NCBI RefSeq assembly: GCF_035946055.1
Contig: NZ_CP108364.1
Coordinates: 2,294,001 to 2,358,000, forward strand
DNA from: Streptomyces sp. NBC_01341
GTDB lineage: Bacteria > Actinomycetota > Actinomycetes > Streptomycetales > Streptomycetaceae
DNA length: 64,000 nt
Reading direction: 5' to 3'
The notes under the pieces were generated by a model. The model worked only from the letters and a program-made list of their open reading frames with translations. It was not told the DNA's origin and did not search any database. Below are positions 1-64,000 of this stretch, piece by piece; the stretch's first letter is position 1, and the number at the start of each line of letters is the position of its first letter. Position numbers and translations under genes: made by a program.

Positions 1-225
1 GCGAAGCTCGGCAGTGATCCTGGGGGCGCCGTAAGTGCCGTCCGATTCCTGATGCACCGCCCGTATCCGGGCCGCCAGGCGGGCATCAGCCGCCCGCCTG
101 GCGGCCCGGTCGGCGGCCGTCCGTTGCCAGTAGTAGAAGCTCGAGCGGCTGACTCCGAGGATGCTGCACAGCCGCTTCACGCCGTGACGGCGCTGGAGGT
201 CGGCGACACACTGGAAGCGGTTCAC
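1..225 (-). CDS. IS3 transposase OrfB, N-terminal part
   Basis: Seventy-five codons are present before the window edge. The frame starts at a GTG that overlaps the orfA stop (GTGA). The residues match the N-terminal helical region of IS3 OrfB: a GVSRSSFYYW-type motif, then a stretch ending TYGAPRI just before the rve (DDE) integrase core. In IS3 elements OrfA and OrfB are usually joined by a programmed -1 frameshift to make the active transposase; the overlap is consistent with that. The DDE residues lie outside the window. Confidence 0.85.
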   Translation of the reverse strand, partial: MNRFQCVADLQRRHGVKRLCSILGVSRSSFYYWQRTAADRAARRAADARLAARIRAVHQESDGTYGAPRITAELR

Positions 226-521
226 CAGCGCGTCTCCCCGGCGAAATACTTCGCCGCTTTGCGCAGGATCTCCCGTTCCTCCTCCAGCTCACGGACCTTC
301 TTCCGCAAGGCTGCGTTCTCCACTTCCAGCGGGGCCGGCGGCTGAGAGGGTTCCTGCGTCCGCCGTCCCCGAGGACGGCTTACTCCGGCTGCCCGAACCC
401 AGTTCCGCAACGTCTCCGGGTTGATCCCCAGATCGGCGGCGACCGACCTGATCGTCGCTTCGGGCCGCGACTCGTACAGCGCGACCGCGTCCGCCTTGAA
501 CTGCGGCGGGTAGTTCTTCAT
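222..521 (-). CDS. IS3 transposase OrfA (helix-turn-helix)
   Basis: This 99-residue protein begins MKNYPPQFKADAV, the usual opening of the HTH_Tnp_1 family, with the helix-turn-helix at about residues 20-45 (AADLGINPETLRNWV). A leucine zipper-like stretch (LEVENAALRKKVRELEEE) follows at about 65-90, used for multimer formation. The ATG at 521 is chosen because it begins the conserved domain; a GTG a few codons upstream is possible. It overlaps orfB by four bases. Confidence 0.85.
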   Translation of the reverse strand: MKNYPPQFKADAVALYESRPEATIRSVAADLGINPETLRNWVRAAGVSRPRGRRTQEPSQPPAPLEVENAALRKKVRELEEEREILRKAAKYFAGETRW

Positions 522-587
522 CACCACGAGATGTCCGTTCTCAGATCCGCAGGATCCAGTGTCTCGTGTGTCCAACATCAGGGGTCA

Positions 588-865
588 AGGCCCCACCTCT
601 TCATCCGGCTGCGCCAGTTCCACCATCACCAGGCAGGACGATCAACCTCCGCCATGCGTTTCTCGACGGCTGGCGCCAGCCGAACGCTTCCTCATGCCCC
701 TTTCCGCGAGACCGGCAGCTCCAGAATGCTGGCGCTCTCACGATCGGATTGGCGGTGATCCGGGGGCAGGGTGCTTTAGGCGGCCAAGCCTCTGCCGCAC
801 TATCGTAGCAAGGCCCGGAAGGACCGGGCGGCCAAATTACGGCTCATCCGAGCGTTTCACCGAAG
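588..865. other. Intergenic stretch without a recognisable gene
   Basis: About 280 bases between the IS3 end and the stop of the REC-domain gene. No open frame here looks like a protein I recognise, and I see no clear hairpin or promoter. It may be debris from earlier insertions. Confidence 0.5.
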
Positions 866-2218
866 CTATTCGGAAACTCTTCCCTTGCTCACCTCGCCTC
901 GACGCTTGATCATGTCGCGCGAAATCCTCTCAAGGACCGCGTCGGCATCAGGGTCATCGAACCCCATCCGCCCGGTTTGACGGTTATACCTATTGACCAG
1001 AACTTGCGGCCACGGCGAGGCAAGTCCACTGATCCTTGCATATTCACCCATCTCGGACTCCGTCGGAGTCTTGACATGCTGGAGATCAATCAAAAGGTCC
1101 GGAACTGTGAAGAACTGCGGCAGGTGGAAGTACCGATCGTGACGCCCGAGAATAATTCGCCTGCTTTCTGCGCGCAAGTCACTGGAATTCTTTTTCAGCT
1201 TCATACGACGCCCCTTCTCTTCCGGATTCCATCCGCCCCGCGGAGGTATAGCCTTTTCGATACTCCTCCATTCCGGCTCAATCACGCTCCAGGCGCGAAA
1301 CGGGTCAACCTCAAGAAGAGGAGATGCGGCCACCAAAAGATGCCTGTCCGCCTTTCCATTGGCAAGGTCACATCCAGGCGTGAGCTGCACCCAATAACGC
1401 TGCGTATCCGCATGCAACAGAAGGTCACCCGTGTCAAAATTATCCCCAATGGGGGGGATCACGTAAATCCGAGACGGATGCCAATTACTAGGCAATTCCA
1501 GCGCACGCCCCACAGGGCCGCGCAGGCGATCCTCTCCATCGAGAGACAGGGTCAATTCCAGTGACCGCGTCAGACGAGCGGTTAGGAATGTGATCTTCTC
1601 CTCAGCATCGTAGTTTCCCAGCGAGGCCCACTGCTTTGAGATATCCCAGAGATACTCTCGGGTCACCTCGCGAACATGGTCTGCAAGGCCCCTGACAGCA
1701 ATAGGCAATCCGCTGTCGAACGCCGCCTTCACAGCATTGATCAAAACGTCGGTGTGCTCCTCTTTGCCCACGACCTGGACGACGGGCGGCTGGGCCAGCG
1801 GCTCGACCCGCTCCGTGTATGCGGTGTAAAAGACGACTGGCACAAACCGCGTGGACTTCAAGTTGTCCAGAATCAGCTCGCCAGCGTCGTCCCTTCCCTC
1901 GTCGTCACGCACATCCAGAATTACGACATCGACAGTCTGCGCACTCAACACCTCCTCCGCTTGGGAGAATTCAGCGACCGGGATCACTCGCGGTGCGCGG
2001 CCATATGCAACATCCGACCGACGAAGCTGATCCTCTACATCCTTTCGGAAGTCCTCGTTATCCTCCACGATGACAACAGTCCACTCAGGACTGGGCTCAG
2101 GGAACGCGATAGTCAGATCCGGAATGTCCGGCTCCACGTCATCGTCGTTCCCGCCGTCCACGGCGTAATCAACTTCGGTTACGCCCTCCCCGGCTACACC
2201 ATCTGCGATTGCACTCAC
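866..2218 (-). CDS. Response-regulator receiver (REC) protein with unknown C-terminal region
   Basis: A 450-residue protein with a REC domain at about residues 45-165. All phospho-acceptor pocket residues are present: E52/D53, the phosphorylatable D102 in VVILDV, T132 and K152. There is no DNA-binding helix-turn-helix after it. Instead about 280 residues of unrecognised sequence follow, including a basic KGRRMKLKK stretch. It is therefore not a classical transcription factor and may act through protein contacts. The GTG start lies within the kinase stop (GTGA), behind AGGAG, so the two genes are translationally coupled. The DNA is visibly less GC-rich than the drm genes. The role in defence is inferred from position only. 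Confidence 0.8.
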   Translation of the reverse strand: MSAIADGVAGEGVTEVDYAVDGGNDDDVEPDIPDLTIAFPEPSPEWTVVIVEDNEDFRKDVEDQLRRSDVAYGRAPRVIPVAEFSQAEEVLSAQTVDVVILDVRDDEGRDDAGELILDNLKSTRFVPVVFYTAYTERVEPLAQPPVVQVVGKEEHTDVLINAVKAAFDSGLPIAVRGLADHVREVTREYLWDISKQWASLGNYDAEEKITFLTARLTRSLELTLSLDGEDRLRGPVGRALELPSNWHPSRIYVIPPIGDNFDTGDLLLHADTQRYWVQLTPGCDLANGKADRHLLVAASPLLEVDPFRAWSVIEPEWRSIEKAIPPRGGWNPEEKGRRMKLKKNSSDLRAESRRIILGRHDRYFHLPQFFTVPDLLIDLQHVKTPTESEMGEYARISGLASPWPQVLVNRYNRQTGRMGFDDPDADAVLERISRDMIKRRGEVSKGRVSE

Positions 2219-4356
2219 ACTCGTCTCCTAAAGGTCACCTGGAAAGCTGCTCCGCCAAGCCGACTGTCCACAAGATCAAGCACCCCACCGTAGGCGTCAG
2301 CGACACGCTCACCCACGATTGCCAGCCCGAGGCCTCCACCATTCGGTTTGCTGGAATAATAGGGCTCGAAGATGAGGTCACGAATCTCGGCCGGCACCCC
2401 GGGTCCACTGTCATCGATCACCAATGCCAAGGCCCCGTCTTCCAGTCTCTCCACTTTAAGCTCCACATACCGCGAACCCCTCGGGACCTGCTGAATCCAA
2501 TAGAGAGAGTTGTCGAGCAAGTTAATAACGACTTCTTGCAGCTCGGCGGGATCAAGGGTGACGATCTCATCGACACCAGTTACTGTGACATCAGCACCGA
2601 CCTTTGCGGCACGGCTTGCAAGAACGTCGACGGCCGAATTGACTGTCTCCAGCATGCTGACTTTCTTGGGCCGACCCCGGCGACGCCCTCCAAAGGGCGC
2701 AATGCGCTTGAACAGCTGGGCCAAGTAATCCGCTTGTTTATCGGCCGTACTAACGAGGCCGACGGCCTCGTCACGAAGCTCGCAAGCGTCAGCGTCGGCC
2801 AGCAACCGCCCCGCATCCCGGGTAACCCGGCGAATCCGCCCGACAGAGGACTGTCCATCATGCACAACCTCGTCAACGAGTCTGCCGAGCGTAGCGAGCC
2901 TCTGATAGCGGGCAAGCACCTCGCGAACGTGCTCCACGCCCGCGTTGATCCTGCGCTCTGCGTTGGCGACTACAGCTGCCAGCGCGCGGTCGTTGGGGTG
3001 CGATTTGCGAACGGCTTCTGCGACATCGGTGATATCAATTTCGTCAAATAGGCCGCGCCCCCGGGGCTCCTCAGTCTCACGAGTCCGTTTCCGCTGCTTG
3101 AGCCGAGCGCTTTCGAGTTCCGCGATGATCTCCGTGACCGCATCCCGCAAGCCGTCATAGGCGGGGCCCTGGAGCAGCCCCTCACGGTTTGTCTGGTCGC
3201 GTAGATCGGGGTTTTCATCTGCCGAGATACTGACAGTTCCGATTATCTGTGAGTTACTCAGACGCATCCGGGGGTTGTTTACGCGTCGGGCATCGAGCGT
3301 GAGCCAATCGTCACCACGTTCCCCGAATGGCAGAACCCGGAACCCATCGCGGTAAACGCTCACTCCAGCCCGCTGATCGAGCAGATCACGGAACTGCTTA
3401 GTTGACAGATTGAGTCCACCGTCGGCAGTCAACTGTGAGATTGCATCTCGGTCCCGGTCATAAACCCGGAGGTCGATGGAGAAGGGGCCGCTAGTAAGCA
3501 TCCCGTCAGTACCTCGGTGCTGCGCGTTGCGGTCAAGCGCCACTTGGTGCAGGTACGGAGCCCTGCCGGGGATCGTGATCTCAAGGTCCGCCGTCCCGTC
3601 GGCCGACACGGATCCGGACAGCCGATACGGGGGGTTCATCAGTTCGGTCGGAGGTTCGATCGGTCCGGCCAACGCTTCGAACTCTCGAGGCAGATCGAGC
3701 ACGATCTCGAAGTCCCGGTTACCATCCGCACCCGGGGGCGCGATGAGGCGGGAGAGATCACGACGGAGAGCAAGAAGATCTGACTCTTCCCAGCTACGCG
3801 TCAGGCCTTCCAACAGCAGCAGCGTGCCACCTGAGCGGCTCGGCAGATCGACTTGTTCCCAAAGCGCGGCCGCACGCCCGCCGTCGTGGAAGTCCACTGC
3901 CGCTCGTTCGGTCACATCGAGCTCAACTTGGTCCAGATAGACGTCTGGATCCCTGAACTGACGCCAGTCAACTCCGACTTCGACCTCGCTCGACTCGCCC
4001 CAATGCCGACTGATCAAAGTCATGGAGTCAGCCAGTCGAGCAGCTGCGAACCGCCCAACGCCCTTCTCCCCCAAGACGCGGCGACCACGCGGAGTGGTTC
4101 TCCCACGCATCCGATGCGGAGTGGCGATCTCCAACCAGATGTCCGTGACGGTTTCGGCAGTCATTCCGGATCCGTCATCCAATACCGCCAGCCCTCCATG
4201 GCCTTCTCGAAGCTCGCCGGTGAAACACAGGACAACGCAGCTCGCATCAGCGTCGTAAGCGTTCTTGACCAGCTCTACGACTGCCACAGTCTCGCTACTG
4301 ATGAGTTCCGTACCGATGGTGTGAAGCAGCCTCGCACGAGGACGGAGCGTTGGCAT
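2215..4356 (-). CDS. Cytosolic double-GHKL ATPase / histidine kinase-like protein
   Basis: This 713-residue protein has two separate GHKL ATPase modules. The N-terminal one resembles Hsp90/MutL: N-box with N32 (ELVKNAYDADA), DDGSGM at 60-65 and GEKGVGRFA from about 96. The C-terminal one is a histidine kinase HATPase: N-box NLLDNS near 613, IDDSGPG near 650, GLGLAIVG near 680. Between them, near 498, VVHDGQSSV looks like an H-box with a phosphorylatable histidine. No transmembrane segment or signal peptide is visible, so sensing is probably internal. The ATG sits six bases after AGGAGG. It is the first gene of a two-gene operon with the REC protein, its likely phosphotransfer partner. Confidence 0.82.
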   Translation of the reverse strand: MPTLRPRARLLHTIGTELISSETVAVVELVKNAYDADASCVVLCFTGELREGHGGLAVLDDGSGMTAETVTDIWLEIATPHRMRGRTTPRGRRVLGEKGVGRFAAARLADSMTLISRHWGESSEVEVGVDWRQFRDPDVYLDQVELDVTERAAVDFHDGGRAAALWEQVDLPSRSGGTLLLLEGLTRSWEESDLLALRRDLSRLIAPPGADGNRDFEIVLDLPREFEALAGPIEPPTELMNPPYRLSGSVSADGTADLEITIPGRAPYLHQVALDRNAQHRGTDGMLTSGPFSIDLRVYDRDRDAISQLTADGGLNLSTKQFRDLLDQRAGVSVYRDGFRVLPFGERGDDWLTLDARRVNNPRMRLSNSQIIGTVSISADENPDLRDQTNREGLLQGPAYDGLRDAVTEIIAELESARLKQRKRTRETEEPRGRGLFDEIDITDVAEAVRKSHPNDRALAAVVANAERRINAGVEHVREVLARYQRLATLGRLVDEVVHDGQSSVGRIRRVTRDAGRLLADADACELRDEAVGLVSTADKQADYLAQLFKRIAPFGGRRRGRPKKVSMLETVNSAVDVLASRAAKVGADVTVTGVDEIVTLDPAELQEVVINLLDNSLYWIQQVPRGSRYVELKVERLEDGALALVIDDSGPGVPAEIRDLIFEPYYSSKPNGGGLGLAIVGERVADAYGGVLDLVDSRLGGAAFQVTFRRRV

Positions 4357-4839
4357 GGTGACCTCCTGGGAGCAGATGGTAGATCACCGGGCATCCCCAC
4401 GTCCGCCGCGGCTCCGATGCCCCCTTTTAACTGTTGGTGCGCTCGATGTTCCTACGGCATGTACCGACACGCAGGGGGAGTCGGTACATCTGAGGGGCGG
4501 CCGCGGTGCAGAGGCATTGGATCAAGACAGATTCTGTCAATTCCGGTCTTGTGCTTGTAACTTCAGCAGGTAGCACCGGATGCTGCTGGGGTTCGGAGAA
4601 GCAGAAGATGTCCGGCCATGGCGTCGTGCCATGGCGGCTTCTGACTCGCGGACCCTGGAGATCCCCGTGGACACCCCTGTCCTGCGGGCCGGTTGTGCAT
4701 GCTCGTCGCCGCCGGCACGTACCTCGGAGCCGCTTCGGCTCCCCCGTCGCTCGTTCGTGAGCGACGGCGCCTGTCTGATGCTCAGGCCCTCCTGCAGCGC
4801 CTCCTCCCTGTCGGCGACCTACGCCGGAGAGGAGACGCA
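4357..4839. promoter_or_regulatory. Divergent control region between kinase and drmA, with two perfect inverted repeats
   Basis: This 483-base gap separates divergently read operons. It contains a perfect 10-base inverted repeat, ATGTACCGAC at 4459-4468 and GTCGGTACAT at 4480-4489, with an 11-base spacer. It also contains a perfect palindrome GACAGA-T-TCTGTC at 4526-4538. Both look like operator sites for a dimeric regulator; which protein binds is unknown. I see no convincing -35/-10 pair. The open frame continues upstream of the drmA start used here, but without drmA family similarity. Confidence 0.5.
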
Positions 4840-7800
4840 GTGACCACGCCCCCGTTCAAGCCGAGCGTCGCCCAGCAAACGGCCCTCGTCGAGCACCTCG
4901 TGAGCGCGGTGGTCACCGACGCGACAGGCGAGGCACAGGGCGACGTCTGCCTCGGTGAACCTCCCAGCGCGCGCTACTTCATGGAGAGCCTCGGCCCCCA
5001 CGCCGTCGAGCCGGGCGGCGCCGCACCCAGGTATGGTCGGATGACTCCGGACAGCCTCGGGTTCGAGTTCGAGGCCGAGAACGCCAGCTCCGTCATGGTC
5101 AGGGCAAAGGCGTCGTTCTACTACTCGGCCCTGCCGACCCGAGCGGAGCAGTTGGAGTGGGCCGGCGACCGCGAGGAGCCGTACCGGCTGGCGCCGTTGT
5201 TCAGGCGACTTGACGTGGTGGTCGGCCCGGTGGAGATCGTCCTCGGTCAGGCCGGCCTCCGTCAGACTCTGGAGGCCGAGTTCCGGCACGCCTTCTCGGA
5301 GGCCGTCGAGCTGGCGCTCCGTGACCCGCGGATCGATCGTCGCGTGGGCAATGACCGCCGAGAGCGTCTGGTGCCCCCTGCAGCGATGGACGACGACAGG
5401 TCCTTCGAGCAGTGGCTGGCCCGAGAGGTGGCCGGGGATCCGGTGGTGCCGGCCCCCGCCGCACACGTCGTCATCACGTCGCGGCCGGTGGCCCCGGGGC
5501 GGCTCCGGGTGACCGCGACCCTGCAGAACCTCGCCGCGGACCCGGTCGTGACCGTCCAGGGAAAGGGCAGGAACGCAGGCCGCAGCCGCCGCGACGAGGC
5601 GAGGGACAACGCCCTGTTCCGCGCGGGGCTGGAGATCGACGGTGACCGTCTCCTGCCCATCGTGATGGATCTCGGTGCCGACGCCTACCGCTACTCGGGG
5701 GACCTGGGGGCGTACGCGAACAACTGCGGTGTCGAGCCGCGGTGGCACGACGGCCGGCTCGTCTCCGTCCGCAGCGTGCCCGTGCCGCAGCACGACACCC
5801 ATCGCGCGGTGGCCCGTGCTGACGAACGCTGGGGCTACTCGGCGCTCGCTGCGGACCCGCTGCCGGTTCTGGAGGAGCTCGCCGACGAGATGGAGGCGTA
5901 TCTCGACGCCCCCGCGTGGAGCACGGAGGACCTGCAGGACAGGCAGGAACTGGCCCGCCGGAAGGAGTCCGACCGCCAGGCCGCCGCGTTGGAGGTCGCC
6001 CGCTTCCGCGACGGCATCGTGTGGCTGCGGCGGGATGACCGTCTGCTGACCGCGTTCCAGCTCGCGAACGAGTCCATGACGGAGCTCAACACGCGGAGAA
6101 AGCGGCCGAACCGGGGGTGGCGCCTCTTCCAGCTCGTGGCCATCGTGAGCCAGCTCGGCGCCCTGGCCTGGCGGGAGCACCCCCAGGAGCTCTTCACGCC
6201 GGGACTCTGGGGTGACGACCAGGACGTGGATCCCACCGAAGCGGCGACCGTCGTCTGGTACCCGACCGGGGGCGGCAAGACGGAGGCCTACCTCGGCTTG
6301 GTCCTCGTGTGCATGTTCTACGACCGGACCAGAGGAAAGGAGGTCGGGGTCTCGGCCTGGTGCCGCTTCCCCCTCCGGCTCCTCACCCTGCAGCAAACTC
6401 AGCGGCAACTCGACGTCATTGCTGCCGCTGACATCGTCCGAGGCCGCAACGCCGACCGCATCAAGGAGGTCGGCGGCAATCCCGGGTGGCCCTTCTTCAT
6501 CGGCTTCTACGCCGGCGGAGGCAACACCCCCAACTCGCTCACGTCCGATCGCACGCTCGACCGCCTTCGGTCGAGCGAGGCAGAGCGGCATGCGTACCGA
6601 CTCGTACACGACTGCCCCTACTGCGGTGAACGGTCGGTACACATCCCGCCTCCCGATCCTCAGGAGCTCAGGCTCAAGCACGTCTGCGGCAACGAGCAGT
6701 GCGGGAAGATCCTGCCAATCGTCGTGGTGGACACCGAGATCTACCGCTACCTGCCCACGGTCGTGGTCGGCACCTTGGACAAGCTGGCCAACGTCGGACT
6801 GTCGGACAAGTTCGGCGCGCTCCTGGGGGACGTCGACTGCTGGTGCCCGCAGCACGGGTTCGGTCGGGGCGGGAAGTGCCACGAGCGCCACGCGCCCGGT
6901 CATCCGAAGACGGCTCCCGGGCCCCTGAAGGCACCTCTCTACGACCCCTCCCCCTCCCTGGAGATCATCGACGAACTGCACATGGTCAACGAGGAGCTCG
7001 GGGCCTTCTCGGGGCACTACGAAGGGCTCCTGGCGGAGGTGCAGCGCACCCTGACGTCGAGGCACCGGGCCGACGGGCGAGGAGTCCGCATGAAGGTGGT
7101 GGCGACGACTGCGACCATCCGGGGCGAGGACCGCCAGAGTGAGCACCTCTTCGGCCTCAGGTCCGTCGTGGTGCCCCTCCCGGGGCCCAACCTCGACGAG
7201 AGCTTCTACTGGCGCCTGGACCGAGGGCTCCCCCTCCGTCGATTCGTCGGGGTCATGCCGACCCGGGGGACCGCGGAGATGACGCTGGTAAGGATCTTGA
7301 CCTCCGCACACCGAGCCCTGTGGAAGCTCGAGCAGCGCCGCAAACTCCCGCCAGCTTTCGAAGCGTGGCCGGAGGAGGAGCTTCGTGCGGTCGTCGACCT
7401 GTACCGCACGAGCCTCACGTACGCCACCACGCTCGTCGACTTCGGCCGTATCCGCCGCTCACTGGACACACAGGTCAACGAGGCGCTGCGCAGGGAAGGT
7501 TATCCGGACCTCCGAGTGGCCGAGCTGAAGAGCGAGACGCGCCTGGACGAGGTGCGTGGCGTCCTGGACGACCTGAGCAGCCCCAACGGCGAGACGGGCA
7601 TGGTCGTGGCCACGAGCATGGTGAGCCACGGGGTCGACGTGGACCGACTGAACTTTATGCTGTTCAACGGCATGCCCAGGTCGATGGCGGAGTACATCCA
7701 GGCGTCCTCACGAGTCGGCCGCGCGCACCACGGACTCGTGTTCATGCTCTTCAACCCGGTACGGGAGCGGGACCGTTCGCACTACCGTTACCACGGCAAG

Positions 7801-8292
7801 TTCCACGAGTACCTGGACCGCATGGTCGAACCAGTGGCGATCAACCGTTGGAGCCGGTTCGCGGTACGCAGGACCCTTCCCGGAATCCTCATGGGTTATC
7901 TGCTCCAGATCGCCAACCGCGACTGGTGGCAGGCGGGCAATGCCCCAGGGCATCTGCACGACCTCTCCAAGATGCAGGCTGCTCTCCGTGACCCCGCCCG
8001 TGGCGGCTTGGACGGAGTCCAGCTGACCGAGCTGCTCGAGGCGCTCCACGCGGTCTTCCAGTCCCATCGACCGGAGGGACAGGAACTCCGGAGCGACTTG
8101 GAGGACATGGTGGAGCACGCGATCGCCAGCCTCCGCTCCGCAGGCGCCTCCGCCACCCTCGCCGGCGGAAACAACCGGGGGTACCGCGCGACAGGCGACT
8201 ACCTAGGGCTCGAGTGTCGACCGATGACGAGTCTCCGCGACGTCTCCGAAGGCATCCCTTTCCACGTCGTGTCCGACAACCGGAGGTCGTGA
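4840..8292 (+). CDS. drmA: DISARM helicase DrmA
   Basis: A 1150-residue superfamily 2 helicase-like protein. Walker A is YPTGGGKTEAYLGL near residue 475, the characteristic DrmA form. A four-cysteine zinc site follows (CPYCGE ... CGNEQCGK, near 595-630). The DEAD-box equivalent is IDELHM near 710 and motif VI is QASSRVGR near 953. DrmA with DrmB forms the DNA-loading complex of DISARM phage defence. The GTG at 4840 is preferred because GGAGAGGAG lies just upstream and family similarity begins here; an upstream start near 4693 is possible but adds a low-complexity leader. The stop overlaps the drmB start by one base (TGATG). Confidence 0.92.
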   Translation: MTTPPFKPSVAQQTALVEHLVSAVVTDATGEAQGDVCLGEPPSARYFMESLGPHAVEPGGAAPRYGRMTPDSLGFEFEAENASSVMVRAKASFYYSALPTRAEQLEWAGDREEPYRLAPLFRRLDVVVGPVEIVLGQAGLRQTLEAEFRHAFSEAVELALRDPRIDRRVGNDRRERLVPPAAMDDDRSFEQWLAREVAGDPVVPAPAAHVVITSRPVAPGRLRVTATLQNLAADPVVTVQGKGRNAGRSRRDEARDNALFRAGLEIDGDRLLPIVMDLGADAYRYSGDLGAYANNCGVEPRWHDGRLVSVRSVPVPQHDTHRAVARADERWGYSALAADPLPVLEELADEMEAYLDAPAWSTEDLQDRQELARRKESDRQAAALEVARFRDGIVWLRRDDRLLTAFQLANESMTELNTRRKRPNRGWRLFQLVAIVSQLGALAWREHPQELFTPGLWGDDQDVDPTEAATVVWYPTGGGKTEAYLGLVLVCMFYDRTRGKEVGVSAWCRFPLRLLTLQQTQRQLDVIAAADIVRGRNADRIKEVGGNPGWPFFIGFYAGGGNTPNSLTSDRTLDRLRSSEAERHAYRLVHDCPYCGERSVHIPPPDPQELRLKHVCGNEQCGKILPIVVVDTEIYRYLPTVVVGTLDKLANVGLSDKFGALLGDVDCWCPQHGFGRGGKCHERHAPGHPKTAPGPLKAPLYDPSPSLEIIDELHMVNEELGAFSGHYEGLLAEVQRTLTSRHRADGRGVRMKVVATTATIRGEDRQSEHLFGLRSVVVPLPGPNLDESFYWRLDRGLPLRRFVGVMPTRGTAEMTLVRILTSAHRALWKLEQRRKLPPAFEAWPEEELRAVVDLYRTSLTYATTLVDFGRIRRSLDTQVNEALRREGYPDLRVAELKSETRLDEVRGVLDDLSSPNGETGMVVATSMVSHGVDVDRLNFMLFNGMPRSMAEYIQASSRVGRAHHGLVFMLFNPVRERDRSHYRYHGKFHEYLDRMVEPVAINRWSRFAVRRTLPGILMGYLLQIANRDWWQAGNAPGHLHDLSKMQAALRDPARGGLDGVQLTELLEALHAVFQSHRPEGQELRSDLEDMVEHAIASLRSAGASATLAGGNNRGYRATGDYLGLECRPMTSLRDVSEGIPFHVVSDNRRS

Positions 8293-10190
8293 TGGCGTTC
8301 AACCCCAGGAACGACGAGATGTCACGCGACCGTGGCCAGGTCCTCTTCAGGTTCCGGCCCGGCCAGACCTTCGACCACCGTGGCGGGTACACCACGCAGG
8401 TGATCCAGCTCGGGCGTGACGAGGAGTTCGATGGTCCCTCCCTGGATCGTGACCACCTCGTGCAGGAGGCGATGAGGTTCGTTCGCAGATGGCGGACCGC
8501 CGGACGTGCGTTCGTCCCCGGTTCCGACCGCGCACCCGAGTTTCCCGGTGACCAGGACCGACTCGCCGATCGCCACTACGAGGTCGTGGTCCCGGGCAAG
8601 GTCTTCTGTCGCGTCTGGCCCCGGGTGGTGCGCTGCTCCAGGGCCGGGTGCGGGCACGTCTGGACGGCCGGCGACCCTCGGCCCGGAACCGACGACTGGC
8701 CGCCGGCCTGTCCGGCCTGCGGCGGCGTGGTCGGTAACCGGCAGCTCCAGTTCGTCTTCGCGCACAAGTGCGGTGAGACGTCGCCGATGTACCCCCCTAG
8801 CAAGTGCCCCAGGGGGCACACGCGGTTCAGGCTCGACGACCGCGCCAGTCGGTTCCGCGACTTCCGCTGGGAGTGCATGACCTGTGGCTTTCCTCTGGGG
8901 GTGCAGTGGAGCTGCAGCAACTCCTCGTGCAGCTACCCGGACAAGTTCATGAACCCCCTGCTTCACTCGGCGGGAACCGCGCACGTCGGCCACGGGCTCA
9001 CCCTCGTGAACGTGACGACGACTGAGGAGGCGACCCGGCAGAGCAATCCGCTGTACACCGCGGCCGTGCTCGGCTGGTGGCTCGGGGAGATCACCGAGGA
9101 CGAGTTCCGTCGGCTCACGGACGGGCACACGGTGGACGTCCCCGACGAGGTCGTGGAGAGCATCCGGGTGATGGAGGAGGCCGGTCTGCACGACCAGGCG
9201 CGTGCCCTGCGGGCACGCTTCATGCCTGTCGAGGTGGACCATCTGCGGGACCGGGTGGGCAAGGCCCTCGGGCTCGACGCAGGCAGTGACGACGCCCGTG
9301 GGCTCGCGGCCGAGCTGCACACCTACCGTCGCGTTCTCAATCTGGAACGCCTGGGGGTTCCCCGACTGCAGCGGGAAGCGCGCAACCCGGAGCGGCGCGC
9401 GCTCTACGAACGCTACCCCGGGGTCCTGGCAGCCGCCGGCCTCAGCCGTGACACCTGCCTGGTGAGTGATCTACCGATCACCTACCTCGCGATCGGCTAC
9501 AGCCGAACCGGCTTCAGCCCCGAGGAGGCGGACCTGGTGCCCTACCGTGGTCGCGTGTCACGGGGTGCTCCCGAGAAGACCCTCCTCTACGCACACCCCA
9601 CCCAGGCGGAAGCCCTGCTCTTCCCGGTGGACCGGGACCGGGTGAGCCGGTGGATGGTTCGAAACGATCTCGTCAGCCGACGCACGCTTGACGACGCCGG
9701 CGGAGTCGCCCAGTGGCTTGTACACCAGCTCGGTCCGAGTAACGGCCAGGCTCTCTCCCACGAGGTACGCCCCGCTCCGGGACACCCCGACCTCCCGGTG
9801 CACGAGCTGTTCGGACTGCTGCACTCCCTGTCGCACCAGATCCTGCGGGCACTGGCGGTCGACAGCGGGTACAGCGAGACGAGCCTGTCCGAGTACCTGT
9901 TCCCGTACGACCTGGCCTTCGCCGTCTACCCCAACGGGGGCAGCGACTTCAGCCTGGGCGCCATGAGGACCGTCCTGGAGCAGAACCTCGACGCGGTCGT
10001 GAGCCGTGCCGTCGACAACGACTCCTGCCTGTATGACCCCAACTGCATGATCACGAACGAGGGTGCCGACCACGGCTGCCTGCAGCTGCCCGAGACGGCC
10101 TGTCAGTCCTGGAACCGTAACCTCTCCCGCTGGCATCTCTTCGGTTCCCCGGACGGTTCAAGAGTCGGGTACTGGGACCCGAGTCTCTGA
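8292..10190 (+). CDS. drmB: DISARM protein DrmB (DUF1998)
   Basis: This 632-residue protein has the DUF1998 C-terminal signature: LLHSLSHQ, then a cysteine pattern with CLYDPNC, GCLQLPE and C-x3-N-x2-L (about residues 510-620). Two further zinc-type cysteine clusters lie near residues 115-145 (CSRAGCG ... CPACGG) and 195-220 (CMTCG ... CSNSSC). DrmB pairs with DrmA in all DISARM systems, where the complex binds DNA ends and is autoinhibited until triggered. The ATG overlaps the drmA stop, so the two are coupled. An alternative start at 8214 lies inside drmA and is less likely. Confidence 0.9.
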   Translation: MAFNPRNDEMSRDRGQVLFRFRPGQTFDHRGGYTTQVIQLGRDEEFDGPSLDRDHLVQEAMRFVRRWRTAGRAFVPGSDRAPEFPGDQDRLADRHYEVVVPGKVFCRVWPRVVRCSRAGCGHVWTAGDPRPGTDDWPPACPACGGVVGNRQLQFVFAHKCGETSPMYPPSKCPRGHTRFRLDDRASRFRDFRWECMTCGFPLGVQWSCSNSSCSYPDKFMNPLLHSAGTAHVGHGLTLVNVTTTEEATRQSNPLYTAAVLGWWLGEITEDEFRRLTDGHTVDVPDEVVESIRVMEEAGLHDQARALRARFMPVEVDHLRDRVGKALGLDAGSDDARGLAAELHTYRRVLNLERLGVPRLQREARNPERRALYERYPGVLAAAGLSRDTCLVSDLPITYLAIGYSRTGFSPEEADLVPYRGRVSRGAPEKTLLYAHPTQAEALLFPVDRDRVSRWMVRNDLVSRRTLDDAGGVAQWLVHQLGPSNGQALSHEVRPAPGHPDLPVHELFGLLHSLSHQILRALAVDSGYSETSLSEYLFPYDLAFAVYPNGGSDFSLGAMRTVLEQNLDAVVSRAVDNDSCLYDPNCMITNEGADHGCLQLPETACQSWNRNLSRWHLFGSPDGSRVGYWDPSL

Positions 10191-10266
10191 GCCCGACGGC
10201 CGTCCCCGACCCGCCCTGTCGACACGCAGGGCTCCCGACCACCGAAGTGCACGAGTGGAGCTCTGC

Positions 10267-11811
10267 GTGAGACCAGAACAGGACCTGCTGGGCGTCCTTG
10301 CCGAGGCCCGGGACCGGGCCCTAACCCTGCGCGGATGGGACTCCGGACCGGAGCGGATCTACGACCTGCTCCGGACCGCGACCAGAGTCCGCGCGATGGA
10401 GATCAGCTCAAGAGTCACGACGGACGTTCCGTGGGAAAGCGTTCTCGCGCAACTCGTCGCGTGGCATCACGACCAACCCGTCGGCACTGGTGCGTGCTCG
10501 GGCGGGGACGCCGACGAGATCGTCCTCGCTGCGGTGGCAGCCCAGCGGTTCGACCCCTTGGAGGCCAGCATCCGGAGCGGTGCCTACGACGTACGCATGA
10601 CGAGAGGTGACTTCCGCGTGCGTCACCGCTGGGACGCCTCCGCCGAAGTGGCCGACATGATCCTCGAGCAGGACGCGCGTCCCAGGGGCGTACCCCTGCT
10701 CTCCGACGTGGAGCGGAAGTGGATCTCGTCCCGAGTCGTCGACTCTCGTAGCGGTCCACCGCCGGAGGTCCTCAAGGCAGCTGTCCAGCGGGCCGCTGCG
10801 ACGATAGAGGTGTACCGGCAGTCGGTACCCGAGGGCCAGGTTCCCGACTCCTTCCAACTCGGAGAGGGGATGACCGCCGGTGACATGACCAGCGTCCTGG
10901 CGGTGATCATGGGAATCGCCTCTCTGAGCGAGCACACCGCGCACAGGCTCTCCCGTCTGGAGGCGACGCTCGCACACATGCCGACCTCCCAGCTGCTCGC
11001 CGCCATCGCGGAGATGTGCCCGAACGTGTCCGAGGCGCACCAGGCTCTGGTGGTGGAGAGACTCACCTACCGACCCGGCAGGTCCTGTAGGACCTCCCCT
11101 CTGATTAGCCACGACGACGTCGTGATCATCTGTCCACCCCTCCTGACGCCGAGGACCGTGGACGCGATCATGCTTCGCTCGGCCACTCATGCGCCTGGTG
11201 GGTTCGGCCGCATCGGAAGGGAGCAGGGTGCACGTGCAACGGCCTGGGCGGAGTGGCTGCGCGCCACCCCGGGCGCCCTGGTAGCCGAGCGCGTCCCGGC
11301 TGCCAGGACCGACGGCGGGTCTGCCGGCGATCTGGACGTGGTCGTCGTGGACCCGGTCCGTCGGCTCGGCCTCTGCCTCGAGATCAAATGGCCGATCGAA
11401 GCCCTGTCCCTGCACGAGGGCATGAAGGTCGAGAGCTGGATCACCTCTGCAGCAGGGCAGTTGGACCGTCTCAGAGGCGAGCTCCGATCGGGTGCCGCGA
11501 GTGCTCGTCTGCCGCGAAGCTGGCCCTCGTTCGACTCGATCAGCTGGACCTGGTGCGTCGGCACGCCGCAGCAGCTCACCACGCGCCCTCTTCCCGTTCC
11601 GGACATGCACGCCACCTCTCTCCGTTACGTGCAGGCGCTGGGGACGCCGCCCGACCTCGGTTCCCTGGTGGCCGCCCTGAGGAGCCCGGATCTTCCGGCC
11701 AGAGGGGTGCACTTCGACGTGCGGAAACGGTCGATCTCCTTGGGCCGACACCGAGTACACGTCGACGCGCTCGGGATACGCACGAGCTCTTGGCGCCCCC
11801 GCTTCGGGTAG
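10267..11811 (+). CDS. PD-(D/E)XK nuclease-like protein in the drmC position
   Basis: The gene follows drmB by 76 bases and encodes 514 residues. Residues 354-374 hold a PD-(D/E)XK-type core: GDLD with D357, a hydrophobic strand, then E372-I-K374. This predicts a restriction-endonuclease fold, probably metal-dependent DNA cleavage, although the N-terminal 330 residues are unrecognised. In described DISARM operons the third core gene drmC encodes a phospholipase D-fold protein; I find no HxKx4D motif here, so this is not DrmC. The GTG at 10267 behind GTGGAG is preferred over longer starts that overlap drmB. The nuclease call rests on the short motif only. Confidence 0.68.
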   Translation: MRPEQDLLGVLAEARDRALTLRGWDSGPERIYDLLRTATRVRAMEISSRVTTDVPWESVLAQLVAWHHDQPVGTGACSGGDADEIVLAAVAAQRFDPLEASIRSGAYDVRMTRGDFRVRHRWDASAEVADMILEQDARPRGVPLLSDVERKWISSRVVDSRSGPPPEVLKAAVQRAAATIEVYRQSVPEGQVPDSFQLGEGMTAGDMTSVLAVIMGIASLSEHTAHRLSRLEATLAHMPTSQLLAAIAEMCPNVSEAHQALVVERLTYRPGRSCRTSPLISHDDVVIICPPLLTPRTVDAIMLRSATHAPGGFGRIGREQGARATAWAEWLRATPGALVAERVPAARTDGGSAGDLDVVVVDPVRRLGLCLEIKWPIEALSLHEGMKVESWITSAAGQLDRLRGELRSGAASARLPRSWPSFDSISWTWCVGTPQQLTTRPLPVPDMHATSLRYVQALGTPPDLGSLVAALRSPDLPARGVHFDVRKRSISLGRHRVHVDALGIRTSSWRPRFG

Positions 11812-11936
11812 CGAATCAACCTGGACATCGGCTGTCTGACGCGTCATGTGAACTCGTCCGGTCAACCAGCCGAACCACTAAGAGCACGGTGCTTGTGCGT
11901 CCTCTCGGGACGGCGATACATCCCCTGCAGGTAGCC

Positions 11937-13469
11937 ATGCCGGTGGATAATCATATCCATCACCAGAACTCGGAAGTAGGCTGGAAAATCGGCGTGACGT
12001 ACGACATCGCGGCTCCGGAGCCGGCGGGCCTGGTCGCCTCCCTCAGTTCTCTCGGGTACTCGCTTCCTGCCGCCATCGCGGACCTCGTGGACAACAGCAT
12101 CTCCGCCGGGGCGTCAACGGTCGACGTCGAGTTCACCTGGGCCGGAATGGACTCGTGGATCGCCGTCGCAGACGACGGTGCCGGGATGACGGCCGAGGAC
12201 CTCGTGACCGCCATGACCGTCGCCGCGCGCGGCCCCGCGGCAACACGCAGTGCCACCGATCTCGGGCGTTTCGGCGTGGGTCTCAAGTCCGCGTCCTTCT
12301 CCCAGGCCCGGCAGCTCAGCGTCGCCACCGCGAGGTCCGGCGAATGGCACGTGCGCACCTGGGACCTCGACGTCGTCGAGACCTCCGGTCAGTGGCGGCT
12401 GCTCCGCGGCGCGGACGAGGCGACGACCGAACTGCTGGAGCGGATCCGGGGGACGGCGGACCACGGGACGGTCGTGTTGTGGCGGCGCCTGAACGGCTAC
12501 CACGGCGGCGCGGTGACGGTGGAGGACGAACGGACCCAGAAGCAGTTCTACGCGGAGTCCGCGCGCACCGAGTCCCACCTGGGGATGGTCTTCGCGCGGT
12601 TCCTCACCGGAGGCAGCCGGCTCAACCTCCGGGTGTCCGGTACCCCCGTCACGCCCTGGGATCCCTTCCTCGCCCGCCACCCGTCCGTACAGCCACTTCC
12701 CGTCGAGCGCCTGCCGCTGGGATCGGGTTCCGTACGGGTGGAGGCGTTCGTCCTCCCGAGCGCTCAGAGGCTCACCCCGGACGAGTACGAGAAGGCCGGA
12801 GGCCCACGTGGATGGCTGGACCAGCAGGGGTTCTACGTCTACCGCCGGAACCGTCTGATCCTGGCGGGCGACTGGCTCGGACAACGCGGGCTACGCCGCG
12901 AGGAGAAGTACAACCTGGCCCGGATCGCCGTGGACATCCCCGCCGAGACCGACGTCGAGTGGATGGTCGACGTGCGGAAGTCCAGCGTCGTGCCGCCCGT
13001 CGCCCTTCGTTCCCACCTGCGACGCATCGCCCTGCAGGCCAGGAGACGAGCCTCCGACGTGCTGCGGCACCGCGGGCAGATCGCGGCGCGCACGCACGGG
13101 GACCCGCTGCTGTACGCGTGGAACGTGCGTCGGTCCGAGGACCGGGTCACCTGCCGGGTCAACCGTGGTCATCCCCTCGTGAAGGCGGCGCTGCGTGCTG
13201 GCGGTGCGAGCCCGGACGACGTTCGTGCCCTGATCCGCCTGCTCGAGGAGACCGTGCCGGTCACCGCCCTCCGTGTGATGCACGAGACGGACACCAGCGA
13301 CGACCCCGAGCCCTTCGGCGGCCCCGGTCCCGCCGACGCAGGGGCCATGGAGGTCGCACAGCGGATCTACGAGGCGTTGGTCTCGGACGGCCGTTCCCCT
13401 GCGGCCGCCCGCGAACGCCTGCGGACCATGCCCCCCTTCGACCAGATGCAGGGCTTCTGGAACGGGTGA
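11937..13469 (+). CDS. MORC/MutL-like GHKL ATPase
   Basis: A 510-residue protein with one N-terminal GHKL ATPase: N-box ADLVDNSISAGA with N53, DDGAGM at 79-84 and GRFGVGLKSAS from 110. The extended region after it resembles the transducer half of MutL/MORC proteins. MORC-like GHKL ATPases are established partners in restriction-like operons with Z1 helicases; they are thought to clamp DNA in an ATP-dependent way. The ATG at 11937 has only a weak ribosome site. The 125-base gap before it is more AT-rich than its surroundings and could hold a promoter, so this gene may begin a second operon. Confidence 0.85.
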   Translation: MPVDNHIHHQNSEVGWKIGVTYDIAAPEPAGLVASLSSLGYSLPAAIADLVDNSISAGASTVDVEFTWAGMDSWIAVADDGAGMTAEDLVTAMTVAARGPAATRSATDLGRFGVGLKSASFSQARQLSVATARSGEWHVRTWDLDVVETSGQWRLLRGADEATTELLERIRGTADHGTVVLWRRLNGYHGGAVTVEDERTQKQFYAESARTESHLGMVFARFLTGGSRLNLRVSGTPVTPWDPFLARHPSVQPLPVERLPLGSGSVRVEAFVLPSAQRLTPDEYEKAGGPRGWLDQQGFYVYRRNRLILAGDWLGQRGLRREEKYNLARIAVDIPAETDVEWMVDVRKSSVVPPVALRSHLRRIALQARRRASDVLRHRGQIAARTHGDPLLYAWNVRRSEDRVTCRVNRGHPLVKAALRAGGASPDDVRALIRLLEETVPVTALRVMHETDTSDDPEPFGGPGPADAGAMEVAQRIYEALVSDGRSPAAARERLRTMPPFDQMQGFWNG

Positions 13470-13532
13470 GGCCGTTGTCAGTGTCCGCGCGTAATCTGCC
13501 CCATGCCGTTCCCGCTCAGCCGGAGGTCTGCC

Positions 13533-16313
13533 GTGAGTTCCACCCCTGACAACTCGTCGGAGTCCCTTGCCAAGGCCCGTCGTCTGGTGCTGGCACTGCT
13601 GTCGCAGGACCGTCAGCCGTCGCCGGAGGAAGTGCAGAACGCGGTGACCGTCATCTTCGGGATGCTCGCCGGCCAAGGCGAGGTTCTCGACCGTGACCAA
13701 CTGGCCAAGGAGATCGAGGTCCTGACAGCCGTGTTCCAGGAAGGCTCTTCCGGCCTGGACAGCGACAGCGGACACGAACCGTGGCTGCCGGAGGCGAAGA
13801 ACGACCGGGCATGGGACTTCTGGGAGCGCTACCGGCGCTACCTGGAGGACGTACGCAGCCTCCCCCCGCTAGTCGTTCGTCGGCTGGACCAGAGCACAGA
13901 CGAGGTCCTGAGTCAGCTCGAGGACCCTCGCCGAGTCGGCTCCTGGCGTCGGACGGGTCTGGTCATCGGTCAGGTGCAGTCAGGAAAGACCGGCCAGTAC
14001 ATCGGTCTGGCCGCGAAGGCGGTGGACGCGGGATACCAGTTCGTAGTGATCCTCGCCGGCATCCACAACGACCTCCGGAGCCAGACCCAGCTCCGTGTCG
14101 ACGAGGGGCTGCTCGGGTTCGATACACAGCACCAGCAGCGGTCCAACCAGAACGGGAAGTCCCGCCTCATGGGTGCCGGACGGATGCCGGGGGTCAAGAA
14201 GCTCGACATCGCGTCCCCCACCAACAGCTCGGAGAAGGGTGACTTCGGCCGCCAGGCCGCCAACGCCGTCAACTTCCCGCTCGGCCGCTTCCCGGTGGTC
14301 CTCGTCGTCAAGAAGCACTGGAGGATTCTGGAGTACCTGCGAACGTGGGTGACCGAGGTTCAAGGCACCGAGGACGAGACGGGGAACAAGGTCGTACGCG
14401 ACATTCCCCTGTTCGTCATCGACGACGAGGCGGACAACGCCTCCATCAACACCGAGCGCGACCCCGACGCGGACCCGACCAAGACGAACGGCGCGATCCG
14501 CGAGCTCATGAAGAGCTTCGAGAAGTCGGCGTACGTCGGGTACACCGCCACTCCCTTCGCCAACATCTACATCGACCCCGACGTCAACCACGTCGAACTC
14601 GGAGCAGACCTCTTCCCCGACAGCTTCATCCGCACGTTGCCCTCGCCGACCAACTATCTTGGTCCGGAACGCGTGTTCGGGCTCCGGACCGACAACGACG
14701 ACGAGGAGGACGTTCCTCCTCTGCCCCTCGTGCGACCCGTAGCCGACTCGGAGAGCTGGATCCCGAGCAAGCACAAGTCCTCGTTCGTCCCCTCCGACGA
14801 CCTTCCGCAGTCCCTCCGCGACGCGATCGACTCGTTCGTCATCGCCAGCGCCGCCCGGAGGGTACGGGGACAGACGAAGGTGCACAACTCCATGCTCGTG
14901 CACGTCACCCGCTTCACGGCAGTCCAGGGGATCGTCCGCGACCAGGTGGATGACTACCTGCGCCTCCTCGTGGACTCTCTCCGTGACCGATACGGGCAGG
15001 CAGCACAACGCACGGCCGGGCTCCGGGCCCTGTGGGAGGGCGACTTCGCACCCACGACAGACCACTTCCCTGCGGACGAGGCCCGGCGCGTCACCTGGGA
15101 CGACGTGTCGAACCAGCTGATGCCCGCGCTGCGGAAGATCGTAGTAAAGACAGTGAACGGCGCCTCTCGCGACGCCCTGGACTACTACGAGCACCGCCGG
15201 ACCGGTCTCTCGGTCATCGCGATCGGGGGCCAGAAGCTCTCCCGGGGCCTCACTCTGGAGGGGCTGACCGTCAGCTACTACCTGCGTACCTCCACCACGT
15301 ACGACACCCTGCTCCAGATGGGACGCTGGTTCGGATACCGACCGGGGCACGAGGATCTCTGCCGTCTGTACACCACGCCCGACCTGCAGGCGAAGTACAT
15401 CGAGGTGACCGCTGCGACCGACGAACTGCGTCGCGAGGTCGAGGAGATGGCGGCGCTGGACCTCAGCCCGAGGAACTTCGGACTGAAGGTCCGTGCCTCG
15501 TCACTCGGGCTCGCCGTCACGGCCGCCAACAAGATGCGCCAGGGCACGAAGGTCATGCTCAGCTACTCCGGGGAGGGGCCGGAGACGGTGATCTTCAAGC
15601 TCTCCGACGGGGTCCCCGAGCACAACCTCAAGGTCCTCGAGGAGTTCGTCCGGAGACTCGAAGCCCGCTCCACAGGGAGGCAGGAGACGACGGGTGCCAA
15701 CGTGACATGGTCACAGGTGACCTCCGACGCCGTCGTCGACTTTCTCAACCGTTACGAGACGGACCGCATGGCGCAGAGAGTCCGCCCCCGCTTCATCGCG
15801 AAGTACATCGAACAGTGCACGGCCGTCGGAGAGCTTCCGGAGTGGACGGTGGTGCTCGTCGGGAAGAGGGCGTCCACGGACTACCAGAACGTCTCCGGTC
15901 ACGAGGTGGGACCCGTGGAGCGCACGGCGCTGAACGACACCGAGAGGGACGGCCGGCACACGATCCGTCGTCTGCTCAGCCCTCCCGACGAGCACCTCGA
16001 CCTCGAGAAGGACCAGATTCTGGCCGCCCTCCAGGCGACGCAGAAGGCGGCGGCCATCAAGAAGCGTGAGAAGGTGCCCCAGACCCCTTCAGGTGATCAT
16101 CTCCGATGGCAGCGACGACCCGACCAGGCGTTGCTGCTCATCTACCTCGTCGAACGGCCCGCGTCCGAGAACGCCTCCCCTCAGTCGCCGCTCGTTGGCT
16201 TCAAGGTGAGCTTTCCGCTCTCGAAGCACCAGTCCGACACCGAGTACGTCGTCAACAGCATCTGGCAGCAGGAGGGCCTCGACGCCCTGGACGAAGAGGG
16301 GGACGGGGAGTGA
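13533..16313 (+). CDS. Z1-domain superfamily 2 helicase/endonuclease-like protein
   Basis: A 926-residue protein with the full set of Z1-family motifs: Walker A GQVQSGKT near residue 145, Walker B VIDDEADN near 296, YVGYTATPFAN just after, and GGQKLSRGLTLEGL near 563 followed by QMGRWFGYR. Z1 proteins are superfamily 2 helicase relatives found with MORC ATPases, DUF4420 and AIPR proteins in restriction-like defence loci. The GTG at 13533 is chosen because GGAGG lies six bases before it; an ATG at 13503 is the alternative. The stop overlaps the next start (GTGA), so translation is coupled. Confidence 0.92.
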   Translation: MSSTPDNSSESLAKARRLVLALLSQDRQPSPEEVQNAVTVIFGMLAGQGEVLDRDQLAKEIEVLTAVFQEGSSGLDSDSGHEPWLPEAKNDRAWDFWERYRRYLEDVRSLPPLVVRRLDQSTDEVLSQLEDPRRVGSWRRTGLVIGQVQSGKTGQYIGLAAKAVDAGYQFVVILAGIHNDLRSQTQLRVDEGLLGFDTQHQQRSNQNGKSRLMGAGRMPGVKKLDIASPTNSSEKGDFGRQAANAVNFPLGRFPVVLVVKKHWRILEYLRTWVTEVQGTEDETGNKVVRDIPLFVIDDEADNASINTERDPDADPTKTNGAIRELMKSFEKSAYVGYTATPFANIYIDPDVNHVELGADLFPDSFIRTLPSPTNYLGPERVFGLRTDNDDEEDVPPLPLVRPVADSESWIPSKHKSSFVPSDDLPQSLRDAIDSFVIASAARRVRGQTKVHNSMLVHVTRFTAVQGIVRDQVDDYLRLLVDSLRDRYGQAAQRTAGLRALWEGDFAPTTDHFPADEARRVTWDDVSNQLMPALRKIVVKTVNGASRDALDYYEHRRTGLSVIAIGGQKLSRGLTLEGLTVSYYLRTSTTYDTLLQMGRWFGYRPGHEDLCRLYTTPDLQAKYIEVTAATDELRREVEEMAALDLSPRNFGLKVRASSLGLAVTAANKMRQGTKVMLSYSGEGPETVIFKLSDGVPEHNLKVLEEFVRRLEARSTGRQETTGANVTWSQVTSDAVVDFLNRYETDRMAQRVRPRFIAKYIEQCTAVGELPEWTVVLVGKRASTDYQNVSGHEVGPVERTALNDTERDGRHTIRRLLSPPDEHLDLEKDQILAALQATQKAAAIKKREKVPQTPSGDHLRWQRRPDQALLLIYLVERPASENASPQSPLVGFKVSFPLSKHQSDTEYVVNSIWQQEGLDALDEEGDGE

Positions 16314-17320
16314 CCATCACGGAAGCCGAGTGGTGCGACCTCGAGGCGCCTCAGACCGCCCAGGGGCGATCCAGCATCCGCCTGTACCCCGACGCCCCGT
16401 TGGACGTCTTCCTGTCCGTCTCCCACCCGGCGCACCGACGGATGCTCGTACTCAGGACCGACGCACGCTCCGCGGACCACATCGTGCGCTCCGTGACCCG
16501 CCTGCCCAGCGCGGCGGGCCTGGAGATGAACCTGAGTGCCGTGTCGCGGCTCGAGTACGAGCTGCAGGTGGTCCTCACCGCGGACGAGCACCGCGAGGTG
16601 TTCAACCCCCTCGTCACCGACGTCGCCGACACCGTCAGGGGAGCTCCCGGAGCCGCGGCAGCCCTGACCGCGGCCGTGGAGCGGTTCGAGCGTTGGCAGG
16701 ACCTTCTTCGCTCCGTGGGCAAGGACGGTCTCGGTCCCGAGGCCCGTCGCGGGCTCGTCGGCGAGCTCCTGTTGCTGCGCGACCGCGTCCTGCCAGTCGT
16801 CGGGGCGTCCGAAGCCGTCAGCTCCTGGTCCGGACCGAGCGGGGCCAACCAGGACTTCCACCTGCCCGCCGTGGCCATCGAGACGAAGGCCAGCACGGCC
16901 AAGCGCCCCCGCAACATCCGTATCGCGAGCGAACGCCAGCTGGACGGCACGGGGACGCCCTCACTCCTGTTGTCCTTGGTCATGCTCGACGAACGTCGTG
17001 GTGGTTCCGGCGAGAGTCTGAACCGCGTGGTGGACCGCGTACGCGAGCAGCTGACGAGCACGGCCGTACGCGCCGACTTCGACGGCCGGCTCGTGAGGGC
17101 CGGCTATCTCCCGAGCCACCGGGACCTGTACGAGGAGCCTCGGTACACCCTCCGAGACCTGCGTTCCTGGCACGTACGGGACGAATTTCCGAGGCTCGTC
17201 GAAGCCGACCTGCCCGAGGGAGTGGGCGACTGCACGTACAGCCTGAGCATCTCGGGGCTGGACCGGTACCGTGCCACGGCCGACGAGGTGACCGCACTCA
17301 TCGGGGGGACCCATGCCTGA
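16310..17320 (+). CDS. PD-(D/E)XK motif protein (DUF4420 type)
   Basis: This 336-residue protein carries a nuclease-like core near residues 180-200: GANQDFHLP, then AIETKAS. The aspartate and the E-T-K triplet are the expected PD-(D/E)XK metal ligands. The family is routinely encoded directly after Z1 helicases and is the predicted DNA-cutting subunit of that system. The GTG start overlaps the Z1 stop by four bases and the 3' end overlaps the AIPR start by eight, so three subunits are made from one tightly coupled message. Confidence 0.85.
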   Translation: MTITEAEWCDLEAPQTAQGRSSIRLYPDAPLDVFLSVSHPAHRRMLVLRTDARSADHIVRSVTRLPSAAGLEMNLSAVSRLEYELQVVLTADEHREVFNPLVTDVADTVRGAPGAAAALTAAVERFERWQDLLRSVGKDGLGPEARRGLVGELLLLRDRVLPVVGASEAVSSWSGPSGANQDFHLPAVAIETKASTAKRPRNIRIASERQLDGTGTPSLLLSLVMLDERRGGSGESLNRVVDRVREQLTSTAVRADFDGRLVRAGYLPSHRDLYEEPRYTLRDLRSWHVRDEFPRLVEADLPEGVGDCTYSLSISGLDRYRATADEVTALIGGTHA

Positions 17321-19322
17321 ACTCGACCTGTACCAGTACGCCCACGACGTCGTCGTCGACGTCCAAGCCACGGCCGAGGCCGAGGGGACGACCACTCCCG
17401 AAGTCTTCACGCGACGCGTGTTCGAGGACCTGGAGAAGGGCGGCATCGCCTCCAACACGTTCAGCGCCTACCACGGTTCGCACGGTCACCTGGTCCACGG
17501 CTACGGCATCGGGGACACGGGTGAGTGCCTCGACCTCTTCGTCACGGACTTCGACGTGGAGCCGCTGGCTTCCAAGCTCACGAAGGGCTTGGTCGAGTCC
17601 TACTTCAGACGGCTCCTCACGTTCGTCCGTCGCTGCCGGGACGGGCTGCGCCAGCACATCGACGAGTCCTTCGACGTCTACGACATGTGCGCGGCGGTGG
17701 AGAAGTCCCTCACCGAGGTACAGCGAGTTCGGCTCTTCCTGCTAAGTAACCGTGTCAGCACCGGCACCGCGGTGCCACCCACCGACTTCGACGGCCTCCC
17801 GGTGACCCACGAGGTGTGGGACCTCGCGCGCCTGCACCGTCACGAGACCTCCGGCAGCATCAGCGAACCCATCGTCGTCGAGTTCGTCCCGCCGCTGCCA
17901 TGCGTCGCAGCACCCAGCAGCGAACCCGACCACTCGGTGACCATGACCGTGATTCCCGGCCAGAGGCTGGCCGAGCTGTACGGGGAACACGGGACCAGGC
18001 TCCTCGAACTGAACGTCCGCTCCTTCCTACAGGCCCGTGGGACCGTCAACCGCGGCATCCGGGAGACACTTCTGAACTCCCCCGGAAGGTTCCTGGCGTA
18101 CAACAACGGCATCACGGCCACCGCTTCGCAGGTCGACTTCGCTCACGACGCCGAAGGCAGACCGACCGGTGTCCGCCGCGTGCACGGACTGCAGGTCGTG
18201 AACGGCGGTCAGACGACAGCCTCACTGCACTACGCGAGAAGCCGTGACAAGGCGGACCTGTCGCACGTGTCCGTTCAGATGAAGCTGACGGAAGTGTCCC
18301 CCGAGCGTCTGTCGGAGATCGTCCCGATGATCTCCGAGTACTCCAACACCCAGAACCGGGTGACGATGGTCGACTTCAGCTCGAACCACGAGTACCACGT
18401 GGCCGTGCAGCGGATCACCCGCTCCCTGTGGGCGCCGGCCACGGACGGCAGCGGCCAAGAGGTCCACTGGTTCTACGAGCGGGCGCGCGGCCAGTACACT
18501 GACGAGTTGGCCAAGGCCCGGACTCCGGCGAGGCAGCGCGCCTTCAAGAAGCTCAATCCGACCAACCGGAAGTTCACGAAGGCGGACCTGGCGAAGTACT
18601 GCAACTCCTGGAACCACCTCCCGTTCCAGGTCAGCCGTGGCGCACAGAAGAACTTCGTCGCGTTCATGGACCGCATCGACGAGGCGACCCCGCATGTCGA
18701 CGTCCAGTACTGCCAACGTGTGATCGCCATGGCCGTCCTCTTCAAAGCGGTCGACCGCATCGCGGCGAGCCACGAGGCCGGGAGCTACAAGAGCATGATC
18801 ACGGCGTACACCGTGGCCCGTCTGTCGCTCGCGACGAATCAGCGCATCGACCTGGACAGGATCTGGCGGGAGCAGCAGATCTCCCCCGCGGTCGAGGCGG
18901 CGATCGACGACCTCTGCCCCAGGGTGATGCGCGTGGTGACCAGGCCGCGTGAGGGAAACCACGTGGGCGAGTGGGCGAAGAAGGTCGTGTGCTGGGACGC
19001 GGTCTCCCGCGTGCCATGGTCCGTGCCCGCCGACCTGAAGGCGGAGCTCCTCGAGCATCCGTTGGACGAGAAGACTCTCGCAGGGGGCTCAGGAGGTAGC
19101 CAGGGCGCCTGCGACGAGGTGGCGTCGATCCCGGCGGACGAGTGGTACGCCGTCGAGCGGTGGGCGAAGGAGACACGCAATCTCGTGCCCGCCCAGCGGC
19201 AGCTGGCACAGTACGTCGGCAGACGACTCGAACTCGGTCAGGGGATCCCGGAGCCGCAAGCGGTTCAGGCGCTACACGCACGCAACAGGGCTCTGTCCCT
19301 CGGGTTCGTCTCGGAAGCCTGA
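17313..19322 (+). CDS. AIPR family protein (abortive-infection phage resistance)
   Basis: A 669-residue protein with the AIPR core between about residues 240 and 360: FLAYNNGITAT near 264, LQVVNGGQTTASL near 296 and EYSNTQNRV near 345. AIPR proteins were named from abortive-infection genes and recur at the end of Z1/DUF4420 operons; their biochemical activity is not settled. The ATG overlaps the end of the DUF4420 gene. It is the last plus-strand gene of the tightly packed run, and a short minus-strand gene follows 19 bases later. Confidence 0.9.
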   Translation: MPELDLYQYAHDVVVDVQATAEAEGTTTPEVFTRRVFEDLEKGGIASNTFSAYHGSHGHLVHGYGIGDTGECLDLFVTDFDVEPLASKLTKGLVESYFRRLLTFVRRCRDGLRQHIDESFDVYDMCAAVEKSLTEVQRVRLFLLSNRVSTGTAVPPTDFDGLPVTHEVWDLARLHRHETSGSISEPIVVEFVPPLPCVAAPSSEPDHSVTMTVIPGQRLAELYGEHGTRLLELNVRSFLQARGTVNRGIRETLLNSPGRFLAYNNGITATASQVDFAHDAEGRPTGVRRVHGLQVVNGGQTTASLHYARSRDKADLSHVSVQMKLTEVSPERLSEIVPMISEYSNTQNRVTMVDFSSNHEYHVAVQRITRSLWAPATDGSGQEVHWFYERARGQYTDELAKARTPARQRAFKKLNPTNRKFTKADLAKYCNSWNHLPFQVSRGAQKNFVAFMDRIDEATPHVDVQYCQRVIAMAVLFKAVDRIAASHEAGSYKSMITAYTVARLSLATNQRIDLDRIWREQQISPAVEAAIDDLCPRVMRVVTRPREGNHVGEWAKKVVCWDAVSRVPWSVPADLKAELLEHPLDEKTLAGGSGGSQGACDEVASIPADEWYAVERWAKETRNLVPAQRQLAQYVGRRLELGQGIPEPQAVQALHARNRALSLGFVSEA

Positions 19323-19341
19323 GCCTGGCAGCTCGTCGGCC

Positions 19342-19530
19342 TCAGAGCTTCCCGCGTTCGAGGAGATCCCTCATGGCGTCCTCGGCGCGACGGAGCACGA
19401 TCCGTCCGTCTCCGTCGCTGAAGGCCAGAAGATCCGACCCAGGGGCGATGCCGGCCTCTGCGAGCAGGCCAAGGGGAAGCTCGACCCGGCCGCGGTCGTC
19501 GACACGGAGTTCTGCTGGTTCACGAAGCAT
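19342..19530 (-). CDS. AbrB/SpoVT/MazE-type small DNA-binding protein
   Basis: This 62-residue protein has the swapped-hairpin pattern of the family: ELRVDDRGRVELPLGLLAEAGIAPGSDL at the N-terminus, then IVLRRAE. Such proteins are transition-state regulators or antitoxins. No PIN or MazF-like partner is encoded next to it. It is read against the defence operon and sits between the AIPR and Vsr genes, so it could be a local repressor; that is inference. Confidence 0.7.
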   Translation of the reverse strand: MLREPAELRVDDRGRVELPLGLLAEAGIAPGSDLLAFSDGDGRIVLRRAEDAMRDLLERGKL

Positions 19531-19586
19531 GGGACGAGTGTGGCACTCTCGCCCTTATAGGAGCGACGTCGGCCTGGGGACAAACC

Positions 19587-20081
19587 ATGGCAGCAGATGA
19601 GGAAGCTGCCCTCAAGGGATGGGTCCGCACCGAACAGAGCGGCCACCTGCGCGGTCGGCGCTCCCGGGACACCAAACCCGAAGTCGCCCTGCGGCGGGCC
19701 GTGCACCGGCTCGGCCTCAGGTTCCGGCTACAGCGCAAGGTGGCCGCCCGCTGCACGGCGGACTTCGTTCTGCCCAGGCACGGCGTCGCGGTGTTCGTCG
19801 ACGGGTGCTACTGGCACGGGTGCCCGGTCCACGGCCCGAAGGCGTTCCGCGGTCCGAACGCCTCCCTGTGGACCGCGAAGATCAAGACCAACAAGGAACG
19901 GGACCGTCGGAACACCGCTGCGGCCGAAGCTGCCGGGTGGACCGTCGTCCGTGTCTGGGAGTGCGAGATCCGGACGGACGTCGAGGGCGCTGCGCTCAGC
20001 GTCGCCCGACGGTGCGCCCAGCCTGACGCGACTGGGCGGGCACCGTCTCCCGATCGTTCATCTCGCTCGGCACCTCCGTAA
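19587..20081 (+). CDS. vsr: Very short patch repair (Vsr) endonuclease
   Basis: A 164-residue protein matching Vsr throughout: R-x-SR-DTKPE near residues 25-32, the catalytic aspartate D59 in TADFV, FVDGCYWHGCP at 70-80 with the zinc-site cysteines and histidine, and VWECEI near 124. In bacteria with C5 methyltransferases Vsr nicks next to T:G mismatches made when 5-methylcytosine deaminates. Related proteins in restriction-like loci may act as nucleases. The ATG follows GGGGAC. Its last 86 bases overlap the end of the convergent methyltransferase gene. Confidence 0.92.
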   Translation: MAADEEAALKGWVRTEQSGHLRGRRSRDTKPEVALRRAVHRLGLRFRLQRKVAARCTADFVLPRHGVAVFVDGCYWHGCPVHGPKAFRGPNASLWTAKIKTNKERDRRNTAAAEAAGWTVVRVWECEIRTDVEGAALSVARRCAQPDATGRAPSPDRSSRSAPP

Positions 20082-21996
20082 ACAGGTGATCGCCCGAGAG
20101 ACTTTCCCTGTCAGCGCAGTACTGGCTGAGAGGACAGGCATCACAGACAGGCTCCTTGGCCCTGCAGATACTGGTCCCGATGAGACGGAGCGCTGCCATG
20201 CGTAGGGGCGCGTCCTCGCCTGCCCCGACGAGCTTCACCAGGTCCACTCGACCGTCGCTGAGCCTGTTCGTACGGTCCGAAGCGCTGCCGTGGAGACGAG
20301 CGGCGACGCGGAGTGCACCCTGCCCGACCCACAGAAGGTCCTCCGCGATCAGCAGCCGGTAGACCGTCGCCTCCGCCGGCTTCAGCATCAGGGACTCGCG
20401 GACCTTCTTCTCGTCCTCCCAGGCGCTGGACTCGCCGACCATCACCGAGAGCCGGGCGACCCGGGCCTTGGCAGCCTCGGTCGGCGCAGCCGTGGTGAGC
20501 GCCTCCAGTGAGGCCGTGTTCAGTGACGTCAGCCCCCGTACGATCTCGACCATCGCCGACAACTGGGCGGGCTGCATCCTGGTCCCGGACAGTATGGCCA
20601 CCACGGCAGCTTGCAAGCCTGACATGTGCCTGCCCGGCAGCTGATACCAGTGCTCCGCGTCACGTTGTCCCCGGGCCCAAGCGGTCAGGTCCTCTCGCAC
20701 CGTCCGCCAGTGAGGTCGGAGTCCACCCTCAGCCGACTGCCCGTCACCTACCGGCAGCAGCGCCTCGGCCGCCGCCTCACCCAGGAGAGGCGGCACCGCG
20801 TTACCGATCTGACGGAAGGCGTCACTGCGCGTGCCCGCGAAGCGGAACTTGTCCGGGAAGGTCTGCACCCGTGCCGACTCCCGCACGGTGAGGGTGCGTG
20901 GCTGCTCCTGGTCGGGGTGGATGTACCAGTAGCCGTCCTTGGCGATGTGGGCGGTGATCGACCTGCTGAGATCCGACCAGTCGAGCTTCTTGTACTTGTC
21001 CGTAAAGTGGTCGGCCTTGTAACGCTGCAGTTCCGGCGAGATCTGCGAGTACAGGGTGGTGGAGTCCATGCTGGAGAAGATCTCGGCGTCGTCCGCCCGG
21101 ACCCGTCGGGTCATGTGGTCCCACACCCGGTCCTTACGCGCCCACTTACGCATGTCCTGAGCGAACTTGGAAAGCTCGGACGGTTCCTCGTACGGGAGTT
21201 CGCGCTCCCCGACACGCTCGGTGGGCACGACAGGCAGCACCGGCAGGTCACCGATAGCGTCACGCAGCGTGGTCCGCTGATCGTGCTCCAGCTCCTGCCG
21301 CCACGAGAAGCACTCCACGTCGTTCCTCGCGAGCAGGATCAGCCGCTTCCTGTGTTGCGGAACGCCGTACTTCCACGCATCGACGAGACGGACCTGCGTC
21401 GCGTATCCGAGGTCCTCCAGCTGCTCCTCGATGGTGCGTACCACGAAGAAGTCGTCGCCGAGACCCATGTCCGGCACGTTCTCCATGAGGACCGCACGTG
21501 GCCGGAGGCGTTTCACGACGTCGAGGTAGGCGCTCCACAGCTCCTTGCGGCGATCATGGGGATCGCGGCCGTGATGCTCCACGAGACTGCGGATCTTGCT
21601 CCGGCCAGCCCTGCTGAACGGCTGGCATGGCGGGCCTCCGGCCACCAAGTCGATCTTGGCGGGCGCCAGCATCTCGACGAGCTTGTCACGCTCGTCAGGA
21701 TTACCCAGATCCATGTGGAGACTCATGCCCGGGAAGTTCGCCGCGTGCGTCTGGAGCGCCCGCTCGTTGAAGTCGACCGCAGCTGCGACCGTCCACCCGG
21801 CTCGCTCCAGCCCGAGACTCAGTCCACCCGCTCCAGAGAAGAGGTCGACGGCCAGACGCTTGTCAGCACCGAAGCCACCGAGCCACTTGCCGAAGTTCTC
21901 GGGCTTGCAACTGTTCCTGTGGCGCCTGAGCTCCAGACAGTCGCTCCGCTCCAGAGGCACCCCATAGTGCTGCCTGCGCACTGCGCCAACCTCCAT
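19996..21996 (-). CDS. DNA C5-cytosine methyltransferase with C-terminal endonuclease III-like Fe-S region
   Basis: A 666-residue protein. Residues 48-415 are a C5-cytosine methyltransferase: motif I DLFSGAGG, the catalytic C124 in GGPPCQPFS, ENV at 172-174, QHRKRLI at 214-220 and IGNAVPP near 397-403. Residues about 455-630 resemble the endonuclease III/HhH-GPD fold: LQAAVVAILSGTR at 461-473, a V-x5-RV-x2-R segment at 557-567, and a C-X6-C-X2-C-X5-C cluster (C611, C618, C621, C627), identical in spacing to the endonuclease III [4Fe-4S] loop. The catalytic Asp of that family aligns with G558 and the LPGVGRK lysine motif is absent, so this part probably does not cleave bases. The methyltransferase probably marks self DNA. 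It is comparable to DrmMII of class 2 DISARM. Confidence 0.9.
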   Translation of the reverse strand: MEVGAVRRQHYGVPLERSDCLELRRHRNSCKPENFGKWLGGFGADKRLAVDLFSGAGGLSLGLERAGWTVAAAVDFNERALQTHAANFPGMSLHMDLGNPDERDKLVEMLAPAKIDLVAGGPPCQPFSRAGRSKIRSLVEHHGRDPHDRRKELWSAYLDVVKRLRPRAVLMENVPDMGLGDDFFVVRTIEEQLEDLGYATQVRLVDAWKYGVPQHRKRLILLARNDVECFSWRQELEHDQRTTLRDAIGDLPVLPVVPTERVGERELPYEEPSELSKFAQDMRKWARKDRVWDHMTRRVRADDAEIFSSMDSTTLYSQISPELQRYKADHFTDKYKKLDWSDLSRSITAHIAKDGYWYIHPDQEQPRTLTVRESARVQTFPDKFRFAGTRSDAFRQIGNAVPPLLGEAAAEALLPVGDGQSAEGGLRPHWRTVREDLTAWARGQRDAEHWYQLPGRHMSGLQAAVVAILSGTRMQPAQLSAMVEIVRGLTSLNTASLEALTTAAPTEAAKARVARLSVMVGESSAWEDEKKVRESLMLKPAEATVYRLLIAEDLLWVGQGALRVAARLHGSASDRTNRLSDGRVDLVKLVGAGEDAPLRMAALRLIGTSICRAKEPVCDACPLSQYCADRESLSGDHLFTEVPSEMNDRETVPAQSRQAGRTVGRR

Positions 21997-22389
21997 CGGA
22001 CGAGAAGAACGAGCACCAGGAGATCACACAACCTCTGGCAAGATCAAGAATCCGACGTCCACCTCGGATGACTGGATCGATGAGGACGCCACAGGCGCCC
22101 CGAGAATATTACGCGGCGCCCATCCCTGTATGGGAAAGCAACCCCCCAGTAACACCGGAGAGGGTCAACCATACGGACAAACACCGACAAGACCATCAGA
22201 GCTCTCGCCAGTCGAGATTCATGTCATCGCCTCTCCCGCGGGCTCGGCTCTCGCCCCGAGGCGATGTCGGCGTCCTGCACTCGGCCAATCCCATGGTCGA
22301 GCTGCCTGCCCTTCCCGCTGCCCGACGCGGAATACCCGCAGCGTCCTCTTACTTGCACCTCTATAGCGAACACGGGAGGGGGCGCCGGG
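21997..22389. other. Divergent intergenic region, likely promoters
   Basis: About 390 bases between the methyltransferase (minus) and the DUF5655 gene (plus). Both genes must be started from here. I see only a weak hairpin, CCCAT at 22119-22123 with ATGGG at 22130-22134, and no gene I can support. Confidence 0.4.
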
Positions 22390-23325
22390 GTGGCCGAGCT
22401 GATGATGTTCCGACGGGACGCGGACGGTCGGGATGTCGAGCTGTCCAGTGCAACGGTGGCGCTGGAGGTGGAGCTGCAGCGGCGGGTCGAGGCCGGCCTG
22501 GAGCAGATGCTGGGTGTTCGTTTCCTGGCCTCGGAGTATCCGACCGGGCCTTGGCACCGGGGGCGGATCGACACCCTGGGACTCGATGAGAACGGCAGCC
22601 CGGTAGTGATCGAGTTCAAGAAGGGCTCGGACAGCGGGGTGATGTCCCAGGCTGTCTCCTACCTGTCCTGGCTGGAGTCGGCGCACCACGAGTTCGAGGC
22701 GCTCGTGCGGAAGGTGCTGGGGGCGGAGGCCGCCGAGTCCGTCGACTGGCGTCGTCCGCGGATGATCTGCATCGCGGCGGGCTTCTCGCACCACGACCGG
22801 GTGGCGGTGCAGAGGTTGCCCGAGCGGATCGACCTGGTGCGCTACCGGATCTTCGACGGTGGCCTGCTGGGGCTGCTGCTCGTGGACTCCGCGACCGGCT
22901 TCCCGAGCGCTGCCTCGTCTCGCCGGGGCCGGGAGCGGGCACCCGTGGCGGACAGCGTGCCGACGGCTTCGGCGGTCTCTCCGCCTGCGGGTGGAGGAAC
23001 GGTGCCGGAGTGCCTGCGGAACCTGTATGCGGAGTTGGACGAGGCGCTCACAGCGTGGGGCGAGGTGGAGGTGGCGTCGCTGCGGCACTACATCGCCTAC
23101 CGGCGGTTGGTGAACGTGGCGTCGGTGATCTTCCGTCCGAAGCACGAGGCGATCCTGGTGTACCTCAGACTCGACCCGGACGCGGTCGAGCTGGAGGAGG
23201 GCTTCACCCGGGACATGCGCGGTATCGGGCACCTCGGGACCGGTGACCTAGAGGTGCGTATCGTCTCGGCAGCCGACTTGGAGAAGGCGGCGCCGCTGAT
23301 CCGGCGGGCGTTCGAGGCAGCCTGA
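22390..23325 (+). CDS. DUF5655-type protein with PD-(D/E)XK-like N-terminal domain
   Basis: A 311-residue protein. Near residues 55-75, GRIDTLGLDE then VVIEFKKG gives the D ... E-x-K spacing of a restriction-endonuclease fold (NucS/DUF91-like). The C-terminal 110 residues match DUF5655, ending in a repeated-strand pattern near LGTGDLEVRIVS. A low-complexity linker separates the two. The GTG at 22390 follows a GGGAGGGGG ribosome site; frames extending further upstream lack similarity. The role is unknown; the position beside the defence locus suggests nucleic acid processing. It ends at a strong hairpin terminator. Confidence 0.7.
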   Translation: MAELMMFRRDADGRDVELSSATVALEVELQRRVEAGLEQMLGVRFLASEYPTGPWHRGRIDTLGLDENGSPVVIEFKKGSDSGVMSQAVSYLSWLESAHHEFEALVRKVLGAEAAESVDWRRPRMICIAAGFSHHDRVAVQRLPERIDLVRYRIFDGGLLGLLLVDSATGFPSAASSRRGRERAPVADSVPTASAVSPPAGGGTVPECLRNLYAELDEALTAWGEVEVASLRHYIAYRRLVNVASVIFRPKHEAILVYLRLDPDAVELEEGFTRDMRGIGHLGTGDLEVRIVSAADLEKAAPLIRRAFEAA

Positions 23326-23335
23326 CGTAACAGGA

Positions 23336-23377
23336 GGGGCGGCTGGTGCATCGGTTAGTCGATGCTCCGGCCGCCCC
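23336..23377. terminator. Bidirectional hairpin terminator
   Basis: The arms GGGGCGGC (23336-23343) and GCCGCCCC (23370-23377) pair perfectly, with a further inner helix GCATCG/CGATGC. TTT follows. The hairpin lies between two convergent genes and can serve both. Confidence 0.85.
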
Positions 23378-23424
23378 TTTGGCGTCTGTGGGCCGCCGGC
23401 CCTGGCCTCTTTTCGCTCTCACGC

Positions 23425-24171
23425 TCATGCCTCCGGTCCGGCCAGCTCGAAGTCGTCCTTCGTCAGTTCCGCTCGGAGCCGCTCCTCGGCGACGTCGGCG
23501 TAGTGCGCGGACAGCTCGACGCCCACGAAGCGGCGTCCCTCGCGCAGGGCCGCGACCCCGGTGGAGCCGCTGCCGGTGAACGGGTCGAGGACGGTGCCGC
23601 CCTCGGGGCACACCTGGACGAGCTGCTGCATGACCTCGACCGGCTTCTGGGTGATGTGAACCCGGCCCTTGCGGGGCTGGGAGGCGATGTAGTGGCCCGG
23701 CAGGTAGAGATCGCGGGTGTTGTCGAGGGAGCCCTTGACGCCCCAGATGATGAACTCCGAGTCCTGCTTCGGCCCGCCCTTGCGGGGCCGACTGGACGGC
23801 TTGATCCACGGAATCGTGCCGCTCCAGGTCCATCCCGCCATCTGCAGGGCGTCGGAGGTGGTCGGCTCCTGTCGCCAGTCGGTGAAGACCATCGCGACCG
23901 CGTGCTCGGTCGAGGCCCGGTACGCCTCGGTGAGCAGTTCGGTGAGCCAGGAGCGGTAGGAGCGCTGGTCGCGGTTTTCGCCGGGGAAGTTGGCGAGGTC
24001 GTGCGCCGAGTTACTCGTGACGTACTTGGCGCGAGCGGTGCGGCCGGTTCGATCGGAGCTGGTGCGGCCTCCGGAGTTGTACGGCGGGTCGGTGATCACC
24101 GCCTGGACGCTCTCGTCCGGGAGGGACTTCAGGACGGTCAGGGCGTCGCCTCGGTGCAGCGTGTAGCTCAT
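23425..24171 (-). CDS. Orphan DNA N6-adenine or N4-cytosine methyltransferase
   Basis: A 248-residue methyltransferase with DPPY at about residue 28 (motif IV) before DPFTGSGSTG near 197 (motif I). This order defines the beta class, which methylates exocyclic amino groups, either N6 of adenine or N4 of cytosine. ITQKP near 173 is the usual motif after the target region. No cognate restriction gene is adjacent, so it may be an orphan or phage-type methylase. No clear ribosome site precedes the ATG at 24171. It is convergent with the DUF5655 gene. Confidence 0.88.
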   Translation of the reverse strand: MSYTLHRGDALTVLKSLPDESVQAVITDPPYNSGGRTSSDRTGRTARAKYVTSNSAHDLANFPGENRDQRSYRSWLTELLTEAYRASTEHAVAMVFTDWRQEPTTSDALQMAGWTWSGTIPWIKPSSRPRKGGPKQDSEFIIWGVKGSLDNTRDLYLPGHYIASQPRKGRVHITQKPVEVMQQLVQVCPEGGTVLDPFTGSGSTGVAALREGRRFVGVELSAHYADVAEERLRAELTKDDFELAGPEA

Positions 24172-24214
24172 CTAGCGAGTTGGCGCACCGCCGAAACCGA
24201 GGAGGGGGACTTGC

Positions 24215-24760
24215 GTGCCTTTGCCAGAAATCGACGAGAGCCGACTTCGCACATCATGTGAGGAGCAGGTTGATCTACTGTCCCTGCCACACCGCTTCAG
24301 CACGCGTGATTTGCGTGACGCGATAGCAGATCTCCGCGGCAAGCCGATCGTCATGGCGCCGCTGAATACGCTCGGCGCAGTCGACGCGCCATGTGGGATA
24401 AGGATCGAAACCCCGACGGTCGACCTCCTTTACTACGAGGAAGGTACGTCTATCCACCACCAGAGACACATCCTGACTCACGAGCTGTGCCACGTGTACT
24501 ACGACCACCCGGGGAGTCTGGAGGTCGACACGGACATGGCCCGCATCCTCGGTGTGAACCCCACGCTGGTGACGCGCATGTCCGGGCGCACGAGCTACCC
24601 GACGGCCGACGAACGGGAAGCGGAGATGATGGCGACGGTCATCCGCCAGCGCATCTACCGCGAGCGTGAATCTCCCTCTCTGCGGCCGAAGAAGGGGCCG
24701 GACAGCTGGGACGCACTCTTTGCCCAGCCCATCAGGAAGCGGCGGTTCCGCTCACGATGA
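24215..24760 (+). CDS. ImmA/IrrE-family zinc metallopeptidase
   Basis: A 181-residue protein with HELCH at 89-93 (zinc ligands H89 and H93, catalytic E90) followed by a downstream ADEREAE glutamate segment near 130-136. ImmA/IrrE peptidases cut XRE-type repressors to turn on target genes. The GTG at 24215 sits six bases after GGAGGGGGA. The stop overlaps the start of the next membrane protein (ATGA). Unusually, no XRE repressor gene lies beside it. Confidence 0.85.
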   Translation: MPLPEIDESRLRTSCEEQVDLLSLPHRFSTRDLRDAIADLRGKPIVMAPLNTLGAVDAPCGIRIETPTVDLLYYEEGTSIHHQRHILTHELCHVYYDHPGSLEVDTDMARILGVNPTLVTRMSGRTSYPTADEREAEMMATVIRQRIYRERESPSLRPKKGPDSWDALFAQPIRKRRFRSR

Positions 24761-25941
24761 ACACCGTCTTCCTCGGCATGGCCTCCCTGCTCGCTGCGGC
24801 TTCCGGCTACTGGGTGCTCGGGCGAGGCACGCCACGTCCGACCGGGACGTGGGCCATGGGTGCGCTCCTCGCCTCGTTCGCCTTGGCCTTCGCCTCCTAC
24901 GCACCGCTGTTCGAGGACGCTGCCGAGACGGCAGTACCGCACGTCGCCCGGTTGCTGAGCAACTGCGCCTCGGTGGCAGCCGCCACGGCAGTCCTGGCCG
25001 TCTCCTTCCAGCTCAACCTCGAGCCCGCAGAGGCACAGCGCCGGATCCGACTGCGCCTCTTCCTCCTCGCTGGGTCGGCCTTCGGCATGACCATCCTGTT
25101 CGCCTACGAGCAGATGGCCCACCGCTCTCCGCAGGCGTACGCGCTCTACCTGCTCCTGTACATCTCCTACCTGGGCTTCGCCGTCGTCGACTTCCTGGTG
25201 CAAGTCGTGCGCCAGTCGAAGTCAACGCGCCGCAGCAGCGTACGAATCGGTCTCCGGTTGGCAGCGGTTGGCTGCGGATTCGCGCTCGTCTACACGGCGT
25301 ACAAGCTGACGCGGCTCCTCGATCTGGGTCTGGGTCTCCACCTCATACCCGCCCACCCGGAATGCTCGTCACTCGTGACCATGCCGTGCGTCTTCAGCGT
25401 GACCTCGCCAGCGCTCGCCGTCCTCCTGATCTGCCTCGGCCTCACTCTGCCTGCTGTGGTCTACCCGCTCAGCCAGGCCCGCCGCCGCCGATGGGAGGCG
25501 CAGTCTTTCGAGGCGCTTGACTCCCTCTGGCAGGACCTCTCAGCTGCGATGCCCGAGATCGTCCTGACCGCCGCAGACGATGCCCAGGACTCTTCGAATG
25601 ACTCGGACTTCCTGCTCCAGCGGCGGGTCATAGAGATCAGCGACGGCAGCCTCGCCCTTCGGGCGTTCCGACCCCGTGCAGTACAGGAGGCGGCCCAGGA
25701 CGCTTTCGGCACTGGGACAGAGGAACGTGCTGCGGCAGTCGAGGCGGCTGTCGTGAAGGCGGCGCTGGCCGGCTTGAAGACAGGCCGCGTCGCCGACGAC
25801 GTCGCCCCGCCAGCCGCGGGTGCCGCCTCCCGGAAGGATCTGCGGGCAGCCACGGAGTGGCTCCTTCTGGTAGCTGACGCTTACGTCAACCGTGTCGGGC
25901 GTGTCAGAGACGATGGCCGACCAGAACTGGTTGGAGCCTGA
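24757..25941 (+). CDS. Seven-TM MAB_1171c-type membrane protein
   Basis: A 394-residue protein with seven predicted membrane segments in the first 245 residues (for example LASFALAFASYAPL, LYLLLYISYLGFAVVDFL, LAVLLICLGLTLPAVVYPL). A soluble C-terminal part of about 150 residues follows. The arrangement matches the actinobacterial MAB_1171c 'putative transporter' family, which is commonly paired with ImmA/IrrE peptidases. It may sense a membrane signal and control the peptidase; that is inference. It starts inside the peptidase stop and ends four bases before the P450 start. Confidence 0.8.
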   Translation: MNTVFLGMASLLAAASGYWVLGRGTPRPTGTWAMGALLASFALAFASYAPLFEDAAETAVPHVARLLSNCASVAAATAVLAVSFQLNLEPAEAQRRIRLRLFLLAGSAFGMTILFAYEQMAHRSPQAYALYLLLYISYLGFAVVDFLVQVVRQSKSTRRSSVRIGLRLAAVGCGFALVYTAYKLTRLLDLGLGLHLIPAHPECSSLVTMPCVFSVTSPALAVLLICLGLTLPAVVYPLSQARRRRWEAQSFEALDSLWQDLSAAMPEIVLTAADDAQDSSNDSDFLLQRRVIEISDGSLALRAFRPRAVQEAAQDAFGTGTEERAAAVEAAVVKAALAGLKTGRVADDVAPPAAGAASRKDLRAATEWLLLVADAYVNRVGRVRDDGRPELVGA

Positions 25942-25945
25942 GAGC

Positions 25946-27124
25946 ATGACCGACCCGACGCAGGACCCCCGCTTTACCCAGGACCCCTACCCCACGTACG
26001 CGGCTATGCGGTCCACGTGTCCGGTACAGCCCGTGCCCGCGGGCTCCGGCGGGCGTACCAGTTACCTCGTCACCGGCTACGCGGAAGCCCGGGAAGCCCT
26101 CGGCGACGCTCGGCTGTCGAAGGACACAGCCGCATTCTTCGCCGGTAAGGGCACACAGCGTCGGCTACACCCTGCGGTGGCTCACACCATGCTCGCCAGC
26201 GACCCACCGCAGCACACCCGTCTGCGCAAGCTGGTAACCAAGGCGTTCACGACCGGAGCCGTCACGAAGCTCCGTCCCTTCATTGCCCAGGTCACCGAGG
26301 AGCTGCTGGATCAGTGGCCCGTCGGCGAGCAGTTCGACTTCGTGGCCGGCCTCGCGGTCCCCCTACCGGTCCTGGTGATCTGCGAGCTACTCGGAGTACC
26401 GGAGGGAGACCGGTCCGACATCCAGCGGTGGTCCGCAGAACTGTTCGCGGCGGGAAGACCTGACGTCGTCGACGCGGCCTCGCATTCGATGGCCGATTAC
26501 ATGACCAGCCTTATCGCCGCCAAGCGCCTGTCCCCCGGTACCTCTTTGCTTGACCGGCTCATCTCGGCTCGCGACGGAGACGATCACCTGAGCGAGGAAG
26601 AACTGGTTTCTCTCGCGGTGCTGCTGCTCGTAGCCGGGCACGAGACCACCACCAACTTCCTCGGCAACGCCGTCCTGGCGCTGCTTCAGCACCCGGGACA
26701 GCTGCAGCGTCTTCGGGAGAATCCAGACGACGTCCCTGCTGTGCTCGACGAACTGCTTCGGTTCGAGTCCCCTGTCAGTACAGCCACATTCCGCTTCACC
26801 ACCGAAGCGGTCAGGCTCGGCGGCACGGACATCCCGGCCGGTGTACCGGTGCTGGTCGCTCTCGGAGCAGCCAACCGGGACCCGAAACGGTTCCCCTCGC
26901 CGGACATTCTCGACCTGGAGCGAGACACCGCTGCCCATCTCAGCTTCGGCCACGGCATCCACCGCTGCGTCGGCGCTCCTCTCGCCAAGGCCGAGGCTGA
27001 GATCGCCCTTCGGATGATCCTGACGCGGTTCCCCGAGGTTCGACTTGCCGTTCCGTCTGATCGACTGGCGTGGCGGCACACCCGTCTCGTTCGCGGGCTC
27101 GCGTCGCTCCCTGTCCTGGTGTAG
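25946..27124 (+). CDS. Cytochrome P450
   Basis: A 392-residue soluble bacterial P450. The I-helix oxygen-binding motif AGHETTT lies near residue 230, the ELLRFES ExxR motif near 268, and the haem loop FGHGIHRCVG with the thiolate cysteine near 340. Actinobacterial P450s of this kind hydroxylate small lipophilic molecules with a ferredoxin partner; neither partner nor substrate is visible here. The ATG at 25946 is chosen because MTDPTQDPRF is a typical P450 opening; earlier in-frame starts overlap the previous gene. Confidence 0.93.
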   Translation: MTDPTQDPRFTQDPYPTYAAMRSTCPVQPVPAGSGGRTSYLVTGYAEAREALGDARLSKDTAAFFAGKGTQRRLHPAVAHTMLASDPPQHTRLRKLVTKAFTTGAVTKLRPFIAQVTEELLDQWPVGEQFDFVAGLAVPLPVLVICELLGVPEGDRSDIQRWSAELFAAGRPDVVDAASHSMADYMTSLIAAKRLSPGTSLLDRLISARDGDDHLSEEELVSLAVLLLVAGHETTTNFLGNAVLALLQHPGQLQRLRENPDDVPAVLDELLRFESPVSTATFRFTTEAVRLGGTDIPAGVPVLVALGAANRDPKRFPSPDILDLERDTAAHLSFGHGIHRCVGAPLAKAEAEIALRMILTRFPEVRLAVPSDRLAWRHTRLVRGLASLPVLV

Positions 27125-27277
27125 CCGCTCGCCAAGCCATCGGCAGACCGTCTGCTCGCCGTACGCGCGGAAGTCATGTTTCTGCGTCGGGGCGAGCAGG
27201 ATGCTGGCTCGCGCCAAATCTTCTGGAGTCCCCACCGCTATGCCATCGTCCGCGACAAACGGATTGGGCTCGTTCAT
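27125..27277 (-). pseudogene. Possible gene fragment, unknown
   Basis: A minus-strand frame starting MNEPNPFVADDGIAVG at 27277, behind GGGGA, reads plausibly as protein for about 50 codons. It then continues antisense into the P450 gene, where it is unlikely to be real. It could be the start of a gene whose end was lost. Confidence 0.25.
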
Positions 27278-27307
27278 CCCGCGTCCCCAGACAGGGGGGC
27301 GGGATGA

Positions 27308-27817
27308 TCAGGACTGCTCGGCGGCGACCTTCCGCAGCCAGCGGTGCGTCTGGCGCCGGTTGGCCAGTAGCACCACATCGGCGCCGGAGCCGAACTCCTC
27401 GATCTTCGCCATCACGCGGGGTCGCATCTTGCGCCGATACGTGGCGACGTACTTGATCACGCCCCAGTGGATGCGGTTGTGCACTCCGTTGCCCTTGTGC
27501 CCGGCCCCGTGTCGGAGCTGCCGGGAGAAGATCCCGTACAGGGCCGCCCCGGTCGACACGTCCATCAGGACCACCGTGTCGCAGGCTTCGAGCCGTACCT
27601 GCAGCGTCGAGTTGTAGTTGCCGTCAATCACCCACCGCGGCTGCGCGACCAGCTCGCGCTGCACGTCGGTGAACTTGTCCGTGGGCAACGCGTTCCACTC
27701 GTCGTCGTAGAACGCGGCGTCGAGGTGCGTCACCGGGGCGTCGAGGATCCTGCCCAGCTCGCGGGCCACGTGGGACTTGCCACTGCCTCCGCAGCCGACG
27801 ATGGCGACCTTCCTCAT
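27308..27817 (-). CDS. P-loop NTPase, adenylate kinase-like (FlaR type)
   Basis: A 169-residue protein with Walker A GCGGSGKSH at about residues 8-16, a DAAFYDDEW segment, WVIDGNYN near 62-69 and VVLMDV near 82. This pattern matches small kinases annotated as 'topology modulation protein', whose true role is unclear. The ATG at 27817 follows GGAG. It lies downstream of the lanthipeptide genes in the same direction but after a gap of about 195 bases, so membership of that operon is doubtful. Confidence 0.75.
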   Translation of the reverse strand: MRKVAIVGCGGSGKSHVARELGRILDAPVTHLDAAFYDDEWNALPTDKFTDVQRELVAQPRWVIDGNYNSTLQVRLEACDTVVLMDVSTGAALYGIFSRQLRHGAGHKGNGVHNRIHWGVIKYVATYRRKMRPRVMAKIEEFGSGADVVLLANRRQTHRWLRKVAAEQS

Positions 27818-28012
27818 GGTGCTCCAGCGTAGAGAGGTTGAGGTGATCGGCGAGCCAACTCGCGGGCCGTGCTGTGTCTGGCCTCTCTCCTGCCTGTTCA
27901 GTTCGTCGCTCAGAGAGCCCTCTACTGACGATGAGCGTCGCCACGCGCCCTGGCTCCCCTGGTGCTCGACGCCGTGCAGGGTGGGCTGCTCTGGCTGCCC
28001 AAGCGTTACACC

Positions 28013-29143
28013 TCAACCCTGTGCGCCAGTCCCTTCCTGCTGAGAGTGAGAGTGTTCGACGCTGGCGCGGATCACCTCGTCGCTGCCCTGTAATGCCTCT
28101 GTCATCCTTGCGAGCCAGGGCTCGGGGAGGCTGCCGCTCCCCAGCGCGCATGCATGGACAAGCCGTTGGGCCGCCTCGACCTGGCGCGGCTCGGCGAGAC
28201 TGGTGAACCGGTGGTCGGCCAGGCACTCACGGGCGGCGTAGCCGTCGGTCGCCGCGGCGGCCCGGCAGTGGAGCTCTGCAACCATCCGGTGCGCTGCGTC
28301 TTCCTGGTGCGGCTCCAGCAGGTCCAGGATCGTCAGGCCGAGGCGCGTGTCGAAGACGGTCATGCCCTGGTCGGGTTGGTGCTCGACGTAGTCCTCGACC
28401 AGTGTGTCGAGAAGCGGTACGGCCGGGACGCGAAGGGCCTTTCTGCACATCGCGTCAAGGCAGCCGGTGACGGCGTTCTCCCAGCGTTCCCCGGGTGTGG
28501 TCATGGTGATGAGCACGGCTGCGTCGGTGGGGGTGTGGCTGAGCGCGGCCAGGACGGCGACCTGGCGGCCGTCCAGCATGCGCTGCCCGATGCCCCGGTG
28601 CTCCTCGATGTGCGCCAGAGCTTCCGCCCAGCGGCCGGCCGTGGTCAAGGTGCGGGTGCCGTCGGCCAGAACGACCTTCCACAGCCAGGTGCGGACCTCG
28701 TGGCGGTCGGTCTCGGTGACGGTGAGGTCGGCCGGGACGTGGACCCCCTCGAACTGAGCCCTGGTGCCGTTGGTGACGGCGTCGAAGAGGTGCAGCAGAC
28801 GGTGACGCCCGTCGTCGGCGGCGCCCGCGCGGATCTGGAGGCGGGCGAGGTTCACCACGGGTTCGAGGGCGCGGATCGCGGTCATGCCGGGCAGGGGGGT
28901 GGCGTGGAGGTAGGCGGCAGCGTGCTGGTGGCACATCTTCCGCGCGAGGTCGGGCAGCCCGAGGTCGGAGGCGATGAGGGCGGCCTGGTTGTAGACGGCC
29001 GAGGCGAGGCCCTGGTGAGCCTTTGCGGCTGCGGCGTCGGCGAGTTCGGCCAAGCCGTGCACGCGCCGGGGCAGGGGCAGGCACGCGGGTCGGAATCGAT
29101 AGATGAGCGGAAAGCGCTGGGCTATGGGTCCGTTCAGGTCCAT
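28013..29143 (-). CDS. Helical-repeat protein of unknown function in lanthipeptide cluster
   Basis: A 376-residue, alanine-rich, mostly helical protein, with stretches such as AVYNQAALIASDLGLPDLARKM that resemble TPR repeats. I do not recognise a catalytic motif. Proteins of this look occur beside FxLD lanthipeptide genes in Streptomyces, so a supporting or regulatory role is possible. The ATG follows GGGGG by five bases and the gene starts 90 bases after the methyltransferase stop. Confidence 0.6.
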   Translation of the reverse strand: MDLNGPIAQRFPLIYRFRPACLPLPRRVHGLAELADAAAAKAHQGLASAVYNQAALIASDLGLPDLARKMCHQHAAAYLHATPLPGMTAIRALEPVVNLARLQIRAGAADDGRHRLLHLFDAVTNGTRAQFEGVHVPADLTVTETDRHEVRTWLWKVVLADGTRTLTTAGRWAEALAHIEEHRGIGQRMLDGRQVAVLAALSHTPTDAAVLITMTTPGERWENAVTGCLDAMCRKALRVPAVPLLDTLVEDYVEHQPDQGMTVFDTRLGLTILDLLEPHQEDAAHRMVAELHCRAAAATDGYAARECLADHRFTSLAEPRQVEAAQRLVHACALGSGSLPEPWLARMTEALQGSDEVIRASVEHSHSQQEGTGAQG

Positions 29144-29233
29144 GAGGTCCCCCGGGGATGAAGACGACGAGGAGCGGGGAAGGGCCGCGTGGTGCCCGCC
29201 GGCCGGTCGGCGGGCACCACGCAGGCGGATCAG

Positions 29234-31303
29234 CTACTGCCAGGTGACGCGGACGCGGTTCAGCGGGGTGTCGAGGACGAAGACACCGGGCTGCTCGTCC
29301 GCGGGCGCATCGAGCGGCAGGATCTCGAAGGCGGCGTCCCGGCCGCGGTACTCGCGGTCCCAGGTGCGGACCGCGTCGGCGACCTTGGCGGCCAGCTCAT
29401 CGCTCCCGGGGCCGTGGCCGATGACGCCGAACTCCCAGAGCTTGGCGCCCTCGGGGGTCTTCTGCTCCGAGGGACGCCGCGCGAGGTAGGTGAGGGCGCC
29501 CTTCTCGACGGCGGCCGTGGCCGAGGGGTAGGGGTCCTCGGTAAGCAACGTGCCCTTGGCGGTCTGGGGGAAGAGCATCCGGATCAGCCCGGATGGCAGG
29601 ACGCAGGAGACGAACAGCTCCATCCACTCCGGGGACTCCCCGGCGCGGACCGTCATCCCGGTCCACTCCTCGACGCGCGGCTGGTCAAGGACACCGGCAA
29701 GGGCGTCGGCGTCGAGCGTCAGTCCGGCCGGGGCCTGGAGGCGCACGGCGCCGTCCGTACTGAGCGGCACGGCGCGGCGGTCGTCGTCGGCGATGCCCCG
29801 GCGCAGCGGCATGAAGGTGTTCATCTCCGAGCCGACCGACTGCCACCGGCCGTCGCGCTTCACGTAGATGATGGAGCGCGAGACGCTGCCCGTGAGCCGC
29901 TGCGGGGTGACGAGTCGGCCGCCTTCGGCGAGTTGGTCGAGCCAGGCGTGGGGGATGCCGTGCGCGCCGACGGTGGCGATGATCCGGTCGTACGGGGCGC
30001 CTTCGGCGTGGCCGAGGGCGCCGTCGCGCGTCAGGGCCTCGACGTTGGTGGCTCCGGCGGCGGCGAGGTGGGCTCGGGCGCCTTCGACCAGGTCGTCATC
30101 GACGTCGATGGTGGTGACGTGTCCGCTCGGGCCGACGAGGTGGCCGATCAGGGCGGCGTTGTAGCCGGTGCCGGCGCCGAGTTCGAGGATGCGCTCGCCC
30201 GGCTGGGCTTCGAGCTGGTCCAGCATGAGGGCGACGACGGCCGGCTGGGAGGCGCAGGAGATCGAGGTGCCCTCGGGGTCGTACTTCACGTTGACCGGGC
30301 TGTTGTCGTAGGCGTCGGCCAGCGGGGTGTCGGGGACGAACAGGTGCCGGGGCACGGCGCGCAGGGCGGCTTCAACCGCGGGGGTGCGGGCGTGGCCGTC
30401 GGCCTTGATCTGGTCGACCAGGGCGTTGCGGAGCTGTTCGGCGTTGGCCTCGGGGGCGGTGAGTGTGTCGGTGTTCACCGTGCTGACGCTATGGGCCGCG
30501 GAGCCTGATTCTGTTGCTGACGCGGTGTTTTCACTCGAACCCATGATTGCCTCTCGTGCGATGTGGAACAGGGTGTGCTGGTCGGCGGACGGCAGACCGG
30601 CACGGTTGGCGTGGAAGATGGCGTGGTGCGCGATGATGGCGCGCAGTCCGCGGGTCAGGTCGCCCTGGGCGGCGAGGTAGGCGAGCGTGGTGCCGACGCG
30701 CTCGAAGGCGGCGACCCAGTCGGCGTGGCCGTCCAGCGGCCCGTGCTCGCGGCACAGGCTGCGGGCCTCGGTGGTCATCAGGGTCCGCATCGCGGAGGTC
30801 AGGCGCATGGACGCAGGCGTGCCGGTGCCGGGGCGCAGTGCGGAGACCTTCGCCCACACGTCGCCTTGCTCGAACCAGTCGAGGTTCGCGGCGCGCATCA
30901 TGCTGCTCATCAGCAGGATGGCGGTCTCGCGTCGCCCCAGGTGCTCGTTGTGGACGGGGTGGGTGAGGAGGTGGCGGCTGTCCTCGTGGAAGAGGGCGTG
31001 CGCGGCCGTCATGGCGTCCGCCCCGCCGAACGCCTCGGTCTCCGGCTCGTAGATCCCGGTCGTGCAGGACTGCGCCTTGCCGTCCGCCACCCACTCGTCC
31101 AGCAGAGTCAGCACGGTCGGTGACGGCTGGTCGGCGACGTATCGCAGGCGCCAGGGCTGCTTGTTCATGAACCACCAGCCGCTGAGCTGCCCGTCGGCCT
31201 CGGCGGCGAGCAGAACGGGGGCGAGGTGTTCGGTGACGGCGCGCCGTCCGGTGTCCCGGTCGGGGAAGGTGATGTTGTGCTGCTGCCAGCGATCGGAGCG
31301 CAT
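29234..31303 (-). CDS. FxLD-system fusion: SpaB_C-like domain plus PCMT-type methyltransferase
   Basis: A 689-residue two-part protein. The first 240 residues resemble the thiopeptide/SpaB_C domain that removes glutamate from activated Ser/Thr (opening RWQQHNITFPD). Residues about 295-500 are a protein isoaspartate O-methyltransferase-like domain with ELGAGTGYNAAL, the SAM-binding motif, and a C-terminal extension of about 180 residues. Class I lanthipeptide loci of the FxLD type carry such methyltransferases, which act on the modified core, probably at an aspartate. AAGGA lies seven bases before the ATG. The gene is 22 bases after lanC. Confidence 0.85.
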   Translation of the reverse strand: MRSDRWQQHNITFPDRDTGRRAVTEHLAPVLLAAEADGQLSGWWFMNKQPWRLRYVADQPSPTVLTLLDEWVADGKAQSCTTGIYEPETEAFGGADAMTAAHALFHEDSRHLLTHPVHNEHLGRRETAILLMSSMMRAANLDWFEQGDVWAKVSALRPGTGTPASMRLTSAMRTLMTTEARSLCREHGPLDGHADWVAAFERVGTTLAYLAAQGDLTRGLRAIIAHHAIFHANRAGLPSADQHTLFHIAREAIMGSSENTASATESGSAAHSVSTVNTDTLTAPEANAEQLRNALVDQIKADGHARTPAVEAALRAVPRHLFVPDTPLADAYDNSPVNVKYDPEGTSISCASQPAVVALMLDQLEAQPGERILELGAGTGYNAALIGHLVGPSGHVTTIDVDDDLVEGARAHLAAAGATNVEALTRDGALGHAEGAPYDRIIATVGAHGIPHAWLDQLAEGGRLVTPQRLTGSVSRSIIYVKRDGRWQSVGSEMNTFMPLRRGIADDDRRAVPLSTDGAVRLQAPAGLTLDADALAGVLDQPRVEEWTGMTVRAGESPEWMELFVSCVLPSGLIRMLFPQTAKGTLLTEDPYPSATAAVEKGALTYLARRPSEQKTPEGAKLWEFGVIGHGPGSDELAAKVADAVRTWDREYRGRDAAFEILPLDAPADEQPGVFVLDTPLNRVRVTWQ

Positions 31304-31325
31304 TGCGAAGTCCTTCGGGTCGGAT

Positions 31326-32591
31326 TCAGGCGGTGAGCAGGCAGGCGTCCCAGGAGGTGCGGGGCGGCTCCGCGCTGGCCGCGGTGATCAGTCCCAGCGC
31401 GGTTCCGGCGGCACCGTCGAGGAGCCCGGGGCCCGCCGCGTCCTTCAGCAGCAGGGCGGCGGCGTCGTACGGGTCGGTGCCGGGCGGGACCAGCACGGCG
31501 AGAAGGGCAGGGACGGTGGCGCGGAGCTGACCGGCGGTGGCACGGTCTGCGTCGGCGGCAACGCGTGCCGCGACGTGGACGAGACCGGCGAAGCCGTGGC
31601 ACAGGCCGCTGTCCGTGGTGGTGCGAAGCTGCGCGCGGTCGCTCAGCGCGTTCAGCAGGGCGGCCTCGGACTCGGACTGAAGGCCGCTGTCGCCAAGGGC
31701 GAGCGCGGCGAGCTGCTGTGCGCGGGCAAGGCCCGCAGTGCCGTAGCACCAGCTCGGCCGCCGTGGTGCCGCGGCCGCGGGCCGGCCGCTGCGCAGTTCC
31801 TCGCGGCTGATCCAGTACGGCCAAGCCGTGCCGCGCCCGGTGGGCGCCTTCCACTGCTCCAGCCAGGCAAGGATGGTGCGCATCGCCTGATGGTGGCCGG
31901 TGACGGTGGTGCCGCGGCGGGCGGCAAGCGCCAGCAGCGCGAGGACCGCGCCGACGCCGTGCGCCATGCCGTGGTTGGCGTGCCCACCGGGGAAGCGGTC
32001 GTCCGGCCTGCCGGACGGCCCGGTCGGTACCCACCAGCCCGGCAGGCGTTCGCCGCTGTCGGTGACCGGGTCGGTCAGGCGCACGCAGTAGTCGAGAACG
32101 GCCCGGGTCACCGGGCCCGCAGGGTCGCGGCGCAGCAGGTAGGCGCCGTACCCGCTCAAGCCCCGGATGGCGTCGAACTCGGCGAGTGCCGGAAGCTGCC
32201 CGGCTTCGACCCGGCGGTGCGCGGCGTCAAGGCGCCGCCGGGCGTCTGCCGTCACCTGCCGGTCCAGCACATCAAGGCCGCGCCGGTAGGAGTCCGGAAG
32301 CTGGTCGGCGGCGCACGCCACGGCATGGGCGAGCGCCGGGGCGCCGTAGAAGGGGTGGCTGTCCGGGCCGCTGGTGAAGGGCTCGCGGGCCGCGGCGGAC
32401 AGCCAGTCGTGGGCGCGCTGCCATGGGCCAAGCCCGGCCGCGGCGCGCTCGATGTGCAGCAGAGCGATGCCGGTCGGGCCATAGGCGAGGTGCTGCCGGT
32501 TGTCCTCGGCGGTAACCGCCGCCGGCGCCTGGTCGGGGTGGGCGAGCCGGTCGGCGATGGCGGCGGCCACCGCGGCTGCTGTGTGGGTCAC
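31326..32591 (-). CDS. lanC: Lanthionine cyclase LanC
   Basis: A 421-residue LanC-like protein. The zinc-site and helical-barrel motifs are visible: GHANHGMAHG near residue 205, SWCYGTAG near 283 (zinc cysteine) and LCHGFAG near 335 (cysteine-histidine ligands). LanC joins cysteine thiols to dehydrated Ser/Thr to make (methyl)lanthionine rings. The GTG start overlaps the lanB stop by four bases behind GGGAGG, so dehydratase and cyclase are translationally coupled. Confidence 0.92.
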   Translation of the reverse strand: MTHTAAAVAAAIADRLAHPDQAPAAVTAEDNRQHLAYGPTGIALLHIERAAAGLGPWQRAHDWLSAAAREPFTSGPDSHPFYGAPALAHAVACAADQLPDSYRRGLDVLDRQVTADARRRLDAAHRRVEAGQLPALAEFDAIRGLSGYGAYLLRRDPAGPVTRAVLDYCVRLTDPVTDSGERLPGWWVPTGPSGRPDDRFPGGHANHGMAHGVGAVLALLALAARRGTTVTGHHQAMRTILAWLEQWKAPTGRGTAWPYWISREELRSGRPAAAAPRRPSWCYGTAGLARAQQLAALALGDSGLQSESEAALLNALSDRAQLRTTTDSGLCHGFAGLVHVAARVAADADRATAGQLRATVPALLAVLVPPGTDPYDAAALLLKDAAGPGLLDGAAGTALGLITAASAEPPRTSWDACLLTA

Positions 32592-35500
32592 GGTCGCCTC
32601 CCGGCGCGGGCGGTGAAGGCCAGGGCGGCGGCGCGGGCCAGGTAGAGGCAGACCTCTTCCTCGGGGAAGTCCACCGCGACATGCCGCACGAAGTGGACGT
32701 GCAGTAGGGAGGTCAGCACGCCGTCCACGGCGATGCCGTCGGCGTGCGGGCCGGACAGGTACGGCCCGTACGCGGCGAGCGCAGCGGTGCGCTCGGCCCA
32801 GGCGTCCACGATCGCGGCGCCGCCGGGCGCTGACCGCAGGGCCGCCCAGTCACCGCGCGGGTCTGCCAGCCGCACGGCGTCGGTGAACTGCGAGCGGGGT
32901 ACCGGGTTCGGCGCGGTCGGCTCGATGTGGTCGATCAGCCAGCGCGCGCCGGCGTCCGGGCTGCCGAGGAGGGCGGAGGCGATGGCGAAGAAGTGCGCGG
33001 CCACGAGCGGGCGCTGCTCGGGCCGGACGGGCTGGGCGAGCTGCGCCACCGTGGCCAGGGAGTCCGCGCGGAACACGGCCTCGGCCGCGTCCCATGCCGG
33101 TCCGGCGCCCCACCGGCCGGTCTCGCGGTAGGAGGTGGGGTAGCGCAGGTCCGCCAGCAGCCCAGCGGTCCGCAGCTCGTCGGCCCAGGCGCTGACCGTG
33201 TGGGTGGTGTCGGCGAAGTCGTCCGGGTCGGGCAGCGCGATCCGCAGGCGAAGGTGCTGCTGGGGGTCGCGGAAGCGGACGTACCACCAGGGAGGAGAGC
33301 CGAGGCGCCGCATCAGGTCGGGCACGTGCCGGGTCAGCAGGGCGTCTTGACGCCGCGGGTCGCCGTACAGGGCCACGAGGAGCACCGGCGAGGCGGCCGG
33401 GGTCTGGATCTGGGCTGGGGACAGCGTGCGGGCGGTGGTCGGCGTGGGCAGCGCAGGCCAGGCCGGAGGCCGGATCGCTTTGAGGGGGACCGCGATCTCG
33501 TGGGCCCGGCCCCCGCTCCAGCCGTCCGCCCCGGGTGGAGCGGCTTCCGTGAGCAGCGCCGTATCGGCGCGGTCGAGGTGTTGGCGCAGCAGGCTCCGGT
33601 GGCCGGGCTCATCGAGGTCGAGCGGCAGGCGCCGGTCGTCCTGGACGAGGTGCACGTGCTGCGGCAGGCGGCGGCGCTCCCGCCAGCCGGACAGCGCCGC
33701 GTCCCAGTCCGCGCCGGGGCGGTGGCGGTTGGGGAGGTCGCCGGCCTCCAGCCTCCAGCGGGCCGCGACCAGCACGATGCGGCCGTACCGCAGGCGGGGG
33801 AGGAAGGGCATTGCTGCGGCGGCGCCCCAGTCGAACCGGGTGACCTGGGCGTTCTGAGCCCGGGACACCTCGGTGATCAGCCGCGCCAGGGGCGGGGTGT
33901 GCTCGGCAAGGTTCAGTGCATGCATGCCGACGGCCTCGACGCGCAGCCCGCGGTCCGGAGCCGCCAGGTACATCCGGCGCCCGTCGCACGCCACCGCCAG
34001 ATCCGCCGGCGTGAGCACTGAGGCGTCGGGGGCGCGGTGCTCTTGCAGGCTGATCACCAACGGCAGCATGCGCGGGGTTCGGGTGACGTGGGCGGTGTCG
34101 GGCAGCAGCGCGGGGAAGGAGAGCTGCGCCGCCGCCGTGCCCTCGTCAGCCGTGGGTAGGTCAGCCAATTCCGCGCGCAGGCAATCGCGTTGTGTGGCCG
34201 GGAGGACGCTGAGGAAGCGTCCGACGGTAACCCCGGCTCCGCGTGACACGCTGGTCAACTCCACGGTGAACCGCCCACGGCGGACTTCGGCGAGGCTGGC
34301 CGCGTGCAGCCGCACGCCCACCTCCAAGTGGGACGGTATCCGCGGCTCCTGCGGGCCTCGGTCCAGGGCGGCCACGATCTCGTCGGTCAGTACGACCTCG
34401 TCGCGGCCGTCGAGCGCCGCGGCCTGGGCGAGGCGGAGCAGCACGTCGTCCCGCGGCGACAGGCGCCGACGGCCTTCGCCGGTCGGCCTGCCCGGGTACC
34501 CGTCCGGGTAGCCGACGCCGCTGTCTGCGACAACTTCCATAAGCGGCACCATGGTGCCGACGCCGAACCGTTCGTAGAACCGCTGGTGGTACTCGTTCCA
34601 CGGCTCGGTGCCGTACGGGCGGGCGCAGATCCTGGTGAGGATCGTGGCGGCGCGCTCGACCTCGCGGGCGACCAGATCGGGCAGCGCCACGGTGGCGTCC
34701 AGGCACAGGTCCAGGGCGAGCGGGTGACGGCGGAGGCCCGGCACCAGATCGCGCATCCGGGTCGCTACGGCGTCCCGGCCCTCTGTGGTGCCGCACTGCT
34801 CCAGCCCGGCGTGGACGGCGCGCAGCTCCCGGACGACGGGTGCCAGGAGACGAATGTCCTCGGCACGGACCGCGTCGAGCTGGGTGACGAGGTGACCGAG
34901 CGCGTCGGTCTCGGTCGCCGGCGCGTGGAGGTTGGTGATCAGCACGCGCCGCCGCACCAGGCCCGCGAGGAGCCGCTTGACGCGCTCCGGGGCCACGGCC
35001 GGGAACTCGGCCATCAGCTTCTCGGCGAGTTCCCCGATCCGGATCGGCGCCTCAGCTGCGCGGAGGATAAGCCGGACCGGCGCCGACAGTTCGACGGACG
35101 CCTCGACCGCTCGCCGCTGACCGGTCGGCCCGTGGTCCTGGTAGGGGACGACGAGACTGCCGTCGCGCTCGAAGGTGGTGTTGTTGACGACGACCGACAG
35201 GAGCGGCAGCAGCTCTCCGCTCCTTTCCAACTGCTCGATCAGCCTCCCCACCCACTCCGCACCGGCGCGGGCCACGACCAGGTGGTTCTGGCCCCAGCGG
35301 GAGTGGGGCTCGGCGTCGAAGGTGGCCGTGGTGACTCCGGCGAACAGTCCGAACGGTGTGGGCCGGTGCAGCGCGCGCAGGAGGTAGCGCGCCACCGACA
35401 CTCCAACGCGGCGGACTTCGCGGGTAGAAGGGGATTTAGCACTCTCCAGGACCTCGACTTCGGCGGCGAGAATCGGGCTGGCATGGCGGAGGGCCTGTGC

Positions 35501-35683
35501 GATGCCCGGGTCGTGCCAGATGCTGCGAATCCAGGCGAGGCGTCCGGTGGTGACCTCCTCCAGCTCCTCAGCTCGGAAGGACCGGTCGTCGAAGTCCGGT
35601 AGGGGAAGCTGGGTCATCGACGGTCGAGCGGCTGCGCGCACCAGGGCGGTCGTGCCCGCCTTGAACGCTGGGGGTATAGCCAC
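32588..35683 (-). CDS. lanB: Lantibiotic dehydratase LanB
   Basis: A 1031-residue full-length class I dehydratase. The N-terminal glutamylation domain has the characteristic RPTPFGLFAGV motif near residue 105. The C-terminal 270 residues form the SpaB_C elimination domain (WWYVRFRDPQQHLRLR near 775). LanB uses glutamyl-tRNA to activate Ser/Thr of the precursor and then eliminates glutamate to give dehydro residues. The GTG at 35683 is chosen because it precedes the conserved start and follows AAGGGA; an upstream start would enter the hairpin region. Confidence 0.93.
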   Translation of the reverse strand: MAIPPAFKAGTTALVRAAARPSMTQLPLPDFDDRSFRAEELEEVTTGRLAWIRSIWHDPGIAQALRHASPILAAEVEVLESAKSPSTREVRRVGVSVARYLLRALHRPTPFGLFAGVTTATFDAEPHSRWGQNHLVVARAGAEWVGRLIEQLERSGELLPLLSVVVNNTTFERDGSLVVPYQDHGPTGQRRAVEASVELSAPVRLILRAAEAPIRIGELAEKLMAEFPAVAPERVKRLLAGLVRRRVLITNLHAPATETDALGHLVTQLDAVRAEDIRLLAPVVRELRAVHAGLEQCGTTEGRDAVATRMRDLVPGLRRHPLALDLCLDATVALPDLVAREVERAATILTRICARPYGTEPWNEYHQRFYERFGVGTMVPLMEVVADSGVGYPDGYPGRPTGEGRRRLSPRDDVLLRLAQAAALDGRDEVVLTDEIVAALDRGPQEPRIPSHLEVGVRLHAASLAEVRRGRFTVELTSVSRGAGVTVGRFLSVLPATQRDCLRAELADLPTADEGTAAAQLSFPALLPDTAHVTRTPRMLPLVISLQEHRAPDASVLTPADLAVACDGRRMYLAAPDRGLRVEAVGMHALNLAEHTPPLARLITEVSRAQNAQVTRFDWGAAAAMPFLPRLRYGRIVLVAARWRLEAGDLPNRHRPGADWDAALSGWRERRRLPQHVHLVQDDRRLPLDLDEPGHRSLLRQHLDRADTALLTEAAPPGADGWSGGRAHEIAVPLKAIRPPAWPALPTPTTARTLSPAQIQTPAASPVLLVALYGDPRRQDALLTRHVPDLMRRLGSPPWWYVRFRDPQQHLRLRIALPDPDDFADTTHTVSAWADELRTAGLLADLRYPTSYRETGRWGAGPAWDAAEAVFRADSLATVAQLAQPVRPEQRPLVAAHFFAIASALLGSPDAGARWLIDHIEPTAPNPVPRSQFTDAVRLADPRGDWAALRSAPGGAAIVDAWAERTAALAAYGPYLSGPHADGIAVDGVLTSLLHVHFVRHVAVDFPEEEVCLYLARAAALAFTARAGRRP

Positions 35684-35712
35684 GTGACGTGTCCCTTCGT
35701 GCGTCTGGAGGG

Positions 35713-35756
35713 GCGGTCGGAGCCGACGCGCCGAGTAGCGCGACAGCACCGACCGC
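35713..35756. promoter_or_regulatory. Stem-loop between precursor gene and lanB
   Basis: GCGGTCGG (35713-35720) pairs perfectly with CCGACCGC (35749-35756). It lies in the 110-base gap between the precursor stop and lanB. RiPP operons often have such an attenuator, so that precursor is made in excess over enzymes; that use is inferred. There is no T-run. Confidence 0.5.
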
Positions 35757-35793
35757 GGTTCATGACCTGATGACCGGGTTCAGACGGTCAAGG

Positions 35794-35973
35794 TCAGTCG
35801 GTGAAGGTGACGCAGGCACCGCAGGAGCTGCCGCACCCGTCGTCGGTCAGAACGGTCAGCCCGGCCGCGTCGGACACCTCCAGGAGGGAGACGTTCAGGT
35901 CGAACCCGTCCGACTGGCCGCCGGCCGTCGGCTCCTGGACCTGGGTGGTGCTCTTGGTGACGATTCGCGTCAT
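35794..35973 (-). CDS. FxLD-family lanthipeptide precursor
   Basis: A 59-residue peptide. The leader ends with the FxLx family motif FDLNVSLLEV at residues 24-33. The core region, about residues 38-59, has three cysteines (C47, C51, C54) and Thr/Ser at 40, 43, 49, 50, 56 and 58 as ring partners, plus aspartates (D44, D45) that a PCMT-type methyltransferase could target. The ATG follows GGAG by seven bases. It lies directly upstream of lanB and is on the same strand. The cleavage site is not certain and no dedicated protease is visible. Confidence 0.88.
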   Translation of the reverse strand: MTRIVTKSTTQVQEPTAGGQSDGFDLNVSLLEVSDAAGLTVLTDDGCGSSCGACVTFTD

Positions 35974-36119
35974 GACAACTCCAGGTGATTCGTTGGTGTG
36001 CAGGACAGGTGGTGCTTGCCAGCGCACTGAGGACCGTGGCGTAGCGACGGGGCTGCGCCATGGGTTCAGGTTCTGGCCATCCCGGTCCGATGGTCGGGCC
36101 GGGAAGCTCTGGGGTGCCG

Positions 36120-36154
36120 CTCGACAGTCCGGTCCTTTGCCCAGGACCGTCGAG
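36120..36154. promoter_or_regulatory. Bulged stem-loop downstream of the 217-residue gene
   Basis: CTCGAC (36120-36125) pairs with GTCGAG (36149-36154), and GGTCCT (36131-36136) with AGGACC (36143-36148), with a five-base bulge. It lies just after the stop at 36162 on the minus strand and may be a weak terminator or processing site before the precursor gene. Confidence 0.45.
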
Positions 36155-36161
36155 CAGCCGT

Positions 36162-36815
36162 CTATGCGGCGGGCACAAGATCGTCCAGGCTGACGACCTC
36201 GTAGTCCCGCAGTTCGCGTACGAGCTGAGAGGCGAGGAACCAGCCGATCTGGGGGTGGTTGTAGGGCAGGGGAGCGTCCGAGGCGGCGAGGGGCTGGATG
36301 CCGTCGACGGTGTACTGGTACGGGGTGCCGATGACGCCGTAGAGCGGGAACCGCGTGGCCAGCAGGGCGACGTGTCCCTTGCTCCTGAGCCGAGGGCACC
36401 GCCGGGCCGCCATCCGGGCGTGCTCCAGACACACCGGCGGCTGCGCGGTCTTCACCGGCCCGGTGTAGTCGTCGCCGTCGTCGGCCGTCTCCACGAAGAG
36501 GATGCCGTCGCTGCGCTTCAGCGGGACCGTGCACACCTGGCAGCGCAGGAGCGCCATCGTGATGCGCTGGCGGAGCGGGTGCACCAGCCGCCACCTCGGG
36601 TTCCCGGCGGGCTGTCCCGCGAAGCCGAGTGACATGGAGTACCGGGCCCACAGCACGCCGCGGAGATCTCGGTCGGGCCCTGCCTCGTCCTTGTACCCGA
36701 GCCGCGGGCGCCGGTCAGGACCGATGCGTACGTTCAGGTTCAGGAGGGAGTCCGCCTCTTCGCCTTCACGGGCGGTGATGTACGGAACGACCAGGTCGGC
36801 TGCGGTGATCGTCAT
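36162..36815 (-). CDS. Unknown protein with possible zinc site, upstream of the precursor
   Basis: A 217-residue soluble protein I do not recognise. Residues about 90-130 contain CQVC and later PVCLEH, possibly a zinc site. There is no signal peptide or membrane segment. The ATG at 36815 overlaps the stop of a 44-codon gene (ATGA), which supports the start. Its place at the head of the lanthipeptide operon suggests a linked role, but nothing in the sequence says what. Confidence 0.6.
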   Translation of the reverse strand: MTITAADLVVPYITAREGEEADSLLNLNVRIGPDRRPRLGYKDEAGPDRDLRGVLWARYSMSLGFAGQPAGNPRWRLVHPLRQRITMALLRCQVCTVPLKRSDGILFVETADDGDDYTGPVKTAQPPVCLEHARMAARRCPRLRSKGHVALLATRFPLYGVIGTPYQYTVDGIQPLAASDAPLPYNHPQIGWFLASQLVRELRDYEVVSLDDLVPAA

Positions 36816-36946
36816 GCCGCGCTTCCGACCGTGAGCGCGAGCGGCCGGTGGGGGGCGACGATACGGCCGTCGGGGAGGAGTTCTCCGGTGTCCTCGACTA
36901 TGTCCATCAGTCTTGTGGGTGTCTTTGATGTCCAACTCGCTGCCAT
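36812..36946 (-). CDS. Small 44-residue protein, unknown
   Basis: The frame begins MAASWTSKTPTRLMDIVE at 36946, behind GAAAGG with seven-base spacing, and its stop overlaps the next ATG by four bases. Both points favour a real gene. No family is recognised. The proposed edge of the Tn554-type element falls inside its first codons, so its present start may have been supplied by the insertion. Confidence 0.45.
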   Translation of the reverse strand: MAASWTSKTPTRLMDIVEDTGELLPDGRIVAPHRPLALTVGSAA

Positions 36947-37012
36947 GGCGGGGCCTTTCGGTGCTACATGGACGGGTTCTGTTCGCCTGTCCATGTCGGC
37001 CTGGGGTGTGGT

Positions 37013-38131
37013 GTGTCGTTCGCAGTGCAGAGGCTGCGGTTGTCCGAAGACGGTCCGGTCTCGTACACCGTGGTGGGGGACGACGGCTTGCCCGTCGATG
37101 ACGTGGAGGATTTCCTTGCGTACCTGACGGCGAGGGGTGCATCGCCGAACACGGTTCAGGGCTACGCCTACGACCTGCGCGATTTCTTCGTCTGGCTGGG
37201 ACAGATGGGCTTGGACTTCCGGCGTCTGCGGTTGGAGGTTGTCGCGCAGTTCTTCGACTGGCTGCGCCGTCCGAAGCCGGCCCGCGCGCCGGAGGTGTTC
37301 GTGCTGCCGGGTGTCGGCCAGGCGCTGGAGAACACCACGTTGCAGCGGAAGCGGGCCGCGCTCGCGTCCTTCTACCGGTTCCACGCCCGGCGGGATGAGA
37401 GCGTGCCGGCGCTGTTGGGAAATCTGCTGGCTAGGCGGCCGACAGGCTCCTATACGCCGATGCTGGCGCACACCCAGCGAGGAGGTGAGGTCGAGTACAG
37501 CCCGATCCGCATCCACGCCCACCGCAAGCCGCCCCGGACGCTGACCGACGACGAGCTCCAGCGGCTGATGAGCGCCTGTAACCGGCGCCGGGACCGGTTC
37601 CTGATCGCGCTCCTGGACGACTCGGGACTGCGGATCAGCGAGGCCCTGGGCCTGCGGCACGCTGACTTGAACCTCGGCAAGGGCGAGGTGCACGTCGTTC
37701 CACGCGAGAACAACGCCAACCGCGCCAGGGTCAAGGGCATGAAGGGACGGATCGTCCCGGTGCGGCCGGAGCTGTTCGACCGCTACGCCGCCTACATGGA
37801 GAGCGAGTACGGCACGCTGGACTGCGACTTCGTGTTCGCCAACCTCTTCCGCGCGCCGATCGGCTCGCCAATGACCCGGGCGAACGTCAACGAACTGGTG
37901 GAACGCCTTCAGAAGCGGACCGGCATCACGCACTTCTCGCCGCATGCCTGTCGGCACACCTACGCCACCCGACTGCTGCGGGCCGAGGTGCCGATCGAGG
38001 TCGTGGCCGAGCTCCTCGGTCACGCCAGTACGCAGACCACCGCCGAGATTTACAGTCACCTCGATGTCGAGGATCATCGCCGGGTACTCCTCTCGGCCGG
38101 GATCATCAAGGACGGGGCATCGGCCCGGTGA
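37013..38131 (+). CDS. tnpA: Tn554-type tyrosine recombinase TnpA
   Basis: A 372-residue tyrosine recombinase (Tn554 TnpA is of similar length). A SAM-like N-terminal core-binding domain (VDDVEDFLAYLTARGASPNTVQ) precedes the catalytic domain: R in SGLRISE near 204, HACRHTYAT near 312, LGHAS near 336 and the nucleophile Y in TAEIYSHL near 346. It cuts and rejoins DNA at the transposon ends. The GTG at 37013 behind TGGGG is preferred to an ATG at 36968, which falls inside the inverted repeat. It ends in a GTGA overlap with tnpB. Confidence 0.88.
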   Translation: MSFAVQRLRLSEDGPVSYTVVGDDGLPVDDVEDFLAYLTARGASPNTVQGYAYDLRDFFVWLGQMGLDFRRLRLEVVAQFFDWLRRPKPARAPEVFVLPGVGQALENTTLQRKRAALASFYRFHARRDESVPALLGNLLARRPTGSYTPMLAHTQRGGEVEYSPIRIHAHRKPPRTLTDDELQRLMSACNRRRDRFLIALLDDSGLRISEALGLRHADLNLGKGEVHVVPRENNANRARVKGMKGRIVPVRPELFDRYAAYMESEYGTLDCDFVFANLFRAPIGSPMTRANVNELVERLQKRTGITHFSPHACRHTYATRLLRAEVPIEVVAELLGHASTQTTAEIYSHLDVEDHRRVLLSAGIIKDGASAR

Positions 38132-40416
38132 ACACGCCCCGCACGAGTGCAGGCGCCGCCGGCCTGCTGGCCAGGCTGATGGAAACGGTGCGCCCGGAGT
38201 TCCGGGCCGAGGTGTTCTGTCCGCCGCGAGACAGCCCGGTGTTCTTCCCGGGCGAGTGCCGTATTCCGTCCTGCCCGACGACGCTGACGATGGGCAGGCT
38301 GAAGCTGTGTCGCACCCACCATCACCGCTGGGCGGCGGCAGGGCGTCCGGTCGACCTGGATGGCTGGTCCGCACAGGAGGACGCGCGACTGCACCAGCGA
38401 CGCCAGGTGTCGGCCTGCCTGGTCGCCGGGTGCAACCGAGCCCGAGCCGCCCACGCTTTGTGTCACCGCCACGCCTCGCGGTGGACCCACGCCGGACGCC
38501 CGCCCCTTGGAACCTGGCTGGGACGGACCCATTATCAACCGCCGCGCAAGCCCTGGTCCGCCGAGCGGACCTGCGAGTTCCCCGACTGCCCGCGGTGGAC
38601 CGACAGCACCGACGCTCCGCTGTGTCACACCCACCACAACCGGTGGCGCAAGCACGGCCGACCGGCCCTCGACACCTGGTACGACGACCTCGCTCACCGC
38701 GGAGACCCGAAGATCCGCCTGGAACAGCTGGCCCCCGCCTTGCGCCTGGAGTTCCAGTTCGGTCTGCAACACCGGCACGACGAGGGACTGCGCTTCACCC
38801 CGGCCCGCGACGTCCGGCGCGCGGTCACCTGGGCCCGCGAGGCACCCACCACCAGCCTCCTGGACTGGGACGAGAGCACCTGGCGTGACCACGTCGCCCC
38901 GCTCGGACTCGGTGGAAATCGCCACGGCCACAATGTGGTGGCCTTCCGCTTCATCGCGGACACCCGCTTCGCCCTGGAACACCTGCTCATCGCCGATGAT
39001 CCGTGGGCCGACCAGTACCCGCGCGACATGTGGGACCTGCGGCACTTCGCCCTGGCCGAAGGAGAGACGCGCTACCTGCGCTTCGGCGGCATATCCCAGC
39101 CCTGGCTGAGCGAACTGGTCAAACGATGGTGCCGTTGGCGCATCAGCACGAACATCAGCGTCAACACCGTCGCGGGAAACCTGCGCTCCCTGCACCATCT
39201 CTCTCGGCATCTGTCGCCGAACTCCGCGCCGGCTGACCTGACGCGCGCCAGGATCGAGACGTGGCTGGCCGCTCTGGCCGTCGACTACCCGGATGTGTTC
39301 ACCCGCCGGGCCACGATCAACTCGCTCGGCCGATTCCTCGCAGATGCCCGCGCCCACGACTGGCAACCGGTCCTCCCGCGAGACGCCATCATCTACAACG
39401 ACGCTCCGCCTCCGCCGCCTGCCAAGCCCCGCTGGATCTCCGAGCACCTGATGCGACAGATGGAGAACCCCGCCAGCTTGACGCTTATCTCCAACGACGA
39501 CCTCCGCCTCATGGTCCCCCTGCTGATCTCCTGCGGCCTGCGTATGAAAGACGCCCGGCGATTGAAATTCGACTGCGTCACCCACGACGACACCGGCGCC
39601 CCCTACCTGACCTGGGTCAACCACAAGATCCACGGCCGCGTCGCGTTCTTCCCCATCAGCCAGGCCCTCGCAGACGAGATCGCCGCACAACAGAATCGCG
39701 TTCAGGCCCGCTTCCCCGCCGGAAGCCGCTTCCTGTTTCCCGGCTGGACGGCCAACCTCAACGGCAGCAAGGCCGTCTCGGACACCTGGTGCCGCGAACA
39801 GATGGAGACCTGGCTGGAGCGCATCCGCCTCATCGACGAGCACGGCCGCCCAGCTCGCGTGACCTTCCACCAGTTCCGCCACACGCTGGGCACCCGATTG
39901 ATCAACGCCAACGTCCCGCAGCACATCGTCCAGCAGCTGCTCGACCACATGTCGCCGCAGATGACGGCCATCTACGCCCGGCTGCACCAGAAGACCCTGC
40001 GCGAGCACTGGGAGAAGTCCCTCAAGGTCAACGCCGAAGGCGAAGCCGTCGCGCTGCCGGTGGACCATCCGCTTGCCGATGCGACCTGGATGCGGTTGTC
40101 CCTGGTCCGAGCCAAGGTCAGCCTCCCCAACGGCTACTGCGGGGCTCCCATCCAGACGGACTGCGAGTACGCGAACCCCTGCCTGGACTGCCGCTTCTTC
40201 ATCACCACCGGTGACTTCCTCGACCAACACCGACGTCAGCGGGAAGAGACCCGCAAGCTCATCGGCGACGCCGAGCAAGCCGGCCTGTCGCGCATCGTCG
40301 AGAAGAACACCCGCACACTCGGCAAGCTCGACACGATCATCGACGCCCTCGAACAGGCCGGACCGCAACAGATCGTGGCCGGCGGAAAGGTGACCGATCT
40401 CGATGCCACCGGCTGA
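38128..40416 (+). CDS. tnpB: Tn554-type tyrosine recombinase TnpB
   Basis: A 762-residue protein. The first 200 residues contain repeated Cys/His pairs (CRTHHHRW, CHRHASRW, CHTHHNRW) that look like zinc-binding repeats. The catalytic domain is C-terminal: R in SCGLRMKDARRL near 467, HQFRHTLGTRL near 581 and Y in TAIYARLH near 615. A cysteine cluster near 675-690 (CEYANPCLDC) follows. In Tn554, TnpA and TnpB are both needed for transposition. The protein is longer than Tn554 TnpB (about 630) mainly because of the zinc-repeat region. Confidence 0.85.
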   Translation: MNTPRTSAGAAGLLARLMETVRPEFRAEVFCPPRDSPVFFPGECRIPSCPTTLTMGRLKLCRTHHHRWAAAGRPVDLDGWSAQEDARLHQRRQVSACLVAGCNRARAAHALCHRHASRWTHAGRPPLGTWLGRTHYQPPRKPWSAERTCEFPDCPRWTDSTDAPLCHTHHNRWRKHGRPALDTWYDDLAHRGDPKIRLEQLAPALRLEFQFGLQHRHDEGLRFTPARDVRRAVTWAREAPTTSLLDWDESTWRDHVAPLGLGGNRHGHNVVAFRFIADTRFALEHLLIADDPWADQYPRDMWDLRHFALAEGETRYLRFGGISQPWLSELVKRWCRWRISTNISVNTVAGNLRSLHHLSRHLSPNSAPADLTRARIETWLAALAVDYPDVFTRRATINSLGRFLADARAHDWQPVLPRDAIIYNDAPPPPPAKPRWISEHLMRQMENPASLTLISNDDLRLMVPLLISCGLRMKDARRLKFDCVTHDDTGAPYLTWVNHKIHGRVAFFPISQALADEIAAQQNRVQARFPAGSRFLFPGWTANLNGSKAVSDTWCREQMETWLERIRLIDEHGRPARVTFHQFRHTLGTRLINANVPQHIVQQLLDHMSPQMTAIYARLHQKTLREHWEKSLKVNAEGEAVALPVDHPLADATWMRLSLVRAKVSLPNGYCGAPIQTDCEYANPCLDCRFFITTGDFLDQHRRQREETRKLIGDAEQAGLSRIVEKNTRTLGKLDTIIDALEQAGPQQIVAGGKVTDLDATG

Positions 40417-40819
40417 CAACGCCCGGTTCCTCGTCGAAGCCTCGAAGGCCCGCAGCAGACAAGCACGCGAGCACGCCGAAGAAGCCATCAAGGCAGCCGC
40501 CCGCCGCAACGAACGGCCCACCGTCGTCGGAATCGCGAACGCGGCCGGTGTCTCCCGGTCCTGGCTATACACGCAGACCGACCTCATCACCGCGATCAAC
40601 CAGCTCCAGCAGCGAGCCCCGGCCCTCCACCGCAGCACCCGGAACGCGGCCAGCGACGCCTCCCTGCACCGCAGGCTGGAAACCGCGCTCGAACGCAACC
40701 GGCAACTCCGCGACCAAGTCGCCGATCTCACCCAAAAACTGGAGACCGCCCACGGCGAGATCCGCCGGCTCCGCACGCTGTCGAGCACGCCGGTGGGTGG
40801 TGCGAGTAGCTCACGGTGA
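40403..40819 (+). CDS. tnpC: Tn554 TnpC-like accessory protein (DUF6262)
   Basis: A 138-residue basic, helical protein with AGVSRSWLYTQTDL, a helix-turn-helix-like segment near 45-58, and a coiled-coil-like C-terminal half (LRDQVADLTQKLETAHGEI). This is the usual third gene of Tn554-type elements, where it raises transposition efficiency and orientation control. The start overlaps the tnpB end by 14 bases. Confidence 0.8.
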   Translation: MPPADNARFLVEASKARSRQAREHAEEAIKAAARRNERPTVVGIANAAGVSRSWLYTQTDLITAINQLQQRAPALHRSTRNAASDASLHRRLETALERNRQLRDQVADLTQKLETAHGEIRRLRTLSSTPVGGASSSR

Positions 40820-40890
40820 AACTCTGGCAAAACCGACGACTGCCCGACGCACCGCAGGGCCTGCATCGGCCGCCCTCTACGCTGCCGATC

Positions 40891-41550
40891 ATGACGCAGA
40901 GCCCTGTTGAACTGGTGATCTTCGACTGTGACGGCGTGCTGGTGGACAGCGAGAGGATATGCATCAAAGTAGACGAAATGATCATGGCTGACCTGGGGTG
41001 CACGTTCACCGAAGCTGAAATCATCGAGCGGTTCGTGGGCTCGTCCACCGAGGTCTACACCGCAGCTGTCGAGGAACGACTCGGACGGCGCTTGGAGAAG
41101 GGCTGGCAGCAGCCATACGAGCATCTCTACGATGCAGCCTTTGAGGCCGAACTGACCGCTGTCGACGGCATCGCAGAGGTTCTGGGGCGTCTCACCACTG
41201 CCGTCTGCGTCGCCTCGAACGGTGATCACGCCGGCATTCGTCGAAGCCTGGAGATCGCTGATCTGACGGGCTACTTCGAGGACCACATCTTCAGCGCGAC
41301 CGACGTCCGTCGAGGCAAGCCTGCACCGGACCTCTTCCAGCACGCTGCACGTTCCATGGGGGTACAACCCGAGCGATGCGCGGTGATCGAGGACAGTGCA
41401 TACGGGGTGCAGGCAGCTCGGGCCGCTGGCATGCGGGCCTTCGGTTACTGCGGCGGCCTCACCCCCGCCTCGCGGCTGGAAGGAGCAGGCACTGTCGTGT
41501 TCGACGACATGCGCAACCTGCCCGAACTGCTGGCGACCGCCGCCGCCTAA
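40891..41550 (+). CDS. HAD-superfamily hydrolase (phosphoglucomutase/phosphatase type)
   Basis: A 219-residue HAD protein: motif I FDCDGVLVDS near residues 10-19, motif II VASNGD near 106, motif III lysine in RGKPAPD near 139 and motif IV VIEDSAYG near 164. The four-helix cap after motif I is that of beta-phosphoglucomutase-like small-molecule phosphatases. The substrate is unknown. It sits between tnpC and the proposed right edge of the transposon, so it may be cargo. The ATG at 40891 is chosen because it directly precedes motif I. Confidence 0.85.
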   Translation: MTQSPVELVIFDCDGVLVDSERICIKVDEMIMADLGCTFTEAEIIERFVGSSTEVYTAAVEERLGRRLEKGWQQPYEHLYDAAFEAELTAVDGIAEVLGRLTTAVCVASNGDHAGIRRSLEIADLTGYFEDHIFSATDVRRGKPAPDLFQHAARSMGVQPERCAVIEDSAYGVQAARAAGMRAFGYCGGLTPASRLEGAGTVVFDDMRNLPELLATAAA

Positions 41551-41814
41551 GTTCGCACTGCCTCTCGCCCAGAACTGCCAAAACGACATGTCCATCTCGC
41601 GAAGCAGCACGTCAGACCAGTCCCTGCGCTTGGGAGATCGACATAACCTCGAAGACAAGCACTCCGTTGCACAGCAGGCTCCATCCCTGCTCAGGGCGGT
41701 GCGCGACGGGTCGCGCGGCCTCCCTGTCGGGAGCCATGGCCGTGGGGCACGGCGGGTTGTGCGCACACATGGTGCTCGTCCTCTCGGGTGGGAAGTTGGG
41801 CCCTCTTCGGCCAG

Positions 41815-42291
41815 CTACGGTGCCGTGGGGGAACACGGTTCGGGCACAGCCGAAGAGGGGGACTTGTGGCACCGCCCCATGAAGGCCGCTATGGCTGCTT
41901 CGCTGTAGCCGTAGAAGCGCCCCAGGGTGGTGGCAGTGCGGTCGCCCACGAGCGTGGGTGGTCTCTCTCCCTCACTCGCAACGAAGCAGGTGTCCGGGTG
42001 AGACGACCACTGCACGCGCAGGTCGGGGAAGCCCAGACGCCCAAGAAGGAAGTCACAGACCTTGAGCCCAAAGCACACACACGACGCCGGGTAGCCCCCG
42101 CCGCGCCTCGTGCCCCCGACGGGGACTGCGAGGAACGGCATGCGCGTGGTGCGCATGGCGACGCTCTGCTCCAAGAGCCAGTTGTCGGAGATCCGCTTCT
42201 CGTAGCACTCGAAGTCGTATGCGTCTTGCGGGAGGGTCATCGCCGTGGCGGTCACGACCGAGCGCCGAGCGGAGTCAAGGTTGTACGTCAC
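41815..42291 (-). CDS. DUF6302-like Streptomyces protein
   Basis: A 158-residue protein. YDFECYEKRISDNWLLEQSVA, LAVPVGGTRRGGGYP and WSSHPDTCFVASEG form the pattern I associate with DUF6302, a family seen mainly in Streptomyces next to WhiJ-type regulators. Function unknown. It starts inside the stop of the upstream gene (ATGA). Confidence 0.6.
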   Translation of the reverse strand: MTYNLDSARRSVVTATAMTLPQDAYDFECYEKRISDNWLLEQSVAMRTTRMPFLAVPVGGTRRGGGYPASCVCFGLKVCDFLLGRLGFPDLRVQWSSHPDTCFVASEGERPPTLVGDRTATTLGRFYGYSEAAIAAFMGRCHKSPSSAVPEPCSPTAP

Positions 42292-42740
42292 TCCGCCTCC
42301 TTGATGTAGTGGGCTTCGATCAGCTCTTCGACCAGGTCAGAGGTGACGAAGGCCAGACGACGAGCGAGGCCGACGGCCTGCTGGTAGTCGGCCGGCACGC
42401 ACGCCTCCCGCAGGGGGACCCCGCGTACAACGATTCGGAGCATCTCGGCGGTGGGCGGGTACTGCTCGTCCGCGACAGCGATGTTGCTGAGCTGCTTCAG
42501 ATGGTCCCGGAGACGGTCAACCAGGGTGTCGGTCACCGCGGCGGGCGGCGTCTGGTTACCGATCGCCGTGTCGAGGTCGTCAAAGACCTCCTCCACGTCG
42601 AGCGGCTTCCAGTTCTTGATCCGTTCCAGGACGGACCACAAACCCTCTGCGTCGAGTGGAGGGGTCCACTGCGGTGTGCGGGGCTCGTCGGTTGGCGGAA
42701 GAACCACGTCGTTCTCCGGAACCAGAACGGTGAGGGACAT
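42288..42740 (-). CDS. DUF6415-like protein
   Basis: A 150-residue acidic, helical protein without membrane segments. The phrase TLVDRLRDHLKQL and the spacing of VRGVPLREACVPADY recall DUF6415, found in regulatory and natural-product loci of Streptomyces. Function unknown. It overlaps the DUF6302-like gene by four bases and lies 39 bases after the HATPase gene stop on the same strand. Confidence 0.5.
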   Translation of the reverse strand: MSLTVLVPENDVVLPPTDEPRTPQWTPPLDAEGLWSVLERIKNWKPLDVEEVFDDLDTAIGNQTPPAAVTDTLVDRLRDHLKQLSNIAVADEQYPPTAEMLRIVVRGVPLREACVPADYQQAVGLARRLAFVTSDLVEELIEAHYIKEAE

Positions 42741-42779
42741 CGGGACTCCTGGGGAGGGCCAAGTACCGGCCGCGGAGGG

Positions 42780-43253
42780 CTACAAGTGCTCAGTCAGTTC
42801 CGGGATCGCTATGAAGACCCACACGTCCTTGCCTGCTGGGGTCATGGACACGGACGTGTCGTCGGCCAGAGCACCCAGCAGCATCAGCCCGCGCCCCTCC
42901 TCGGCCAGGGGGGCTGGCGACGAGTACACCGGCGGACAGCGGTCCTGGTCGCGAACGACGGCGGTGACACCGTCCGGCACCTTCTGGAGGAGCAGGCTGG
43001 CCATCCGGCACCCGCCGGCGTCCGCAGGGGTGTGCTGCAAGACGTTGGTGAGTAGTTCGTTGACCACGGTCAGGACGCGGAACGCGGTGCCGTTGTCGAC
43101 GCGCCACCAGCAGAGGTGCGCTGCAACGATGTCCCGCACGGTGCCCAGGTCTTCGGCCCGGACGTTGAAACTCATGTCGAGTTGGCCGTCCACGCTCCTG
43201 GACGTGGCTCGAACAGAAGCATCCCGCTCGCGGGTGTCGACGAGCAGTTCCAT
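42780..43253 (-). CDS. RsbW-like serine/threonine kinase-type ATPase (anti-sigma-like)
   Basis: A 157-residue single GHKL domain: N-box VVNELLTNVLQH near 67-78, a D-x-D segment (VVRDQDRCPP) near 97 and EGRGLMLLGALADD near 116. Small cytosolic ATPases of this kind act as anti-sigma or anti-anti-sigma control proteins, and in Streptomyces they are often encoded divergently from WhiJ-type XRE regulators, as here. No sigma factor gene is adjacent. Confidence 0.82.
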   Translation of the reverse strand: MELLVDTRERDASVRATSRSVDGQLDMSFNVRAEDLGTVRDIVAAHLCWWRVDNGTAFRVLTVVNELLTNVLQHTPADAGGCRMASLLLQKVPDGVTAVVRDQDRCPPVYSSPAPLAEEGRGLMLLGALADDTSVSMTPAGKDVWVFIAIPELTEHL

Positions 43254-43416
43254 CGCTGCTTCCTCCGTTCTACCGGAACCCCTTCAGCAGGGGTGGATTG
43301 CGGTGTGTACTGGACTGGAACCGATCAGCAACCATTTAGGCAGAGCGCACCGAGAACGTGCAGGGCCTGATGCCGAGAGGTGAAGAGTTCGGCATCAACG
43401 ACTTCGGGGGCAGAAC

Positions 43417-44820
43417 ATGCCGCAGCCAATGAAGCAGCTCGATCCCGGGGCGTCCCCCCAGGAGTGGTTCGGTAACGAGCTGCGCAGACTGCGCCTTGGG
43501 CAAGGGCTGTCGGCCAAGGAGCTGGGGCGGTTAGTGCAGGTCAGCGACGACATGATCCTGTCGATCGAGAAGGGAAAGTACCCGAGCTGTCGCCGCGATG
43601 TGGCTCAGCGGCTCGACGACGTCCTCGGCACGGGAGGACTCCTCGACCGGGCGTGGCCGATGGTCTTCGGCAACCGTGATGCCGATAAAAAGAGGGCTGA
43701 TGCCGATAAAGCCTCCACGCGCCGAGAGGAGAAACCCACGCGGGTGCCGACAGGCAGCATCCTGGGCAGAGACGAAACAACTCTTCGCCCTGGGAGCCAT
43801 GAGCCCGTGATTCGACGCTCGTTCCTCCAGATCGGCGGCCTCGCCGCCATAGCCCCTCTCGACTTCACCGACGTCTTCGCCCCCGCCGAGCTGTCTCTCC
43901 CGACACATGTGAGCCCAAGCGACGTCGATCAGGTCCTGGCCGCGGCCACCGCCATCAGCGGCATGGACAACGAACTGGGCGGCGGGGGCGTGGTGCGTGA
44001 CGTAGGCGCCCGCGCGATGCAGTGGTCAGCCGGCCTGCTGCAAGCCCAGTTCCCCGAACACATGCGAACCGACCTGTTCGCCGCCGTGTCACGGCTTGGC
44101 ATCGTGGTCGGCGCCTCTGCCTTCGACGCCTACCACCACGATGAAGCCACCAAGACCTTCCGGTTCGCAGCAGACTGCGCCGAGGAGGTAGGCGACTGGC
44201 ATCTGCGGGCCAAGACCTACTCGTTCCTTGCGCGGCAAGCCGTATGGATCGGGGCCCCCGATGACGGTCTCACCTACGCCGAGAAGGGGCTTGTGCGCTC
44301 CGACCGCCTGACGGCGACCGAGCAGGCGATGCTTCACACGGCAATGGCCAGGGCCTTCGGAAAGATGGGCAACGTACGGGACACGATGGCGGCCGTCGGT
44401 GCCGCAGACGAGGCGTTCACTCGCGCCCGGCCCACCGAAGAATCGCCGTGGATGGCCTACTACGACGAGGCGCAGCACAACGGGGACACGGCTCACGCCC
44501 TGTTCGATCTCGCGATCCTCGCCGGACAGGACCCGGGCCGGGCAGCGCGCCGATTCAACACAGCGGTGAACGGACACGCAGACGCCTACAAACGGTCTCG
44601 TGCGATCTCGCGGACGAAGCTGGCCTCCCTGCTCATGGCCAAGGGCGACCCTCGCCAGGCGGCGGCGCTCGGCCACGACGCCTTGAACGAGGTAGGCCGA
44701 CTCACCTCACGGCGAGCTGCCGACGATCTGCGGCAGCTCGGTCGCTTCGCCTCAAAGCATCGGACTGTCCAGGCGGCTTCAGCACTGCGAGATCGGATCG
44801 CCGCTACGGTTTCTGCATGA
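43417..44820 (+). CDS. WhiJ-type XRE regulator with helical repeat C-terminus
   Basis: A 467-residue protein. The helix-turn-helix lies at about residues 15-65 (LRRLRLGQGLSAKELGRLVQVS). A linker holds a short duplication (DADK twice), and residues 150-460 are helical repeats, TPR-like. Such proteins regulate development and secondary metabolism in Streptomyces, the repeats sensing a partner or peptide. It is divergent from the small ATPase gene and overlaps the downstream kinase gene by four bases. Confidence 0.8.
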   Translation: MPQPMKQLDPGASPQEWFGNELRRLRLGQGLSAKELGRLVQVSDDMILSIEKGKYPSCRRDVAQRLDDVLGTGGLLDRAWPMVFGNRDADKKRADADKASTRREEKPTRVPTGSILGRDETTLRPGSHEPVIRRSFLQIGGLAAIAPLDFTDVFAPAELSLPTHVSPSDVDQVLAAATAISGMDNELGGGGVVRDVGARAMQWSAGLLQAQFPEHMRTDLFAAVSRLGIVVGASAFDAYHHDEATKTFRFAADCAEEVGDWHLRAKTYSFLARQAVWIGAPDDGLTYAEKGLVRSDRLTATEQAMLHTAMARAFGKMGNVRDTMAAVGAADEAFTRARPTEESPWMAYYDEAQHNGDTAHALFDLAILAGQDPGRAARRFNTAVNGHADAYKRSRAISRTKLASLLMAKGDPRQAAALGHDALNEVGRLTSRRAADDLRQLGRFASKHRTVQAASALRDRIAATVSA

Positions 44821-45704
44821 CACCTTCGGCCTCCGAACCTGCACGTCACGTCCTGAAGCAGGCTTGCTCGGCAGTCGGATTGGACTCCTACGGAGCGGAG
44901 CCTGTCCGCCTGGCCGAGAACCAGATATGGCGGCTGCCTCGTCAGCGGGTGATCGTACGGATCGCCCAGGAGGGACAGAGCGCTGCGGCGGCCCGCGAGG
45001 TGCGCGTCGCACGCTGGCTCGCCGACGAGAACGTCCCGGCCATTCGCTTGGTCGACGTGGAGCAGCCGGTAGAAGCAGACGGCAGACCCGTGACCTTCTG
45101 GGCGGAACTGCCGCCGCAGCAGCACGGCTCGGTCGAGGATGTCGCTGAACTCCTCACGAGGCTCCACTCCCTGCCCACGCCAGCGATCGAGCTGGGGTAC
45201 CTCGATCCCTTCGTCCGGGTCGGCGAACGGCTGCACGCGGCCATCACGATCCGCGACGACGACAGGCAGTGGCTGGACGCCCTTCACCGCGACCTCGTAG
45301 CAGCCTGGGCCGAGCGGCCGGCCGGTCTCCCCGATCGGGCCGTGCACGGTGACGCCTGGCCCGGCAACATCGTCCGTACGGACGATGGGGTCCTGATGAT
45401 GGACCTGGAGCGCTTTTCTGTCGGGCCGCCGGAGTGGGATCTCGTGTCCACTGCCGTGCGCGCGAAGACCACGGGCGTCGTCAGCGCACGCGAGTACGAC
45501 CGCTTCTGTGCGGTGTACGGGTACGACGTGACGGCGTGGGAGGGCTATCCCGTCCTCGCGCGCGCCCGTGAGCTGCGCATGGTGACGTACGCGGCGCAGC
45601 ACTCAGCCAGCAACGCGGAGTGGAGAAGCCAAGCGCAGTACCGGATCGACTGTCTCCGCGGTCGATCCGGCCCGCGGCCGTGGTCGTGGACGGGAATCCT
45701 CTGA
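44817..45704 (+). CDS. Aminoglycoside phosphotransferase-fold kinase
   Basis: A 295-residue APH/choline kinase-like protein: the catalytic HGDAWPGNI near residue 178 and the metal-binding MDLERFSVGPPEWDL near 196 (DxE replaces DFG). The N-lobe lysine is in RVIVRIAQ form. The substrate is unknown; resistance is possible but not shown. The ATG overlaps the XRE gene stop (ATGA), so both come from one message. Confidence 0.82.
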   Translation: MTPSASEPARHVLKQACSAVGLDSYGAEPVRLAENQIWRLPRQRVIVRIAQEGQSAAAAREVRVARWLADENVPAIRLVDVEQPVEADGRPVTFWAELPPQQHGSVEDVAELLTRLHSLPTPAIELGYLDPFVRVGERLHAAITIRDDDRQWLDALHRDLVAAWAERPAGLPDRAVHGDAWPGNIVRTDDGVLMMDLERFSVGPPEWDLVSTAVRAKTTGVVSAREYDRFCAVYGYDVTAWEGYPVLARARELRMVTYAAQHSASNAEWRSQAQYRIDCLRGRSGPRPWSWTGIL

Positions 45705-46000
45705 GACGCGCATCCCCACCACCGCCCGGGCCGGATCGAACACCCCGGCCACTCCACACCCGACGGTGAGGACGACGCCCGACCACGGACCACAGGCACC
45801 GTGCTCGCTCAGCAGCTTGCGCATCTGCTGGGTAACTTGGGCTACAGCGCGTGCTCAGAGGGCTTGGGCTTCGACGTAGTCGCGTTATGCCCGGTTTGGG
45901 GTCATCCCAGGCCGAGGATTGCGAGGGCCGTCGGGGGTCGCGGGCGTTGTGGCGGAGGCTGGCCGCGATGTTCCTCAACCCGCACGCAGTTGGTCAGGGC
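45705..46000. other. Intergenic stretch, no gene seen
   Basis: About 300 bases after the kinase gene. No open frame resembles a known protein. It leads into an ISAs1-related repeat and may be further IS debris. Confidence 0.4.
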
Positions 46001-46122
46001 GGGCGGGATCAACGATGACGCGCCAACAGGCATGGCCTTCCGCTCGGATCACGGGCGTAGAGAACTCCATGATCTTAAAAGCCGTGCCTGTCACGTTCCA
46101 GGCCCAGCCACTCACCTGACGG
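46001..46122 (+). repeat. Left copy of ISAs1-associated direct repeat
   Basis: About 120 bases aligning at roughly 80 percent by eye with 50497-50618, in the same orientation. A 21-base block is identical (46079-46099 and 50575-50595). The right copy directly precedes a degraded ISAs1 transposase, so this copy is probably the upstream part of a related, lost insertion sequence. Confidence 0.75.
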
Positions 46123-46221
46123 GCCACCACGAACCGGCCGTCACCCGACTACGCCGAAGCACTGAGCGGAACGGCAGTTGCCATCTCAGAGCAGCCCCAA
46201 CACGACAGTGGTCGCTTCACA

Positions 46222-46227
46222 TATACT
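46222..46227 (+). promoter_or_regulatory. Candidate -10 box for the STAND cassette
   Basis: TATACT lies 65 bases before the start codon at 46292 in an otherwise GC-rich stretch. No good -35 hexamer is seen at the usual distance, so the call is weak. Confidence 0.3.
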
Positions 46228-46291
46228 CACTCGCCCGGAGGAGCCTGGGCTCGGTCAGGCTTGCCTTTGAGCGATGCGCGCGAGGAGACCA

Positions 46292-49200
46292 ATGCCAGAG
46301 CAGGTATCTCATCTGCGGGAGTTGGCGGCCCGACTCGCAGCCGGTCCGGCGTTCTTAATTTTCGGCCAATCAGGTACGTGCGAGGAAAACTCCGCCGCGC
46401 AGTACCGCTGGAGCGGTGTCTACACGACGCGTACCGCGGCCGACGTTGCGGCGCGTTTCCGCGCTGACTGGCGGACGGTCATGCCCGTTGGTGCAATGTC
46501 GTCCACTCCATCGCGTAGTCAGACCGAGCTCGAAGTCTGCTACTTACTCGGGGGCGAAGACCTACCCGAGGGCCAGCAGCCGTCGACCAGCCCGCTGCAG
46601 GCTGCCGATATTCGGATGAGGTGTCTTCAGGAGCTCACGCGCCTTATGACGGAAACCGTCACTCCGCGAGGCGCCGTCGTCATCGAAGGGTGGACGCCTA
46701 CCGACGACTTGCCAGCAACCGACCTGGTGCCCGCGTTGAAGCTGCTCGGCGCGGGGCAGGTGCACCTGTTTTCGGGCGGTCCATGGGTTGGTGACGTCTT
46801 CGTCGAGAGCTTGGTCAGCACTGGCCAACTGACCCTGCATCTCGAAACACTCGACGAAGCCATGATCAGGCTCGCCGAGATGGGTGCTTTGGCGGTCGGC
46901 ACCACCTCGACTCGTAGCCACGCTTCGCAGCACGTTATCGCAATCGGTGATGGCTTCGTCGAGATTGATATTCATACGTGGAATCAAATTCGACGTTCCG
47001 CTCGCCCCGTCGACCTGGACCTACTAACGCCACCGGTCCTGAGTTCGGAGGCTGCACGATACCAAGAGTTCCGCAACTTCATGGGTGCTACTGAGGGATC
47101 ACCTCAATGGCGGGGGATTGCTGCGGGTGTGCAAATCCGCCGGGACTTCGAAGACGTCCTTGCAGCCCGTGTCGCGGACATTCTGACAGATCCCGACGTT
47201 ATTCAGCCGGTCATTCTGCGTGGCCAGACAGCGACTGGTAAGAGTGTGGCCCTAGCTGCACTCGCCATGGAACTAGCCCGAAGCGGCGACTGGGCGGTGT
47301 TGCACCAACCGCGGCGTACCGTTCGGCCGTCGTTTGATGACATTGACACGTACGCTGCATGGGCCGAGCGTCATGGAGCCAAAGCTACCGTCCTGATTTG
47401 GGATGGCATGGCAGATCCTGACGAATACGCAACCTTGCTGCGGCAGTTGCGTAGGAGGGGACGCAAAGTTCTCGTTGTCGGAACCGGGTACGCCGGACGA
47501 GATGGAATATTTCCGTCCGTCGATGCGCCAGCGGAACTCTCCGAAAATGAGCTCACGCAACTGATTTCCCTGTTGAGGTCTTTCGACATGGAGTTTCGAG
47601 CTCCAAAGTCCGCTGCACTGGATACCAGTTTTCTTGCATTCCTCTACCACGCGCTACCCGACTCTCACTTCACCCTTACCAGCGGCCTAGCAAGGGAGAT
47701 GCGGGCAGCGGAGCGGGGGATGGAGAAGCTCGTCCGACAACAAGGCACACAGGTCAGCCAGGGTGAACGCATCACCGCGATGGCCGCCGCACTCCGGGCG
47801 GCCGGCTTCGACCTCGGCGACCTGCTTCCCAGCCTGGAATCGGACGAGAAACCACTGCTCGATCAAACTTTTGATGAACGTCGTCCGATGCAAAGGGTGA
47901 CGACCCTCGTATTGACGGCGTCCCGACATGGTCTCCCTGTCCCAATCGATCTAGCCCTACGCATCCTCGGTCGTGAAGGGGCGCAAACGATCCAGGAAGT
48001 ACTGAACTCCTTCGACATCATCCGGGATATCGAGGATGATAACGGAGAGATCTTCCTGGCGATTCGCACTCACCTTGAGGCGGAGCTCCTGGCTCGGCAG
48101 GAGGTTTCACTCGAGGTCGAGGTTGAGGTAATTGGCGAAGTGATCCGGACAGCTCGGGTCAGTGAAGGTTACACCGGGGCAACGGACGAGGTTGGCTTTG
48201 TAGTCTCACTTCTCGAACGAATCGGTCCGAAGTCCAAGGAAGGCAAATATCGGCCCTACTACAAAGATATTTCTGACGCGCTTGCTGATCGGAGGAACGA
48301 GACTGGGCGCTATCACCCTCGGCTTGTGCTGCAGGAATCGAACTTCACACGCGCCTTCGTGCATTGGCTCCAGGAAAAGCGTGACGGGATTGCAGAGGAG
48401 CGAATCGCGGATCTTGAGCACAATCGCGACCTGCTGGAAGAGATTCTTTCCGATAGGCGGGTCAAGGGGCCGATGCGCCTGTCTCTCTGCGTTGAGCTGG
48501 CTTCGACCCTGGGATCGATCATTCATGAGATCTCCTCCAAGCCCGAGCTTGCTCAGAAGTCGGGAGTAAATAGCGGGCTTGATGACATCCTTCGGGCGGT
48601 TCTCGAGGCAAGGACCATAGATCCGGGGAACCTATACCCAGTCGATGTACTGGCATGGTCGACCCGCGATGCAATCAGGACCAATATGCTCGCGCCTGAG
48701 GAGCGACTGGACCGGCTCACCAACGCTGTTGCCACGTTGGCTGCGGTGGACAGAGCACCGCTTTCGGGGAAGCAACAGGCAGACCTCGATAAGCGTGAAG
48801 CTGAACTCCATAAGCTGCTGGCTGATGATGAGGCTCTGTGGGCAAATCTTCGAAGTCTAGAAGCCAACGCAGATCCGGCCGCGGTCTACTTTCTGGCCAA
48901 ATTTGAAGCCGAGGAAGGTGCCGAAGGTGAGGCGAAGGCGCTCAGCCGACTGCAGTCCGCACCATTGGAGGCGAGGAGAGATTGGCGCTGCGCTCAGCTG
49001 CTACTTGATCTGACTTGGAAAAAAATCACTGGCCGGCAGCTCTTGCGCGGTGACCGTGCGCCAGTCTACTTGTCGCAGAAGGACTCGGAGGTGCTGCTCC
49101 GTCTCGCTGCCGATCTTGACGACGCTGAGCTTCCCGATCGCCACAAACTCGTCTTCGTCAAGGCATTGGGGCTCTTCACACTGGGAGACTTCAGCCAAGC

Positions 49201-49513
49201 TAAGCAACTTTTCCGCGATGTCAACCAGATGACACAACAGCTGACTCGACGCCTACACACACTAATGCTACTGGGCGGTGAGTCTGGTCGCCCGAGGGTG
49301 TTTACTGGAAGGGTGCTGTGGGCTGATGAGTCCGGCGGGGAAGCCTGGGTGAACGAGCTCAGTGCAAAAGTCTACTTCGAGCCACGTCATTTTTCGGCTT
49401 CGCAACAGTTCGCCAAAAATCAACCACTCCCCGCATTCTTCATCGGGTTCAAACTTACGCGTGGACCAGTGGCTGAACCCCGGAGCCTGTACCACGAGAC
49501 GCGGTCGCGATGA
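46292..49513 (+). CDS. Large STAND-like P-loop NTPase with divergent SIR2-like N-terminus
   Basis: A 1073-residue protein. Residues about 1-200 look like a divergent SIR2-type region (FLIFGQSG near 20, WSGVYTTR near 40, GAVVIEGW near 130), though the usual GAG start is poor. The NTPase has Walker A GQTATGKS near 310 and Walker B TVLIWDGMAD near 366. Residues 480-1050 are helical and repeat-like without clear motifs. This plan, effector plus NTPase plus sensor, is that of STAND defence proteins. The ATG at 46292 follows GAGGAG. The DNA is lower in GC and codon bias than its neighbours, a sign of transfer. It overlaps the next gene (ATGA). Confidence 0.6.
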   Translation: MPEQVSHLRELAARLAAGPAFLIFGQSGTCEENSAAQYRWSGVYTTRTAADVAARFRADWRTVMPVGAMSSTPSRSQTELEVCYLLGGEDLPEGQQPSTSPLQAADIRMRCLQELTRLMTETVTPRGAVVIEGWTPTDDLPATDLVPALKLLGAGQVHLFSGGPWVGDVFVESLVSTGQLTLHLETLDEAMIRLAEMGALAVGTTSTRSHASQHVIAIGDGFVEIDIHTWNQIRRSARPVDLDLLTPPVLSSEAARYQEFRNFMGATEGSPQWRGIAAGVQIRRDFEDVLAARVADILTDPDVIQPVILRGQTATGKSVALAALAMELARSGDWAVLHQPRRTVRPSFDDIDTYAAWAERHGAKATVLIWDGMADPDEYATLLRQLRRRGRKVLVVGTGYAGRDGIFPSVDAPAELSENELTQLISLLRSFDMEFRAPKSAALDTSFLAFLYHALPDSHFTLTSGLAREMRAAERGMEKLVRQQGTQVSQGERITAMAAALRAAGFDLGDLLPSLESDEKPLLDQTFDERRPMQRVTTLVLTASRHGLPVPIDLALRILGREGAQTIQEVLNSFDIIRDIEDDNGEIFLAIRTHLEAELLARQEVSLEVEVEVIGEVIRTARVSEGYTGATDEVGFVVSLLERIGPKSKEGKYRPYYKDISDALADRRNETGRYHPRLVLQESNFTRAFVHWLQEKRDGIAEERIADLEHNRDLLEEILSDRRVKGPMRLSLCVELASTLGSIIHEISSKPELAQKSGVNSGLDDILRAVLEARTIDPGNLYPVDVLAWSTRDAIRTNMLAPEERLDRLTNAVATLAAVDRAPLSGKQQADLDKREAELHKLLADDEALWANLRSLEANADPAAVYFLAKFEAEEGAEGEAKALSRLQSAPLEARRDWRCAQLLLDLTWKKITGRQLLRGDRAPVYLSQKDSEVLLRLAADLDDAELPDRHKLVFVKALGLFTLGDFSQAKQLFRDVNQMTQQLTRRLHTLMLLGGESGRPRVFTGRVLWADESGGEAWVNELSAKVYFEPRHFSASQQFAKNQPLPAFFIGFKLTRGPVAEPRSLYHETRSR

Positions 49514-50289
49514 CTGATCCCCTTGCCGCCCTTGCCAGGAACAAGCTCGTGTGTACCGGCGTGACACTTGACTGTGAAACGCCTGACGCCCCCGTGCCGG
49601 GCCCTGCTACGGAAGCAGCCTTCGATGTGCTAGTCACGGAATACTACAAACTATTCCGCGAAACCTTGCGCAGCGACGTGGCCTTTCTTCGTTCGGTGGA
49701 GTCGCCGAAGGCTGTCGTGGTCTTTGATGGAATGATCAGCAAACTCCGACACGCGAAACAACATAATGATGAGGCGGCCAAAAAGTTTTACATATCATGG
49801 ACCGCGGCCAGACCTTGGGAGGTGGCAGCCAAATCCCTCTGGGATGCCTTGGTATCGGCCTTATCCGAACTGGTACGCGTCAGTTCACGGGTACGGAGAG
49901 ATCCAAAGCTGAAAAGGGCCTGGCAGGACAGCGTTGCGACGGACACGGAATCCATCTTCGAGGCAGTCTCGCAAGACCTCTGTGTCAGTTTCCGTGGCGG
50001 CTTCAGAAAGAAGTTGCTACACAACATCAACCTCAAGCGGCAGCGCCTGGGGCCGGAAGCCGATGTGCGTGCAGAGGTGGTGCAATTCTGCGTCCAGGAA
50101 ATTGTTGCGGCCCAGAGTCCCGCACTGCCTGTTCCACATGACCAAATTCTTGACAGGTTGGGCCTCTTGGGGCACCGTGATGCATGCGCTGCGCTGCTTG
50201 TGGCACATTCCCTCAGTGCTACCACGAAATTAAGAGGTGTAGATTTCCTCGAACGTATTGAGGAGATGTGGCGGCTTGGGACCTCATGA
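49510..50289 (+). CDS. Unknown helical protein coupled to the STAND gene
   Basis: A 259-residue, probably all-helical protein with many charged residues and no signal peptide, membrane segment or catalytic motif I can name. Its ATG lies within the stop of the STAND gene, and base composition matches that gene rather than the surroundings. It is therefore probably the second component of the same cassette; the job is unknown. Confidence 0.65.
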   Translation: MTDPLAALARNKLVCTGVTLDCETPDAPVPGPATEAAFDVLVTEYYKLFRETLRSDVAFLRSVESPKAVVVFDGMISKLRHAKQHNDEAAKKFYISWTAARPWEVAAKSLWDALVSALSELVRVSSRVRRDPKLKRAWQDSVATDTESIFEAVSQDLCVSFRGGFRKKLLHNINLKRQRLGPEADVRAEVVQFCVQEIVAAQSPALPVPHDQILDRLGLLGHRDACAALLVAHSLSATTKLRGVDFLERIEEMWRLGTS

Positions 50290-50496
50290 AGACCTCATGT
50301 CGCTCCTCAGGTGGAGCTGGATCACATTCCGTGCGCTAAGGACTTGCAGATTATTAACACGTCGTCCTGATCTTGCTGCTGAGGTCGCTGTTCAGGGCGT
50401 TGACCCGGTCTTGGAGGGTCGTGAGCAGAGCTTTGGCGTAGTCGTTTGGTGCCTGGTTCGTGGTGGTCCGGAAAGTTGCGGAGCTGATCAAGGGCA
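50290..50496. other. Intergenic stretch before the right repeat
   Basis: About 200 bases after the cassette. No gene or clear terminator is visible. With the following repeat it forms a gap of about 330 bases. Confidence 0.4.
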
Positions 50497-50618
50497 AGCG
50501 GGATCAGCCATGATGCGTCGGCAGGCACGGTCTTCCACTCGGACCACGGGGCGTCAGGAACTCCTTGACATTGGAAGCCGTGCCTGTCACGTTCCGGCCT
50601 CCGCAGCCGACCTGACGG
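50497..50618 (+). repeat. Right copy of ISAs1-associated direct repeat
   Basis: This is the partner of 46001-46122. It leads straight into the ISAs1 transposase relic, so it is taken as that element's upstream non-coding region. Confidence 0.75.
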
Positions 50619-50619
50619 A

Positions 50620-51190
50620 GAGCTCATATCCGAGGAGGTCCCGGGCCTGCTGGAACGGGGGCCTGCTGGAGCGGCTGGCCGAGGTACCGGATCCGCGTGG
50701 GGTGCGCCACCGTCCGGCCGACGTCCTCGCGCTCACTGCATGTGCGGTCTAGGTCGGAGCGACCTCGCTGCTGGCGGTCGGCGAGTGGAGCGTCGACGCT
50801 CCGGCGCAGGTGCTGGGACAGGTCGGCGCGCGCCCCGATCCTCTGCCGCCCAAGCGGCTCGTGCCCGCCGGGACAACGGTCCGCCGACTACTGTCCCGCC
50901 TCGACGGCGACGCGCTGGACCGAGCGGCCGGACGCTGGCTCGCGGACCGCAGACCGAAGGCGACCGGGGCCGCTAGGCTGCATGGTCTGGCCGTGGACAG
51001 CAAGAGCCTGCGCGGCGCGGCGAAGGCGGGGGGCCGAAAAATCCGCTTGCTCGCCACGCTGGAGCACACCACCGACCTGATCCTGGCCCAGATGGAGGTC
51101 GGTGAGATGGCGAACGAGATCACTTGCTTCCAGCCACTGCTGAACACCGGGGCCGGGCTGGCCGGCGTCGTAGTCACCAGCGATGCGTAT
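50620..51190 (+). pseudogene. ISAs1-family transposase, degraded
   Basis: Translation gives [47 protein letters not shown] and [14 protein letters not shown], all hallmarks of ISAs1 transposases. The frame has an in-frame TAG at 50750-50752 between CAV and VGATS, and similarity stops after VVTSDA near 51185, losing the second half of the catalytic domain. It cannot make active transposase. Confidence 0.85.
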
Positions 51191-51311
51191 CAGATCGATC
51201 GACGGCGCTGCAGACGTCGGCTGATCCCCTCTATCCCAAGAATCCAGTTCGTCCAACTCGCCCTTTCTCCGGAATCTCGTCCTGTCATCGCCACACGATA
51301 GGAGTCGACGC

Positions 51312-51578
51312 ATGCCGGAGCCGCGCGCAACATCCCAGACCGCCTTCTTGACCCTCCCCGGGGCTGCCGAATACCTCGGCATCTCACCCAACACGTTGTA
51401 CGTCTGGCGACACCGCCGACAGGGGCCTCCCAGCTTCCGCATGGGACGGCGCGTGATGTACCGGATCACGGTGCTCGACGAGTGGGTCTGCGATCAGGAG
51501 CGAGCGGACTCCCACTCCAACCGCGCCCTTGACCCACTGAACCGGAAGCCGCAACGGCGCTCGAAGGCCGTGAAGTAG
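51312..51578 (+). CDS. xis: Excisionase-like helix-turn-helix protein
   Basis: An 88-residue protein with a MerR/AlpA-type winged helix: LTLPGAAEYLGISPNTLYVWRHRR at about residues 13-37, then FRMGRRVMYR. Such proteins direct excision by a neighbouring integrase. The ATG is seven bases after AGGAG. The integrase starts 121 bases downstream, the common Xis-Int order in actinomycete integrative elements. Confidence 0.8.
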   Translation: MPEPRATSQTAFLTLPGAAEYLGISPNTLYVWRHRRQGPPSFRMGRRVMYRITVLDEWVCDQERADSHSNRALDPLNRKPQRRSKAVK

Positions 51579-51699
51579 CGCGGTGGCTAACGCGTTCGCC
51601 CTCCCCCGAGAAGAAGTTCTCCACACGGGGATTGGATCGTGCCGCAGATCGCGTTAGCACCGACCAGCTCATGATCACGCACCACTGGAGGGCCCCGTC

Positions 51700-53139
51700 A
51701 TGGCGGGTTACATAGAAGACCGATGGCTGAAGAAGCGCCCCGACAAGCTGACCGGGAAGCGGGAGCGGACCGCGATCTACGGCACCGGGAAGCGCTACCG
51801 AGTGAAGGGGATTCCCGGCATCCAGGACCGGTCGTTCCACACCAGCGAGGACGCGAAGCAGTGGCTCGCCAGCGCCAAGACGGACTCCAGCCGTGGTGAG
51901 TTCGTCGATCCCCGCAAGGGCGAGATACTTGTCGCCGACTACATTGCCGAGTACTGGTGGGCGGGCCGCTCCGACGAACCCTCGACGGCGGACCCGATGC
52001 GCAGCCGCATCTGGAACCACATCATCCCGTTGGTGGGCGACTACGCCCTGCGTGAGATCGACGCGTCCGCTCTACGGACCTTCAAGGCAGCACTACTCAC
52101 GAGGGTCGAAGAGTCGACGGCAGAGGTGATCTGGGGACACCTGTCCTCGATCCTCGGCAGCGCCGTCGACGACCAGCGTCTGCTGCGCAACCCGATGAAG
52201 GCGAAGAACAGCGTCAAGCCCCCACGAGCAATCGACAGCAAGGCCAAGGCGTGGTCACGTGAGGTCGTCGACGCCGTCCGCGCGGAGTTGCAGGACCGCT
52301 ACCAGATCGCGGTCGATCTCGGCATCGGCCTCGGGCTGCGCCAAGGCGAAGCGTTCGGTCTCGCCGAAGAGGACTTCGACTTCGCGGCTGGAGTCGTCCA
52401 CATCCGCCGCCAGCTCAGGTGGGACATCAAAGGCCGCCCCTACTTCTCGCTCCCCAAGGGGCGCAAGACCCGCGAGGTCCCCCTGCCGGCCAACCTCGCC
52501 CTCCGGGCCCGAGCTCACTTCCGCCGGTTCCCGTCGACTTCCTGCACGTTGCCCTGGCGGAACCCGGAGGCCCCGACCACCGCGCTCGAGGAGCGCCAGC
52601 GGAAGCCGGTCACGGTCGAACTGATCCTCACCTCGTCGCACGGCAATCGCATCTACTACCGCACCTGGAACGACCGCAGCTGGAAGCGTGCGCTCGCCGC
52701 CGCCGCCGGGCTGATCAAGCCCGTGGGCGAGAAGGTACGGCACGACGGCAACCGGGTTCGCCGGGTCCTGCTCTACGCCGCCCCACGCGAGGACATGTTC
52801 CACGTCCTCCGCCACACCTACGCGAGCGTGCAGCTGGAGGCCGGCGAGTCGGTCGTCAGCCTGTCCAAGTGGCTCGGGCACTCGACACCGAAGGTCACCC
52901 TCGACCACTACGCTCACTTCATGCCCGGTTCGGGGCAGCGAGGGATCGCCGCGATGGACGCCTGGCTGCGGGACCCCTCCCGTCCGAAAGTCCCTGAGAA
53001 GTCCCTGATGGCATGCAGGGCAGCTCATCTACCCCTGAACATGCAGGTCAAAGGCATAGTGCGACAGGGTGCGGACATGTCTGTGAAGTACAAGGAGACG
53101 GCCCGGGGCGGGCTCGCGGTGAACATCATCGAGTGCTGA
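51700..53139 (+). CDS. int: Tyrosine integrase of an sdaA-targeted integrative element
   Basis: A 479-residue phage-type integrase. Catalytic residues: R in GLGLRQGEAFG near 213, HVLRHTYAS near 368, LGHST near 392 and the nucleophile Y in TLDHYAHF near 404. An N-terminal arm-binding and SAM-like region is present. The last 26 residues (from RQGADMSVKYKE to NIIEC) match the C-terminus of bacterial L-serine ammonia-lyase, so the reading frame runs across the attachment site into the sdaA tail. Confidence 0.9.
   Translation: MAGYIEDRWLKKRPDKLTGKRERTAIYGTGKRYRVKGIPGIQDRSFHTSEDAKQWLASAKTDSSRGEFVDPRKGEILVADYIAEYWWAGRSDEPSTADPMRSRIWNHIIPLVGDYALREIDASALRTFKAALLTRVEESTAEVIWGHLSSILGSAVDDQRLLRNPMKAKNSVKPPRAIDSKAKAWSREVVDAVRAELQDRYQIAVDLGIGLGLRQGEAFGLAEEDFDFAAGVVHIRRQLRWDIKGRPYFSLPKGRKTREVPLPANLALRARAHFRRFPSTSCTLPWRNPEAPTTALEERQRKPVTVELILTSSHGNRIYYRTWNDRSWKRALAAAAGLIKPVGEKVRHDGNRVRRVLLYAAPREDMFHVLRHTYASVQLEAGESVVSLSKWLGHSTPKVTLDHYAHFMPGSGQRGIAAMDAWLRDPSRPKVPEKSLMACRAAHLPLNMQVKGIVRQGADMSVKYKETARGGLAVNIIEC
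53062..53139 (+). other. Probable attR: 3' end of sdaA (L-serine ammonia-lyase) fused in frame to the integrase
   Basis: The codons read RQGADMSVKYKETARGGLAV and continue to NIIEC and a stop. Actinomycete SdaA ends in nearly the same words (RQTGADMSVKYKE-type, then GGLAVN). The crossover core should lie in this stretch and be repeated at the element's other end, beside the full sdaA gene, outside the window. The match is from memory of the family. Confidence 0.7.
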
Positions 53140-53146
53140 GCTTTCA

Positions 53147-53189
53147 GGCCCTGACCAGCGCGTTCGCTTCTTTCAGCGCTGTCAGGGCC
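53147..53189 (+). terminator. Hairpin after integrase/sdaA tail
   Basis: GGCCCTGAC with AGCGC pairs with GCGCT and GTCAGGGCC, perfect apart from one unpaired base. It starts seven bases after the stop and is followed by TTCCCTGTTT. It was probably the terminator of sdaA. Confidence 0.8.
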
Positions 53190-53227
53190 TTCCCTGTTTA
53201 CGCGGCAGGGACGGTGCGACAGACCGA

Positions 53228-53269
53228 CGGCCCCTCCGGAAGAACCATGTGGTTCTTCCGGAGGGGCCG
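53228..53269. terminator. Long perfect hairpin terminator before the GH92 gene end
   Basis: Nineteen bases at 53228-53246 pair perfectly with 53251-53269 around an ATGT loop. On the minus strand it lies about 90 bases after the GH92-PAP2 stop, so it most likely ends that transcript; it may work in both directions. Confidence 0.85.
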
Positions 53270-53358
53270 TTCGCGTGGCGGTGTGCCTTCCGGGCTTCGG
53301 TGGAGCCTGCCGCACCCTCACGGGGCGTGGCAGGTCCGGCTGTCACGTGGTCGTCGCA

Positions 53359-56300
53359 CTACCCCTTGGGGTGACCACCGGCCGGGCCCGGCCGGTGATC
53401 CTGGGACGTGGGCTGGAACCCGACCGTGTAGGTCCGGGTGACCGAACCGTTGGCCGACGTCACCTTGATGGTGCGGGTGGTGAACTGACGCACCGGCGAC
53501 GAGAGGACCGGGCTGCCGTCAGTGATCTTCAGCCGCGCGCCGTGCTGGGCCGGTACGGCGAACACGGCCGGGATCCTCTTGTTCTTCGGCCAGTCCACGA
53601 CGTAGGTGGACACGGCCGGGTCGAACCCGTCGATCGTGACTCCGCCGACCTTGATGGACTTCGCGTCGGCGACACTTCCCTTGGTGGCGTCCGAGAAGTT
53701 CTTCACCGTGACCGAGCCGTCGGCGTTGACCACCACCTTCGCCGCCATCGCGGCCGCCAGGTTGATGCGCTCCCAGCTCGCTCCGCCCTTCGCGGTGAGG
53801 TCGAGCGGATACCCGGAGTCCGTCGCGGTCTGCTCGAGGACCTGGGTGCGCTGCGCGGTGGTGAGGTTCGGGAAGGCCGTGATCAGCAGGGCCGCCGCGT
53901 CGGACGGCGCCTTGAGCGCCTGCCCGGACTTGCCGACCTGGGAGAACCCGTAGGTCAGGCGGCGCGTGTACAGACCGACGTGCTGGTCCGTGCTCAGGCC
54001 CGCGTAGGAGTCACCCTGGCAGGCTGCGAGCGTGTCGCCGTATCCCTCCTTCTCGCACTGAGCGAGCAGCACGTTCTCCATCTCGGTGTGGGCCTGGGTC
54101 AGCAGCTTCTCGAAGCCGGGGTCGGCCCAGCGGTGCGCGACGGTGGCCTGTGCGCCGATGCGGCCGCCCATGACGTCGAGCGGGTAGTGGAACCCGAGAA
54201 CGATGCGGTTGTTCCCGTACTCCGAGGTGCGGGCGAGGATCGACGGTGCGAGCTCCGGCAGGAGCGTGGCGAGGACGGTGCCGGCCTCGTAGCCGCCGTA
54301 GCTGTGTCCGCTGGGGTAGGAACCGCTGGTGGTGAGGCTGCCGTAGGAGCCGTCCTGCGACTCGTAGACGCTGCCGCCGTCGCCGACGAATCCGAGCCGC
54401 ACGTACGGGCGCATGTATCCGAAGTGGTCCTTCGCCGCTCCGCCCTTGTCGAGGCCCTTCGTGACGCGGGAGAAGAGAGCGCTGGTCTTCGGCAGCCGGC
54501 CGCCTCCGAGGGCGTCGCTGTAGATCCGGCCGAGCCGGGAGCCCAGGCCGTCGGCCATCGTGACGGTGGAACTGTTCGTCGCGTCGATCTCGGCCCGGTC
54601 CACCTCCTTCTGCGTCGCCGCGTTGTTGATGCCCGTGGCGATGCGGTCGTTCTCGGCGGTGATCGCGGCGCCGTGCGGCACCTTGGTGTTGGCGCCGAGG
54701 ATGCCGGAGCCCAGGTCGTCGAAACCGTTGAGCAGGCCGAAGAAGTAGTCCGTCCCGTCGCCGTCGCCCGGCCACTTGTCCGACGCGTAGTCCGCGTTCA
54801 GTGTGTCGTCCGGGAAGGGCGACGGCTCGTACGCCGGGTCGGCGGCCCGTGCCGGGGCCTTCGTGGTGGAGTCGGCCGAGGTTCCGGCCAGGGTGACCGC
54901 GGTGACGGTGGCCGTGTGCGCCTTCGCCTTGTCCGAGGCCGTCAGCAGTGCCGTGTTCATCGTGGCGGGTACGTGCACGGTGGTGCCGTCGCCGAGGGTC
55001 ACGGTGTAGCCGATGACGGGGAAGCCGCCCATGTCGGCCGTCCGCCAGGTCACGCGGACCTGCTTGCCGTCCGTGATCACACTCGTCACGGCCGGCTTGT
55101 GCGGCTTGACGCCGCCGATGACCACAGGTGCGGTGGCGGCGCTCTGCGCGGAGCTGCCGACGGTGTTCACCGCGCGGACGCGCGCGGTGTACGAGGAGCC
55201 GGCCCGCAGCCAGGTGAACGTCACCTTCCGGCTGCCCGGGTCGGAGATCTTGATCTCGTGGCCGTCGCTGAGGGTGATCCTGTAGCCGGTGACCGGGGAG
55301 CCACCGGTGTCCGCGGGGGCGGACCAGGCGACGGTCACGCTCGTGCCCGACGCCGCCGCCGACACCGCGCCGGGTGTGGCCGGCACCGTCCTGGGCTTCG
55401 TGACGAGAGCGGACTCGGCGTGGGCGAGTGCGTCGTGGCGTGCGGTGAGGGCGGCGTCCGTCGTCGTGGCGTCGGCGAGTGCGGTCTTCGCCTCGGCAAG
55501 TGCCTTGGTGAACGCCTTCCACGACGCGTCCGTGTAGCGCGCGTTGTCGAGGGCCGATGCCGTCGTGACGAGGTCCTCCAGCTTCAGCCTCGGGAGTGGG
55601 ATCAGCTGCTTGGCGGCGAGGGTGAGGCTGCGGGTCCGGGTGTCGGCCTCCAGCTGGGTGATGCCGTCGGCGTCGGCCGCGGTGCGCGCGGCGGCGAGTT
55701 CGCGCCGGTACACACCGAAGTCGATCGCGTCGTAGCGTCCGGCGTCGCCGGACAGTGCCTCGTACTGGGCGATCGCCTTGCGCAGGGCGGACTTGTCGGT
55801 GACCGCGGGCGTGTCGACGTGGTTGAACGTGACCCGGCCGAGGTTGGCGACGTAGGGGTGCGACGCGTCCGCGTTCGTCGTCAGCCGCAGGTGGACGGAG
55901 TGCTTACCGGTGATCGCCGTGGGCAGGGTCAGGCTCGTCGTCCCGCCCGAGGACCATGCGGCTCCCGTGACCGGAAGCGGCACCGTGGCGTACGGAGCAC
56001 CGGGGGTGGCCGCGTCGAACGAGTCCAGGTAGACCTGGACGGCGGAGCCGGTGCCGCAGCGGGCGGAGTTGTTGACGTAGGTGAGCGTGACGGTGCTCTT
56101 CGCGGAGGCGCCGAAGTCGATGTCCCCGTAGTCGAGCCAGGCTCCGTCGTAGGTGCCGCCGAGGCTGGTGGTGGAACCCGCGCCGCTCCAGCCGGCCGGC
56201 TCGCTCTTGAGCCCGCCGCCGCTGTGCGAACGGAACGCGGTGGCGTCGAACGCCACCGGGGCGTCGGCCTCCTGTGTCAGGGTCAGCGAGTGGACGTTGC

Positions 56301-59300
56301 CCACGTAGGGCTGGGCGTCCGACTGCGTGCTGGAGACGAAGGCGGCGTACACGTCCTGGACGCCGGTGAAGACGGCCGGGTCGAGGTGCACGCTCGTGGT
56401 GGCGGTGGTTCCCCAGCCCGGTCCGCTGTACTCGAGCGGGATGGTGACGGTCTTCGGGCCGTCCTTCGAGCCGAGGTGCAGCTCGATGTGCGAGTCCGAC
56501 GCCGCGCGCGACTGGGGCTTGTCGTAGCGGACGGTGACGGTGTCGGCGCCGTCGCGGAGGTCGGTGTCCTTCCACTCGGCCCACGCGCCGTTCGTCACGT
56601 TCTCGAAGATGCCGTTGGAGAGCTTGAGCGGGAGCGATCCTCCGCCGGTCGTGGTGCTGTTCACCGCGGTCAGCGTGGCGAGCGTGGTCGCCGGGGACGA
56701 GGAGACGTCGTACGGCGAGAACTGGTACCAGTCGAAGTTCGACACCCACTGCTGGCCGGACGGGGCGTGGAACACGAACGTCGCACGGGAGGCGTCCAGC
56801 AGTGCGTCCGCGTCGGTGACGGCCGCCTGCACCGTGCTGTAGTTCTGCCAGGCGGCGGTTCCGGGGAGCTGGACGGTGGCGACGACGGGGCCGTCGGCGC
56901 CGCCGGCGTGGATGTCGACGCTGCTCGCCTTCGCGTTCGTCGCCTGCGAGTTCGCGTAGCGGACCGAGATGCTCCGCGGGGCGACCCCGCCGAAGTCCAG
57001 CTTGTCGAACCGTTCCCACGATCCCTCGGTGACGCCGCCGAGGTTGCCGTCCGAGTTGTTCCGCTCACTGACGAGGCTGGGGCCCTCCTTCTGATCGGGG
57101 GACTCGGCCTGCAGGACGGCGTAGCCGCCCTCGTCGATGGTGAGCGCGTCGACGGCGGACCGCAGCGCGTCGTCCGCGGCCATGATCGTGCCCGTCGCGG
57201 TGGTGGTGTCCGCGACGACGGTCCGTGCGCGTTCGAGCGCCGACCGGAACAGGGCCCAGGAACCGTCGGAGTAGTTGCCGCTGCGCACCAGGGACGCCTC
57301 GGTGACGAGTGTGCCGAGGGCCTTGCGGTGCACCGCGGCGGCGGAGACGAGGAGCGGGTCGGTCGGGGAGATCCCGGTGCCGCGCACCGTGGAGGCCTGC
57401 ACGCCGTGGGCGAAGGCCGCGTCCTGGAAGGTGATGCCGAGTCGGGCGTCGGCCGTCGTGGTGCCGCTCAGCGACAGCGTCGCCGTGCGCGGTCCACTGA
57501 CGCGGAGGTCCGCCGTGACACCGGCCGGCAGGCCGGTCACGGTCGCCGCACCGGTCTTGGTGAGGCTCGTTCCCGTGCGGGCGGCGAAGGACGCCGGTCC
57601 GGACAGCGTGAGCTGCACGCTGCCGCCCAGCCTGCCGTCCGCGGCGGTGGAGACGGTCCCCGGCTTGGCGGAGACGACGGCATCGCCCTTGCCGGTGCCC
57701 GTTCCGCCGTCACCCGTGCTGGTGCTCAGGGAGTACGCGGGCTTCGTGTGCGCGCCCCACTGGGAGGGCTTGGATCCCATGGTGAAGTCCAGCGTTCCGC
57801 CGGAGATGATCTGGGAGTAGTCGAGCCAGGTGTTGTCGAACCGCGAGCCGTTGAGCTTCGCGCTCTGCACGTAGTAGTTGTCCGGCGAGACGCCGTCGGC
57901 CTTCACGGTGAACCGGGTGCCGTTGGCGTAGGTGATCGTCGTGGAGTCGAAGAACGGGCTGCCGATCTGGAACTGGCTGGAGCCGGCGGTCACCGGGAAC
58001 AGGCCCAGGGCGGCGCCGACGAACATGGTCGACATGGTGCCGGCGTCGTTGTCCATGGTCGGCAGGAAGCCGTTCGGGGAGAGCTTGTAGACCTGTGTCT
58101 TGACCGGCGGGGTGAACTGGCCGCCCGAGCTGGGGGCTTCGTTCGAGGAGCCCGTCGCGATGTAGCGGTTCCAGGTCGTGCCGGTGTAGATGGAGCGCAC
58201 CCACTTCTGCGTCAGGCTGGGCTCGCCGACGTAGTTGAAGAGGTACGGGGCCTGGAGGTCGATCTCGTTCGCGTTGGAGTGCAGCATGGTCGAGCCGTCG
58301 TCGACGGCGGAGTCCTCGCCGAACATGTGCTTGACCGCGGCCTTGCCGGCCTTGGCGCCGCCCATGGCCTTGATGAGGCGGTCCATGTCGTACGCGTCGT
58401 ACCAGTGGTACTGCCAGAGCGTGCCCTGGTAGAGGCCGGCCGCCTCGAACTTCTCGTAGTCGGCGTTCTGCCAGTCGCCGCCCGCCGCGCGCGGGGTGAG
58501 CAGACCGACCTTCGTGCCGTCGGGCGCGGTCCAGGCGCCGGACTTCACGAGGTTGTCGATCGCCATCGTGGACTGGGTGCGCAGCTTCTTCGCGTCGTCC
58601 TTCTTGCCGAGCGCGTCGGCGATGACGGCGAGCGCCCACTGGTCGTAGCCGCGCTGCACGGTCGTGCCGGGGTCACCGGTCACGTATCCCTGGCGCAGCT
58701 GCGCCCCGGTGTAGTAACCGGAGTACGACAGCAGCGCGGGGTAGGCCTCGTCGAGCCGGTCGAAGTTCTTGAAGCCCTTCGACAGCGCGTCGGCGACGAG
58801 CACGGCCGAACGCTCCCAGCGCACGGTCGGGACCGAGTGCGTGAGGCTGCCGAGGCTCTTGCCCGAGGTGCGGGTGTCGGCGAAGAGCTCGATGAGCGAC
58901 TGGATCATGTCCCGGTAGGTGGCCGGGTCGATGTACGCCTCGACGGAGTACTTGCGGAAGTCGTCCCAGGTCGACCAGCCGTCGTAGTACGTGAAGCCGT
59001 TCGCCTTGTGCACCGCGCCGTCGGCGCCGCGGTACGTACCGGTCGTGCTGGTGGCGTTCACCGGCAGCGCGTACATGCGGTACAGGTGTGTGTAGAACTC
59101 CTTGGTGAGCGTCGACCCGGGGTCGGACACCGCCGAGGAGCGCACCGCCACGGCGCCGAGCGTACGGTTCCAGTCCGCCTTCGTACCGGCGCGCGCCTGG
59201 TCGAAGGTGAGGTGGCCCACCTCGTTGGCCTGGTCGGTCGCGGCCTGTTCCGCGCTGATCGGCGACAGGGTGATGCGCAGTTCGACGTCGTTCGCGTCGG

Positions 59301-60201
59301 ACGTGTCGAACCCGAGGACGGCGCCGGTGTCGGAGCCGTTCTGCGTGGTCGCGTCACTCAGTTTGCCGTCGCTGCCCCAGCTCTTCAGGGAGGTCACCGG
59401 GACGTTCGTGGTGGCGTGGTAATACAGCTGGTACGCGGCGCCGTTGAACGATCCCGCGATGAGTCCGGAGATCGAGCCGGTCCCGTCGGGGAGCGTCGTC
59501 GCCTTCAGCGTCGAGCGGGTGCGGCTGGTGTAGTTGTTGGCGAGGTCGAGGACGAGCTGGGGCTTCGACCCGGCGGGGAAGCTGTAGCGCTCGAGCGCCG
59601 TGCGCGTCGTCGCGGTCATCTCGGCCTTGATGGTGCCGGAGTCCCGCTCGACCGAGGAACCGGTCCCGGAAACGGCCCCGAGGCCCACCTTGTAGGAGCC
59701 GGGCGTCGCGCTCTCGTCCGTGTGGCTGTAGGTGTGCGCGTACGTGCTGGGGACGGGCCGCTTGTCGTACTGCACGGAGGTCGGGACGACCAGCAGGTCG
59801 CCACCGCCTCCCGAGCCGCCGACGCCGTCGAGGTTCGTCGCGGTGAACCCGGCTATCTGCTTCTCGTTGTAGTCGTACCCGGAGTGGTTGCGCCCGGGCG
59901 TGGTCATCGGGTTGACCTTGGCCAGGCCGTGGGGTGCCTGGGCGCCCGGGAGATCGTTGCCGTCGTCACCGGCGGTCGACACGAACGGATCGACGAGTGC
60001 CGTGTAGTCCGTGCCGCCGGACGTCCCTGCGGACGCCGTCGGGTGGGGCGCGGCCGCGGCCGCGCCGCCACCGGCCAGTGCGGCGAGGCCGAGCGCCCCG
60101 GACAGCAGGGTGGCGACCGTCGCGCGCAGTCGGCGGCGGTGCCGGGCGGCGGGTCTCGGAACCGCCGAGCCAGGCAAGGGGGGATGGGATCTGATGGACA
60201 C
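53359..60201 (-). CDS. Secreted GH92 alpha-mannosidase fused to PAP2 acid phosphatase
   Basis: A 2280-residue exported protein. The signal peptide lies in residues 1-50 (RHRRRLR, hydrophobic core, AAAAAP). GH92 spans about 60-810 (opening VDPFVSTAGDDGNDLPGA; MDNDAGTMSTMFVGAALG late in the domain). Then come a FIVAR-like helical unit near 965, three carbohydrate-binding-like beta domains (about 1027-1464), two more FIVAR units (1470-1590), two fibronectin III domains (1600-1785) and a PAP2 acid phosphatase (about 1797-2150) with KDHFGYMRPY near 1924, YPSGHSYGG near 1964 and NRIVLGFHYPLDV near 2005. A beta-rich tail ends it. GH92 enzymes remove alpha-mannose, some from mannose phosphate. The GTG at 60201 follows GGAGAGG. 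No anchor is seen. Confidence 0.88.
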   Translation of the reverse strand: MSIRSHPPLPGSAVPRPAARHRRRLRATVATLLSGALGLAALAGGGAAAAAPHPTASAGTSGGTDYTALVDPFVSTAGDDGNDLPGAQAPHGLAKVNPMTTPGRNHSGYDYNEKQIAGFTATNLDGVGGSGGGGDLLVVPTSVQYDKRPVPSTYAHTYSHTDESATPGSYKVGLGAVSGTGSSVERDSGTIKAEMTATTRTALERYSFPAGSKPQLVLDLANNYTSRTRSTLKATTLPDGTGSISGLIAGSFNGAAYQLYYHATTNVPVTSLKSWGSDGKLSDATTQNGSDTGAVLGFDTSDANDVELRITLSPISAEQAATDQANEVGHLTFDQARAGTKADWNRTLGAVAVRSSAVSDPGSTLTKEFYTHLYRMYALPVNATSTTGTYRGADGAVHKANGFTYYDGWSTWDDFRKYSVEAYIDPATYRDMIQSLIELFADTRTSGKSLGSLTHSVPTVRWERSAVLVADALSKGFKNFDRLDEAYPALLSYSGYYTGAQLRQGYVTGDPGTTVQRGYDQWALAVIADALGKKDDAKKLRTQSTMAIDNLVKSGAWTAPDGTKVGLLTPRAAGGDWQNADYEKFEAAGLYQGTLWQYHWYDAYDMDRLIKAMGGAKAGKAAVKHMFGEDSAVDDGSTMLHSNANEIDLQAPYLFNYVGEPSLTQKWVRSIYTGTTWNRYIATGSSNEAPSSGGQFTPPVKTQVYKLSPNGFLPTMDNDAGTMSTMFVGAALGLFPVTAGSSQFQIGSPFFDSTTITYANGTRFTVKADGVSPDNYYVQSAKLNGSRFDNTWLDYSQIISGGTLDFTMGSKPSQWGAHTKPAYSLSTSTGDGGTGTGKGDAVVSAKPGTVSTAADGRLGGSVQLTLSGPASFAARTGTSLTKTGAATVTGLPAGVTADLRVSGPRTATLSLSGTTTADARLGITFQDAAFAHGVQASTVRGTGISPTDPLLVSAAAVHRKALGTLVTEASLVRSGNYSDGSWALFRSALERARTVVADTTTATGTIMAADDALRSAVDALTIDEGGYAVLQAESPDQKEGPSLVSERNNSDGNLGGVTEGSWERFDKLDFGGVAPRSISVRYANSQATNAKASSVDIHAGGADGPVVATVQLPGTAAWQNYSTVQAAVTDADALLDASRATFVFHAPSGQQWVSNFDWYQFSPYDVSSSPATTLATLTAVNSTTTGGGSLPLKLSNGIFENVTNGAWAEWKDTDLRDGADTVTVRYDKPQSRAASDSHIELHLGSKDGPKTVTIPLEYSGPGWGTTATTSVHLDPAVFTGVQDVYAAFVSSTQSDAQPYVGNVHSLTLTQEADAPVAFDATAFRSHSGGGLKSEPAGWSGAGSTTSLGGTYDGAWLDYGDIDFGASAKSTVTLTYVNNSARCGTGSAVQVYLDSFDAATPGAPYATVPLPVTGAAWSSGGTTSLTLPTAITGKHSVHLRLTTNADASHPYVANLGRVTFNHVDTPAVTDKSALRKAIAQYEALSGDAGRYDAIDFGVYRRELAAARTAADADGITQLEADTRTRSLTLAAKQLIPLPRLKLEDLVTTASALDNARYTDASWKAFTKALAEAKTALADATTTDAALTARHDALAHAESALVTKPRTVPATPGAVSAAASGTSVTVAWSAPADTGGSPVTGYRITLSDGHEIKISDPGSRKVTFTWLRAGSSYTARVRAVNTVGSSAQSAATAPVVIGGVKPHKPAVTSVITDGKQVRVTWRTADMGGFPVIGYTVTLGDGTTVHVPATMNTALLTASDKAKAHTATVTAVTLAGTSADSTTKAPARAADPAYEPSPFPDDTLNADYASDKWPGDGDGTDYFFGLLNGFDDLGSGILGANTKVPHGAAITAENDRIATGINNAATQKEVDRAEIDATNSSTVTMADGLGSRLGRIYSDALGGGRLPKTSALFSRVTKGLDKGGAAKDHFGYMRPYVRLGFVGDGGSVYESQDGSYGSLTTSGSYPSGHSYGGYEAGTVLATLLPELAPSILARTSEYGNNRIVLGFHYPLDVMGGRIGAQATVAHRWADPGFEKLLTQAHTEMENVLLAQCEKEGYGDTLAACQGDSYAGLSTDQHVGLYTRRLTYGFSQVGKSGQALKAPSDAAALLITAFPNLTTAQRTQVLEQTATDSGYPLDLTAKGGASWERINLAAAMAAKVVVNADGSVTVKNFSDATKGSVADAKSIKVGGVTIDGFDPAVSTYVVDWPKNKRIPAVFAVPAQHGARLKITDGSPVLSSPVRQFTTRTIKVTSANGSVTRTYTVGFQPTSQDHRPGPAGGHPKG

Positions 60202-60526
60202 GTAACCTCTCCAGGTCGCGATACGCACGCACGGTCCGGTGGACGACATCCAGGGCATGACAACGTTGTCCAACTCCGGCCGGTGTGCACCGGGGATACA
60301 TGGTGGTGGACGCACGGGGTCACGGCCACCGCGTTCACGACCACCCGTCATTAGACACGGAGAAAGCGGACAGTGGGCAAACTGAATTCATACAGTGTGC
60401 GCCACGACCGGACGCCGGCCGACTCACGGACCTCACTCATACCGTGAACACCCTTGTCCCGCACGTCGGTTGGGACCATTGGACTCTCCCGCACCTTCGA
60501 GCCCTCATCACGTCCGTCGGCCGCTC
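60202..60526. other. Divergent intergenic region, GH92 / AhpD-like gene
   Basis: About 325 bases. It contains the palindrome at 60259-60270 (listed separately) and a more AT-rich stretch near 60345-60400 that could hold a promoter. No other feature is seen. Confidence 0.4.
60259..60270. promoter_or_regulatory. Candidate LacI-family operator for the GH92 gene
   Basis: GACAACGTTGTC is a perfect 12-base palindrome with a central CG, the form used by LacI-family sugar repressors in Streptomyces. It lies 58 bases upstream of the GH92 start, where repression would work. Confidence 0.6.
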
Positions 60527-60832
60527 ATGAACGACGGGACCAGCGGCCGCCGGAGCGGGCACGCGCACGCGTCGCGGGCCGGCGCCCGTAAGAAGCCGGC
60601 CGGTTTCCGCGTCGCCGGGCGAGCCCTCACGTACCGCGCGACGACGGCACCGCGGAGAGCGGACGAGGCCGGCGGGGTCACGGACGAGGCGTGGTCCGCC
60701 GCCGCCGAGCACTTCGGCACGGACCAGCTCATCGCCCTGGTGGGTCTCATCGCGGTCATCAACGCCTACAACCGGCTGAACGTCATCGTCCAGCAGCCCG
60801 CGGGCGACTACCGGCCCGGCATGTTCGGCTGA
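60527..60832 (+). pseudogene. Truncated AhpD/carboxymuconolactone decarboxylase-like gene
   Basis: A 101-codon frame whose second half (VTDEAWSAAAEHFGTDQLIAL, then INAYNRLNV) matches the C-terminal part of AhpD-like carboxymuconolactone decarboxylases. The catalytic CxxC region and most of the helical core are missing, so the protein is unlikely to be active. The ATG has no clear ribosome site. Confidence 0.6.
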
Positions 60833-60861
60833 CGCGTCACGCAACACCGGCACAGCACCCC

Positions 60862-60905
60862 GGCTCCCGGGGTCCGCGGTCACCGGCCGGCGGACCCCGG
60901 GAGCC
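60862..60905 (+). terminator. Strong hairpin terminator
   Basis: Sixteen bases at 60862-60877 pair perfectly with 60890-60905, followed by TCTTTGTT. It isolates the ABC transporter operon from upstream reading. Confidence 0.9.
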
Positions 60906-60911
60906 TCTTTG

Positions 60912-60963
60912 TTGACAGCTGCACCTTCTCATGACCATGATTCCATTAATTGACTCATGGAAT
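60912..60963 (+). promoter_or_regulatory. Promoter and GntR-type operator of the ABC operon
   Basis: A -35 box TTGACA (60912-60917) and a -10-like CATGAT (60936-60941) are spaced by 18 bases. Overlapping the expected start of transcription is a perfect inverted repeat, ATTCCAT (60940-60946) and ATGGAAT (60957-60963), with a ten-base spacer. It fits a dimeric repressor, most simply the GntR protein encoded two genes downstream. Confidence 0.6.
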
Positions 60964-60976
60964 TGAAGTGAGGCGC

Positions 60977-61915
60977 ATGGTGGAAACGAGTACCCCGGGC
61001 ACGAGCGCCTGGGCGCTGGAGGCCCGCGGCCTGGGCAAGCGCTACCGGCGCGGCTGGGCTCTGCGCGACTGTTCCTTCCGGCTGCCCGCCGGACGGATCT
61101 GCGGCCTCGTCGGGCCCAACGGCGCCGGGAAGAGCACCCTGCTGGGCATCGCCTCCCGGCAGGTGGAGCCGACCGAGGGCGAACTGCGTGTCTTCGGTGT
61201 GCCGGTGGGCGACCCCGGAGTGATGCCGAGGTTCGCCTTCCTCGGGCAGGACAAGCCGCTGTTCAAGCGGTTCACCGTGGCGGACACACTGCGGATGGGC
61301 GATGAGCTCAACCCCGGCTGGGACGCGGCCGCGGCCGAGCGGATCGTGCGCTCGGGGAACGTGCCGATGGATGCGGCGGTCGGGACGCTCTCGGGCGGTC
61401 AGCGCACCCGGGTCGCGTTCGCGCTGGCCTTCGGCAAACGGCCCGACGTACTGCTGCTCGACGAGCCGATGTCGGACCTCGACCCGCTCGCCCGGCACGA
61501 GATGAGCACCCTCCTCATGGCGGAGGCCGTCGAACGCGGCACCACCGTGGTCATGTCCTCCCACATGCTCGCCGAGCTGGAGGACATGTGCGACTACCTG
61601 CTGGTCGTCGCGGGAGGCAGGATCCGGATGGCCGGTGACGTCGACGCCCTGGTCCCGGCCCACGCGCTGGTGACCGGAGTGACCCGCGACGGCGCACTCC
61701 CCGGCACGCTCGCCGCCCACACGGTCATCGAGAACCGGGTGCAGGGGCGGCAGTTCCAGGCCCTGGTCCGGCCGAACGGCCCGCTGCAGGGGGACTGGCA
61801 GGTAGCCGAGCCCAGCCTGGAGGAAGTGCTGCTCGCCCATCTGAGGTCGCCGGACGCGCCCGCGCTCTACACACCCGGTGCCCACGTCGATCCCGAGGAG
61901 GCCAGGACCGCATGA
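60977..61915 (+). CDS. ABC transporter ATP-binding protein
   Basis: A 312-residue ATPase: Walker A GPNGAGKST near residue 48, signature LSGGQRTR near 138, Walker B VLLLDEPMSDLDP near 159 and the switch histidine in VMSSHMLAEL near 195. With the next gene it forms an export-type ABC complex of the YtrB kind; the cargo is unknown. The ATG at 60977 follows GTGAGGC. Its stop overlaps the permease start (ATGA). Confidence 0.92.
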   Translation: MVETSTPGTSAWALEARGLGKRYRRGWALRDCSFRLPAGRICGLVGPNGAGKSTLLGIASRQVEPTEGELRVFGVPVGDPGVMPRFAFLGQDKPLFKRFTVADTLRMGDELNPGWDAAAAERIVRSGNVPMDAAVGTLSGGQRTRVAFALAFGKRPDVLLLDEPMSDLDPLARHEMSTLLMAEAVERGTTVVMSSHMLAELEDMCDYLLVVAGGRIRMAGDVDALVPAHALVTGVTRDGALPGTLAAHTVIENRVQGRQFQALVRPNGPLQGDWQVAEPSLEEVLLAHLRSPDAPALYTPGAHVDPEEARTA

Positions 61916-62880
61916 GCACCACCCTGACCGGCGCACCCACCGCCCGGACCGCGCCCCGCCGGATGACGCGCGGGCTCACCTGGCTCGTGCTGCGCCAGCA
62001 CCGCGTCACACTGCTCTGCCTCCTCGCGCTGACGGTGCTCGGATCACTCTGGATCCTGTATCAGCGCGCCCAGCTGACCGACCTGCTCGACGCGGCCGGA
62101 TGGCCCGGAAAGACCCCACAACAGCCGGTCGTGGGCCAGGGCTACAGCAGACTCACCACGCTCCTCGGACTGCTGCCGGGCATCCTCGCCGTCTTCTTCG
62201 GCGCCCCGCTGATCGCGGCCGACCAGGAACAGGGCACCGCCCAGCTCGTCACCACCCAGTCCGTGACGCGCCGCCGCTGGCTCGTCGCGAAGCTCGGCTG
62301 GTGCTTCCTGGCCGTCCTGGTGGCCTCCGTGACCCTTTCCGCGATCTTCACCTGGTGGTGGCGGCCCCACCGCTCGGTCCTCGGCGACAGCTGGTACGAC
62401 GCCTCGGTCTTCGACACCACGGGCCCGGTCCTCCCGGCACTCGCCCTGTTCCTCACCGCGGCGGGTGTCACCATCGGCGTCCTGCTGCGCCGGGTCCTCG
62501 CCTCCATGGTCGCGACCTTCGTCTTCTGCGTCGCCGCGAAGGTGGCGTGGAGCGTGCTGCGTGACCACCTGGCCGCCTCGCGCACCCTCACGTACCCGCT
62601 GAACGGCGCACCCCCCGCGCGTCTCGACGGCGCGTACGAACTGGACAGCTGGATCGGCAGCGCCGACGGCCATCTGTACGGATGGGGCTCGTGCGCGAAG
62701 GCGACCGAGAAGGCCGCGGACGCATGCATCTCCGAGAAGGGCATCGTCAACAACGTCGTCCAGTACCTCGGATACGACCAGATGTCCGCCATGCAGTGGA
62801 CCGGCGCGGGCATCCTGCTCGCCGCGACAGCCGCCCTGGTGGCGTTCGTCCTGTGGCGCGGTTCCAGGCGGCCCTTCTAG
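61912..62880 (+). CDS. ABC transporter permease
   Basis: A 322-residue membrane protein with about six hydrophobic segments (for example VTLLCLLALTVLGSLWILY, LLGLLPGILAVFFGAPLIAA, ILLAATAALVAFVLW). A DQEQGTAQL motif after the second segment is typical of ABC-2 type permeases of this group. A long extracytoplasmic loop near 215-285 contains cysteines. It is the partner of the preceding ATPase. Confidence 0.85.
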   Translation: MSTTLTGAPTARTAPRRMTRGLTWLVLRQHRVTLLCLLALTVLGSLWILYQRAQLTDLLDAAGWPGKTPQQPVVGQGYSRLTTLLGLLPGILAVFFGAPLIAADQEQGTAQLVTTQSVTRRRWLVAKLGWCFLAVLVASVTLSAIFTWWWRPHRSVLGDSWYDASVFDTTGPVLPALALFLTAAGVTIGVLLRRVLASMVATFVFCVAAKVAWSVLRDHLAASRTLTYPLNGAPPARLDGAYELDSWIGSADGHLYGWGSCAKATEKAADACISEKGIVNNVVQYLGYDQMSAMQWTGAGILLAATAALVAFVLWRGSRRPF

Positions 62881-62935
62881 GCCGCCGATTCATCCTCTAC
62901 GTAAAGTATCGCTATCAGAGCGGAAGGTGATGCCC

Positions 62936-63331
62936 GTGGTCGTGTTCCGCGTCGACCGGCGCAGCGGTGTGGCGACATATCTCCAGATAGTCCGTCAGGT
63001 CGAACAGGCCCTTCGTATGGGCGCGTTGGAGGAGGGCGACCGGCTGCCCACGGCCGCACAGGTCGCTGCCACCACCAAGGTCAACCCGAACACCACGCTC
63101 AAGGCCTACCGGGAACTGGAGCGTGCCGGGCTGGCGGAGGTACGCCAGGGGGCGGGCACCTTCATCACGCGCAGCCTCAGCGGGCCGGATTCCGGACCGG
63201 AGTGGCCCCTGCGGACCAAGCTGGACGAGTGGCTGCACCTGGCGCGCGAGGAGGGGCTCGGCGACGAGGAGGTCCGGGCGCTGTTCCAGTCGTCCTTCGA
63301 AACCGTCTACCCCTCCGGACCGGAGAACTGA
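62936..63331 (+). CDS. GntR-family regulator, YtrA type
   Basis: A 131-residue repressor: winged helix at about residues 8-75 (YLQIVRQVEQALRMG, then TTKVNPNTTLKAYREL), and a short C-terminal dimerisation segment of the YtrA kind, with no effector domain. Such proteins control the ABC operon beside them, which fits the inverted repeat at 60940-60963. The GTG at 62936 is eight bases after GGAAGG; GTG 62927 and ATG 62930 are alternatives that sit too close to that site. Confidence 0.85.
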   Translation: MVVFRVDRRSGVATYLQIVRQVEQALRMGALEEGDRLPTAAQVAATTKVNPNTTLKAYRELERAGLAEVRQGAGTFITRSLSGPDSGPEWPLRTKLDEWLHLAREEGLGDEEVRALFQSSFETVYPSGPEN

Positions 63332-63465
63332 ACCGCACTCCCGCGAGCGCGCGCGTCGCCAAGTAGGCAGATATGGACAGCTTTCCGCCATAATCATGCG
63401 GCCCCGGCGGCCTACGCCTTCCCCCAGGCACCCCCAAAGGGTTCACTGTCGGTGACTCGAGGTGA

Positions 63466-64000
<535 letters not shown>

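Follow-up and report, generated by a model that had tools for sequence, protein, structure and literature searches.

Neighbourhoods in which Z1, DUF4420, methylase and AIPR genes lie together have been described as a candidate system, mza or 'type II', in the accessible part of PMC9523054, where the mzaA sigma factor is given as occurring in a few type II systems only. Comparable neighbourhoods are described in the accessible parts of PMC2292703 and PMC8011034. The main texts of these three papers do not contain the word glycosylase, and neither MutY nor iron-sulfur occurs in the main text of PMC9523054. Among DNA glycosylases, MIG is said to counter the deamination of 5-methylcytosine (accessible part of PMC2714593) and the roles of the [4Fe-4S] cluster in MUTYH have been called enigmatic (accessible part of PMC12000561). 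According to the same part of the latter paper, the connection between a cluster Cys and the catalytic Asp of MutY is made by R149 (R241 in the human protein) and an Asn. Full-text searches of open-licence papers, and term searches within PMC10853773, PMC9266487 and PMC12839542, gave no description of a fusion between a C5 methylase and a MutY-type domain.

The locus described here lies in a 64,000-nucleotide stretch of the genome of Streptomyces sp. NBC_01341 (the window). It includes a C5 cytosine methylase gene which faces an operon-like row encoding a MORC/MzaB-like ATPase and Z1, DUF4420, AIPR and Vsr proteins (Table 1). Homologues of mzaB, C, D and E are all present (PADLOC), and the window shares with the mza or type II candidate system (accessible part of PMC9523054) its MzaB-, C-, D- and E-like genes as well as a C5 methylase. 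Both drmA and drmB of DISARM are also matched: a DrmA-like helicase and a DrmB-like protein are encoded at 4693-10190 (+), immediately upstream of a 582-aa protein (10063-11811, no PADLOC match) and of the MORC/Z1/AIPR row. From these matches the window appears to be a hybrid island, in part DISARM-like and in part mza-like. At 866-4356 (-) lies a gene for a protein with two GHKL ATPase matches, adjoined by one for a receiver-domain protein; the pair may resemble the HK-like/RR-like pairs in the accessible part of PMC8011034. On the other side of the methylase, 22264-24171 encodes PDC-S18, a candidate defence protein (E 9.3e-127) whose gene converges on that of an N4/N6 methylase; both of these occur in 10 of 62 related loci. 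A second Z1 gene is present in the same genome (G000:C1:4687689-4688435), with Vsr-like and MORC-like matches nearby.

Table 1. Features of the fused methylase and of the facing gene row, with positions in the window
Feature	Position	Strand	Evidence
C5 cytosine DNA methyltransferase with predicted C-terminal pseudo-glycosylase tail, 666 aa	19996..21996	-	Pfam DNA_methylase 9.8e-58, residues 50-413
Methyltransferase domain, residues 49-415	20752..21852	-	Pfam and conserved motifs
Predicted MutY/MIG-type helix-hairpin-helix glycosylase-like tail, residues 427-640	20077..20718	-	AF2 model, VIA, 42-sequence alignment
Degenerate hairpin region, residues 530-552 (KPAE replaces GVG-type hairpin)	20341..20409	-	Alignment; helix-turn-helix kept in model
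V557-G558-Q-G-A-L-R563-V-A-A-R567: dead catalytic-Asp site G558 and conserved Arg	20296..20328	-	Alignment
N577-R-L-S-D-G-R583 stretch	20248..20268	-	Conserved across tails; not seen in aligned MutY/MIG sequences
Predicted [4Fe-4S] loop, C611-x6-C618-x2-C621-x5-C627	20116..20166	-	Cys spacing
Vsr-type nicking endonuclease, convergent	19587..20081	+	Pfam Vsr 1.4e-16
AIPR protein (MzaE-like)	17313..19322	+	Pfam 2.1e-96; PADLOC MzaE 2.6e-87
DUF4420, PD-(D/E)XK protein (MzaD-like)	16106..17320	+	Pfam, PADLOC
Z1-domain protein (MzaC-like)	13503..16313	+	Pfam, PADLOC
GHKL ATPase, MORC/MzaB-like; homology from about 12006	11253..13469	+	Pfam, PADLOC

The 666-aa ORF includes the catalytic motifs of C5 cytosine methyltransferases, as judged by Pfam and by motif reading: DLFSGAGGLS (at residue 51), PPCQPFS (122), ENV (172), QHRKRL (214), DGYWYIHP (354) and GNAVPP (398). 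The tail follows motif X. An earlier note, made from the sequence alone, had proposed that 20107-20640 (-), which corresponds to residues 453-630, encodes part of a methyltransferase fused to an endonuclease III-like iron-sulphur domain whose catalytic site is dead. Much of this is borne out. Residues from about 427 to 640 form a helix-hairpin-helix DNA-glycosylase-like domain in the predicted structure, C611, C618, C621 and C627 stand exactly where they had been read, with the spacing of endonuclease III, and V557-x5-R563-V564-x2-R567 is found in the tail with G558 at the place of the Asp. The LPGVGRK-like hairpin, which had also been reported as missing, is indeed absent from the window tail, where the region reads ...LMLKPAEATV... 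(K539). Family models recognise little of this: the Pfam Fe-S model matches weakly, under its cut-off (E 0.1 with the whole protein and 0.029 with the fragment), and the NCBIfam mutY model touches the protein at 594-632 with an E value of 3.8e-4, far below its cut-off.

Placement of the tail among the glycosylases rests on a structure model and on a second group of tails. The AF2 model, built from 42 tails of the window and related loci (the type-1 alignment, A2), had a mean pLDDT of 88.4 and a pTM of 0.84. The best 32 Foldseek matches to it were all MutY, MIG or EndoIII, at a best E value of just 4.2e-3 and TM scores (by query) of 0.46-0.60 over these 32. VIA alignment gave Z 14.2 with MutY (rmsd 4.6, 199 residues), a value which can be reached by chance between helical models, and a tie between MIG (1kea, Z 11.5) and EndoIII (2abk, Z 11.4). 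The structure comparison, set beforehand as the test for a different fold, thus returned that of a glycosylase. At the sequence level, the type-1 profile alone does not separate Nth (94.1%) from MutY (92.2%; hhalign), and without the Cys loop the similarity to both drops to a probability of 0.2-0.3%. Since the type-1 match hangs on the Cys-loop end, it is the structure model, together with a bridge through the type-2 tails, that establishes the fold.

Type-2 tails surfaced when 394 genomes of the class were searched with the type-1 profile. They form a second, more MutY-like kind of tail, carried by other members of the same methylase clade. Aligned together, seven of them score 98.5% against MutY (E 1.8e-15, 195 columns) and 94.8% against Nth (E 5.1e-8). 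Once the Cys loop is taken out, MutY still reaches 95.1% (E 3e-8) but Nth drops to 28.7%, with four reversed controls at 1.4% or less. Searched against the PDB, a ten-tail type-2 profile finds Mig.MthI (4.2e-17) level with MutY (4.3e-17), followed by EndoIII (2.1e-11). Pfam gave weak EndIII_4Fe-2S matches in two of ten type-2 tails and nothing more. Full-length glycosylase homology is thus found for type 2 and reaches type 1 through the link between the two, which match at 99.5%. In a tree of 37 sequences (midpoint-rooted, with one MIG sequence and long branches), a split separates all tails from MutY, MIG and Nth (support 97/96), type-1 rows falling among type-2 rows, and no nesting inside the MutY or MIG branch was found. 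Because the tree places the tails beside MutY, MIG and Nth, we consider them a separate branch, and descent of the tails from MIG is a guess, since the type-1 profile, the tie between MIG and EndoIII and the tree all fail to single out MIG.

Judged by these profiles and the predicted structure, the tail is a MutY/Mig.MthI-type glycosylase-like domain, closer to these enzymes than to endonuclease III. With the MutY/MUTYH catalytic domain the tails share the fold, the spacing of the [4Fe-4S] loop, the RV-x2-R helix with its cluster-linking Arg and, for type 2, alignment over the full length; unlike MutY, they lack the catalytic Asp and the hairpin glycines, are fused behind a methylase and, in type 1, lack the Glu (by eye). 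Mig.MthI (1kea) is the top PDB sequence match of the type-2 profile, level with MutY, and type-2 rows often share its pocket letters (the Glu, an Arg at Glu+5 and a Leu at the place of L187), but it is a separate active enzyme with an Asp and a hairpin that the tails do not retain. Endonuclease III belongs to the same superfamily and has identical Cys spacing, in addition to the VIA and type-1 profile scores given above; however, its type-2 profile match is weaker than those of MutY and MIG, and its K120 and D138 (E. coli numbering) are missing in the tails. The label endonuclease III-like in the earlier note therefore stands for the superfamily but needs correction for the nearest family: MutY ranks above endonuclease III in the structural comparison, and both MutY and Mig.MthI do so with the type-2 profile, although the type-1 profile and the tie between MIG and EndoIII do not separate them. 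Mag2 (4b23), a glycosylase homologue whose PDB title speaks of sculpting DNA at abasic sites, is a parallel in being glycosylase-like and working through DNA binding, but it resembles the tail distantly (Z 6.8). It is not known to have glycosylase activity or to be fused to a methylase. Clusterless MutYX (8uuc), with a MutY fold (Z 9.7), presents the mirror image: there the cluster is lost, here the cluster loop is kept and the catalytic residues are lost.

The cysteines and the catalytic residues have had opposite fates. Every one of 85 distinct tails scored has all four Cys; L083, with its broken frame, and the noise hit L025 had been set aside before scoring. Of 93 distinct members of the clade, 91 have them too, the two exceptions being the frame breaks L083 and L132 (in L132 the frame changes before the tail, and the contig stops after the third Cys). 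Such conservation rules out a chance Cys motif, and the other outcome that the earlier note had named as refuting it, cysteines that vary between close homologues, did not occur. The spacing varies slightly in a few tails, with C-x7-C in L075, C-x5-C in a Synechococcus homologue and x6 as the final gap where a type-1 MTase belongs to a two-MTase locus. At the place of the Asp, no Asp or Glu was found among the 85 distinct tails (G54 S17 N5 T5 A2 Q1 R1) or in an overlapping, wider set of 90 (G53 S18 T7 N5 R2 A2 Q1 M1 K1); the Synechococcus tail, missed by the pattern (1 of 91), has Thr by eye. The GhG hairpin is absent from the tails aligned, and the catalytic Lys of Nth in the hairpin helix would correspond in the window protein to P540 if counted without gaps, or to E542 if a gap of two residues is allowed. 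Five rows from Lentzea, Saccharothrix and Amycolatopsis (L079, L081, L082, L084 and L086) have Lys where most others have the equivalent of Glu542, and PPGKT for KPAEA; they too are without the Asp. A Glu aligns with that of MutY/MIG in 9 of 12 type-2 rows read and in 0 of 6 type-1 rows read, the window protein having Ala467 at this place (by eye).

R563 does not vary across the 42 rows of the type-1 alignment, nor does its counterpart across the 10 rows of type 2. By position R563 matches MutY R149 (human R241), while the place of the MutY Asn (N146 equivalent) is G560 in the window tail. With R563 kept, the Asn place occupied by Gly and the Asp lost, the cluster side of the MutY link is retained and the catalytic side is gone. 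Conservation is strongest around the Asp-helix and the NRLSDGR stretch and lower in the barrel half. Most tails (36 of 57) carry a charge of +1 between their first two Cys, compared with +2 to +4 in 20 of 21 Nth sequences; five MutY loops scored over the same interval gave +2 three times, 0 and -1. Whole-tail charge has a median of +7 (+2 in the window), against +4 for Nth and +9 for MutY. In one clade methylase (L196, in G912) the tail has shrunk, by eye, to little beyond the iron-sulphur lobe.

The tails are maintained under purifying selection. Median dN/dS for type-1 tails is 0.20 (range 0.07-0.39) and 0.087 for the methylase (Nei-Gojobori; 120 of 121 pairs usable, the pairs being non-independent). 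This set left out L083, beforehand, and the five rows without the motif pattern (L079, L081, L082, L084 and L086). Values so far below neutral indicate that the tail is not a simple relic. It evolves faster than the methylase (mean distance 0.53 vs 0.27), and the two sets of distances correlate (r 0.94), which shared ancestry alone could produce. Compared with the related loci L028-L033, the window shows a synonymous divergence of about 0.5-0.6 over the tail but about 0.15-0.24 over the methylase, which suggests a recombination break between the two domains.

The earlier note had recommended surveying other C5 methyltransferases for the same fusion, and this survey showed the tail to be a fixed architecture in one C5-MTase clade. 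Searching with the tail gave 24 positive genomes among 295 of the genus, after rejection of L025 as noise (E 1.7e-4, with three stops). Peptide patterns derived from the tail retrieved 61 loci among genome contigs, and one viral contig was also found by its tail. Judging by their names, the 61 loci are all from actinomycetes; having been found by tail-derived patterns, they are uninformative on the frequency of tail-less members. Because these searches used the tail, others with the methylase half were added. At E 1e-50 or better they gave 14 places in 12 of 296 genomes, 13 of them in ORFs of at least 636 aa; in the remaining one, in G593, the reading frame is interrupted behind motif X, and the tail goes on in a different frame until the contig stops within it. 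The DGYWYIHP DNA signature matched seven times in 6 of 386 genomes of the phylum, each time with a four-Cys tail, three of the six genomes being already known from earlier searches. Two viral contigs found with the methylase half carry a clade methylase, both with tail, one of them already found by its tail. Every member found with its frame intact has the tail.

Phyla beyond that of the window were sampled via plasmids, phages, viral contigs and the pattern-bound contig scan. A Synechococcus elongatus plasmid, the one plasmid record read among 30 matching the full protein, encodes a methylase 42% identical over the methylase half, with a C-x5-C-x2-C-x5-C tail. The window tail matched nothing in the phage and plasmid collections (tblastn), and the Synechococcus tail matched itself alone among plasmids. 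Among 18 regions fetched around other Z1 genes, three methylase ORFs pass the motif filter, each ending 18-23 aa after motif X; weaker methylase matches in other regions fall short of the filter. A type-2 and type-1 methylase pair flanks Vsr in five of eight regions fetched (L151, L152, L153, L157 and L158), and in L073 the two lie about 3 kb apart; such pairs might serve two strands or two sites.

Sixty-two related, and hence non-independent, loci were scored by tblastn with the window proteins (E 1e-6). MzaB-like ATPases were found in 58, AIPR in 57, Z1 and DUF4420 in 50 each and Vsr in 45. A DrmA-like helicase without Z1 occurs in nine; three further loci, which lie on short or truncated stretches, lack both. 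The count for Vsr was again 45 of 62 when a profile was used, so that in 17 loci, some of them short, Vsr was not found within the sequence covered. In 44 of the 45 loci with Vsr it converges on the methylase, and in 30 the two genes overlap; in the window they share 86 bp at the methylase 3' end, beyond the Cys loop. The 17 loci in which no Vsr was found nevertheless keep the tail with its cysteines, and a Vsr-dependent tail as a rule, an extension of the link to Vsr raised in the earlier note, was therefore rejected. On the Synechococcus plasmid the closest annotated neighbours are two hypotheticals, a DUF6339 protein and an Abi protein, the sequence covered on one side being 3.9 kb because the record is cut there.

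These observations establish the loss of the Asp in every member scored, the retention of the four Cys and of the cluster-linking Arg, purifying selection and the persistence of the tail across partner sets, together with, at the level of a model, the fold. The explanation that we favour, with somewhat more than even confidence, is that the tail is a non-catalytic pseudo-glycosylase of the MutY/Mig.MthI type, fixed in the clade, which acts in cis to hold or read DNA for the methylase. We prefer a role in cis because the tail stays with the methylase while the partner genes change (Z1, DrmA-type and Synechococcus). The four cysteines would hold a [4Fe-4S] cluster. The fusion may have begun as a methylase with its own T:G-mismatch glycosylase, repairing deaminated 5-methylcytosine in the manner of Mig.MthI; excision would then have been lost, Vsr carrying out repair where present, and the iron-sulphur lobe kept as a module working in cis on the DNA round the methylation site, which it would hold or read. 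The DNA forms read could be the double-stranded target, a T:G mismatch or a flipped base, and the module would stabilise the methylase on DNA and possibly mark sites for the neighbouring MORC/Z1/AIPR or Drm machinery. A link to 5-methylcytosine deamination is suggested by the Mig.MthI match, by the adjacent Vsr gene and by the report that MutL physically stimulates Vsr (accessible part of PMC6116569), the last being relevant because a MutL-like ATPase sits in the gene row.

With the iron-sulphur lobe and NRLSDGR kept, the hairpin lost and the charges as given, we expect DNA contact of a changed kind or, as second choice, a docking surface. The second option, plausible but less convincing to us, would make the tail a protein-docking platform: its iron-sulphur lobe would tether the methylase to the MORC-like ATPase, AIPR or the Z1 helicase without reading DNA. 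MzaB-like ATPase and AIPR genes are commoner in the 62 loci than Vsr, and a docking surface would agree with the lost hairpin, a Cys-loop charge below that of Nth and the concentration of conservation around the Asp-helix and NRLSDGR. However, the tail persists as the partners change, in DrmA-type loci and on the Synechococcus plasmid, and its distances track those of the methylase, with the reservation concerning shared ancestry made above. A more specific proposal, which we regard as doubtful, is that the tail is an iron-sulphur mismatch reader, sensing the failures of its own methylase (T:G arising by deamination of 5-methylcytosine, or unmethylated sites) via the link between cluster and Arg and passing them to Vsr or to the MORC/Z1/AIPR/Drm proteins. 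We consider it unlikely that the tail is a switch for redox or oxidative damage in which the cluster would tune methylation or an alarm via the Cys-Arg side, the catalytic end being cut off: the Cys and R563 are kept and the D144 and N146 equivalents lost, and the same Arg in MUTYH couples cluster and active site (accessible part of PMC12000561), but retention of the Arg may serve fold stability alone. Continued base excision by a non-standard active site, most plausible for the type-2 members with the MutY/MIG Glu, is very improbable given that the Asp is missing in all members scored, that the hairpin and the Tyr/Lys site are altered and that the window protein has Ala467. Finally, a relic evolving neutrally, in which a glycosylase in decay simply travels with the methylase, would agree with the faster evolution of the tail, its less conserved barrel half and the two broken frames but can be practically discarded in view of a highest dN/dS of 0.39, the near-universal cysteines and the intact-frame members found, all with tails.

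The function of the [4Fe-4S] cluster in DNA glycosylases is still debated, and the clade, with its pseudo-glycosylase tail, offers a natural separation of functions: a family under selection keeps the four Cys and the cluster-linking Arg and discards the catalytic Asp. If a cluster binds in the tail, its role there cannot be that of positioning the catalytic Asp. The fusion, inside a defence island, joins a base-flipping methylase to a relative of an enzyme that repairs the mutagenic side-product of the methylase and, if the tail did prove to read mismatches, a repair sensor would have been turned into an immune sensor of self and non-self.
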